Part shown: one piece after another, positions 1-39,863 of the stretch
Position numbering within the stretch: position 1 is the stretch's first letter
How the letters are laid out: each line of letters starts with the position of its first letter
Source of the DNA: Alphaproteobacteria bacterium
GTDB lineage: Bacteria; Pseudomonadota; Alphaproteobacteria; Rhizobiales; Aestuariivirgaceae
Reading direction: 5' to 3'
Assembly (NCBI GenBank): GCA_020441605.1
Contig: JAGRLX010000033.1
Location: 20,375-60,237 of the forward strand
Length of the DNA stretch: 39,863 nt
Made by a program: the position numbers and the translations under genes
Notes under the pieces: model-generated
The model's database searches: none
Seen by the model: only the letters and a program-made list of their open reading frames with translations
What the model was told of the DNA's origin: nothing

Positions 1-493
1 AGATCTTGTCGAAGGGCGCGTCCTGCCGCACCTTGGCCAATGCGATCTCCGGCAGCACGGTATAGTTGGAAAATGTCGAGCACCCCATGTAGTGATGGAC
101 CTTCTGGCCCTTGTAGGAGAAGCGCGAGGTGCCGTCCGGCATCAGGCCCTTGCCCTGGGTGATGCGGATCTTCTGGCATAGGTTGGTCTTGGGATTGAGG
201 CAATATTCGCACTCCCGGCATTCCGGCGTGTAGAGCGGAATGACGTGATCGCCTTTCGCCAGCGACTTGACGCCTGGGCCAACGTCGACAACGACACCGG
301 CGCCTTCATGTCCCATAATGGCCGGGAACAGGCCTTCAGGATCCGCGCCAGAGATCGTGAAGTCGTCCGTATGGCAGACGCCGGTCGCCTTGATCTCGAC
401 GAGGACCTCGCCTTCCTTCGGGCCTTCCACATCGACTTCGACGATCTCCAGCGGTTTCCCGGCTTCAAAGGCGACAGCGGCACGCGACTTCAT
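1..493 (-). CDS. frmA: S-(hydroxymethyl)glutathione dehydrogenase / class III alcohol dehydrogenase (partial, N-terminal part)
   Basis: This is a zinc-dependent medium-chain dehydrogenase of the class III type, which oxidises the glutathione adduct of formaldehyde in the cytoplasm. About 164 N-terminal residues are present and the rest runs off the left edge of the window. Visible are the catalytic zinc cysteine C40 (VCHTDD), the GHE motif around residues 61-63, and the four structural-zinc cysteines C92, C95, C98 and C106. The stretch [15 protein letters not shown] is typical of the glutathione-dependent class. The ATG at 493 has an AGGAG ribosome site just upstream. The gene follows the BKACE gene on the same strand after 91 bases and may share its transcript. 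The family call is firm; its role with its neighbours is not known. Confidence 0.9.
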
Positions 494-584
494 TGGCGTA
501 ATTCTCCTGAATCGATGATCGGCCGTTACTTACAGGCCTTGGCAGCGCTTGACCAGAATTTCCATGGTCCACTTTAGCGCCCGC

Positions 585-1418
585 TCATGCCGCGTTGCGC
601 AGACCCAGCATCTGGCGGGCCTGCTGCCAGCTCGCGACCGGCCGCTCGAGCCTCTCACAGATCGCCACGGCGCGGCGTACCAGGGCGGCATTCGAAGGCG
701 CAAGCGTGTGCTTGTCGAGCCGGACATTGTCCTCCAGCCCGGCGCGCGTATGACCGCCTTTCGAGATCGCCCATTCGTTGAGTGTGATCTGGCTCGCGCC
801 AATGCCGGCCGCACACCACTGGGCGTCGGGCGCCAGCCGGGAGAGCGTCTCGATGTAGAAGTCGAGGATCCGCTCGTCGGCCGGCATGGCATTCTTCACG
901 CCCATGACGAATTGGACATAGAGCGGGCCCTTCAAACGTCCATCGCGGGCCATGCCGGCAGCTTGCACGATGTGCGACAGGTCGAAGGCCTCGATCTCGG
1001 GCTTGATCTCGTATTTCATCATCTCCCCAGCGAGCCAGTCCACCAGATCCGGCGGGTTCTCATAGACCCGGGTGGGAAAATTGTTGGAACCCACCGACAA
1101 CGAAGCCATGTCGGGGCGGAGCGGCAGCATGCCGCCTCTGGCCGTGCCCGCCCCCGAGCGGCCGCCGGTGGACAATTGAATAATCATGCCCGGACAATGC
1201 TTCTCCAGGCCTTCCTTCAGACGGGCAAAGCGTTCGGGATCCGATGTCGGTCTTCCGGCGTCGTCCCGTACATGGCAATGGGCAATGCTGGCACCGGCTT
1301 CGAAGGCCTCCTGTGTGCTCTCGACCTGCTCGCTGACGGTGATGGGAACGGCCGGGTTATCCTGCTTGGTGGGAAGCGATCCAGTTATTGCGACGCAAAT
1401 GATGCAGGGCTTGGTCAT
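585..1418 (-). CDS. BKACE-family (DUF849) beta-keto acid cleavage enzyme
   Basis: This 277-residue cytoplasmic protein belongs to the beta-keto acid cleavage enzymes, the family of 3-keto-5-aminohexanoate cleavage enzyme. The family condenses a beta-keto acid with acetyl-CoA to give acetoacetate and a new CoA ester. The zinc-binding motif HCHVRD gives H47 and H49, and a glutamate in GLEDN near residue 229 matches the third family ligand. The substrate-pocket motif IQLSTGGRSG is present. Length is normal for the family. The gene lies 59 bases downstream of the LivM gene, so it is probably the last enzyme of the transporter operon. BKACE proteins use many different beta-keto acids, so the substrate cannot be stated; the link to the transporter suggests it acts on an imported compound. 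Confidence 0.88.
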   Translation of the reverse strand: MTKPCIICVAITGSLPTKQDNPAVPITVSEQVESTQEAFEAGASIAHCHVRDDAGRPTSDPERFARLKEGLEKHCPGMIIQLSTGGRSGAGTARGGMLPLRPDMASLSVGSNNFPTRVYENPPDLVDWLAGEMMKYEIKPEIEAFDLSHIVQAAGMARDGRLKGPLYVQFVMGVKNAMPADERILDFYIETLSRLAPDAQWCAAGIGASQITLNEWAISKGGHTRAGLEDNVRLDKHTLAPSNAALVRRAVAICERLERPVASWQQARQMLGLRNAA

Positions 1419-1477
1419 GCGGGGGGCGGGCCTTCTGGTTGCCGTGTCTGGTTAGCGGCCTCTCGTGAAATGTCAAT

Positions 1478-2479
1478 TCAGCCCCGATCGGACCGAGTTT
1501 CGGCGCCGGCGCCTTGCCGTAGCCGCGAGGAGAGGGGAAGCCGGAGCCATTTTCCGAACAGCCCTTGTGGCGCGAACACGACCACGACAATGAACAGCAG
1601 TCCCATGGTCAGCAACCAGTATTCGCCGAGCGTATCCGACAGGGTGTTCTCGACCGACCGGACCAGAATGGCTCCGAGCAGGGCTGCCATCAATACGCCT
1701 CTGCCGCCGACGGCGACCCAGATGAGGACTTCGGTGGATAGCGCGAAACCGACCAATGGTGGCGAGACGAAGCCGAACTGGGCCGTGAACAAGGTCCCAG
1801 CAAGTCCGGCGGTGGCGGCCGAGACGACGAAGGCGAACAGCTTGGCCGACATGACGTCATAGCCGAAGAACCGGGTGCGTTCCTCGTTGCTTCGGATCGC
1901 CGCCAGCGCCGTGCCGAATGCGGATCGGCCGAGCCACAGCAGAATGGCGTAAGCTCCGGCCACCACGGCCAGAATGAAGAAATAGGTCTCCAGCGATGTG
2001 AAGTATGGATCCGCCCGGTCGAATGGCCAGAGCAGCGGGGGTACGCCGAGCAGGCCATTGAAGCCGCCGATCAGGTCCCAACGCCTGGCGCCCACTTCGG
2101 CAATGACCGAGGCGCACAATGTCACGATAGCGAGATGGGCTCCCGAGAGGCCGCGGCCCCCGAACAGAAACAGCCCGAACAATCCCGCCGCGGCTGCGGC
2201 CGCGCAGGCCCCGAACAGCATGCCGATCCATTGGCTTTCACCGATCCATGGAACCTTGCCGAGGGTGATCAGCGCCATCACATAGGCCCCGATCCCGAAA
2301 AAGATTGCCTGCCCGAAGCACAGAATGCCAGCCTGACCCCAGATGAAGGCCAGCGAGAGCGCGAAGAGACCATAGGTGAGCAACTGGGCAAGCTGGCTGA
2401 CGCGCCAGTCGTTCAGGACAAGCGGTGCCAGAGCGAAAGCAGCCCAGATTGCGGCGGTGAGGAAGCGGGATGGAACCAT
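1478..2479 (-). CDS. LivM-type branched-chain amino acid ABC transporter permease
   Basis: A 333-residue inner-membrane permease of the LivM type, with about nine or ten hydrophobic segments. The cytoplasmic loop with RSNEERTRFFGYDVMSAKLFAFVVSA is the family coupling region (shown in part: FFGYDVMSAKLFAF). It should pair with the LivH-type permease encoded immediately upstream, with a 5-base gap, to form the channel of a hydrophobic amino acid transporter. It starts at an ATG at 2479. The C-terminal tail is short and arginine-rich. HAAT-type systems also move amides, urea and aromatic acids, so leucine-type amino acids need not be the substrate here. Confidence 0.9.
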   Translation of the reverse strand: MVPSRFLTAAIWAAFALAPLVLNDWRVSQLAQLLTYGLFALSLAFIWGQAGILCFGQAIFFGIGAYVMALITLGKVPWIGESQWIGMLFGACAAAAAAGLFGLFLFGGRGLSGAHLAIVTLCASVIAEVGARRWDLIGGFNGLLGVPPLLWPFDRADPYFTSLETYFFILAVVAGAYAILLWLGRSAFGTALAAIRSNEERTRFFGYDVMSAKLFAFVVSAATAGLAGTLFTAQFGFVSPPLVGFALSTEVLIWVAVGGRGVLMAALLGAILVRSVENTLSDTLGEYWLLTMGLLFIVVVVFAPQGLFGKWLRLPLSSRLRQGAGAETRSDRG

Positions 2480-2484
2480 GGTCC

Positions 2485-3339
2485 CTAGCGCCCCCTCTTG
2501 GACAGCCCGGTCGGGAAGGCGCGGATGATGACGATCGCCAGCGCAAAGACCAGAATCTGCGCCAATGCCTGCGACATGAAGCTGGAAAACGTGGTCGTGG
2601 CTCCGCCGATGATGCCGGCTCCGAAGATCGCTCCGACCAGCGAGTTCAAACCGCCGACGAGCACGGCGAGAAACGCGGGTATGAGAAAGCCCACGCCCAT
2701 CTGCGGATCGACACTCATGATCGGGGCCATGACCGCGCCAGCGATGCCGGCAAGTCCCGCGCCGATGGCGAAGGTACCGCGATCCATCAGACGGGTATTG
2801 ATGCCGAGGGAGCCCGCCATCGCCCGGTTGGCGATCACCCCGCGAATCTGCAGTCCTACGGGGGTCAGATAGAGGGCGAAGTAGATTGCGGCGGCGAGCG
2901 AAGCCGAGACCAGCATGATCAGCAACCGGTAGGAGGGATATTCGATTCCAGCCAGTTGCACGGCCCCGGGGAGTGGTGTCGCCACGCTAATGGCCTGGGG
3001 GCCGAACAGGACGATGATCCCCTGCTTCAGCACCAGTGAAATGCCCCAAGTCGCGAGAATCGTGTCGATGGCCCGGCCATAAACATGCCGGATGACCAGT
3101 TCCTCGATCAGCAGGCCGATGGCGCCGACGACGATGGGCGCCAGCAACACGCCGAGCCAGAACGGGCCGCCTGCCGCCTGAACCGCAACCAGCGTGTAGG
3201 CGCCAACGAGGAACAATTCGCCATGCGCCATGTTGATGACGTTCATCATCCCGTAGATGACGACGAGACCCAGTGTCACCAGCAACAGCGTGAGCACGAA
3301 ACTCACTGTATCAAGGCCGATGGCGAAGACTGTCTCCAT
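2485..3339 (-). CDS. LivH-type branched-chain amino acid ABC transporter permease
   Basis: A 284-residue inner-membrane permease of the LivH type. The N-terminus METVFAIGLDTVSF leads straight into the first membrane segment, and the family motif YGMMNVINMAHGELFLVGAY follows near residue 30. A longer reading frame continues upstream to 3870, but that part lies over the LivF gene in another frame and does not resemble a permease, so the ATG at 3339 is chosen. The gap to the LivF stop is 7 bases. Together with LivM it should form the membrane channel of the importer. Confidence 0.92.
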   Translation of the reverse strand: METVFAIGLDTVSFVLTLLLVTLGLVVIYGMMNVINMAHGELFLVGAYTLVAVQAAGGPFWLGVLLAPIVVGAIGLLIEELVIRHVYGRAIDTILATWGISLVLKQGIIVLFGPQAISVATPLPGAVQLAGIEYPSYRLLIMLVSASLAAAIYFALYLTPVGLQIRGVIANRAMAGSLGINTRLMDRGTFAIGAGLAGIAGAVMAPIMSVDPQMGVGFLIPAFLAVLVGGLNSLVGAIFGAGIIGGATTTFSSFMSQALAQILVFALAIVIIRAFPTGLSKRGR

Positions 3340-3346
3340 GAGCGCG

Positions 3347-4057
3347 CTACACTGAAAGATATCTGTTGATGAGGGATGCGTCCGTGCTGAGGCGCGACAT
3401 GTCGGTTGATTCTTCGACGATCCTGCCATTCTCGATGAACAGGACCCGTGTGGCGAGCATGAGGACAAGATCGAGGTTCTGCTCGACCAGCAGGATGCTG
3501 AGGTCTTTGCCCTCTGCATAACGCCGGAGTGCGCCGCCGATATCGTGAACGATGGACGGCTGTATCCCCTCGGAGGGCTCATCCAGCAGCACCAGTGATG
3601 GAGCCCCGACGAGGGCGCGCATGATCGCCAACTGCTGTTGCTGCCCGCCTGACATGGTTCCGGCCCGCTGCGTCCTTCGCTCCGCCAGCACCGGGAACAG
3701 GTCGAAGGCCCAGGCCGGAACCTGGTTGGCAAGCTCCGCCTTGCCCAGAACGCCCAGCCTGAGATTTTCCTCGACGGTGAAATCGGCGAAGATTTCCCGG
3801 CCTTGTGGCACATAGCCCACACCGGCACGCGCGATGCGATAGGGCGGCAGGCCGGTAATGTCCCGCTCACCCATTGTAATGTTGCCGCTGGCCGGCTTGA
3901 GATGGCCGGTGATCGTTCGCAGCAGGGTGGACTTGCCCATGCCGTTGCGCCCCAGGAGCGCGACGACCTCGCCGTGGCCGATGGTCAGCGACAGGCCGTC
4001 CAGCACCCGGCTGCCCTGAACATACCCACAGACAACATCGCCGACCCTCAACATCAA
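3347..4057 (-). CDS. LivF-type ABC transporter ATP-binding protein
   Basis: A 236-residue ATPase of the LivF type, expected on the cytoplasmic face of the importer. It has the Walker A motif GRNGMGKST near residue 37, the signature MSGGQQQQLAIMRAL, a Walker B LVLLDEPSEGIQPS, and a switch region ILLVEQN. Its ATG overlaps the LivG stop by four bases (ATGA), so the two ATPases are probably translationally coupled and made in equal amounts. The length is standard for the family. Confidence 0.93.
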   Translation of the reverse strand: MMLRVGDVVCGYVQGSRVLDGLSLTIGHGEVVALLGRNGMGKSTLLRTITGHLKPASGNITMGERDITGLPPYRIARAGVGYVPQGREIFADFTVEENLRLGVLGKAELANQVPAWAFDLFPVLAERRTQRAGTMSGGQQQQLAIMRALVGAPSLVLLDEPSEGIQPSIVHDIGGALRRYAEGKDLSILLVEQNLDLVLMLATRVLFIENGRIVEESTDMSRLSTDASLINRYLSV

Positions 4058-4812
4058 TTCGCCCGGCCAAGATAGGATTCAATGACCCGCTGGTCCTGGC
4101 GGATCGTGTCGAAGTCGCCTTCCGCGATGATGGCCCCCCGCGCCATGACCAGGACCGGACATCCGAGATCCCTGACAAAATTCATGTCATGCTCGATCAC
4201 CAGAACGGTCTTTCCGTGCTCCGCGCAGAGTTGATTGACAAGGTCTGCCACCGCCTTTGTCTCGCCCCTGGACATGCCTGCCGTCGGCTCGTCGAGAAGC
4301 AGCAGGTCGGCATCGACTGCCAGAAGCATGCCAATCTCGAGGCGCTGCTTCTCGCCATGGGAGAGTTCGGCGGCACTCACATGCCTCTTTCGCTCCAGAC
4401 CGGAGAAGGCCAGGATATCGGTCAGGGTTGTGGTCGCCGCCGGCATGCGCAGCAGTGATGCGATGGTGGGGTTGCGATTCCTCGCTGCCAATGGCACCGC
4501 CAGGTTCTCGATGACACTCAGTTCCGGATAGAGTGCCGGAACCTGAAATTTCCGGGATATCCCCAAGCGGGCAATCACCTGCGGCGGCAGGCCGGCGATG
4601 TCTTTGCCCTGAAACCTGATGCGGCCCGACGTCGGTTTGAGGGCGCCCGTGATGATGTTGAACAGCGTGGTCTTGCCGCACCCGTTGGGGCCGAGGATGC
4701 ATCGCAAGGTGCCGCGCCCCACCAATAGGGAAAGGCCAGCCAGCGCCACGATGCCGCCGAAGCGCATCGTGGCCTGGTCGACCTCGAGCAGAGGAGACTG
4801 GGGATCAGGCAC
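4054..4812 (-). CDS. LivG-type ABC transporter ATP-binding protein
   Basis: A 252-residue ATPase of the LivG type, partner of the LivF protein. It has Walker A GPNGCGKTTLFN, signature LSHGEKQRLEIGM, Walker B LLLLDEPTAGMS and the switch VIEHDMNFV. The C-terminal region IAEGDFDTIRQDQRVIESYLG is the usual LivG ending. The start is a GTG at 4812, nine bases after the stop of the binding-protein gene; no good in-frame ATG is available nearby. Order binding protein, LivG, LivF, LivH, LivM is a complete importer. Confidence 0.92.
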   Translation of the reverse strand: MPDPQSPLLEVDQATMRFGGIVALAGLSLLVGRGTLRCILGPNGCGKTTLFNIITGALKPTSGRIRFQGKDIAGLPPQVIARLGISRKFQVPALYPELSVIENLAVPLAARNRNPTIASLLRMPAATTTLTDILAFSGLERKRHVSAAELSHGEKQRLEIGMLLAVDADLLLLDEPTAGMSRGETKAVADLVNQLCAEHGKTVLVIEHDMNFVRDLGCPVLVMARGAIIAEGDFDTIRQDQRVIESYLGRAN

Positions 4813-4821
4813 GCGTCCCGC

Positions 4822-6015
4822 TCAGCCGCATTGACTGGGCGCCTTGATCAGTCCGAGGTCCTTCAGGAGCTTCATCTTGCCATCCTGGGCTTCGACGATG
4901 AGCACGTTCAAGTCGGCATGGCGATCGGAAGCGCGGAGCGTCACCTCGCCATTGCCCGACATCAGCGATTGCCCGACCATGGCATCGGTGATCTGCTCCT
5001 TGTCGTCGCTGCCGGCCTTTTTGACTCCCTCCACGAAGAAGCGCGTCAGCGCATAGTGGGCATCCACCGTGTTGGACACCACGGCAGTGTCGCCATAGCG
5101 CTTGTGCACCTTGTCGACCAGCGCCTTTGCCTCGGGCTTGTCGAGGGTCGCGATGAAGTTCGCCGATCCGACAATGCCATTCGATTCGTCCGCTGTCAGA
5201 CCTGACAGATAGTTTTCGCTGAAGCCGAAGAAGATGAGGCGCACTTTGCCCTTGAGCGACGAGGCCGCGAATTGCTTTACGAATGTCACCGCATCCGCAC
5301 CGACCAGAGTAATGACCACGGTGTCGGCGCCGGCACTCTCGATCTTGCGGAGCGTAGGCGTATAGTCCTTGGCGCCCCAGGCCCCATACTCCTCGCCGAC
5401 GACCTTCGCCCCGGCCTTGTCGACCTCCGCCTTGTAGGCGGCATTCATCTTCTGCGGCCACACATAGTCGCTGCCGAGGAGATAGAAGCTCTTGCCGATG
5501 TTCTCGACGGCATAGGGCACAAGCGGCGCGACCCAATGGGCCGGCAGCGCGCTGTAGCAGGTGATGTAGCGGCTGCAGACACCGCCCTCGTAGTCGGTTG
5601 CGTAGAGAAGTGGCGTCTTGAACCTCTCCACCGTCGACTGGATCGCATCCCGCTCGGCGCTGGTCACCGGTCCGATGATCGCCGTGACCTTCTGGCTGCG
5701 GATCAACTCGTTCGTCTTTTCAACTGCCGTCTTCGGATCGGTCTTGGTATCCGCCCTGACGATTTCGAACATCCGGCCGTCAAGCACGCCACCGGCCTCG
5801 TTCGCCTCGAGGAGAGCCATCTCTGTGCCCTGCGCACCCTGTTCTCCCAGCACTTCAAGTCCGCCCGAAAATGGTTGCAGGATGCCGATCCTGATCGGTT
5901 CGGCCGCACGCACGATCGTCGGCATCCCGAGACTGCTGACTGCAATCCCTCCAATGCCTGCTCCGATAAAGCGCCGGCGGCTCAAGCGCCGCGGTACCAC
6001 CAAGCCCCTTGTCAT
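4822..6015 (-). CDS. Periplasmic substrate-binding protein of the Liv-type importer (Tat-exported)
   Basis: A 397-residue type I periplasmic binding protein (Peripla_BP_6 type, resembling the amide/urea and amino acid binders). The N-terminus carries a twin-arginine signal, SRRRFIGAG at residues 12-20, followed by a hydrophobic stretch and a likely cleavage site near AA-AEP at about residue 38. Tat export suggests folding before secretion. The mature part begins IRIGILQPFSGGLEVLGEQG, in the usual form for this family. A strong GGGAGGAG ribosome site precedes the ATG. It heads the transporter genes and lies 44 bases after the cysteine hydrolase gene. The ligand cannot be deduced. Confidence 0.9.
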   Translation of the reverse strand: MTRGLVVPRRLSRRRFIGAGIGGIAVSSLGMPTIVRAAEPIRIGILQPFSGGLEVLGEQGAQGTEMALLEANEAGGVLDGRMFEIVRADTKTDPKTAVEKTNELIRSQKVTAIIGPVTSAERDAIQSTVERFKTPLLYATDYEGGVCSRYITCYSALPAHWVAPLVPYAVENIGKSFYLLGSDYVWPQKMNAAYKAEVDKAGAKVVGEEYGAWGAKDYTPTLRKIESAGADTVVITLVGADAVTFVKQFAASSLKGKVRLIFFGFSENYLSGLTADESNGIVGSANFIATLDKPEAKALVDKVHKRYGDTAVVSNTVDAHYALTRFFVEGVKKAGSDDKEQITDAMVGQSLMSGNGEVTLRASDRHADLNVLIVEAQDGKMKLLKDLGLIKAPSQCG

Positions 6016-6059
6016 TGTCGGATCTCCTCCCGTTCTGGTTTCTTGAACACGTCTGCCGG

Positions 6060-6698
6060 CTATGCAGGAATTTCCATGTTTTCGATCGGCATGCCCGTTT
6101 CGAGGGCGCGAATGACGGCCCTGGAGTCTGTCACTGTGCCGAAATGCGTCGCGATGTCGTAGAGCGACGAAATCTGTTCGCGCGGCCCGGTCGCGGCACA
6201 GCAGTCCTCCGGAACGATCACCTTGTAACCATGAAAGAAGGCATCGTGAACCGTGGATCTCACACAGATGTTGGTGACCACGCCCATGACGACAACCGTG
6301 TCGACCATCATGTCCTTCAGGGTGAGGTCAAGATCGGTGTTGAAGAAACCGGAGTAGCGCCGTTTGATCACCCGCAGGTCGTCGTCCTGCTGATCGAGTT
6401 CTGGAACGACCTCGGCTCCGGCGGAGCCTTCGAAGCAATGGGGGGTCCGTTTCAGGAATTCCCGCTCGCGCCGGGCCTGAGGGCGGTGGGAGTCGATGAT
6501 GAAGACGATCGTTCCACCGGCTTGCCTGACGGCCTTGATCACCGCATTCTGGGGCCCGAGGAGGCGTTCGTATCCTGGCAGGACCATGGCGCCTCCCGCG
6601 ATGCAGAAGTCTTTCAGCATGTCGACGACCAGAACCGCCGTGCTGGTCGCCTGGACGGTCGTGCGATTGTCAAGTCGATGGGCCGAGAATTGGTCCAT
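6060..6698 (-). CDS. Isochorismatase-like cysteine hydrolase
   Basis: A 212-residue cytoplasmic hydrolase of the isochorismatase superfamily, which cleaves amides, ureides and related C-N bonds (nicotinamidase, biuret hydrolase, peroxyureidoacrylate and N-carbamoyl amidases). The catalytic triad is visible: D26 in VVDMLKDF, K112 in VIKRRYSGFF, and C145 in GVVTNICVRS, with the usual cis-peptide VVTN before it. An upstream ATG at 6731 is in frame, but a GGGAGG site seven bases before the ATG at 6698 fixes the start there. It is the first gene of the operon that continues into the Liv-type importer, so it probably acts on the imported compound. Substrate unknown. Confidence 0.88.
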   Translation of the reverse strand: MDQFSAHRLDNRTTVQATSTAVLVVDMLKDFCIAGGAMVLPGYERLLGPQNAVIKAVRQAGGTIVFIIDSHRPQARREREFLKRTPHCFEGSAGAEVVPELDQQDDDLRVIKRRYSGFFNTDLDLTLKDMMVDTVVVMGVVTNICVRSTVHDAFFHGYKVIVPEDCCAATGPREQISSLYDIATHFGTVTDSRAVIRALETGMPIENMEIPA

Positions 6699-6705
6699 GT
6701 GACCA

Positions 6706-6711
6706 CCTCCC
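6706..6711 (-). promoter_or_regulatory. Ribosome binding site deciding the cysteine hydrolase start
   Basis: On the minus strand this reads GGGAGG, seven bases before the ATG at 6698. The in-frame ATG 33 bases further upstream has no comparable site, so the shorter protein is preferred. Confidence 0.7.
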
Positions 6712-6858
6712 ATGGGCTGAAACCCTAACACCGGGACAGCACGCTATTACGCGATAAAGGAAGCGTCAATGGCACCGAAGTGCATGGCGCGCGCGCCGCG
6801 CCCGCATGCCCTGTCTCGTGGAAAGGCTCAGTTGGCCTCGCTCCTGAGGACAACCGGA

Positions 6859-7791
6859 TCAATCCGTTGCAGCCGGTGCAGACTTGCTGCGCCGGATCAC
6901 CCTAGGCTCCTGAAGGCTTCCCAGAAACGCCTGGATCAGCAGGCGCTCGCTGTCACTCCGACGGTAGGCAATGTTGTGGAGCGAAGTGAATGCGTATGTG
7001 CGGGGTTTGATGGCTCTCAGCATGCCGTCGCGCACCCAACGCAGCGCGAAATGATCGGGCAGGAAGCCGATGAAACGTCCCGACAGGATCAGCATGAGTT
7101 GCGCTTCCATGTGAATGGTTGAGGCACCGGCGCGCGGATGTCCGACGCGGTAAAGATCGTCGAATTGCCGGTAGCCGCGGACCGAGAACCGTGACGCGTC
7201 GATGTCGGATTGACTGATCGTCGCATCCTTCCGCCGGAACAACGGATGATCCTTGCCGCAGTAGAGGAAGTGAGGTTCGTCGAAGAGCGGCTTGTAGACG
7301 ATACCGGGGGCCATCTGCGACAGCGGCCCGATGACGATGTCTCGGTCGCCATCCGAAAGTCGTCGCTCAAGTTCTGAGGGTGTCCCCAGGAAGAGATCGA
7401 TGAACACATCGAAATCCGGCTTCATCAACTTGGCCATCACCCTTTGCATGCCAAGATGAACGCTGGTGAAGACGCCATCCGACAACCCGATCTTCAACCG
7501 TCCGGTGATGCCGCCGCTGGCCGCGCTGATCCGCGCCTGAAAGTCGTCGATATCGGCAAAGAGCTTGCGGGCAGCATCATAGGTCGCCTGTCCGACATCG
7601 GTGAGGCGGAAGCCGCGGCGGCCCCGGAGACAAAGTTGCGCGCCGATGCGCTTTTCGAGTTCGGACAGGTGGGTGCTGAGTGTCGACTGCGAAAGGTTGA
7701 GGGTAATCTGTGCGTCGGCAAAACCACCTGCATCGACCAGAACCACGAAGACCCGCAGCAGCCGCAGGTCGATGTTGTCGAGACGGCGCAT
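6859..7791 (-). CDS. LysR-family transcriptional regulator
   Basis: A 310-residue DNA-binding regulator. The N-terminal winged helix-turn-helix spans about residues 6-65, with the classical TLNLSQSTLSTHLSELEKRIG recognition region (key part SQSTLSTHLSELEKRIG) and RGRRGFRLTDVG after it. The remaining 240 residues are the effector-binding domain. It is divergent from the NMT1-type importer genes starting at 7921, the common arrangement for a LysR protein controlling its neighbour and itself. The cysteine hydrolase/Liv operon lies downstream on the same strand, 160 bases away, and could also be a target. I found no unusual feature in the protein. Confidence 0.92.
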   Translation of the reverse strand: MRRLDNIDLRLLRVFVVLVDAGGFADAQITLNLSQSTLSTHLSELEKRIGAQLCLRGRRGFRLTDVGQATYDAARKLFADIDDFQARISAASGGITGRLKIGLSDGVFTSVHLGMQRVMAKLMKPDFDVFIDLFLGTPSELERRLSDGDRDIVIGPLSQMAPGIVYKPLFDEPHFLYCGKDHPLFRRKDATISQSDIDASRFSVRGYRQFDDLYRVGHPRAGASTIHMEAQLMLILSGRFIGFLPDHFALRWVRDGMLRAIKPRTYAFTSLHNIAYRRSDSERLLIQAFLGSLQEPRVIRRSKSAPAATD

Positions 7792-7830
7792 GACCCCAGA
7801 CCCAGATGAAGGAGGAAGTTACATCGAGGA

Positions 7831-7855
7831 TTCTCAAAAATTCTTTCCAAAATTC
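7831..7855. repeat. Tandem imperfect repeat in the lysR divergent promoter region
   Basis: Two abutting, similar A/T-rich units, TTCTCAAAAATTC (7831-7843) and TTTCCAAAATTC (7844-7855), lie between the LysR gene and the binding-protein gene it faces. They sit just upstream of a candidate promoter for the plus-strand operon. This is where a LysR protein would be expected to bind. The function is inferred from position only. Confidence 0.4.
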
Positions 7856-7863
7856 GTGATGGA

Positions 7864-7891
7864 TTTCAATGTAAAACTTTCTGACTATGAC
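7864..7891 (+). promoter_or_regulatory. Candidate sigma-70-type promoter for the NMT1-type importer operon
   Basis: TTTCAA at 7864-7869 and TATGAC at 7886-7891 are separated by 16 bases, upstream of the ATG at 7921, which has a GGGAGGAAA ribosome site. Both hexamers match the consensus only partly, as expected for an activator-dependent promoter. Inference from sequence only. Confidence 0.3.
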
Positions 7892-7920
7892 GTTATTCAA
7901 AGCTGTCATGGGAGGAAATC

Positions 7921-8901
7921 ATGAAAAGGCTTTACGCAGGTACAGCTCTTTTGGCCTTGGCCATCTCATCGGACCAGGCCCAATCCGCCGAAGTGATCCG
8001 CATGCTGGCCCCGACCTGGTTGGGATTTGCCCCGGTTCACGTGGCCAATGATCTCGGCTGCTTCCAGGAGGAAGGGCTCGAAGTCGACTACAAGTTCGAA
8101 GACGACCGCTCGAACGTCATGGCAGCCTATGCCCGTGGTGACATAGAAGTCGACATGCGCACCGTCGGCGAACATCAGGGGCGGCCTCGTGATGCCGACA
8201 CGCCTGGCGTCATTATCGGAGTGATCGACGAATCGGTCGGTGGGGACGGTGTGATCAGCGACGACGCGGTAAAGTCCGTGGCCGATCTCAAGGGCAAGAC
8301 GGTGGCTGCCGAACCGAATATACCCGCACGTCTGCTGTTGCAGATGGAGCTCAAGAAGGCGGGACTCACCCTGAACGACCTGCAGATCAAGGACATCGCG
8401 ACGGCCGATACTGCCGCGGTCTTTGCCGACTCGTCGATCGCTGCAATCGCGACATACGAGCCCTTCATGTCCCAGGCGGTCAAGAACTCGACCCGCCCGG
8501 GAGCACGCGTCATGCTGTCGTCCAGCGACTACCGTGGCATCATCATCGATGTCATCACCGCGCGGAAGGAGGATCTCGCGGCGAACCCCAAGAAATATGC
8601 AAGTTTCCTCAAATGCATTTACAAGGCGGTGGATTTCAGTGTCGCCGAGCCGGACAAATATGCGGAAATGGCAGCGCCGCATTTCGGGCTCACGCCGGCT
8701 GATGTGACTGAGATTCTGGCCACCAGCCTTGCCTACACGCCGCTGTCAGAGGCCAAGGCCTACATGGGCCCGGCTGGCGGGCGCGGCAAGCTGCATGACA
8801 TTTTTGACACGGTGATGGAGCTCAATCTCGAAAACGGCGCGGCCGACAACAAGCTCGAATCCAATCAGCAGATCGACAACGCGGTCATCAACGGGCTCTA
8901 G
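7921..8901 (+). CDS. NMT1/SsuA-type ABC transporter substrate-binding protein
   Basis: A 326-residue periplasmic binding protein of the NMT1/THI5-like, SsuA/TauA group. The signal peptide is clear (MKRLYAGTALLALAISS, cleavage near QSA-EVIRM). The mature start LAPTWLGFAPVHVANDLGCF is the family's first ligand-binding strand and helix. The central part (KGKTVAAEPNIPARLLLQ, then TYEPFMSQAV) matches the second lobe. Members bind sulfonates, taurine, nitrate, aromatic acids, pyrimidine precursors or riboflavin-like compounds, and sequence alone does not say which. It heads a three-gene importer divergent from a LysR regulator. Confidence 0.88.
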   Translation: MKRLYAGTALLALAISSDQAQSAEVIRMLAPTWLGFAPVHVANDLGCFQEEGLEVDYKFEDDRSNVMAAYARGDIEVDMRTVGEHQGRPRDADTPGVIIGVIDESVGGDGVISDDAVKSVADLKGKTVAAEPNIPARLLLQMELKKAGLTLNDLQIKDIATADTAAVFADSSIAAIATYEPFMSQAVKNSTRPGARVMLSSSDYRGIIIDVITARKEDLAANPKKYASFLKCIYKAVDFSVAEPDKYAEMAAPHFGLTPADVTEILATSLAYTPLSEAKAYMGPAGGRGKLHDIFDTVMELNLENGAADNKLESNQQIDNAVINGL

Positions 8902-8941
8902 GAGCCGAGCGGTCGCTGCCGCGAGGGGGCGGAGAGGGGAA

Positions 8942-9724
8942 ATGTTGGGCGGGCTGTTCGCCTTTCGTGGGAAGGCCTCGGTGCGCGCCGAGATCACCAT
9001 CGGCGTGATCATGGCCGCGGCCGTTCTGCTGACCTGGGAACTGGTAGCGCGGGCTGGGTTTATCGCGCCGCAGTTCCTGCCGTCGCCCAGCCGGGTTCTG
9101 TCGGCACTGTGGGCCATGATCACAGGCCAGCACCTTCTGTGGCATGCTCTGGTGTCGAGTCTGCGGGTGTGGATTGCATTTCTGATTGCGGCCGCGATGG
9201 CGATTCCGATCGGCATTCTCATGAGCAGTTACCGGATCGTCGGTGCCGCGCTGGAACCGATCATCGACTTCATACGCTATTTGCCGGTGCCGGCGCTCGT
9301 TCCGCTGTCGATCATCTGGTTCGGCGTTGGCGAGGAAACAAAGATTTTCCTGCTCTGGCTGGGGACCTTCTTCCAGTTGGTTCTGCTCGTCGCCGATGAC
9401 ATGCGGCGGGTTCCACATGAATATGTGGAGATCGCGTTCACCCTGGGTGCGAGGCCGCGTCAGGTGCTGACCGATGTGGCGTTTCGGGCGATGGGTCCGA
9501 CGCTGATGGACAATCTTCGCATTACCCTGGGCTGGTGCTGGACCTATCTGGTGATTGCGGAAATCGTGGCGGCGGATTCAGGTCTTGGATTCGTGATCTG
9601 GTCGGCCCGCCGGTATGTGAAGACGCCAGAAGTCATGGCCGGCGTCGTCGTCATCGGCCTGATCGGCCTTGTCACAGACCAGGTACTGCGCGCCCTGCAT
9701 CGGCGCATGTTCAAATATGTCTGA
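8942..9724 (+). CDS. SsuC/TauC-type ABC transporter permease
   Basis: A 260-residue inner-membrane permease with about six membrane segments. The coupling loop EYVEIAFTLGARPRQVLTDV is the EAA motif of binding-protein-dependent transporters. It lies 40 bases after the binding-protein gene, behind a GGAGAGGGGA ribosome site. The end overlaps the start of the ATPase gene, so the three genes form one importer. It should form a homodimeric channel with the downstream ATPase. Confidence 0.92.
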   Translation: MLGGLFAFRGKASVRAEITIGVIMAAAVLLTWELVARAGFIAPQFLPSPSRVLSALWAMITGQHLLWHALVSSLRVWIAFLIAAAMAIPIGILMSSYRIVGAALEPIIDFIRYLPVPALVPLSIIWFGVGEETKIFLLWLGTFFQLVLLVADDMRRVPHEYVEIAFTLGARPRQVLTDVAFRAMGPTLMDNLRITLGWCWTYLVIAEIVAADSGLGFVIWSARRYVKTPEVMAGVVVIGLIGLVTDQVLRALHRRMFKYV

Positions 9725-10511
9725 GGGTGGACAAGGCGTGTCGGGCAACTACCTGGAATTCGACCAAGTGACCAAGTCCTTCGGTCCCGTGCCGGTGGTG
9801 TCGAACACGTCATTGTCCATCGGGCGCAAATCGCTGGTGGTGTTCCTTGGTCCATCGGGCTGCGGCAAGACGACATTGATGCGGATGGTCGGCGGACTTG
9901 ATACGCCGTCCGCAGGCACGATCCGCCTCGACAGCGAAGTCGTCACCAAGCCGGACCGCCGCCGGGGGATGGTGTTTCAATCCTATTCGTCCTTTCCGTG
10001 GTTGACTGTCGAGGGGAACATCGCATTCGGCATGAGGTACCGGGACGATCTCTCGGCGGCGGAACGCAGCGAGCGCGTTGACCATTACCTGCGGCTGATC
10101 GGGCTCGAGGATTTTGCCAAATCATTTCCGAACCGCATTTCCGGCGGGATGCGGCAGCGGGTGGCCATTGCCCGAACACTTGCCGCGGGTTCCGACGTCC
10201 TGCTCATGGACGAGCCATTCGGCGCCCTTGATGCCTTGACCAGGGAACGGTTGCAGGTGGAGTTGCGGCAGATCCAGGCCGAGGAAGCCAAGACCATCAT
10301 CTTCGTCACCCATGATGTCGAGGAGGCAGTCTTTCTCGCCGACCGCATCATCCTGTTTTCGGCTCGGCCGGCGCGCGTGCTGCGCGATATCGACGTGGCT
10401 GCGGCCCTTGGGCCCGTGCGCAATCTCGACATTCGTGAAAGCGAGACCTTCTTCAAGTTGCGTAACGACGTTCTGCACCTCATTCGCAGTGAAACCGGCG
10501 ATCAGCGATGA
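9717..10511 (+). CDS. SsuB/TauB-type ABC transporter ATP-binding protein
   Basis: A 264-residue ATPase with Walker A GPSGCGKTTLMR, Q-loop FQSYSSFPW, signature ISGGMRQRVAIAR, Walker B VLLMDEPFGALD and H-loop FVTHDVEEAV. The ATG at 9717 overlaps the permease stop by eight bases. A GTG at 9738, seven bases after GAGGGTGG, is an equally reasonable start and would remove seven residues. The stop overlaps the next ATG by four bases, which couples the importer to the dehydrogenase genes that follow. Confidence 0.9.
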   Translation: MSEGGQGVSGNYLEFDQVTKSFGPVPVVSNTSLSIGRKSLVVFLGPSGCGKTTLMRMVGGLDTPSAGTIRLDSEVVTKPDRRRGMVFQSYSSFPWLTVEGNIAFGMRYRDDLSAAERSERVDHYLRLIGLEDFAKSFPNRISGGMRQRVAIARTLAAGSDVLLMDEPFGALDALTRERLQVELRQIQAEEAKTIIFVTHDVEEAVFLADRIILFSARPARVLRDIDVAAALGPVRNLDIRESETFFKLRNDVLHLIRSETGDQR

Positions 10512-11263
10512 GCTTGGATTTCGAAGGAAAGTCGGTGGTCATCACCGGTGCCAGCCGCGGCATCGGTCTGGGCATAGCCAAGGGCTTCGCCGCAGCGGGC
10601 GCGAACCTCACCCTTCTTGCCGATGACCCCGCCGTTGTGGCTGCGGCTCGGTCGATCGGCGCTCACGGCGTCGTCGCCGACATTGTCAGCCCGGCCGACG
10701 TCGAAAAGGCTATAGGCCCCTTGGGACGCATCGACATAGTGATCAACAATGCCGGTCTCGAACGGCTGACACCCATCGCCGAAGGCGGCGAGGATGTCGA
10801 AGCCACCTTCCGCCGCATCATCGAAATCAACGTGATCGGCACGCAAATCGTCACCCGCCGCGCCCTGGTGAAGATGGCGGCGGGCGCTGCGATCATCAAT
10901 ACGGCGTCGATTTGGGGGCGGGTGGCGGAGCCGCTCTTCGGCGCCTATGTGGCATCGAAACACGCGATTATCGGTCTGACCAAGACCTGGGCCAGGGAAT
11001 TGGGACCACGCGGCATCCGCGTCAACGCGGTATGCCCGGGCTGGGTGAGGACCGAGGCCTCCATGCGCTCGCTCAAGAACATGGCCGAACGCCGGTCGCT
11101 GCCGGAACAGGATGTGTTGCAGTCGATCGTAACGGGGCAGGCTCTGCCGGGCCTGATGGAGCCCGAGGACATGGCCGATACCTATCTGTTCTTGGCCTCG
11201 GACCGGGCCCGGAACATCACTGGGCAATCGGTCGGCGTTGATCGCGGAGAAGTGCCATGGTGA
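10508..11263 (+). CDS. SDR family oxidoreductase (first of a pair)
   Basis: A 251-residue short-chain dehydrogenase. The nucleotide-binding glycine motif TGASRGIG is at residues 13-20, the NNAG motif near 80-83, and the catalytic S134, Y147 and K151 are in place (YVASK). It is likely a classical NAD(P)-dependent alcohol or ketone oxidoreductase in the cytoplasm. The start overlaps the importer ATPase stop (ATGA) and the end overlaps the next dehydrogenase by seven bases. Its substrate is presumably derived from the compound the importer brings in; nothing in the sequence names it. Confidence 0.88.
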   Translation: MSLDFEGKSVVITGASRGIGLGIAKGFAAAGANLTLLADDPAVVAAARSIGAHGVVADIVSPADVEKAIGPLGRIDIVINNAGLERLTPIAEGGEDVEATFRRIIEINVIGTQIVTRRALVKMAAGAAIINTASIWGRVAEPLFGAYVASKHAIIGLTKTWARELGPRGIRVNAVCPGWVRTEASMRSLKNMAERRSLPEQDVLQSIVTGQALPGLMEPEDMADTYLFLASDRARNITGQSVGVDRGEVPW

Positions 11264-11964
11264 ATGCGATGCGGAACAAGCGGATTGTGATCACCGGCGC
11301 CGCCAACGGGATCGGCTATGCCACTGCGCGGATGTTCATGGATGAGGGGGCCAGCGTCATTGGCCTCGACCTTGCCAAAGGCGACGGCACGGTGCCGATC
11401 ATATCCTGCGATCTGACCCGCGAAGCGGAAATCGCCTGCGCCGTCGCCCAGGCCGCGGGCGAACTCGGCGGCGTCGATGTCCTGGTGAACAATGCAGGCA
11501 TCATGCAGGAAGCGCCACTCGACGCCGTGACAGCGGACCACATCGACCGGCATTTTGCAGTGAACGTTCGTGGCGCCATTCTGGTGACTCGTGAAATGAT
11601 GCCTCATCTCGGCGAGGGTGCTCGCATCATCAACATCGCTTCTGAGCTTGCCTATCTCGGCCGCGCCAACGCCTCCGTCTACTGCGCCACCAAGGCGGCT
11701 ATGCTCGGGTTGACGCGGTCATGGGCCAGGGAATTCGCGCCACGGATCTTGGTGAATGCGGTGGCACCCGGACCCACCGACACGCCCCTGTTGGCATTCG
11801 AGAGCCTGACGGAAGCACAGAAGACCCTCGAGACGGCGCATCCGCTCGGGCGCATCGGCCGCCCGGAAGAGATCGCCGCGGCCGTAATGTTTCTCGCGGG
11901 CCCCGGCGCCACATTCTTCACCGGCCAATGCCTTGGCGCCAATGGTGGCGCAGCAATGCTCTGA
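11257..11964 (+). CDS. SDR family oxidoreductase (second of a pair)
   Basis: A 235-residue short-chain dehydrogenase with TGAANGIG at residues 13-20, NNAG at 78-81, and catalytic S129, Y142 and K146 (YCATK). It differs from the preceding dehydrogenase throughout the substrate-binding C-terminus, so the two are not a recent duplication. A GGAG site lies before the ATG at 11257; in-frame methionine 5 is an alternative start. Two overlapping dehydrogenases could oxidise successive intermediates or form a heteromeric pair. The C-terminal sequence FTGQCLGANGGAAML is the usual SDR ending. Confidence 0.88.
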   Translation: MVNAMRNKRIVITGAANGIGYATARMFMDEGASVIGLDLAKGDGTVPIISCDLTREAEIACAVAQAAGELGGVDVLVNNAGIMQEAPLDAVTADHIDRHFAVNVRGAILVTREMMPHLGEGARIINIASELAYLGRANASVYCATKAAMLGLTRSWAREFAPRILVNAVAPGPTDTPLLAFESLTEAQKTLETAHPLGRIGRPEEIAAAVMFLAGPGATFFTGQCLGANGGAAML

Positions 11965-12003
11965 AATTCCAATCACCTGACCATTCTTGACCGGGAGACC
12001 AAT

Positions 12004-12960
12004 GTGACCGACACACCCTATCAACCGATCGACGCGGCCGTGGTGCCGCGCTTCGCCGGTCCCACGACATTCATGCGGCTGCCGTCGGTTGCAACGGCGG
12101 AGGGGCTCGATATCGCCTTGCTGGGCATTCCCTGGGATGGAGGAACGACGAACCGGGCCGGCGCCCGTCATGGCCCGCGCGAAATCCGCAGCCAGTCCAG
12201 CCTCATGCGGAGGGTCCACCATGTTTCGGGGACCGAGCCTTTCAGCCTGGCTCGGGTCGCCGATGTCGGCGACGTGTCGGTCAACCCGATCAACCTTCTC
12301 GATGGCCTGGCACGTATCGAGTCCGGAATCGACGCGATTGCCGCCGCCGGCGCGATACCGCTGATTGCTGGCGGCGATCACCTGACGACCCTACCCGTCC
12401 TGCGTGCCGTGGCCAGGAGCAGGCCGGTCGGCATGATCCATTTCGATGCCCATTCCGACACCAATGATACCTATTTCGGCGACAATCCCTATACTCACGG
12501 AACGCCTTTCCGCCGGGCGGTCGAGGAGGGACTGCTCGATCCGAAGCGGGTGGTGCAGATCGGTATCCGCGGATCGATCTACGAGCCCGGCGAACATGAC
12601 TGGGCGCGAGCCCAGGGTATGCGCGTCATCTATATGGAAGAGTGCGTGCGGCGCGGCATCGAAGACGTGATGGAGGAGGCGAGGTCGATCGCGGCCGGCG
12701 GACCGACCTATGTGTCCTTCGATATCGACTGCATCGACCCCTCCATGGCGCCAGGGACCGGTACGCCGGAGGTTGGCGGCTTCACCACCCGGGAGACGCA
12801 GCAGATGCTGCGGCTGCTCGACGGTGTCGACATCATAGGCGCGGACGTGGTGGAAGTGGCTCCGCCCTTCGACCTCGGCAACCTGACGGCCTTGGCCGGC
12901 GCCACAATGATGTTCGAGTTGCTTTGCGTCATGGCCCGGCATGTGGCCATGCGCAAATAG
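12004..12960 (+). CDS. Ureohydrolase of the arginase/agmatinase family
   Basis: A 318-residue enzyme of the ureohydrolase family, which releases urea from guanidino compounds using two manganese ions. The metal ligands are all visible: H126 in GGDHL, D148, H150 and D152 in DAHSD, and D240 and D242 in SFDIDCIDPSMAPGTG. The latter motif continues into GTPEVGG, as in agmatinases. The family also contains guanidinobutyrase, guanidinopropionase and others, so agmatine is only the most likely substrate. The start is a GTG at 12004 after a GGGAG site; the overlapping ATG at 12002 is out of frame. It sits between the dehydrogenase pair and the peptide-type importer. Confidence 0.9.
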   Translation: MTDTPYQPIDAAVVPRFAGPTTFMRLPSVATAEGLDIALLGIPWDGGTTNRAGARHGPREIRSQSSLMRRVHHVSGTEPFSLARVADVGDVSVNPINLLDGLARIESGIDAIAAAGAIPLIAGGDHLTTLPVLRAVARSRPVGMIHFDAHSDTNDTYFGDNPYTHGTPFRRAVEEGLLDPKRVVQIGIRGSIYEPGEHDWARAQGMRVIYMEECVRRGIEDVMEEARSIAAGGPTYVSFDIDCIDPSMAPGTGTPEVGGFTTRETQQMLRLLDGVDIIGADVVEVAPPFDLGNLTALAGATMMFELLCVMARHVAMRK

Positions 12961-13043
12961 GCCGGCATAATGCAAATTGGCGGCTTGTGCGGACTTGTTC
13001 CGGAGGACTAGATTGCAGATACCATGGGGAACGTCATAGGCCT

Positions 13044-13895
13044 ATGAGCGGATTCTGGGTGCGCTTCCGCCGGGACCGTCTGGCGGTCGCAGGCGTGGCA
13101 ATCATCATCGTGTTTGTCGTGGCCGCGGTGGCTGCACCGCTTGTCGCACCCTATGATCCGACCGAGCAGTTCTTCGATGGACTGACGCTTGAAGGGTCAC
13201 CCCTTCCGCCGAGCCTGCGCTTTTGGTTCGGCACCGATACGAATGGCCGCGATCAGTTTTCACGCCTGCTCTTTGGCGCGCGGACATCGTTGCTCATCGG
13301 CATCGTGGCCAATGGACTTGCCGTTGTGACAGGTACCGCCCTGGGCCTCCTGGCCGGCTATGTCAGAGGCTTGGCCGGGGCCGCGATCATGCGGTTGACC
13401 GATCTCATGATGGCGTTCCCGCCCTTGCTTCTGGCCATCGCCCTGGCGGCCATTCTCAAGCCGGGACTGAACATCGTGATTCTTGTCATCGCCCTGGTGA
13501 ACTGGGTGCAAATCGCGCGGGTCATCTATACCGAGACCGTCGCTCTTTCCGAGCGCGAATATATCGAGGCGGCGCGCGCACTGGGAGCAGGGACTGGCCG
13601 CATCCTCCTGCGTCACATGCTGCCCCATCTGATTCCAACGGTCATCGTCTATGCGACGCTTGGGATCGCGACGACCGTTTTGCTCGAATCCATGCTGTCC
13701 TTTCTCGGCCGCGGCGTGCAGCCGCCGACGCCTGCCTGGGGCATGATGATCTTCGAAAGCCAGTCCTATTTTCTTAATGCGCCGTGGCTCGTCTTTATCC
13801 CCGGCGCTGCCATCCTCATCCTGGCGCTGGCCTTCAACCTGGTCGGAGACGGATTGCGCGACGCGCTCGATCCAACCCAGCGGGGGCGTTCGTGA
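13044..13895 (+). CDS. DppC/OppC-type ABC transporter permease
   Basis: A 283-residue inner-membrane permease of the DppC type. The N-terminal motif RDRLAVAGVAIIIVF, the FGTDTNGRDQFSRLLFGAR segment and the loop EREYIEAARALGAGTGRILLRH are family hallmarks. An upstream in-frame extension over the ureohydrolase gene is not permease-like, so the ATG at 13044 is used. The gap to the ureohydrolase is 83 bases. The stop codon shares its last base with the next ATG. The gene order C-B-A is the reverse of the usual dppBC order. Confidence 0.9.
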   Translation: MSGFWVRFRRDRLAVAGVAIIIVFVVAAVAAPLVAPYDPTEQFFDGLTLEGSPLPPSLRFWFGTDTNGRDQFSRLLFGARTSLLIGIVANGLAVVTGTALGLLAGYVRGLAGAAIMRLTDLMMAFPPLLLAIALAAILKPGLNIVILVIALVNWVQIARVIYTETVALSEREYIEAARALGAGTGRILLRHMLPHLIPTVIVYATLGIATTVLLESMLSFLGRGVQPPTPAWGMMIFESQSYFLNAPWLVFIPGAAILILALAFNLVGDGLRDALDPTQRGRS

Positions 13896-14815
13896 TGTTG
13901 ACCTATCTAGGGCGGCGGCTGCTGGCGTCAGTGATGATCCTGTTCGGCGTCAGCATCGTCACCTTCGCCTTGACCTTCATGATTCCGGCCGACCCCGTCG
14001 CGATGATCGCCGGCCGCAATTCGACGCCGGAGGTACGCGAGCAGATCCGCCACCAACTGGGGCTGGACCGTCCGGTCCCCCAACAATATGCAACCTATCT
14101 GTCCCGGCTTGTGCAGGGCGACCTGGGCAGATCATATGCGAGAAAGACCGATGTAGGCCCGCTGATAGCCTCCCGCCTGCCACCCACGTTGCTCCTCATG
14201 CTTGCCGCGATATTGGCAGAGCTCATGATCGGTATTCCGGCCGGGATCTATGCTGCAAGCCGTCGGGGGCGCACGGCGGACAAGGTCGCCATGACCCTGT
14301 CCTTCGTCAGTGTCTCGACACCGCAATTCGTGCTGGGACTTACGCTTCTCTATCTCTTCGCCTATCTGCTGAGCTGGTTGCCGCTTGGCGGTTATGGCAC
14401 AGTCTGGCATCTGGTGCTGCCGGCCCTGACGCTGGGGCTTGCCGGAGGCGGCTGGTATTCGCGTATGATGCGGTCGTCGATGATCGAGGTGTTGCGCAAC
14501 GATTACATTCGCACCGCGCGCGCCAAGGGTATGAGCGAGTGGCGTGTTGTCTTGCGGCATGGGCTTCGCAATGCCATCCTGCCAATAGTCGCGATGATCG
14601 GGCTCGACGTCGGAATCTTCATGTCCGGTGTCGTCGTGGTTGAGAACGTCTTCGGCTGGCCGGGAATCGGCCAGCTCATGTGGCAGGCGATCCAGTCACT
14701 CGACATCCCCATCATTATGGGGGTGACGATCGTTGCCGCCTGCTTCATCGTGGCCGGCAACCTGATGGCCGATCTCGTCGCGCCGCTTATTGACCCCCGC
14801 ATTCGCTTGCGATGA
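13895..14815 (+). CDS. DppB/OppB-type ABC transporter permease
   Basis: A 306-residue inner-membrane permease of the DppB type, partner of the preceding one. It begins MLTYLGRRLLASVMILFGVS, the standard first segment, and contains RTARAKGMSEWRVVLRHGLRN, the family coupling loop. The ATG at 13895 overlaps the DppC stop by one base (TGATG), and GGGGG upstream may serve as ribosome site; a GTG one codon earlier is possible. About six membrane segments are seen. It should form a heterodimeric channel for peptides or similar solutes. Confidence 0.92.
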   Translation: MLTYLGRRLLASVMILFGVSIVTFALTFMIPADPVAMIAGRNSTPEVREQIRHQLGLDRPVPQQYATYLSRLVQGDLGRSYARKTDVGPLIASRLPPTLLLMLAAILAELMIGIPAGIYAASRRGRTADKVAMTLSFVSVSTPQFVLGLTLLYLFAYLLSWLPLGGYGTVWHLVLPALTLGLAGGGWYSRMMRSSMIEVLRNDYIRTARAKGMSEWRVVLRHGLRNAILPIVAMIGLDVGIFMSGVVVVENVFGWPGIGQLMWQAIQSLDIPIIMGVTIVAACFIVAGNLMADLVAPLIDPRIRLR

Positions 14816-14858
14816 TTATGACTGTGAACCACCAAGAACCAAACCAGGGAGAGAAGAC

Positions 14859-16475
14859 ATGAGACGATTGTTGATATCCGCCGTGGCCGCCATGGCCCTC
14901 TTTGCCGCCGCGCCTGCATCCTTTGCCGATGCGCCCAAGCAGGGCGGTGCCGCCACCATCACCTTCAACAATGATCTGACCACACTCGATCCTCATGTTG
15001 GCTACGACTGGCAGAACTGGTCGGTCATCAAGTCGATCTTCGATGGTCTCATGGACTACAAACCCGGCACCACCGAGCTCGAGCCAGACCTCGCCGAAAG
15101 CTACACGGTCTCCGATGACGGCTTGACCTATACCTTCAAGCTGCGGGACGGCGTGAAGTTCCATAACGGCCGGGTGATGACCTCTGCCGACGTCAAATAT
15201 TCGTTCGAGCGGGCCGTGAATCCGGCCACCCAGAGTCCGGGCGGTGGCTATTTTGGCATGATCGCCGGCTATGACGATGTGGCCGGTGGCAAGGCCACGT
15301 CCCTCACGGGGATCGAGACGCCCGATGACAAGACAGTGATCTTCAAGCTGACCCGGCCCGACGCGACCTTCCTGCATCTGATGGCCATCAACTTCGGCTA
15401 TATCGTGCCCAAGGAAGACGTGGAGAAGTCCGGGGCCGATTTCGGCAAGATGCCGGTGGGCACTGGTGCCTTCAAATTCGTCGAATGGGTGCCCGGCCAG
15501 AACATCAAGCTCGAGCGCAACAAGGATTATTTCCGCGCCGGTGTGCCCTATCTCGATGCCATCACCTTTGAATTCGGCCAGGATCCGACCGTGGCCGTGC
15601 TTCGCCTCAAGAAGGGTGAGATCGACATTGTGGGCGACGGCATTCCACCCGCCCAGTTCGCAGAGATCATGGCAGACGCTGCCAACGAGGATCTGATTGC
15701 CGAGGGTAACCAGTTGCACACTGGTTATGTGACCATGAATGTCACCGAGCCGCCCTTCGACAATCTCAAGGTCCGTCAAGCGGTGAACATGGCCATCAAC
15801 AAGGAGCGGATCGTCAGGTTGATTAACAATCGCGCCGCACCGGCCAGCCAGGCCCTGCCGCCGGCCATGCCAGGCTACAATGCCGACAACTCCGGCTATG
15901 CCTACGATCCCGAAGGCGCAAAGAAGCTTCTTGCCGAGGCCGGCGTCGGCGAGATCGCGACCGAGCTTTACGCCATGAACGTCGATCCCAATCCGCGCAT
16001 CGCGCAGGCCATCCAGCAGGACCTTGCCGCCGTCGGCATCAAGGCTGAAATTCGCTCTCTGGCCCAGGCCGAGGTCATTGCGGCAGGCGGATCGGGCAAG
16101 GCGCCGATGATCTGGTCGGGCGGCATGGCCTGGATTGCCGACTTCCCTGACCCGGCCAACTTCTACTACGGCATTCTGGGCTGTGCAGGTGCCGTGGAAG
16201 GTGGGTGGAACTGGTCCAAGTACTGTAACAAGGAACTCGACGCCCGTGCCGAGAAGGCGGATGCGATGGTCAAGGATGACCAGTCCGCGGCGCGCATCGA
16301 CTCGTGGAAAGGAATTTTCGACGATGTGCTGAAGGATGCGCCCTGGGCGCCGATCTTCAACGAGAAGCGCTTCACCTACCACTCGGAACGCCTGGGCGGA
16401 GACCCGGCGCTGTTCACCGATCCCATCCATATTCCGGTGAACTACGACTACATTTTCGCCAAGGACGCGCAATAG
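14859..16475 (+). CDS. DppA/OppA-type (SBP family 5) substrate-binding protein
   Basis: A 538-residue periplasmic binding protein of family 5. The signal peptide MRRLLISAVAAMALFAAAPA ends near SFA-DAP, residue 23. The family motif (DLAESYTVSDDGLTYTFKLRDGV, in part) is present near residues 75-97, and RQAVNMAINKERIV near residue 305. An upstream in-frame start at 14790 adds a non-signal sequence overlapping the permease, so the ATG at 14859 with AGGGAGAG before it is preferred. Family members bind peptides, opines, nickel or other small cations and amides. It lies between the permease genes and the amidase gene. Confidence 0.92.
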   Translation: MRRLLISAVAAMALFAAAPASFADAPKQGGAATITFNNDLTTLDPHVGYDWQNWSVIKSIFDGLMDYKPGTTELEPDLAESYTVSDDGLTYTFKLRDGVKFHNGRVMTSADVKYSFERAVNPATQSPGGGYFGMIAGYDDVAGGKATSLTGIETPDDKTVIFKLTRPDATFLHLMAINFGYIVPKEDVEKSGADFGKMPVGTGAFKFVEWVPGQNIKLERNKDYFRAGVPYLDAITFEFGQDPTVAVLRLKKGEIDIVGDGIPPAQFAEIMADAANEDLIAEGNQLHTGYVTMNVTEPPFDNLKVRQAVNMAINKERIVRLINNRAAPASQALPPAMPGYNADNSGYAYDPEGAKKLLAEAGVGEIATELYAMNVDPNPRIAQAIQQDLAAVGIKAEIRSLAQAEVIAAGGSGKAPMIWSGGMAWIADFPDPANFYYGILGCAGAVEGGWNWSKYCNKELDARAEKADAMVKDDQSAARIDSWKGIFDDVLKDAPWAPIFNEKRFTYHSERLGGDPALFTDPIHIPVNYDYIFAKDAQ

Positions 16476-16490
16476 ACGCTCCCCACAACC

Positions 16491-16522
16491 GGCGCCCTCT
16501 CCCGGGAGAGGGAGGGGGCGCC
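16491..16522 (+). other. Intercistronic hairpin between the binding-protein and amidase genes
   Basis: The 62-base gap between the binding-protein stop and the amidase start holds an imperfect inverted repeat. GGCGCCCTCTCCC at 16491-16503 can pair with GGGAGAG at 16504-16510 and GGGCGCC at 16516-16522, leaving a bulge. There is no following T run, so it is not a standard terminator. Hairpins after binding-protein genes often protect the upstream message and lower downstream expression. The structure is seen; the role is inferred. Confidence 0.45.
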
Positions 16523-16537
16523 GCCGAGAGGACCACC

Positions 16538-17479
16538 ATGCACAAGCACAACCACACCATTCACCAGCACCAGTGCCATTTCGGCTGGAACAGGGATAAT
16601 GCGCCGGCCGTCCGCATTGCTCCGGGCGAGTCGATTGAATTCCATCCGGTCGATTCCTCGGGTGGCCAGCTGACGCCGGATTCGACGGTTGCCGACATTC
16701 CGAACCTCGACTTCGCCAAGGTCAATCCGGTCGCCGGACCCGTGTTCATCGACGGCGCCGAGCCCGGTGACGCCATCAAGGTGACACTGTTGGATTTCGC
16801 TCCTTCGGGATGGGGGTGGACAGCGAATATCCCCGGGTTTGGCCTGCTGGCGGATCAGTTCAAGGACCCGGCGCTTCACATCTGGAAATATGATGCGGCG
16901 ACCTTGGCCCCTGCCATGTATGGTCCCGGCGGGCGCGTCCCATTGAAGCCGTTCTGCGGAACGATCGGTCTGGCGCCGGCGGAGCCGGGCCTGCACTCAA
17001 TTGTCCCGCCGCGCCGCATGGGCGGTAACATGGATATTCGCGATCTGTCAGCCGGCACCGAACTCTATCTGCCTGTCGAAGTCACGGGCGGCCTGTTCAG
17101 TGTTGGTGACACCCATGCCACACAGGGCGACGGCGAAGTCTGCGGAACGGCCATCGAAAGCCCGTGTTCACTCGCGGCGAAATTCGAGCTGATCAAGGGC
17201 GCAAACCTGGCCTTCCCACGGTTCACGACACCCGGTCCCGTGTCGCGTCACATGGACGAGAAGGGCTACGAGGTCACGACCGGCATCGGGCCGGATCTCA
17301 TGGAGGCGGCCAAGGCGGCCGTATCCGGGATGATCGATCTTCTCTCCAGCCGGCACAACATGGCGGCGGTCGATGCCTACATGCTCTGCAGCGTCTGCGG
17401 CGACCTCCGGATCAGCGAGATCGTGGATATGCCCAACTGGGTCGTGTCCTTCTATTTTCCCCGCGTCGTCTTCGAATGA
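16538..17479 (+). CDS. Acetamidase/formamidase family protein
   Basis: A 313-residue enzyme of the FmdA/AmdA family, which hydrolyses short amides to ammonia and the acid. The His-rich start HNHTIHQHQCHFGWN and the following PAVRIAPGESIEF match the family's first strands. The central block KPFCGTIGLAPAEPG, then MGGNMDIRDLSAGTELYLPV, and the motif SVGDTHATQGDGEVCGTAIE hold the conserved acidic and histidine residues. The gene is inserted inside an otherwise standard peptide importer operon: its ATG follows a GAGAGGA site, and its stop overlaps the DppD-type ATPase start by four bases. It therefore is co-expressed with uptake. The true amide substrate is unknown. Confidence 0.9.
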   Translation: MHKHNHTIHQHQCHFGWNRDNAPAVRIAPGESIEFHPVDSSGGQLTPDSTVADIPNLDFAKVNPVAGPVFIDGAEPGDAIKVTLLDFAPSGWGWTANIPGFGLLADQFKDPALHIWKYDAATLAPAMYGPGGRVPLKPFCGTIGLAPAEPGLHSIVPPRRMGGNMDIRDLSAGTELYLPVEVTGGLFSVGDTHATQGDGEVCGTAIESPCSLAAKFELIKGANLAFPRFTTPGPVSRHMDEKGYEVTTGIGPDLMEAAKAAVSGMIDLLSSRHNMAAVDAYMLCSVCGDLRISEIVDMPNWVVSFYFPRVVFE

Positions 17480-18447
17480 TCGACGATGCCTTGCTTCGCG
17501 TCGAAGGCCTCACCGTCGGCTTCAACACGGAGCAGGGCCCGGTCCGGGTCGTGGACGATGTAAGTCTGAAGGTGACGGCAGGCGCGACCCTCGGACTGGT
17601 TGGCGAGTCAGGCTGTGGCAAGAGCGTGACGGCACAGAGCATCATGCGGCTCCTGCCCAGTCCGCCATCGCGCATCGAGGCGGGGCGTATCATGCTCGAT
17701 GGCGAAGATCTCGTGACCGTTCCCGAGTCTCGTATGCGGAAGATCCGTGGTGACCGCATGGGCATGATCTTTCAGGAGCCGATGACCAGCCTCAATCCGA
17801 CGCAGCGCATAGGCCGGCAGATTGCGGAACCGCTACTTCTGCACCGGGGCATGACCTACGCGGCAGCCCAGCCAGTGCTGCTAGAAGTCTTGGGCAAGGT
17901 CGGAATTGGCAATGCCGAGCGCCGGCTGGACCAGTATCCGCATGAACTGTCTGGCGGACTTCGCCAAAGGGTCATGATCGCCATGGCGATCATCTGTCAG
18001 CCGCAGCTGCTCATTGCCGACGAGCCTACGACGGCGCTCGACGTGACAATTCAGGCACAGATCATGGAACTGCTCCGCTCCTTGCAGCATGAACTGGGTC
18101 TGGCCATTCTCCTGATCACACACGACCTTGCCATGGTTGCGGAACTGTGCGGAGCCATCGCTGTCATGTATGCCGGGCGGGTGGTTGAGACCGGCAGCAC
18201 GCTGGGTGTCATCGAAAGGCCTCGCCATCCGTATACCGCCGGCCTACTGCGATCGTCGCCGCGGACCGTCGCCAGGGGAGAACGTCTGCCCAGCATACCA
18301 GGGCTTGTGCCGCCTCCGGGACAGAGAGGCACCGGCTGCAGTTTCGCAGACCGCTGTTCGCGCGTGATGGAGCGTTGCAGGTCGGATGTGCCGGCACTGA
18401 AGCCAGATGGCCCGCACGCTGTCGCCTGCTGGAATCCGTTGCCATGA
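17476..18447 (+). CDS. DppD/OppD-type ABC transporter ATP-binding protein
   Basis: A 323-residue ATPase with Walker A GESGCGKS near residue 40, signature LSGGLRQRVMIAMA, Walker B LLIADEPTTALDVT and the C-terminal cysteine-containing oligopeptide/dipeptide domain (GCSFADRC, near residue 290). The start ATG overlaps the amidase stop (ATGA), and the stop overlaps the next start (ATGA), so translation is tightly coupled. A longer in-frame reading over the amidase gene is ignored as an out-of-frame shadow. With the DppF-type protein it energises the importer. Confidence 0.93.
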   Translation: MIDDALLRVEGLTVGFNTEQGPVRVVDDVSLKVTAGATLGLVGESGCGKSVTAQSIMRLLPSPPSRIEAGRIMLDGEDLVTVPESRMRKIRGDRMGMIFQEPMTSLNPTQRIGRQIAEPLLLHRGMTYAAAQPVLLEVLGKVGIGNAERRLDQYPHELSGGLRQRVMIAMAIICQPQLLIADEPTTALDVTIQAQIMELLRSLQHELGLAILLITHDLAMVAELCGAIAVMYAGRVVETGSTLGVIERPRHPYTAGLLRSSPRTVARGERLPSIPGLVPPPGQRGTGCSFADRCSRVMERCRSDVPALKPDGPHAVACWNPLP

Positions 18448-19406
18448 CCTGGCTCATCGAGGCTGATGGCCTGAGCAAGCACTATCTCTCGCGTGACGGC
18501 AAGGGCATGGTCGCTGCTGTGTCCGACGTCAGTCTTGGTGTCGCGGAAGGCGAGACGCTGGGTATCGTCGGAGAATCTGGCTGCGGCAAGTCCACCTTGG
18601 CAAGGCTTCTTTTACGGCTCATCGAACCGACGGCGGGAATCGTCAGGTTCCAAGGCGAAAGCCTGACGTCGCTCTCACCGGCGGAGCTGCGCCGGCGGCG
18701 GCGGGACATCCAGATCGTGTTCCAGGATCCTTATGCCTCATTGGATCCACGGATGGCGGTAGGCGCCATCATTGCCGAGCCTCTCGAGATCCACCGGATC
18801 GGGAACAGGCAGGAACGACGGGACAAGGTCATGAAACTGCTCGACCTGGTTGGGCTCGACCCTGCCGCGGCCAGCCGCTATCCCCACGAGTTCTCCGGAG
18901 GGCAACGGCAGCGGATCGGGATTGCCAGGGCCATTGCTCTGGAGCCGAAACTCGTCATTCTCGACGAGCCGGTCTCGGCCCTGGACATCTCGATCCAGTC
19001 CCAGGTACTCAACCTGCTTGCAGATCTCAAGAAAACACTCGGTCTCTCCTATATCTTCATCTCCCATGATCTGTCGGTTGTGAATCACGTGAGCGACCGG
19101 GTCGCCGTGATGTATCTGGGCCGGATCGTGGAGGAGGGTCCGGCCGAGGCGGTGCTGGGAAATCCTTTGCACCCCTATTCTCAGGCGCTGGTGTCGGCCA
19201 TCCCCGAAATGGACCCTTCGCGCCGTCGGCAGCGGGTGGTCCTCGCCGGTGATCCGCCAAACCCCGAGGATGTGCCGGTGGGCTGTGCCTTTCACCCAAG
19301 ATGCCGGGAGGCGTTCGCGCCGTGCGCGGCACAGCTTCCGCTTCTCCAGAATGCCTTAACACGCCGGATCGCCTGTCATCTGCAGGATAGTTCGGTCCGG
19401 GCTTGA
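18444..19406 (+). CDS. DppF/OppF-type ABC transporter ATP-binding protein
   Basis: A 320-residue ATPase with Walker A GESGCGKSTLARLL, Q-loop FQDPYASLDPR, signature FSGGQRQRIGIAR, Walker B LVILDEPVSALDIS and the C-terminal GCAFHPRC motif typical of this subfamily, where cysteines may carry an iron-sulfur cluster. The ATG at 18444 is chosen because an upstream in-frame stretch overlaps the DppD gene without similarity. It completes the five-component importer: two permeases, binding protein and two ATPases. Confidence 0.93.
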   Translation: MTWLIEADGLSKHYLSRDGKGMVAAVSDVSLGVAEGETLGIVGESGCGKSTLARLLLRLIEPTAGIVRFQGESLTSLSPAELRRRRRDIQIVFQDPYASLDPRMAVGAIIAEPLEIHRIGNRQERRDKVMKLLDLVGLDPAAASRYPHEFSGGQRQRIGIARAIALEPKLVILDEPVSALDISIQSQVLNLLADLKKTLGLSYIFISHDLSVVNHVSDRVAVMYLGRIVEEGPAEAVLGNPLHPYSQALVSAIPEMDPSRRRQRVVLAGDPPNPEDVPVGCAFHPRCREAFAPCAAQLPLLQNALTRRIACHLQDSSVRA

Positions 19407-19533
19407 AATGCCGGATACCACTTCCGACCGATGGCGCACGATCCGGGGCTCCGCCGAAAGCCGGATCCCTTCAGCTGCAAGCCAGGTGGCCACGGCCGCC
19501 GGCGCTGCAATTCAGCCACGCCCGCAACAAGGA

Positions 19534-19576
19534 TTGACGTGGCGGTTTTGACTGATAACGTTCGCGTCCTGGTAGC
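19534..19576 (+). promoter_or_regulatory. Possible promoter ahead of the class III aminotransferase
   Basis: The 184-base gap 19407-19590 is the longest in the window and contains no convincing gene. Near its end are two -35-like hexamers, TTGACG (19534-19539) and TTGACT (19548-19553), but only poor -10 matches downstream. The gap suggests that the aminotransferase-HyuA-HyuB genes have their own promoter here. Weak evidence. Confidence 0.25.
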
Positions 19577-19590
19577 GAGGACCCTGTACG

Positions 19591-20967
19591 ATGAACATCG
19601 AGGCAAAACCCGGCAATTACCACAACGACGCAATTCTCCTCGGTTTCAGCGACCTGAAGAGGCTGAAATCCGAGCGCCCGCTGGTATTCAGCAAGGGCAA
19701 GGGTATCTTCATTTTTGACGAGAACGGCAAAGACTATATCGAATCCGTTTCCTGTTTCTACTGTGTCTCGCTGGGCTTCAGCGAAGAGCGGCTGATCGAG
19801 GCCGCCAACCGGCAGATGCGTGAACTTCCGATGTATTCGTCCGCAATACATCGCACCGTTCCGATCGTGATGGAATTGACCGATCGAATTGCCGCGCTGT
19901 CGCCAATCAAGAATCCGCGAATCTACTTCTCCACGACAGGATCGGAAGCCAACGACTACCTGATCAAGTTCATGTGGTATGGCAACGGCTTCGCCGGCGA
20001 ACCCGAGCGCCGCAAGATGATCTCGCGCAGGGCCAGCTACCACGGATCGACGATCGCCACCTGCGCGCTCGGGGGCTCGACCGAGTTGCACCAGAGCTTC
20101 GGGATCCCCATGGGGTTCTCGGTCCAGGTGAGCCATCCGAGCTGGCCGAACAGCGCCCTGCCGGGCGAAACCGAAGACCAGTTTACCGACCGTCTTGCAG
20201 AAGAACTGGAAAGCGAAATCCTGGCTGCGGGGCCTGAAACCATTGGCGCAATGATTGCCGAACCTGTGTCGGTGTCGGCGGGAATGTTCCCCCCGCCCGC
20301 CAGCTATTTTCCCAAGATCACCAAAGTCCTGCGCAAATACGGAATTCAGCTTTTCATCGATGAGGTCGTGACCGGATTTGGCCGCTCCGGCCACATGTGG
20401 GCGACCGAGGCCATGGGGCTAGAACCCGACTGCATGACCTGCGCCAAGGGCATCTCCGGCGCCTACATGCCCATCGCCGGCATCATCATGGGCGAAGAAT
20501 TCAACCGGCGCCTCGACCTCGGCAGTGAAGCCAAGGGTTGGTTTGCCCACGGCGCCACCCACCACGCTCATGTCGTGTCGGCCGCAGTGGCGGTTGAAGT
20601 TCTCAACATTTTCGAGGAACGCGACATTCTTGGTCATGTCCAGCGCGTAATCCCGCACTGGAACAAGATGCTCGACAGCATGCTCGACCATCCGCTCGTG
20701 GTCGGCAATCGCAAGTGGGGCCTGGCCGGGGCACTCGACATTGCTTTTCCCGGCGAGATCAGGGGAGGCGCCGCCGGTAGCCTCAAGGTGGGTGGCGTCA
20801 GCAAGGCGGTTTACCAAGCCGGGCTTGACCACGGCGTGATTGTGCGGCCCCTGGCCGGTTGCGTGGTGATGGCACCGCCGTTGATCATTTCCGAGCCGGA
20901 GATCGCCGAGCTTGGGCGCAGGCTCCGCGCCGCCCTGGATCAAGCCCTCGCGGCCAATCACGACTGA
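19591..20967 (+). CDS. Class III aminotransferase (omega-transaminase type)
   Basis: A 458-residue PLP enzyme of aminotransferase class III. The phosphate-binding TGSEAND motif near 113-119, the FIDEVVTGFGRSG motif near 255, and the PLP lysine K286 in CAKGISGAYMPIAG are all present. The GAYMPIAG variant and the length fit omega-amino acid or diamine: pyruvate transaminases. It is followed after 13 bases by HyuA and HyuB. An aminotransferase next to such enzymes suggests that it removes the amino group of the product formed by ring hydrolysis, as 6-aminohexanoate transaminase does beside caprolactamase. That role is an inference. Confidence 0.9.
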   Translation: MNIEAKPGNYHNDAILLGFSDLKRLKSERPLVFSKGKGIFIFDENGKDYIESVSCFYCVSLGFSEERLIEAANRQMRELPMYSSAIHRTVPIVMELTDRIAALSPIKNPRIYFSTTGSEANDYLIKFMWYGNGFAGEPERRKMISRRASYHGSTIATCALGGSTELHQSFGIPMGFSVQVSHPSWPNSALPGETEDQFTDRLAEELESEILAAGPETIGAMIAEPVSVSAGMFPPPASYFPKITKVLRKYGIQLFIDEVVTGFGRSGHMWATEAMGLEPDCMTCAKGISGAYMPIAGIIMGEEFNRRLDLGSEAKGWFAHGATHHAHVVSAAVAVEVLNIFEERDILGHVQRVIPHWNKMLDSMLDHPLVVGNRKWGLAGALDIAFPGEIRGGAAGSLKVGGVSKAVYQAGLDHGVIVRPLAGCVVMAPPLIISEPEIAELGRRLRAALDQALAANHD

Positions 20968-20980
20968 CAGGAACCCCCCT

Positions 20981-23011
20981 ATGCGCAATGTACTCGGAAT
21001 TGACGTCGGTGGCACATTCACCGATTTCGTCGCCTATAATCCCCGGACCAAGGAGGTCCGGGTATGGAAGGAACTGTCGACGCCGACCGACCCGGTGACC
21101 GGCATCATCTCAGGTCTGGCCCAGCATCCTGACATCGAGGGGCTGGACAATCTCCGCATCGGCACCACGGTTGCGACCAACGCCCTGCTCGAGCGCAAGG
21201 GGGCAACCATCGCCTATGTCACCACCAAGGGGTTCCGTGACGTTCCTTTCATCCAGCGCGGCAATCGCAAGTTTCATTATGACATGAGCTGGGTCAAGCC
21301 CAAGCCCCTGGTGAAACGCCGGCACTGTTTTGAAATCAATGAGCGGATCGATGCCTATGGCAATGTGATAACGCCCATGGACGATGCCGAGGTCCGCCGG
21401 ATCGCTGCCGACATCAAGGCCATTCCCGAGATCAGATCGGTCGCGGTTTGCCTTCTGTTTTCCTATCTCAATCCGGCCCACGAGCTGAGGGTCCGCGATA
21501 TCTTGGCCGACGAACTGCCAGACCATGCCCTCTCCATCTCCTACCATGTACTGCCCAAGTGGAAGGAGTATGAACGGGCCTCTACTACCATCGCCGACGC
21601 CTATCTGAAGCCTGTGGTGAGCAGGCAGCTCAAGATGATGCGCGGCAGATTGAACGAGGCCAAGGTCGACGCGCCGGCGGTCATCATCAAGTCGAATGGC
21701 GGCGAAATGACCCTGGATGCCGCCTCGGAATCCCCGGCGCAGATGGTTCTGTCGGGGCCGACAGGTGGGGTCATTGCCAGCAGATATGTTGCCGAAGAGC
21801 TTGGCATCGACCATCTGGTCACCATCGACATGGGCGGAACCTCCACGGACGTCTCGACCGTCATTGGCCGCAAGGAAAGCTTCACCACTGCGTTCGAGAT
21901 CGAATGGGGCGTGCCCATCCAGGTGCCGATGATCGACATCCGGACGATCGGCGCCGGTGGCGGTTCAATCGCCTGGATCGACAAGGGCGGCATGCTGCAG
22001 GTCGGGCCGCAAAGTGCCGGTGCCAATCCGGGGCCGGCCTGCTATGGCCGCGGTGGCACCGACGCAACGGTAACCGATGCCAATCTTGTCCTTGGGCGGA
22101 TCAATGCCGAGAATTTCCTCGGCGGACGAATGAAGCTCGATCTCGCCGCGGCGCGCACCGCCATCGGAGTGGTCGCCAGCGCCCTCGGCCAGTCGATCGA
22201 GGACGCGGCGCTGGCCATTGCCCGCATCGTCGACAACAATATGGTAGGCGCGTTGCGCTCGGTGCTGATCGAGCGTGGCTTCGACCCGCGCGACTTCGCT
22301 CTCTGCACCTTTGGCGGCGCAACGCCATTGCATGTGACTGCGCTCATGCGTGAGATGGGCATTCCCCGGGCCATCGTGCCGGTTCACCCGGCGCAATTCT
22401 CGGCCTATGGCTTCATCATGACCAATGCTCGCGTCGACAGACAGAGGACGACACAGTTCATCTCGCTGCGTTTCGATGCCGAACGCGCAAACAGCATCAT
22501 GGACGATCTCGTCGCCGAGAGCCTGGCAGAACTGAAGTCCCAGGGCTATGAACGCGGGATCGAAGTCCATCGTGCGCTTGAGATGCGCTATCTTGGCCAG
22601 AACTATGAACTCGAGCTTCCGCTGACCATCACCAAGTTCACGCCAGGCAACATTGAGCAGATCTGGGCGACCTTCCACAAGACGCACAAGGCTCGCTTCG
22701 GATTTTCGACACCGGGCGAGATCATCGAGATCGTGAATTTCACAGTAACGGCAATTGCGCGGACGGCGAAGCCGGCCTTGACCGAGTTGCGTGCCGGCAA
22801 CTCGCGGCCGAAGCCGCGCCAGAAGCGCAAGGTCTGGTTCATCGGCGGTGCCCAGGACGTGCCGATCTATGACCGGTCCTCATTGCTGGCGGGACAGTCG
22901 ATCAAGGGCCCGGCCCTCATCGAGGAGTCCGCGTCCGTATCCGTCATCGAGCCCGGCTATCGGGTGAAGATCCATCCTCAGGGCCACATGCTCATCGATC
23001 AAGGGAAGTGA
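20981..23011 (+). CDS. HyuA-type hydantoinase/oxoprolinase subunit A
   Basis: A 676-residue ATP-dependent subunit of the hydantoinase/5-oxoprolinase/acetone carboxylase family. The N-terminal ATP-binding motif GIDVGGTFTDF is at residues 5-15, the TTVATNALLERKG segment near 65, and the second phosphate motif DMGGTSTDVS near 285. The C-terminal part follows the usual Hydant_A_C layout. An upstream in-frame start would overlap the aminotransferase and is not used; ACAGGA precedes the ATG at 20981. Such subunits phosphorylate the substrate carbonyl so that the partner B subunit can cleave or carboxylate it. HyuB starts three bases later. Possible substrates include hydantoins, lactams, oxoproline or ketones. 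Confidence 0.9.
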   Translation: MRNVLGIDVGGTFTDFVAYNPRTKEVRVWKELSTPTDPVTGIISGLAQHPDIEGLDNLRIGTTVATNALLERKGATIAYVTTKGFRDVPFIQRGNRKFHYDMSWVKPKPLVKRRHCFEINERIDAYGNVITPMDDAEVRRIAADIKAIPEIRSVAVCLLFSYLNPAHELRVRDILADELPDHALSISYHVLPKWKEYERASTTIADAYLKPVVSRQLKMMRGRLNEAKVDAPAVIIKSNGGEMTLDAASESPAQMVLSGPTGGVIASRYVAEELGIDHLVTIDMGGTSTDVSTVIGRKESFTTAFEIEWGVPIQVPMIDIRTIGAGGGSIAWIDKGGMLQVGPQSAGANPGPACYGRGGTDATVTDANLVLGRINAENFLGGRMKLDLAAARTAIGVVASALGQSIEDAALAIARIVDNNMVGALRSVLIERGFDPRDFALCTFGGATPLHVTALMREMGIPRAIVPVHPAQFSAYGFIMTNARVDRQRTTQFISLRFDAERANSIMDDLVAESLAELKSQGYERGIEVHRALEMRYLGQNYELELPLTITKFTPGNIEQIWATFHKTHKARFGFSTPGEIIEIVNFTVTAIARTAKPALTELRAGNSRPKPRQKRKVWFIGGAQDVPIYDRSSLLAGQSIKGPALIEESASVSVIEPGYRVKIHPQGHMLIDQGK

Positions 23012-23014
23012 ACC

Positions 23015-24955
23015 ATGCGCTTTTCCGACAATGGCTATTACATCGAAAAATACGTGAAATGCGCCAACTGCGGCATGCTGATCTACGGGTCAGGGCAGAA
23101 GCATGAGGTGGCGGGAAAATCGCAGATATATTGTACCGACTGGTGTGCCGAATGGGCCACGCTTCGCACGGAACGTGACGGCTACTTCCAGCTCAAGATC
23201 GTTCAACCGAAGCTCCCGGTGGAGATGAAAAAGACGCGCAAGGCCAAGCGCAAATCGCCCCCAGACATGGTGCTGATGAACATTCTCGATTCGACCATGG
23301 TGTCGATCTGCCGCGAGATGGGCATTCTGTTGATGAAGACGTCATATTCCACGATCTTCAACGAAGGACTGGACTTCACCTGCGCCCTGGCCGATGCGAA
23401 GGGGGACATGATCGCCTGCGCTGAGTTCTGTCCGACGATGATCGGCGGCATGCCGTTGCTGATCAAGACCTGTGCCCAGGAGATTCCCTTCGAAACCCTC
23501 GAGGACGGTGACATCATCCTGCACAATGATCCCTACCGCGGGGGGCTGCATTGCCCCGAGCATACGTTCTTCAAACCATTTTTCGTCGATGGCGAATTGA
23601 TGGGATTTGCAGTCTGCATCGGCCATATCGCGGAGATCGGCGGCATGGTGCCCGGTGCCTTCTGCGGCGAGGCAACCGAGATCTTTCACGAGGGTTTGCG
23701 GGTGCCCCCGGTGAAGATCCGCAAGGCCGGCAAGGACGTCGATGAAGTCTGGAAACTCCTGTTGGCCAATTGCCGCACGCCGCGCCAGAACTTCGGCGAC
23801 CTTTCCGCCATGATCGGTTGCGTCGATCTTGGCGTGAGCCGCATCACCGAAATCATCCGGAAGTATGGCAAGGACGTCTTCGGCCAGACCTGTGAAGACC
23901 TGATGGACTATGCCGAGCGCCGCATGCGCGCCGAGTTGTCGGCTTTTCCCGATGGCAAGTACGGCTTCCACGACATCATCGAGAACGATGGTATCGAGCG
24001 GAAACCCTATACCGTGGCCATCGACATGTATGTCCAGGGCGACGAGGTGGTAGCAGACTATTCAAGATCCTCGCAGCAGGCCAGAGGCCCCGTCAATGCG
24101 ACCCTTGGGGTTGCGACCGGCGCCGTCTACAATGGGCTCCTGCATATCACCGATCCATCGATACCGAAGAATTCCGGTGCCTTCCGTCCGATCCGCGTGG
24201 TGGCGCCTCCCGGGAAGGTCATCAACGTGGATTACCCCGGTCCACTGGTTGCAGGAAATACCGAGACCCATCCCCGTCTTGCCAATATCACCATCGGCGC
24301 CATGGGGGCCTGCGTGCCGGAACGTGTCATGGCCTCGGAGAGCTGCACGGGAACCAACTTCGTATTTGGCGGCAATCATCCGGACTATGACGAATATTTC
24401 GCCTGTTACGACATCATGTCGGGCGGCTGGGGCGGCCGTCACGGCCACGATGGCAACGATTGCGTGATCGCCATCAACGGCAATTGCCGCTTCAATCCGA
24501 CCGAAGTGTTCGAGACCCGCTTTCCGTTCCGTGTCGAGGATTGCGAGATGGTCCAGGACTCGGGTGGAGCAGGAAAATGGCGTGGCGGCCTTGGCTACCG
24601 CCGCACATTGCTTGCCACGTCGGTACCGATCACCGGCAGTCAGTGCAGCGACCGTCATGAGGTCAAGCCCTGGTCGATCTTCGGCGGCGTTCCCGGCGGA
24701 AACGGTGGCACCGAGATCCAGAAGGCCGGGGCCGAGGGGTGGAAGACCGTCCGTGAGCTCTATGGAAAGGTGTCTTCGAGCAAGTATGCCAACATCACGC
24801 TCGAACCGGGTGATCGCATACGGCTCACCGCGCCGGGCGGCGGTGGCTACGGCAATCCGGCCGATCGCGATGCCGGATCGATCGCTGAAGACGTCGCTGA
24901 AGGTTATGTGTCTTCGGCTTGTGCCCGCGAACTCTACGGTTACGACAACGGCTGA
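23015..24955 (+). CDS. HyuB-type hydantoinase/oxoprolinase subunit B with a four-cysteine N-terminal extension
   Basis: A 646-residue subunit, longer than the usual 520-590 residues. Residues from about 82 (PPDMVLMNILDSTMVSICRE) to the end are a normal Hydantoinase_B domain, with the HNDPYRGGLHCPEH segment, GGWGGRHGHDGND and C-terminal GGGGYGNPADRD. The first 68 residues are extra: C16-x2-C19 and C40-x3-C44 with intervening aromatic residues look like a small zinc-binding fold, joined by a basic linker (EMKKTRKAKRK, residues 70-80). HyuA is three bases upstream. Acetone carboxylase keeps a zinc-binding module on a separate small subunit; a fused equivalent is one reading, unproven. Confidence 0.88.
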   Translation: MRFSDNGYYIEKYVKCANCGMLIYGSGQKHEVAGKSQIYCTDWCAEWATLRTERDGYFQLKIVQPKLPVEMKKTRKAKRKSPPDMVLMNILDSTMVSICREMGILLMKTSYSTIFNEGLDFTCALADAKGDMIACAEFCPTMIGGMPLLIKTCAQEIPFETLEDGDIILHNDPYRGGLHCPEHTFFKPFFVDGELMGFAVCIGHIAEIGGMVPGAFCGEATEIFHEGLRVPPVKIRKAGKDVDEVWKLLLANCRTPRQNFGDLSAMIGCVDLGVSRITEIIRKYGKDVFGQTCEDLMDYAERRMRAELSAFPDGKYGFHDIIENDGIERKPYTVAIDMYVQGDEVVADYSRSSQQARGPVNATLGVATGAVYNGLLHITDPSIPKNSGAFRPIRVVAPPGKVINVDYPGPLVAGNTETHPRLANITIGAMGACVPERVMASESCTGTNFVFGGNHPDYDEYFACYDIMSGGWGGRHGHDGNDCVIAINGNCRFNPTEVFETRFPFRVEDCEMVQDSGGAGKWRGGLGYRRTLLATSVPITGSQCSDRHEVKPWSIFGGVPGGNGGTEIQKAGAEGWKTVRELYGKVSSSKYANITLEPGDRIRLTAPGGGGYGNPADRDAGSIAEDVAEGYVSSACARELYGYDNG

Positions 24956-24962
24956 CCGGCCT

Positions 24963-25871
24963 TCAGGAGGTCGACAGCCAGTCGCGATAGCCGCGGATGC
25001 CCCCTTCGAGCGCCATGCTGGGGGTATAGCCGAGATCGCGCCTGGCCGCCGAGATGTCGAACTGGGCCTGCCAGTCGTCGAGGGGATCGACGCCTTCTCC
25101 GATCTCGATGTCGGCATGCGGCATGATGCGCGAGACGATGCCGCCGATTTCGGACAGGGTAAGCCAACTGCCGCCAGTGATGAAATAGGCAGACTGCGGA
25201 AGATTTCGCCTGCCGAGGGCCTTGACGATCGCCTGCACCACATCATCGACATGAATGTATTGCCGCGGGAAGTTGCGGCCGAAGGGAAGTCTGGTGGGGC
25301 GTGCCGCCATGGCATCCACCAGCATCTGCCGGATGGCGCAGCTCGTCGTGCGGCGGGGACCATAGACCCAGGAAATGCGCAGACTCACGCCGTCGACCCC
25401 ATGCTGCCGCCGGTAGGCCGAGACCAGTTGTTCGCTGGCTGCCTTGCTGGCCCCATAAACCGAAGATGGATTGAGCGCGATGTCCTCGGCACTCATGGCC
25501 GTCGGCGTGGGACCGATCGCGCTCGTCGATGAGCAGAAGACCACACGAACCCCGCCGATGACGCGCGCGAGCTCGAGCACATTGGCCGTTCCCATCAGAT
25601 TGACATTGATCATCTGTACTGGCTTGTCGGCCATCACCATAGGCCCCGAATAGGCCCCGCAGTGGACGATTCCCGAGATGGGTGCGCATCGTGCAATGGC
25701 GTGAAGTCCATGGATGTCGGTGACATCGCACGCTTGGACGTTCACCCCCTCGATCACGGCTGCATCTCTGTCGATGGCGATGCAATGCTGCCCCATTTGC
25801 GTCAATGCCCGGCAGACGGCATGGCCGATCAGGCCGGCCGCACCGGTGACAAGAATTTGGCTGGTGTCCAT
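24963..25871 (-). CDS. NAD-dependent epimerase/dehydratase family protein
   Basis: A 302-residue extended short-chain dehydrogenase. The nucleotide-binding motif TGAAGLIGHA is near residues 9-18, and the catalytic YGASK follows SSVYGAS near 150. The C-terminal part FPRQYIHVDDVVQAIVKAL is typical of sugar-nucleotide epimerases and uronate dehydrogenases. The ATG at 25871 gives a protein that begins directly before the Rossmann strand; further upstream in-frame starts are not favoured. It is convergent with HyuB, only 7 bases apart, and divergent from the next aminotransferase. The substrate is not apparent, and no sugar metabolism genes flank it. Confidence 0.87.
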   Translation of the reverse strand: MDTSQILVTGAAGLIGHAVCRALTQMGQHCIAIDRDAAVIEGVNVQACDVTDIHGLHAIARCAPISGIVHCGAYSGPMVMADKPVQMINVNLMGTANVLELARVIGGVRVVFCSSTSAIGPTPTAMSAEDIALNPSSVYGASKAASEQLVSAYRRQHGVDGVSLRISWVYGPRRTTSCAIRQMLVDAMAARPTRLPFGRNFPRQYIHVDDVVQAIVKALGRRNLPQSAYFITGGSWLTLSEIGGIVSRIMPHADIEIGEGVDPLDDWQAQFDISAARRDLGYTPSMALEGGIRGYRDWLSTS

Positions 25872-25958
25872 CTGCTGGTCTCGCTGTCGATGAGATTGCC
25901 CAGGCATCAGGCCATGATTTCGTGCGTCGATCAAGCCTCGGACATCCACGGGAATATC

Positions 25959-25986
25959 TTCACTCTTTCGCGCGCCGTTGTAAGAT
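25959..25986 (+). promoter_or_regulatory. Candidate promoter for the GSA-like aminotransferase
   Basis: TTCACT (25959-25964) and TAAGAT (25981-25986), 16 bases apart, lie 30 bases before the ATG at 26016 in a 144-base divergent gap. Each hexamer matches four of six consensus positions. Inference from sequence only. Confidence 0.35.
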
Positions 25987-26015
25987 GGTGGCAGGCTGAA
26001 AGGGAGGGCAAGAGA

Positions 26016-27257
26016 ATGGTCACGCTACCCGGTGGCATATCGAGCACAATCAGACGCCTGCCTGACCTCGATGGCAGCCCCTTCAAGGTTGCCCGCGCCC
26101 AAGGCGCCTATCTTTTCGGCCCCGATGGCAAACGCTATGTCGACTACGCCATGGCGATGGGGGCGACCATCCTTGGGCATGCCCATCCCGCGGTCGTGGA
26201 GGCCTGCGTGAAGGCGCTCGAGAATGGCTCCATGCCGGGTTTCACCCACGATCGCGAAGAGGCTGCCGCCGAAGCCCTGGTGCAGGACGCAGGCAGGCTT
26301 GCCAAGGCGACGTTCCTGACAACCGGCAGCGAAGCTGTCCACCTCGCTTGCCGTATTGCCCGCAAGACGACCGGACGCGGCACAATTGCCAAAATCGCGG
26401 CAGGCTTCGACGGCTGGTACGATGACCTTGCCTTCGGCTGGTATGGCGCGGAGGAGACGGCAATGGGTGGCAGCCGGCCCTATCGCAACGGCATGACGCT
26501 GCTGCGATGGAACGACATCGCTGACCTTGAAAGCCTGTTCGTCGAGAATGGGGACGTGGCGGCAGTGCTTATTGAACCAATGCTCGCGAATGCGAATTCA
26601 TTGATGCCTGCTCCCAGCTATCTGGCCGACGTCGGCCGGATCTGCCGCAAGCACGGGGCGATGGTCATAGCCGACGAAGTGCTGATGGGGTTCCGTCTAC
26701 GCCCCGGTATCAGCAGTCCTGCCATGGGGCTCGACCCCGATCTCGCAACCCTTGGCAAGGCGATTGGCAGTGGGCTTCCGGTCGCCGCGGTCCTTGGCAC
26801 CGAGGAGGCCTTCGAAGTGGTGGCAGACGGTCGCGCCATGCGCGCCGGCACCTATCATGGAAATCCACTGGTGACCAGCGCGGTGCTTGCGACGTTGGCG
26901 GTGCTCCGCTCGCGGGACTACGGTCAGTTGCTGGGGAGGGGCCAGACGTTCCGGAAGGCCATCGAAGCGGCTGTGTCCGAGAGTGGCATCAAGGTGACCG
27001 CTTCTGGCATCGACAGCGTCTTCAGCCTTTGGTTCGCTGACCATGCCCCGGCAAGTTATGCCGAGGCACTTCCGCTCGTGAGACCCGAATTGTCGCTTGA
27101 ACTTCATCTCGAAATGCGGCGTAACGGCGTGCTGACGATTCCCGGCGCCTGGAGCCGGATCTTCCTCTCCTTCGCACACGCTCAAGCCGATTGCGATGAG
27201 ACGGTCGAAGCCTATCGGAATTCGGCCAGGCGCATGGTGGAGTTGGGTTTGGCCTGA
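26016..27257 (+). CDS. Class III aminotransferase, glutamate-1-semialdehyde aminomutase-like
   Basis: A 413-residue PLP enzyme. It resembles glutamate-1-semialdehyde 2,1-aminomutase: TTGSEAVHLACRIAR, then ADEVLMGFRLRPG, and the PLP lysine K248 in LGKAIGSGLPVAAVLG. It is somewhat shorter than true HemL and lacks strong HemL signatures such as the full GGxxPVGAYGG segment, so it is probably a catabolic transaminase. The ATG at 26016 has AGGGAGGGCAAGAGA before it. It is divergent from the epimerase and convergent with the alpha/beta hydrolase, and so probably a single-gene unit. The substrate is unknown. Confidence 0.85.
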   Translation: MVTLPGGISSTIRRLPDLDGSPFKVARAQGAYLFGPDGKRYVDYAMAMGATILGHAHPAVVEACVKALENGSMPGFTHDREEAAAEALVQDAGRLAKATFLTTGSEAVHLACRIARKTTGRGTIAKIAAGFDGWYDDLAFGWYGAEETAMGGSRPYRNGMTLLRWNDIADLESLFVENGDVAAVLIEPMLANANSLMPAPSYLADVGRICRKHGAMVIADEVLMGFRLRPGISSPAMGLDPDLATLGKAIGSGLPVAAVLGTEEAFEVVADGRAMRAGTYHGNPLVTSAVLATLAVLRSRDYGQLLGRGQTFRKAIEAAVSESGIKVTASGIDSVFSLWFADHAPASYAEALPLVRPELSLELHLEMRRNGVLTIPGAWSRIFLSFAHAQADCDETVEAYRNSARRMVELGLA

Positions 27258-27275
27258 CGCTTCCGGCTGTTACCC

Positions 27276-27297
27276 GTCCGGCCCTCTCAGGCCGGGC
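27276..27297. terminator. Hairpin between convergent genes
   Basis: GTCCGGCC at 27276-27283 pairs with GGCCGGGC at 27290-27297 around a six-base loop, giving an eight-pair stem with one G-T pair. It lies in the 40-base gap between two convergent genes. No T run follows on either strand, so it may be a Rho-assisted or weak bidirectional terminator. Confidence 0.4.
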
Positions 27298-28146
27298 TCA
27301 TGGATCTGTCCTGCCGATGAAATCCGCCGTGAGCCGCGAATGCTGATCGGCCAAGCCGTCGATGACGTCGAAATGATGCCGGCCCGGATCGTGGATGAGC
27401 TTGGTGTCGGCACCGAGTCCGGTCCAGATATTGGCGAGCAATTCGCTTTGCCGGAGGAACTCCGGGCGTTCGTCGCTGCCGACCCAGCAGGTCACATGGG
27501 CGGCGGGAACCGGCAGGAGCAGAGCGGGGCTTTCCCGCGCGGATTCGCCATATGCGTGAAACAGCTTGGGACCCATGCTGGTCCTTTCCAGCGGCCTGAG
27601 ATCATGCAGCCCGCTGATTGATAGGACATGAGCGATGCGCTGCTGAACACCGGAGCTAAGGGGGGCGTTCTGGCAGACCATCCGTGCGGCCAGATGGCCC
27701 CCGGCGGAGTGACCAGCGAGCCGGATTGGCCCGTTAACGAGAGTGGCGGCATGGTCCACGGCCTCAGCGATCTGCGCCGTGATCCGAGCGACGCTGCAGC
27801 CGGGTGCAAGGCTGTAGGATGGAAGGGCGACCGCCCAGCCTTTGTCCAGTGGGCCGCGGGCGAGGTGTGACCAACTCGACTTGTCGAAGTCCAGCCAATA
27901 GCCGCCATGAATGAAGACAGCGAGACCCAGCGGTTGGCGATCCGGCATGAACAGGTCGAGGACATTGCGCGCGGCAGGACCATAGGGGAGGTCCAGACGT
28001 GTGCATCCCTTACCCAATTGTTCGCGCCGGAAATCCCGCGCCTGGTCTGCCCATCTCTCCGGGAAAGCGGCTGCTCCGGCGATGTGGTCGCCATTGGCAT
28101 AGGCGTCATCCCAGTCGGTGATCATTTTCCAATGCTCATGCGCCAT
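27298..28146 (-). CDS. Alpha/beta hydrolase, candidate N-formylkynurenine formamidase (AFMID type)
   Basis: A 282-residue serine hydrolase. The oxyanion motif HGGYW is at residues 80-84, the nucleophile S147 is in GHSAGG, and D225 and H258 (HHFD) are likely triad partners. The HGGYW form and the start DWDDAYANGDHI resemble arylformamidases of the eukaryotic AFMID type, which hydrolyse N-formylkynurenine to kynurenine and formate. It is the last gene of a minus-strand operon (hydratase, dehydrogenase, thiolase, this gene), and its start overlaps the thiolase end by 11 bases. An in-frame methionine at 28125 is an alternative start. No metal-dependent KynB cyclase-family gene is seen among the kynurenine genes, so this protein would fill that step. 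Function inferred. Confidence 0.78.
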   Translation of the reverse strand: MAHEHWKMITDWDDAYANGDHIAGAAAFPERWADQARDFRREQLGKGCTRLDLPYGPAARNVLDLFMPDRQPLGLAVFIHGGYWLDFDKSSWSHLARGPLDKGWAVALPSYSLAPGCSVARITAQIAEAVDHAATLVNGPIRLAGHSAGGHLAARMVCQNAPLSSGVQQRIAHVLSISGLHDLRPLERTSMGPKLFHAYGESARESPALLLPVPAAHVTCWVGSDERPEFLRQSELLANIWTGLGADTKLIHDPGRHHFDVIDGLADQHSRLTADFIGRTDP

Positions 28147-29314
28147 GAAGGGCCAATGCCACACCCTGGCCGCCACCGACACAGAGCGTTGCCAGCGCTG
28201 TCCGCCCTCCACTTTCAAAAAGCCGCCTGGCGGCGGTGCCGGCAATGCGGGCCCCCGACATGCCGAGTGGATGGCCAAGGCTTATGCCGCCACCCCTGGC
28301 ATTCACATGGGCCGCATCATCGGTCAGGCCCCATGACCGCGTGCAGGCCAGCACCTGGGCGGCAAAGGCTTCGTTCAATTCGATGATGTCAAAGTCCTGC
28401 GGTGACAGACCGGTCCGGTCGCAGAGCTTCCGGACAGCGGCAATCGGACCGATCCCCATGATGCGCGGGGCGACACCGGCGCTGGCGGATTGGCCAATGC
28501 GCGCCAGCGGCGTCAAGTCAAATTTCTCCACGGCAGTTTCGGAAGCCAGCAGCACAGCCGCCGCACCATCGTTGATGCCGGAGGCATTGCCGGCCGTCAC
28601 GCTGCCGCCCTGTCTGAACGGGGTGGGCAGGGCCGCGAGTTTCTCAGGCGTGGTGATTCGGGGATGCTCGTCGGTGTCGACCATGATGCGCTCGCCTTTT
28701 CTTCCGCGGACCGCAAGCGGCGCAATGTCTGCGGCATGCCACTGGGCATCGTAACGTTGTTGACTACGGAGCGCATAGGCGTCCTGATCTGCCCGCGCGA
28801 TACGGAAATCGGCGGCAACATTCTCCGCCGTGTCAGGCATGGCGTCTGCGCCATAGCTGGCTGCGATCCGTTCATGAAGGAAGCGGAGTCCAATGGTCGT
28901 GTCGTGGAGTTCAGCGCGGCGCGAAAAGGCGCTATCCGCCTTTGGCATCACGAAGGGCGCCCGGCTCATGCTTTCGACCCCGCCGGCGATAACAATCTCC
29001 GCCGCGCCTGCGGCAATGGCCCGCGCCCCCTGGATAATGGCGTCGAGACCGGAGGCACACAGCCGATTGACCGTGACCGCCGGAACAGTGTCAGGAAGCG
29101 CGGACAACAGTACCGCCATACGGGCGACATTGCGCGAGTCCTCACCGGCCTGATTGGCGCAACCGAACATCACTTCGTCGACCGGCAGGCTTTCTCCGTC
29201 GAGCGTCGCGTCAATCACATGTGCTGCTAGCTCGTCCGGACGAACGGACGATAGCGTGCCGCCGTACCGTCCGATGGGTGTGCGCTTGAACCGGCAAATG
29301 AAAACGCCTGTCAT
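28136..29314 (-). CDS. Acetyl-CoA acyltransferase (PcaF-like thiolase)
   Basis: A 392-residue thiolase, which cleaves a 3-ketoacyl-CoA with free CoA. The nucleophile C86 is in TVNRLCASGLDAI, the catalytic H348 in GHPLGMSGAR, and the second cysteine C378 in CVGGGQG. The sequence around C86 and the N-terminus resemble the beta-ketoadipyl-CoA thiolases, so a dicarboxylic acyl-CoA is plausible. It starts with an ATG that overlaps the dehydrogenase stop by four bases. It should carry out the last cleavage in degradation of the ring-opened anthranilyl-CoA product. Confidence 0.9.
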   Translation of the reverse strand: MTGVFICRFKRTPIGRYGGTLSSVRPDELAAHVIDATLDGESLPVDEVMFGCANQAGEDSRNVARMAVLLSALPDTVPAVTVNRLCASGLDAIIQGARAIAAGAAEIVIAGGVESMSRAPFVMPKADSAFSRRAELHDTTIGLRFLHERIAASYGADAMPDTAENVAADFRIARADQDAYALRSQQRYDAQWHAADIAPLAVRGRKGERIMVDTDEHPRITTPEKLAALPTPFRQGGSVTAGNASGINDGAAAVLLASETAVEKFDLTPLARIGQSASAGVAPRIMGIGPIAAVRKLCDRTGLSPQDFDIIELNEAFAAQVLACTRSWGLTDDAAHVNARGGGISLGHPLGMSGARIAGTAARRLFESGGRTALATLCVGGGQGVALALHGA

Positions 29315-30441
29315 GTCAGCCGCTCCAGAATGAGGTTTACGAGATACCGCCCCTTGAGATGCGGCGGCGCGGCAGCCTCAAGAGATTTCAGTGTCTCCAC
29401 AACGCGATCGAAGCCATGTCGGCGGGCACTTTCAAATGGTCCCCGTGGGAAGTTGAGTCCCAGCCGCATCGCCGTGTCGATGTCTTGGGCGGCGAGATGG
29501 CCTTCAGCGAGAAGATCGGCGGCCTCGTTGGCCAGAGCCGCCTCGATGCGCAAGGCAATGGCCGCAGCATCAGCCGGAGCTGGGCCTGGCGCATCGGGAT
29601 AGATAAAGCCCCTGCCGGACTTCCGTCCCAGATCGCCAGATGCCACCTGGGCACGCAACGCCGCGAAGACATGGTAGCGTGGATGTCCACCCATTGCTGC
29701 TGCAAGACCTTCCGTAGCCGCAAGATTGATGTCCGCACCGATCAGGTCCATGAGGCTGAAGGGTCCGATTTTGTAGCCCGCCGCCAGCATCGCCGCGTCA
29801 ATGTCTGCGGGCGACCGGCCGTCTTCCAGCAGTGACAGGGCCTCGCCATAAAAGGGCCGGGCGCACCGGTTGACGATAAATCCCGGCCGGTCAGCGCAGG
29901 CAATCACGGTCTTTCCTGCCGCCTCGGTCACACGGCGGGCGCGTTCCACGGCCGCGGGTGCAGTTTCCGCATGGGTCGCGAGTTCGACCAGTTTCATGAC
30001 CGGTGGAGGATTGAAGAAATGCAGTCCCAGGACCCGCGCAGGGTTCCGGAGATCACGGGCGATCTCCGAGACCGAAAGCGAGGATGTGTTGGTGGCCAAG
30101 ATCGTGTCCCGACCGACGATTCCTTCCAGACGTGCCATGAGCGCCCGTTTCACCTGCAAGTCTTCCCTCACGGCTTCGATAACGAGCGAAGCCGATGCCA
30201 GCGCCTCGGGATCCGGCACGATGTCCAATGCGGCCAGTGTGGCGTCTCGCGCCTCCGCCGCAAGCTTGCCCGCCTTGACCCTGCTCTCGAGCATTTTCGC
30301 GAGCTGCGCCATCGCCCGGTCGCGAGCCCCGGCGTCTGCGTCCGTTGCAAGGACCCTGTTGCCAGCCTGGGCAAACACCTGGGCTATGCCGAGCCCCATG
30401 GTGCCCAGGCCAACGACGCCAATCGTCATCATTGCGCTCAT
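29311..30441 (-). CDS. 3-hydroxyacyl-CoA dehydrogenase (PaaH-like)
   Basis: A 376-residue NAD-dependent dehydrogenase. The Rossmann motif GLGTMGLG is near residues 11-18, NTSSLSVSEIA near 115, FFNPPPVMKLVE near 140, and PGFIVNR near 185 starts the C-terminal domain. A second C-terminal domain repeat follows, as in PaaH-type enzymes. It oxidises a 3-hydroxyacyl-CoA for the thiolase encoded next. Both ends overlap neighbours by four bases (ATGA), so the three beta-oxidation genes form a tightly coupled unit. Confidence 0.92.
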   Translation of the reverse strand: MSAMMTIGVVGLGTMGLGIAQVFAQAGNRVLATDADAGARDRAMAQLAKMLESRVKAGKLAAEARDATLAALDIVPDPEALASASLVIEAVREDLQVKRALMARLEGIVGRDTILATNTSSLSVSEIARDLRNPARVLGLHFFNPPPVMKLVELATHAETAPAAVERARRVTEAAGKTVIACADRPGFIVNRCARPFYGEALSLLEDGRSPADIDAAMLAAGYKIGPFSLMDLIGADINLAATEGLAAAMGGHPRYHVFAALRAQVASGDLGRKSGRGFIYPDAPGPAPADAAAIALRIEAALANEAADLLAEGHLAAQDIDTAMRLGLNFPRGPFESARRHGFDRVVETLKSLEAAAPPHLKGRYLVNLILERLT

Positions 30442-31196
30442 TCGCCCCTGAACTCCGCCTTGCGCTTGTTACGGAATGCGGCGATGCCTTCTTGCTTGTC
30501 GGCGCTGTCGAGCAATGTTTCGAATGCGCTGCGTTCCGTCGCGAGCGCGAGTGCACTCTCTTCGCCTTCCACCAGCGCGCGTTTGGCCGCCATCATCGCC
30601 AGTGGCGCGCGCTGCGCCAGCTTCGTGCAGAGCGTTTCGGCTTGTCCCACAGCCGAACCTACGACCCGCCAGCCGACAATGCCCCAGGATTCGGCCGTGG
30701 CAGCATCGATGATTTCGCCGGCCAGTATCAGCCGCGCGGCCCGGGCTCGGCCTGCAAGTGCCATGAGACGCTGGCCGCCGCCAGCTCCGGGAATGAGACC
30801 GAGACTGGTTTCCGGCAAGCCGAACTTCGCCGTCTCGCCGGCGACGAGGCAATCGGCCATGAGGGCCAGTTCGAATCCGCCGCCAAGACAGTAGCCATCA
30901 ATGGCGGCGACGATCGGCTTGGGAAAGGCCCGGATGCGTGACCAATAGGATTTGCGCGGGTCTGCCGCGCCCTCTGCGCTGGACTTGGTCTCGATCTCGC
31001 CGATGTCGGCGCCGGCGGCGAAGTCGCCTCCCGTCCCATGCAGCAGGACGGCGCGGCAATCGGGGTCGATCGCCAGCTCGCCAAGCAAAGTGGCCAGCCT
31101 GCCGAGCAGGGCGGTATTCAGCGCATTGCGCACGGCGGGCCGGTTGAGGCACAGGCGAACCCACTTCTCCTGCGGTTCCACGATCAGGTCTTCCAT
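30438..31196 (-). CDS. Enoyl-CoA hydratase with both catalytic glutamates
   Basis: A 252-residue crotonase. The oxyanion segment AAGADIGEI is near residues 60-68. Both catalytic acids of the hydratase family are present: E109 in GGGFELALMAD and E129 in FGLPETSLGLIPGAGGG. It should therefore be a true hydratase acting in beta-oxidation. It is the first gene of the minus-strand operon, divergent from the monooxygenase/reductase gene across a 112-base region that carries the tandem operator. Compare the second crotonase at 34046-34858, which has lost both acids. Confidence 0.92.
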   Translation of the reverse strand: MEDLIVEPQEKWVRLCLNRPAVRNALNTALLGRLATLLGELAIDPDCRAVLLHGTGGDFAAGADIGEIETKSSAEGAADPRKSYWSRIRAFPKPIVAAIDGYCLGGGFELALMADCLVAGETAKFGLPETSLGLIPGAGGGQRLMALAGRARAARLILAGEIIDAATAESWGIVGWRVVGSAVGQAETLCTKLAQRAPLAMMAAKRALVEGEESALALATERSAFETLLDSADKQEGIAAFRNKRKAEFRGE

Positions 31197-31224
31197 TCCT
31201 GCACAATGCGCCTGCCGGTAAAAT

Positions 31225-31252
31225 TTTCAAGCCTGAAATTTTAAGCTTGAAA
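31225..31252. promoter_or_regulatory. Two abutting 14-bp pseudo-palindromes: candidate MarR operators
   Basis: TTTCAAGCCTGAAA (31225-31238) is followed without a gap by TTTTAAGCTTGAAA (31239-31252). Each is close to the perfect palindrome TTTCAAGCTTGAAA, with one or two mismatches. They lie in the middle of the 112-base divergent region between the hydratase gene and the monooxygenase/reductase gene. Each orientation also offers a TTGAAA hexamer that could serve as a -35 element, so binding could block both promoters. The MarR-family regulator encoded in the plus-strand operon is the obvious candidate to bind here. The repeats are seen; the regulator is inferred. Confidence 0.6.
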
Positions 31253-31297
31253 TTGTTTGGTCTTGCATGCAGTCTTCGGGTGGCGAGCAAGCCATCC

Positions 31298-31303
31298 TGG
31301 AGG
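31298..31303 (+). promoter_or_regulatory. Ribosome binding site deciding the monooxygenase/reductase start
   Basis: TGGAGG ends five bases before the ATG at 31309. The in-frame ATG at 31267 has no such site, and only the shorter protein starts directly at the FAD-binding strand. Confidence 0.65.
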
Positions 31304-31308
31304 CCTAC

Positions 31309-33594
31309 ATGAAGGTGCTATGTCTCGGCGGCGGTCCAGCGGGTCTCTATTTTGCGATCAGCCTCAAGCTGCGTGATCCCCGGCACGAGGTGACCGTTCT
31401 CGAGCGCAATCGGGCCAATGACACTTTCGGCTGGGGCGTGGTCCTGTCGGATGATGCGCTCTCGCTGATGCAGAAGAATGACCCGAAGAGCACGGCCGCC
31501 ATTCGTGCCAACTTCGCCTATTGGGACGACATAGCCGTTGTGCACAAGGGCGTTCGCACCGTTTCCGGCGGCCATGGCTTTGCCGGTATCGGCCGCAAGA
31601 CCCTGTTGATCCTGCTGCAGGAGCGCGCCCGGGAGCTCGGCGTCGAGATGCGTTTCCAGACCGAGTTCCAGTCGGCCGAACACTATCGCAAGGAATTTGA
31701 CCTCGTCGTTGGTTGCGATGGCATCCATTCGCTGGTGCGCCGGGAATATGCTGATGTCTTCAAACCCGATATCGACCTGCGCCTGTGCAAGTTCGTCTGG
31801 CTTGGCACCCATCAGAAGTTCAACGATGCCTTTACCTTCATCTTCGAGCAGACGGAACATGGCTGGATGTGGGCCCATGTCTATCAGTTCGACGCGGATA
31901 CGGCGACGTTCATCGTTGAGTGCCTGCCCGAGACCTGGGAGCGCTGGGGTTTTGCGGGCATGTCCAAGGAGCAAACGGTCGCAACCTGCGAACAGATCTT
32001 CGCCAAGCATCTGGGCGGACACGCCCTCATGTCTAACGCGGCCCATTTGCGCGGTTCGGCGGTGTGGATGCAGTTTCCGAGGGTCATATGCGAACGATGG
32101 TATCACGAGAATGTGGTCTTGATGGGCGATGCCGCGGCGACCGGGCATTTCTCCATCGGGTCCGGTTCCCGGCTGGCATTTGATTCCGCCATCGCCCTCG
32201 CCGACTACCTTCACTCCGAACCGACCATGGCGCGGGCGTTCCAGCGCTACCAGGACGAGCGGCGGCTGGAGGTTCTCCGATTGCAGTCTGCGGCGCGCAA
32301 CTCGCTCGAGTGGTTCGAGCAGATCGACCGCTACTTGAACATGCCGCCCGAGCAGTTTGCCTATTCGCTGTTGACCCGCAGCCAGCGCATCAGTCACGAA
32401 AACCTGCGTCTGCGCGATCGCGAGTGGCTGCGCGCGGTTGAGGACTGGTTCCAGCGGCAGGCCGGGGGGCGCCCCGGCCGTGCCCCGATGTTCGCGCCCT
32501 TGCAGCTTCGCAACATGGTGCTGGAAAACCGTGTCGTGGTATCGCCTATGGCACAATACAAGGCGCTCGATGGCTGTCCCACCGACTGGCATCTTGTGCA
32601 CTACGCCGAACGTGCCAAGGGCGGCGCCGGGCTCGTCTGTACCGAAATGACCTGCGTGTCCGCCGAAGGACGCATTTCGCTCGGTTGTCCAGGCCTCTAC
32701 GCACCAGAGCATGAGGCTGCATGGCGGCGGATCGTCGATTTCGTTCATGCCGAAACCCGTGCGAAGATCTGCTGCCAGATCGGGCACGCCGGCCGTAAGG
32801 GCTCGACCCAGCTCGGCTGGGAGGATGGTGATGCCCCACTGAGGGAGGGCAACTGGGAGGTATGGTCGCCCTCGGCGATACCGTGGTCGCCGATTAACCA
32901 GGTACCCCGTGCCATGGACCGCCAGGCCATGGACCGGGTGAAGGCCGAGTTCGTGTCAGCCGTGAACATGGCGTCACGCGCCGGGTTTGACATGATCGAA
33001 CTGCACGCCGCCCACGGCTACCTGATCTCGTCCTTTATCTCGCCCGTCTCCAATCTGCGCGCCGATGAATATGGCGGCAGTCTCGAGAACCGGGTGCGCT
33101 ATCCCTTGGAGGTGTTCTCGGCAATGCGTGCGGCCTGGGGCGAGGAACGGCCCATGGCGGTGCGCATCTCGGCGACCGACTGGGTGGGCGAGGCTGGCGT
33201 GACGCCGGAAGACGCTGTCGAAATCGCCAGAATCTTCGCAGCGGCAGGAGCAGACATCATCGATGTCTCGGCCGGGCAGACATCGGTCGAAGCAAGACCC
33301 GTTTACGGGCGCATGTTTCAGACGCCGTTCTCGGATCGCATTCGCAACAGCGCAGGTCTGGCGACCATGGCCGTCGGCAACATCTATGAAGCGGATCATG
33401 TCAATTCGATCCTCATGGCAGGGCGGGCCGATCTGGTCTGCCTGGCACGTCCACATCTGTCCGATCCATATTGGACGTTGCACGCAGCCATACAACTCGG
33501 TGACACCGAGACCGCATGGCCCTTGCCATATCTCCGCGGACGCGATCAGGCGGCACGGTTGAACCAACGGGCCCAGGAGATGATCCGGGCATGA
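31309..33594 (+). CDS. abmA: 2-aminobenzoyl-CoA monooxygenase/reductase-type flavoprotein fusion
   Basis: A 761-residue fusion of two flavoproteins. Residues 1 to about 385 are a salicylate-hydroxylase-type FAD monooxygenase: GGGPAG at 7-12, GCDGIHS at 135-141, and the GD motif at 273-274 ([12 protein letters not shown]). Residues from about 394 are an old-yellow-enzyme domain: QIGHAGR at 490-496 and HAAHGYL at 566-572. This architecture belongs to 2-aminobenzoyl-CoA monooxygenase/reductase of Azoarcus evansii, which yields 2-amino-5-oxocyclohex-1-ene-1-carbonyl-CoA, and to salicylyl-CoA 5-hydroxylase. The anthranilate-forming kynurenine genes in the same operon favour 2-aminobenzoyl-CoA here. 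It is first in the plus-strand operon. The gene symbol is by analogy. Confidence 0.88.
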
Positions 33595-34049
33595 ACTTGC
33601 CGCCGACCGCTGGTTCCATGTCCAAGAGCCGCCTGAAAATGTGGATCAGGTTACTTGGTGTGACGCGCGGTGCTGAAAATCACTTGCGCGAGTTCATGCG
33701 CGTTAACCACAACACCACCTTGCCGCGCTTCGATGTTCTCGCGGCGCTTCATCGTCGTCGTGACGGCGTTACGATGTCAGAATTGAGCCGCATGCTGCTG
33801 GTTTCCAACGGCAATGCCACGGCTGTCGTGGACCGCCTGGAGCAGGACGGCCTGGTGGAGCGCAAGTCATCCGATGCCGACCGGCGTAGCGTTTATGTGT
33901 CGCTCACCCCGAAAGGCCTGGAACGATTCGAAGTCCTGGCCGCAGCCCATGAGAGCGAAGTGAGCAGGCTCTTTGCCGCCATGCCGGACACGGATGTCGA
34001 CGCCCTGACGACGCTGCTGAAACGAATCGCCAAAGGAGAGAAGGATTGA
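33591..34049 (+). CDS. MarR-family transcriptional regulator
   Basis: A 152-residue winged helix-turn-helix regulator. The DNA-binding part spans about residues 45-112, with [21 protein letters not shown] as recognition region (key part [15 protein letters not shown]) and the wing [13 protein letters not shown]. The ATG overlaps the monooxygenase/reductase stop by four bases; methionine 10 is an alternative start. The Azoarcus anthranilyl-CoA cluster also contains a MarR-like gene. Such regulators are usually repressors released by an aromatic CoA ester, so it may sense 2-aminobenzoyl-CoA and bind the tandem operators at 31225-31252. Being second in the operon, it would control itself. Confidence 0.9.
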
Positions 34050-34858
34050 CCAAGCTCCAGGGACTGCAGCCTCAGCACTTCCTCTGGCAGGCGCGTGATC
34101 GCATTGCCACGATCCGTCTCAATCGCCCGGATCGGAAGAATCCCCTGACCTTCGATAGCTACGCGGAATTGCGCGACACCTTCCGCGCCGTTGCCTACGC
34201 GGAAGATATCGATGTGATCGTGTTTGCCTCGAACGGCGGCAACTTCTGCTCGGGCGGAGACGTTCACGATATCATCGGCCCACTGACGAAAATGAGCATG
34301 AAGGACCTTCTGGCCTTCACGCGGATGACCGGCGATCTTGTGAAGGCCATGATCGGTTGCCACAAGCCGGTCATCGCTGCCGTAGAAGGCGTATGTGTCG
34401 GTGCCGGAGCAATCATCGCCATGGCGTCGGATCTCCGACTTGCAACGCCGGAAGCGCGGACGGCCTTCCTGTTTACCCGCGTCGGACTGGCCGGATGCGA
34501 TATGGGCGCCTGCGCCATTCTTCCGCGGATAATTGGACAGGGACGCGCGGCCGAGCTTCTTTACACCGGCCGCGTGATGACGGCCGAAGAAGGTGAACGC
34601 TGGGGTTTCTGGAACGCGCTTCACGCCGCGGACAGCCTGGAAGCCGAAGCGATGGCTATGGCTGCCCGCATTGCGGCTGGACCGACCTTTGCCCATGGCA
34701 TTACCAAGACGCAACTCAACCAGGAATGGAACATGGGGTTGGAGCAGGCCATCGAAGCCGAGGCCCAAGCCCAGGCCATCTGCATGCAGACAATGGACTT
34801 CGAACGGGCCTACCGGGCGTTTGCCGCCAAGGAAAAGCCGGTGTTTGAGGGGAACTGA
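34046..34858 (+). CDS. Atypical crotonase (enoyl-CoA hydratase/isomerase family) lacking both hydratase glutamates
   Basis: A 270-residue crotonase. The oxyanion-hole segment [10 protein letters not shown] is at residues 67-76, and the second oxyanion loop [15 protein letters not shown] follows near 115-129. Where a hydratase has its two catalytic glutamates, this protein has I123 and R145. It is therefore unlikely to hydrate a double bond by the usual mechanism. Crotonases without these acids include ring-cleaving hydrolases such as BadI. The start is a TTG at 34046 that overlaps the MarR stop (TTGA) behind AAAGGAGAGAAGGA. Its place between regulator and acyl-CoA dehydrogenase suggests a pathway-specific step, perhaps ring opening. 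Confidence 0.85.
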
Positions 34859-34859
34859 C

Positions 34860-35996
34860 ATGACCGGTGACGCTCACTTTTCCTGGCCGTTCTTCGATGA
34901 CCGGCATCGCGAGTTAGTCGGCAATCTCCACGATTGGTGCAGGACCAACCTGCCTGTCGATCATGATGACGTGGACCAGGCCTGCACATCGCTTGTGGCC
35001 CAGCTGGGGCGTGACGGCTGGTTGAAACACACGGGCGCGGATGAGGGCGAACGGCTCGACGTGCGGACGCTTTGCCTCATCCGCGAGACCATTGCCCAAT
35101 ATGACGGCCTCGCCGAATTCGCGTTTGCCATGCAGGGACTGGGGATGGGGGCCATTTCACTGTTCGGGTCGCCAGCGCAGCGTGCCTGGCTCGCGCGCAC
35201 GCGTGCCGGCAAGGCGATAGCGGCTTTCGCCATGACCGAACCCGCCGCCGGCTCCGATGTCGCTGCGACGGCGTCCACGGCTACGCGCACCGGGAATGGC
35301 TATGTGCTTAGTGGTGAAAAGACCTATATCTCGAACGGCGGCATTGCCGACATCTATGTGGTCTTCGCACGAACCGGCGAAGCGCCGGGCGCCAAGGGAC
35401 TATCCGCCTTTCTCGTGCCCGCCGATTTGCCGGGATTTGAGGTCGTCGAGCGGATCGACGTCATTGCGCCGCATCCCCTGGCGCTGATCCGCTTTACCGA
35501 TGTTGCGCTGCCCGACGAAGCTCTGATCGGCAAGGCCGGAGAGGGCTTCAAGATTGCCATGTCGGTCCTCGACGTGTTCAGGTCAACGGTGGGCGCTGCG
35601 GCCCTCGGCTTTGCCCGGCGAGCCCTCGCTGAAAGCCTCGGCAGGGTGCGCGCCCGCAAGATTGCCGGCGCGCCCCTGTCGGAATTGCAGTTGGTCCAGG
35701 GACACATCGCCGACATGGCGCTCGAGATTGATGCGGCCGCTCTCCTTGTCTACCGCGCGGCCTGGACCAAGGACATGGGGGCAGCGCGCGTGACCCGCGA
35801 GGCTGCGATGGCCAAGCTCTACGCCACCGAGGCGGCACAAAGGGTGATCGACGCCGCCGTGCAACTGCATGGCGGCGACGGCGTGCGGCGTGGCACCACC
35901 GTTGAGAGCCTCTATCGCGAGATAAGGGCACTGCGCATCTACGAGGGCGCGTCCGATGTGCAGCGGGTTGTCATCGCGCGATCGGTTCTGGCCTGA
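34860..35996 (+). CDS. Acyl-CoA dehydrogenase
   Basis: A 378-residue FAD enzyme that introduces a 2,3-double bond into an acyl-CoA. The first signature ([18 protein letters not shown]) is near residues 120-137, the KTYISNGG motif near 155, and the catalytic glutamate is in [12 protein letters not shown] near the C-terminus. All domains of the family are present and length is normal. The ATG lies one base after the crotonase stop, behind GAGGGG. A longer in-frame start overlaps the crotonase and is rejected. It should act on the ring-opened or reduced intermediate before the canonical hydratase of the divergent operon. Confidence 0.92.
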
Positions 35997-36009
35997 AGGG
36001 AAAACGGCA

Positions 36010-36453
36010 ATGTCCTCACTGCACCACGTCCTCCATCCGAAATCCTGGAAGCGGGCGGCAGGCTATTCAAACGGAATCGCAGCATCCGGCCGACTGATCT
36101 TCTGTGGCGGCATGGTCGGCTGGAATGCCGATCAGCTGTTCGAGAGCGATGATTTCATCGCCCAGGCGGAACAGACGCTGCGGAATATCGTCGCCGTGCT
36201 CGCCGAGGCGGGCGCCGGACCGGAACACCTGGTCCGACTCACCTGGTATGTCATCGACAAAGCGGAGTATCTGTCACGCCTCGCCGAGCTGGGCCGGGTG
36301 TATCGCAATGTCATCGGACGCCACTATCCGGCCATGGCCCTGGTGCAGGTGGTCGGCCTTGTCGAGGACAGGGCGAAGATTGAAATCGAAGCGACGGCCG
36401 TCATTCCCGAAGAGCGCGGGCATGAAGCTAGCCGCGCGATCACGGGAGCCTGA
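36010..36453 (+). CDS. Rid-family (YjgF/YER057c/UK114) protein
   Basis: A 147-residue protein of the Rid family, typically a trimer with active sites between subunits. The conserved stretches SGRLIFCGGMVGW, AEQTLRNIVAVLAEAGAGPEHLVRLTWYV (in part QTLRNIVAVLAEAG) and KIEIEATAVI are present. The arginine that RidA uses (position 105 in the enteric protein, in VEVARLP) is a glycine here (VQVVGLVED), so classical imine deaminase activity is uncertain. Some Rid proteins, such as 2-aminomuconate deaminase, act on enamine acids. The Azoarcus anthranilyl-CoA cluster also encodes a protein of this family. A role in removing the ring amino group is plausible but unproven. Confidence 0.87.
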   Translation: MSSLHHVLHPKSWKRAAGYSNGIAASGRLIFCGGMVGWNADQLFESDDFIAQAEQTLRNIVAVLAEAGAGPEHLVRLTWYVIDKAEYLSRLAELGRVYRNVIGRHYPAMALVQVVGLVEDRAKIEIEATAVIPEERGHEASRAITGA

Positions 36454-36457
36454 TGTC

Positions 36458-38098
36458 ATGCTCGGACCCTCGGGCCATGTGGACACTTTCTGCCGGGACC
36501 GTTTGCCGCCGGTGGCGGACTGGCCGGACATGCGGCTTGACGGATTTGACTACCCCGACTGGCTCAATGCCGCCGTGGAACTGACCGATCGCATGGTTGA
36601 CAAGGGTTTCGGTGACCGCGTGGCGCTCATCGGCAATGGGCGGCAACGGACCTACAAGGAACTGACCGATTGGTCTAACCGCCTCGCCCACGCGCTGGTC
36701 GATGACTATGGCATCAGACCCGGCAACCGTGTGCTGATCCGCTCCGCCAACAATCCCGCCATGGTCGCCTGTTGGCTCGCCGTGACCAAGGTCGGGGCCG
36801 TCGCGGTCAACACTATGCCGATGCTCCGTGCGGGCGAACTTTCCCAGATCGTTGATCGAGCGGAAATCGGTACCGCGCTTTGCGACACGCGCCTGATGGC
36901 CGAGCTGGTCGCTTGCGAACGTGGCTCCGGCTTCCTCAAGACGGTCGTTGGCTTCGACGGGTCGGCCAATCATGATGCCGAGCTGGATCGGATGGCGCTG
37001 GCAAAGCCGGTGAAATTTTCGGCTCCGCCGACCGGCCGGGACGATGTCGCGCTGATCGGGTTCACCTCCGGCACCACCGGCGAACCGAAGGGCGCGATGC
37101 ACTTCCATCGCGATATTCTGATCATCGCCGATGGCTATGCCCGTGAAGTGTTGAATGTGGTCCCGGATGACGTATTTGTCGGGTCGCCGCCTTTGGCTTT
37201 CACCTTCGGGCTTGGCGGACTGGCAGTATTTCCACTTCGTTTCGGCGCCGCCGCCGCGCTGCTCGAGCAGGCAACACCCCCAAACCTGGTTGACATCATC
37301 GGCCAGCATCGGGCCACGATCTGCTTCACGGCGCCCACAGCCTATCGCGCGATGCTGAAGGCCATGGCGGAAGGTGCGGATCTCTCGTCCTTGCGTATCG
37401 CGGTATCGGCTGGAGAGACGCTGCCCGCACCGGTCTATGAAGAGTGGATAGCCCGAACCGGCAAACCCATGCTCGATGGCATCGGTGCAACCGAGATGCT
37501 CCACATCTTCATTACCAACCGGCTTCACGATCACCGGCCCGCCTGTACCGGCAAACCCGTCCGGGGATATGAGGCGATGATTGTTGACGAGGATGGCATG
37601 GAGAGGCCGCGGGGAGAAGTGGGCAGGCTCGCCGTCAGGGGTCCCACCGGGTGCCGCTACCTCGCCGATCCGCGGCAGAGAACCTATGTGCGCAACGGCT
37701 GGAACCTGACCGGGGACAGCTTCTGGCAGGACGACGACGGCTATTTCCGCTTCGCTGCCAGATCCGACGACATGATCGTATCGTCTGGCTACAATATCGC
37801 CGGACCGGAAGTGGAGGCAGCACTGCTGGGCCACCCCGATGTTGTGGAGTGTGCGGTCATCGGCGTGCCGGACGAAGAACGAGGAACGATTGTCGAGGCA
37901 TATGTGGTGCTGGTTAGCGGCAAGGTTGGCGACGCCCTGATGACTCGGATGCTGCAGGATCACGTCAAGGCCGTCATCGCCCCTTACAAGTATCCACGGC
38001 GAATCGTCTATGTCGACGGCCTTCCCAAAACCCAGACCGGCAAGATCCAGAGATTTCGACTTCGCCACCCTGAGACACAGAACGGAGCGCCGACATGA
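36458..38098 (+). CDS. abmG: 2-aminobenzoate-CoA ligase-type acyl-CoA synthetase
   Basis: A 546-residue AMP-forming ligase of the benzoate-CoA ligase group. The ATP-binding loop [10 protein letters not shown] is at residues 203-212, the ATEMLHIF motif near 345, the hinge [18 protein letters not shown] follows, and the catalytic lysine K529 is in [12 protein letters not shown]. It would activate anthranilate to 2-aminobenzoyl-CoA, the substrate of the fusion enzyme. Substrate choice is inferred from the neighbours. The ATG at 36458 follows GGGAG; an ATG at 36422 that overlaps the Rid gene is an alternative. The stop overlaps kynA by four bases. The symbol is by analogy with Azoarcus evansii. 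Confidence 0.88.
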
Positions 38099-38937
38099 CC
38101 GTTGCCAGCAGCTATGATCCGTCAAATGAAGGTGTGCAAATGCACTTCGACGGCCGCATGTCCTATGGCGACTACCTCCGTCTTGACCGGATCCTCGAGG
38201 CTCAGGAGCCATTGACATCGGCCCATGATGAGATGCTGTTCGTGATCCAGCATCAGACGTCGGAGTTGTGGATGAAGCTCGCCATTCACGAGCTGTCTGC
38301 CGCCCGTCAGGCGATCGCATCCGACAATCTGCCGCCGGCGATGAAGATGCTGGCGCGCGTCTCGCGCATCTTCGAGCAATTGAATAACGCCTGGGATGTG
38401 CTGCGGACCATGACCCCCAGCGACTATACGCATTTCCGCAAGCAGCTTGGACAGTCGTCAGGTTTTCAGTCCTGGCAATACCGTCTCATCGAATATCTGC
38501 TCGGCAACCGCAACCATGCCATGTTGCGCCCACATGCCCATGTGCCGAAGGTGGCTGACCTGCTCGAGGCCGAGCTGGATAGGCCAAGCTTCTATGACGA
38601 GGTTCTGCGGCTCGCCGCGCGAAGGGGCGTCGCGATGCCTGTCGAAATCATCGACCGCGATGTGCGTGACACGCATCACTTCAACCCGGAGGTCATGTCG
38701 GCCTGGCGTCAGGTCTACGAGGCTCCCGAGCGCTACTGGGCATTATATGAGCTTGCTGAAAAGCTGGTCGACTTCGAGGACTATTTCCGCCGATGGCGGT
38801 TCAACCATGTGACGACGGTTGAAAGGGTGATCGGCTTCAAACGCGGGACGGGAGGAACCGGTGGGGTGTCATATCTCAAGCGCATGCTGGAAATCGAGCT
38901 CTTTCCAGAACTTTGGCGGGTGCGGACGGAACTTTGA
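38095..38937 (+). CDS. kynA: Tryptophan 2,3-dioxygenase
   Basis: A 280-residue heme dioxygenase that opens the indole ring of tryptophan to N-formylkynurenine. The distal histidine H53 is in [12 protein letters not shown], and the axial heme ligand H238 is in [15 protein letters not shown], followed by the conserved [11 protein letters not shown] loop. These positions agree closely with characterised bacterial enzymes, and length is normal. The ATG overlaps the ligase stop (ATGA), so it is co-translated with the anthranilate-CoA genes. It is cytoplasmic and probably active as a tetramer. This is a confident identification. Confidence 0.96.
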
Positions 38938-38967
38938 CGATTTCGGATGGCGATCGGCGGAAACGTC

Positions 38968-38972
38968 AAGGA
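38968..38972 (+). promoter_or_regulatory. Ribosome binding site deciding the kynU start
   Basis: AAGGA abuts an ATG at 38973 and lies nine bases before a second in-frame ATG at 38982. The spacing favours the second ATG, which shortens the protein by three residues. Confidence 0.6.
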
Positions 38973-38981
38973 ATGAGTGAA

Positions 38982-39863
38982 ATGACAGATTTTGAACTGA
39001 CGCGAAGCCTGTTCGAACTACCCCCGGGCATCACATATCTGGATGGAAACTCGCTGGGTCCCCTGCCGCGCGCGGCCATCGCCAAGGTGTCGCATGTCAT
39101 GGCTGAAGAATGGGGCAAAGAACTCATCCGAGCCTGGAATACGGCGGGTTGGTTCACCCAGCCGCGCCATGTGGGCGACCGCATCGCGAAACTCATCGGC
39201 GCCGAGCCTGGTTCGGTGATGATGGGCGACACGCTGTCGATCAAGGTCTACCAGGCGCTCGCTGCGGCCCTCGACCTCAACCCCGCCCGCAGGGTTGTTC
39301 TCTCCGATGCCGGCAATTTTCCCACCGATCTCTATGTGGCTGAAGGACTGATCAAATCCCTCGGCAGGGGTCATGAACTCCGGTTGGTGGCGCCCGAGGA
39401 TGTCGAGAGAAACATTACGGACGAGGTGGCTGCGTTGCTGTTGACCGAGGTCGATTATCGTACCGGGCAGCGATATGACATGACGCGATTGAGCCGCGTC
39501 GCCCGCGAATGCGGCGTGCTGACGATCTGGGACTTGGCGCATTCCGCCGGGGCCTTCCCCGTTGGTGTCGCAGCCGCTGGCGCCGATTTCGCAGCAGGTT
39601 GCACCTACAAGTATCTGAACGGCGGCCCGGGTGCGCCGGCCTTTGTATATGTCGCGCCACGTCACGCCGAATCCGCACGTGCGGCGCTTTCGGGTTGGAT
39701 GGGGCATCGGCGGCCGTTTGCCTTCGTGCCCGATTATGAACCGGCGGGCGGGGTCGAAAGAATGCGGGTGGGAACGCCGCCGGTGCTGGCTTTGGCGGTG
39801 CTCGAAGCCGCACTGGATATCTGGGATCAGGTCGATCTCACGGACGTCCGGAAGCAGTCCATC
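38982..39863 (+). CDS. kynU: Kynureninase (partial, C-terminus beyond the window)
   Basis: 294 residues of a PLP enzyme that cleaves kynurenine to anthranilate and alanine. The start LFELPPGITYLDGNSLGPLP is the family N-terminus, DLAHSAGAFP carries the PLP-binding aspartate (D184), and the PLP lysine K210 is in GCTYKYLNGGPG. About a hundred or more residues of the usual 400-420 are missing because the window ends. The gap after kynA is 44 bases with no terminator seen. With kynA and the AFMID-like hydrolase it would feed anthranilate to the ligase. Confidence 0.95.
   Translation, partial: MTDFELTRSLFELPPGITYLDGNSLGPLPRAAIAKVSHVMAEEWGKELIRAWNTAGWFTQPRHVGDRIAKLIGAEPGSVMMGDTLSIKVYQALAAALDLNPARRVVLSDAGNFPTDLYVAEGLIKSLGRGHELRLVAPEDVERNITDEVAALLLTEVDYRTGQRYDMTRLSRVARECGVLTIWDLAHSAGAFPVGVAAAGADFAAGCTYKYLNGGPGAPAFVYVAPRHAESARAALSGWMGHRRPFAFVPDYEPAGGVERMRVGTPPVLALAVLEAALDIWDQVDLTDVRKQSI

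What the first reader, a model, noticed from the sequence alone, without database searches (positions are those of the whole stretch)
27298..39863. Single locus apparently encoding tryptophan to anthranilate to 2-aminobenzoyl-CoA to beta-oxidation
Two divergent operons together hold every enzyme class needed: KynA, an AFMID-like hydrolase, KynU, an anthranilate-CoA-type ligase, the monooxygenase/reductase fusion, a Rid protein, two crotonases, acyl-CoA dehydrogenase, hydroxyacyl-CoA dehydrogenase, thiolase and a MarR regulator. The anthranilyl-CoA half is known from Azoarcus evansii; its direct translational coupling to kynA (ATGA overlap with the ligase) makes this look like a dedicated aerobic tryptophan-degradation route that avoids anthranilate dioxygenase and catechol.
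Basis: partly seen in the sequence, partly recalled or inferred. Interest (0 to 1): 0.75.

Follow-up and report, generated by a model that had tools for sequence, protein, structure and literature searches.

The report
Tryptophan breakdown via anthraniloyl-CoA locus
This stretch of what looks like an alphaproteobacterial genome holds, in two back-to-back operons, genes to break tryptophan down through anthranilate joined to coenzyme A; the route itself is known, but the comparison adds a shared control site and candidate enzymes for two poorly assigned steps.

Summary
In detail: two divergent operons encode an alpha/beta hydrolase, thiolase, 3-hydroxyacyl-CoA dehydrogenase and crotonase, and opposite them the monooxygenase/reductase fusion (ACMR), MarR, crotonase, acyl-CoA dehydrogenase, Rid, aryl-CoA ligase, KynA and a KynU cut by the window end. 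The ligase is 54% identical to a ligase shown in print to activate anthranilate. In 149 related genomes KynA occurs in 47 of 51 with ACMR and 20 of 98 without; anthranilate dioxygenase reached its cut-off in none. A palindrome between the operons recurs before ACMR in 78 of 80 relatives, and in 17 of 29 detached kyn-operon promoters of ACMR genomes against 0 of 49 in genomes without ACMR, so both halves look like one regulon. The pathway is not new: it is named in print, and other genomes hold nearly the same set in one locus. Newer points: the hydrolase may be the missing kynurenine formamidase; the Rid has Met in place of the RidA arginine; the locus lacks an SDR found in most relatives. No activity was tested.

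The parts
27298..28146 (-). alpha/beta hydrolase with HGGYW motif; proposed N-formylkynurenine formamidase of a kyn-linked clade (NCBIfam calls the family 'hormone-sensitive lipase')
   Evidence: NF058665 360 bits; PDB sequence matches at E 0.01 are only 2pbl, 9n8r and 4e11 kynurenine formamidase; tree
28136..29314 (-). thiolase, nearest 3-oxoadipyl-CoA thiolase models
   Evidence: 565 bits, under the cut-off of 605
29311..30441 (-). 3-hydroxyacyl-CoA dehydrogenase
30438..31196 (-). crotonase-family protein, nearest PaaF model (under its cut-off)
31224..31253 (.). putative operator: two overlapping 16-bp palindrome-like sites (31224-31239 and 31238-31253) between the divergent operons, the only two matrix hits in the window
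31309..33594 (+). ACMR: FAD monooxygenase fused to old-yellow-enzyme reductase, 761 aa (2-aminobenzoyl-CoA monooxygenase/reductase type)
   Evidence: NF006101 1269 bits, PF01494 + PF00724; 50% to the pAL1 protein
33591..34049 (+). MarR-family regulator, presumed to bind the operator
   Evidence: MarR in 74 of 80 ACMR loci
34046..34858 (+). crotonase-family protein (PRK08258 equivalog); possible ring-opening or hydratase step (inferred)
   Evidence: 485 bits over 330
34860..35996 (+). acyl-CoA dehydrogenase
36010..36453 (+). Rid-family protein with Met at the RidA catalytic-Arg position; possible deaminase of the cyclic enamine-CoA (inferred)
36458..38098 (+). AMP-forming 2-aminobenzoate (anthranilate)-CoA ligase
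   Evidence: best PDB match 4wv3 anthranilate-CoA ligase, 300 bits; 54% over 535 aa to the pAL1 ligase
38095..38937 (+). KynA, tryptophan 2,3-dioxygenase
   Evidence: TIGR03036 425 bits over 390.7
38973..39863 (+). KynU, kynureninase, cut by the window end
   Evidence: TIGR01814 203 bits on the part present

Best explanation
A dedicated aerobic tryptophan degradation unit. KynA opens the indole ring to N-formylkynurenine; the hydrolase removes formate; KynU releases anthranilate and alanine; the ligase makes 2-aminobenzoyl-CoA; [quoted passage not shown] a deamination (perhaps Rid-assisted) and beta-oxidation-like steps follow. The MarR protein presumably represses both operons through the double palindrome between them and is released by a pathway intermediate. 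Shown here: genes, order, kinship, co-occurrence, operator conservation. In print for relatives: anthranilate-CoA ligase activity of the pAL1 ligase and the ACMR reaction. Inferred: activity of these proteins, the formamidase and Rid roles, MarR binding and ligand, all steps after ACMR.
For: Family models and PDB matches; ligase and ACMR 54% and 50% identical to the Arthrobacter pAL1 pair, whose ligase activity was measured (PMC3534580, passages); ACMR/KynA 47 of 51 versus 20 of 98 in 149 family genomes, and 32 of 42 versus 26 of 257 in 299 phylum genomes; KynA within 12 kb of ACMR in 17 of the 47; other loci with both halves together, L082-L084; operator in 78 of 80 ACMR upstream regions, in 17 of 29 detached kyn promoters of ACMR genomes and 0 of 49 of genomes without ACMR; anthranilate dioxygenase over cut-off in 0 of 149.
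Against: No enzyme or growth test. KynU incomplete. The SDR-type gene of 72 of 74 relatives is absent. Detached hydrolases carry no operator, 0 of 40, and 39 of those 40 fall in another clade. Only 21 of 80 ACMR loci have kynA close by at the thresholds used, 10 the hydrolase and 8 kynU. 12 of 29 detached kyn promoters of ACMR genomes lack the site. NCBI names the fusion a salicylyl-CoA hydroxylase. 11 of 51 ACMR genomes also carry a 3-hydroxyanthranilate dioxygenase, so another tryptophan branch can coexist. Cupriavidus metallidurans CH34, listed with abm and kyn genes, did not grow on anthranilate (PMC8879955, passages). [quoted passage not shown]
Confidence: 0.87

Rival explanations
1. The cluster degrades salicylate: the ligase makes salicylyl-CoA and the fusion is a salicylyl-CoA 5-hydroxylase, as NCBIfam names it; the kyn genes are neighbours only.
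For: NF006101 carries that name and the window protein passes its cut-off.
Against: The same label sits on the fusion of plasmid pAL1, from a strain whose anthranilate CoA-thioester route and ligase activity were measured and which did not grow on salicylate; the best ligase structure match is anthranilate-CoA ligase; kynA co-occurrence and operator sharing.
Confidence: 0.04
2. The lower pathway serves anthranilate from any source (indole, environmental anthranilate) and tryptophan is only one feeder that happened to be captured into this operon.
For: kynA is close by at only 21 of 80 ACMR loci; the pAL1 pair serves anthranilate from quinaldine; 10 of 42 ACMR genomes in the phylum sample lack KynA at the threshold.
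Against: KynA in 47 of 51 ACMR genomes of the family, and the shared operator at detached kyn operons.
Confidence: 0.12
3. The hydrolase is not a formamidase but an esterase or CoA thioesterase; N-formylkynurenine is hydrolysed by another enzyme or spontaneously.
For: HaHSL, after which the family is named, was studied as a lipase/esterase (PMC6921082, listing and passages); detached homologues lack the operator.
Against: The KynB model has no match at E 1e-20 in 149 of 149 relatives; sequence match to Drosophila kynurenine formamidase at 1.7e-16, one of only three PDB matches at E 0.01; kyn-linked members lie apart from nearly all detached ones on the tree.
Confidence: 0.27

Closest known systems
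2-Aminobenzoyl-CoA (abm) pathway of Azoarcus evansii, Schuhle et al. 2001 (paper not held; reactions seen in the review PMC4539516)
   Same: Ligase, monooxygenase/reductase fusion, beta-oxidation enzymes, and (recalled from its abstract) a MarR regulator and a putative translation inhibitor, an old name of Rid proteins.
   Different: As I recall, no kyn genes in those clusters and an ABC substrate-binding protein, which these two operons lack. Sequences were not compared here.
Anthranilate CoA-thioester genes of Arthrobacter sp. Rue61a plasmid pAL1 (NC_009453)
   Same: Ligase 54%, fusion 50%, Rid 34% identical; its Rid also has the Met variant.
   Different: Anthranilate comes from quinaldine; PaaX-type regulators, no kyn gene annotated in the 50 kb seen.
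[quoted passage not shown] 2014)
   Same: As I recall its abstract, tryptophan goes through kynurenine and 2-aminobenzoate, then as in Azoarcus. Only its title was seen here, in the reference list of PMC5643483; the paper is not held.
   Different: Degradation genes described as scattered over the chromosome (recalled); here one locus.
   Same: Hydrolase, ACMR, MarR, crotonase, acyl-CoA dehydrogenase, ligase, kynA and kynU within 20 kb; L083 and L084 also Rid, L084 also thiolase.
   Different: Order and strands rearranged; PaaF/PaaH-like matches only 34-42% identical; 0.76-0.83 kb between ACMR and marR, none here. No Rid or thiolase was assigned in L082.

Membership tests
2-aminobenzoyl-CoA (abm) pathway | single protein fusing an FAD monooxygenase and an old-yellow-enzyme reductase | tested here: met
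   NF006101 over cut-off, PF01494 and PF00724
2-aminobenzoyl-CoA (abm) pathway | AMP-forming ligase of the anthranilate type | tested here: met
   by homology only: 54% to the pAL1 ligase, best PDB match 4wv3
2-aminobenzoyl-CoA (abm) pathway | beta-oxidation enzymes, MarR regulator and Rid-type protein in the cluster (definition recalled) | tested here: met
[quoted passage not shown]
   needs enzyme assay
kynurenine route to anthranilate (kynABU) | tryptophan 2,3-dioxygenase | tested here: met
   TIGR03036 425 over 390.7
kynurenine route to anthranilate (kynABU) | kynureninase | tested here: inconclusive
   clear match but truncated by the window end, under the cut-off
kynurenine route to anthranilate (kynABU) | metal-dependent formamidase KynB (TIGR03035) | tested here: not met
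   not listed for any of the 15 window proteins scanned with NCBIfam (upstream genes not scanned) and 0 of 149 relatives; an alpha/beta hydrolase stands in its place
hormone-sensitive lipase family HaHSL (NF058665) | curated score cut-off | tested here: met
   360 over 320; the three PDB matches at E 0.01 are a putative esterase, 'Lipase 1' and kynurenine formamidase
RidA imine deaminase | catalytic arginine | tested here: not met
   Met at that place in 61 of 61 rows, window and pAL1 included (register by the alignment)

The most novel reading that the evidence does not exclude
One MarR-type regulon binds tryptophan, kynurenine and anthraniloyl-CoA breakdown together across Rhodobacteraceae and kin; within it, a clade now named hormone-sensitive lipase is the missing kynurenine formamidase, and a Rid subfamily with Met instead of the catalytic Arg deaminates the cyclic enamine-CoA made by ACMR, giving a first function to an Arg-less Rid group.
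Probability: 0.33. Interest if true: 0.6.

Novelty: new member of a known kind. Interest (0 to 1): 0.4.

Why it matters
GapMind left out tryptophan degradation through anthraniloyl-CoA monooxygenase/reductase for lack of knowledge (PMC9007349, passage). The locus and its relatives supply candidate genes, a shared operator that predicts the regulon, and two specific enzyme hypotheses for steps with no assigned gene in these bacteria. They also suggest that two database names (salicylyl-CoA 5-hydroxylase, hormone-sensitive lipase) mislead for these proteins.

Tried and rejected
Salicylate route: rejected as above. Chance neighbourhood of kyn and ACMR genes: rejected by co-occurrence and operator data.

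Twenty of the 22 were fetched; 13 lie inside a mechanical reading frame of 200 aa or more, and only one strong and one weak pair of neighbouring frames recurred. Not followed.

Operator at detached hydrolase genes: 0 of 20 in ACMR genomes and 0 of 20 in others, a result against full regulon membership of that gene. A supposed SDR remnant in L007 and the window: the matching residues come from the 60 bases of the marR start that my script had included in those frames, so I dropped it. The first synteny run used a wrong ligase frame, corrected.

Rows dropped or moved: one search left out L106 (kyn genes lie next to the ligase there) and L115 (a genome with a near-cut-off ACMR); the ACMR-negative kynA genomes G166 and G169 were not fetched (ACMR scores below the cut-off); L133 fell into the kynU-only group because its kynA is under 40% identical; of 56 kynU-only genomes without ACMR 32 were fetched (my count). 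Counting G084, G166 and G169 as ACMR-bearing gives KynA in 50 of 54 against 17 of 95. The operator consensus was taken from the window; the matrix was built from the 80 relatives, not from kyn loci. Relatedness of genomes was not corrected for. In one search two duplicate rows were removed before the tree, and its bootstrap had not settled.

Full report
What is there. The window segment 27298-39863 holds two divergent operons separated by 112 bp. Minus strand: crotonase (30438-31196), 3-hydroxyacyl-CoA dehydrogenase (29311-30441), thiolase (28136-29314), alpha/beta hydrolase (27298-28146), each overlapping the next. Plus strand: ACMR fusion, MarR, crotonase, acyl-CoA dehydrogenase, Rid, ligase, KynA, KynU, with gaps from -4 to +35 nt. 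KynU runs off the window.

Ligase and fusion. The ligase's best match among solved structures is anthranilate-CoA ligase 4wv3 (300 bits), ahead of benzoate-CoA ligases (261 bits or less). On Arthrobacter plasmid pAL1 the adjacent AMP-binding protein and fusion, which I take to be the ligase and monooxygenase/reductase of the paper, are 54% and 50% identical to the window's. In that paper, extracts of E. coli with the ligase gene activated anthranilate, anthranilate-grown cells held anthraniloyl-CoA, and neither catechol nor salicylate supported growth (PMC3534580, passages). The public record names the plasmid's fusion 'bifunctional salicylyl-CoA 5-hydroxylase/oxidoreductase', so the NCBI name is not evidence for salicylate. 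[quoted passage not shown]

Link to tryptophan. At set identity thresholds these hold MarR in 74, crotonase 1 in 73, acyl-CoA dehydrogenase in 69, ligase in 61, Rid in 60, the dehydrogenase, crotonase and thiolase of the minus operon in 33, 21 and 18, kynA in 21, the hydrolase in 10 and kynU in 8 of 80; many loci are cut by contig ends. In 149 genomes of one family, ACMR passes its cut-off in 51, and KynA (E 1e-80 or better, 67 genomes, 43 over its cut-off) is present in 47 of those 51 against 20 of the other 98 (Fisher p 5e-18). In 299 genomes of the phylum the figures, at E 1e-250 for ACMR and 1e-70 for KynA, are 32 of 42 and 26 of 257 (p 1e-18). KynA lies within 12 kb of ACMR in 17 of 47 family genomes holding both. 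Three other genomes hold hydrolase, ACMR, MarR, crotonase, dehydrogenase, ligase, kynA and kynU in one locus, in different orders (L082-L084). Single-locus grouping is therefore recurrent, not unique. These p values ignore shared ancestry.

Operator. The 112-bp region holds TTCAAGCCTGAA and TTTAAGCTTGAA, starting 14 bp apart. Within 200 bp upstream of ACMR, 78 of 80 relatives hold a 10-of-12 match to the second; the median 12-mer of the same region is found in 3 of 80. A matrix built from the ACMR sites of the relatives finds only these two sites in the 39.9-kb window. Applied to kyn operons that lie away from ACMR, its best hit passes the 99% level of random windows in 17 of 29 ACMR-bearing genomes and in 0 of 49 genomes without ACMR (0 of 16 with kynA, 0 of 33 in the kynU-only group; Fisher p 8e-10). 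In some genomes the strict pattern TTYAAGCTTRAA occurs just twice, before ACMR and before kynU (G010, G003, G175, G064). This supports one regulator for both halves. That the adjacent MarR is this regulator is inferred.

Formamidase. The metal-dependent KynB model matches 0 of 149 family genomes at E 1e-20, while the hydrolase family NF058665 is found in 123 of 149 (119 over its cut-off) and kynureninase in 123 of 149 (121 over). The window hydrolase matches Drosophila kynurenine formamidase (1.7e-16) and two bacterial-type hydrolase entries, 2pbl and 9n8r, and nothing else at E 0.01. The HGGYW motif and the Ser and His of the triad are invariant among five kyn- or ACMR-linked members. On a tree of 61 rows, 39 of 40 detached members plus one linked one are set off from the other rows by a branch with 100/99 support; the window falls with the linked ones, that is, members lying in loci fetched for ACMR or kyn genes. 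The study behind the family name treats the protein as a lipase/esterase; the strings 'kynuren' and 'formamidase' do not occur in its main text. The detached members lack the operator (0 of 40), so their role is open.

Rid and SDR. The position of the RidA catalytic arginine is Met in 61 of 61 aligned rows: the window, pAL1 and 59 Rid matches over 100 aa from the 80 loci (alignment to YabJ). [quoted passage not shown] the second point speaks against a deaminase role. Which subfamily this Rid belongs to was not tested. ACMR's product is an enamine, so deamination of it remains a testable guess. In 72 of 74 relatives with an assigned gene downstream, more than 0.5 kb separates ACMR from the next cluster gene and holds a stop-free stretch of 245-299 aa; plasmid relatives annotate an SDR oxidoreductase there. 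The window and L007 have no such gap and L066 only 111 bp. Two SDR genes far upstream in the window are only 29-37% identical to these in the rows shown.

Alternatives for anthranilate. Anthranilate 1,2-dioxygenase reached its cut-off in 0 of 149 family genomes; 3 have weaker matches. 3-Hydroxyanthranilate dioxygenase is in 16 of 149, 11 of them among the 51 with ACMR.

Known or new. Price et al. [quoted passage not shown] A Cupriavidus genome paper lists abm and kyn genes, and reports no growth of that strain on anthranilate (PMC8879955, passages). I recall that Druppel et al. 2014 showed tryptophan degradation through kynurenine and 2-aminobenzoate in Phaeobacter; only the title was seen, in a reference list. 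Ten paper searches (some listings capped) showed, by title and abstract start, no paper on this operator or on this hydrolase family as formamidase; none searched for the operator sequence itself, and most subscription papers are not in that library. I therefore file the locus as a new member of a known kind, with three new testable details.

Noticed in passing
149 family genomes: Kynureninase is present in 59 genomes that lack KynA at the threshold used, so there it may serve another source of kynurenine.
   Followed up: no
NC_009453 26656-29049 (L081) and NCBIfam NF006101: The name salicylyl-CoA 5-hydroxylase sits on a protein of a strain with a measured anthranilate CoA-thioester route and no growth on salicylate.
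   Followed up: partly
G024 C2:79295: One operator-like site outside ACMR and kyn genes lies about 190 bp upstream of a 3-hydroxyanthranilate dioxygenase gene.
   Followed up: no
L219 1925-2386 and L226 2569-3054: A small conserved protein (76% identical over 148 aa) lies next to operator-like sites in two ACMR genomes; possible further regulon member.
   Followed up: no
window 19591-24955: Class-III aminotransferase and hydantoinase/oxoprolinase-type genes lie beside the locus; no link to it was tested.
   Followed up: no
window 16304-17479: Acetamidase/formamidase family gene (PF03069), about 10 kb from a formate-releasing pathway; may be coincidence.
   Followed up: no
window 585-1418: Beta-keto acid cleavage enzyme gene (PF05853) upstream of which lie transporter-type genes.
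   Followed up: no
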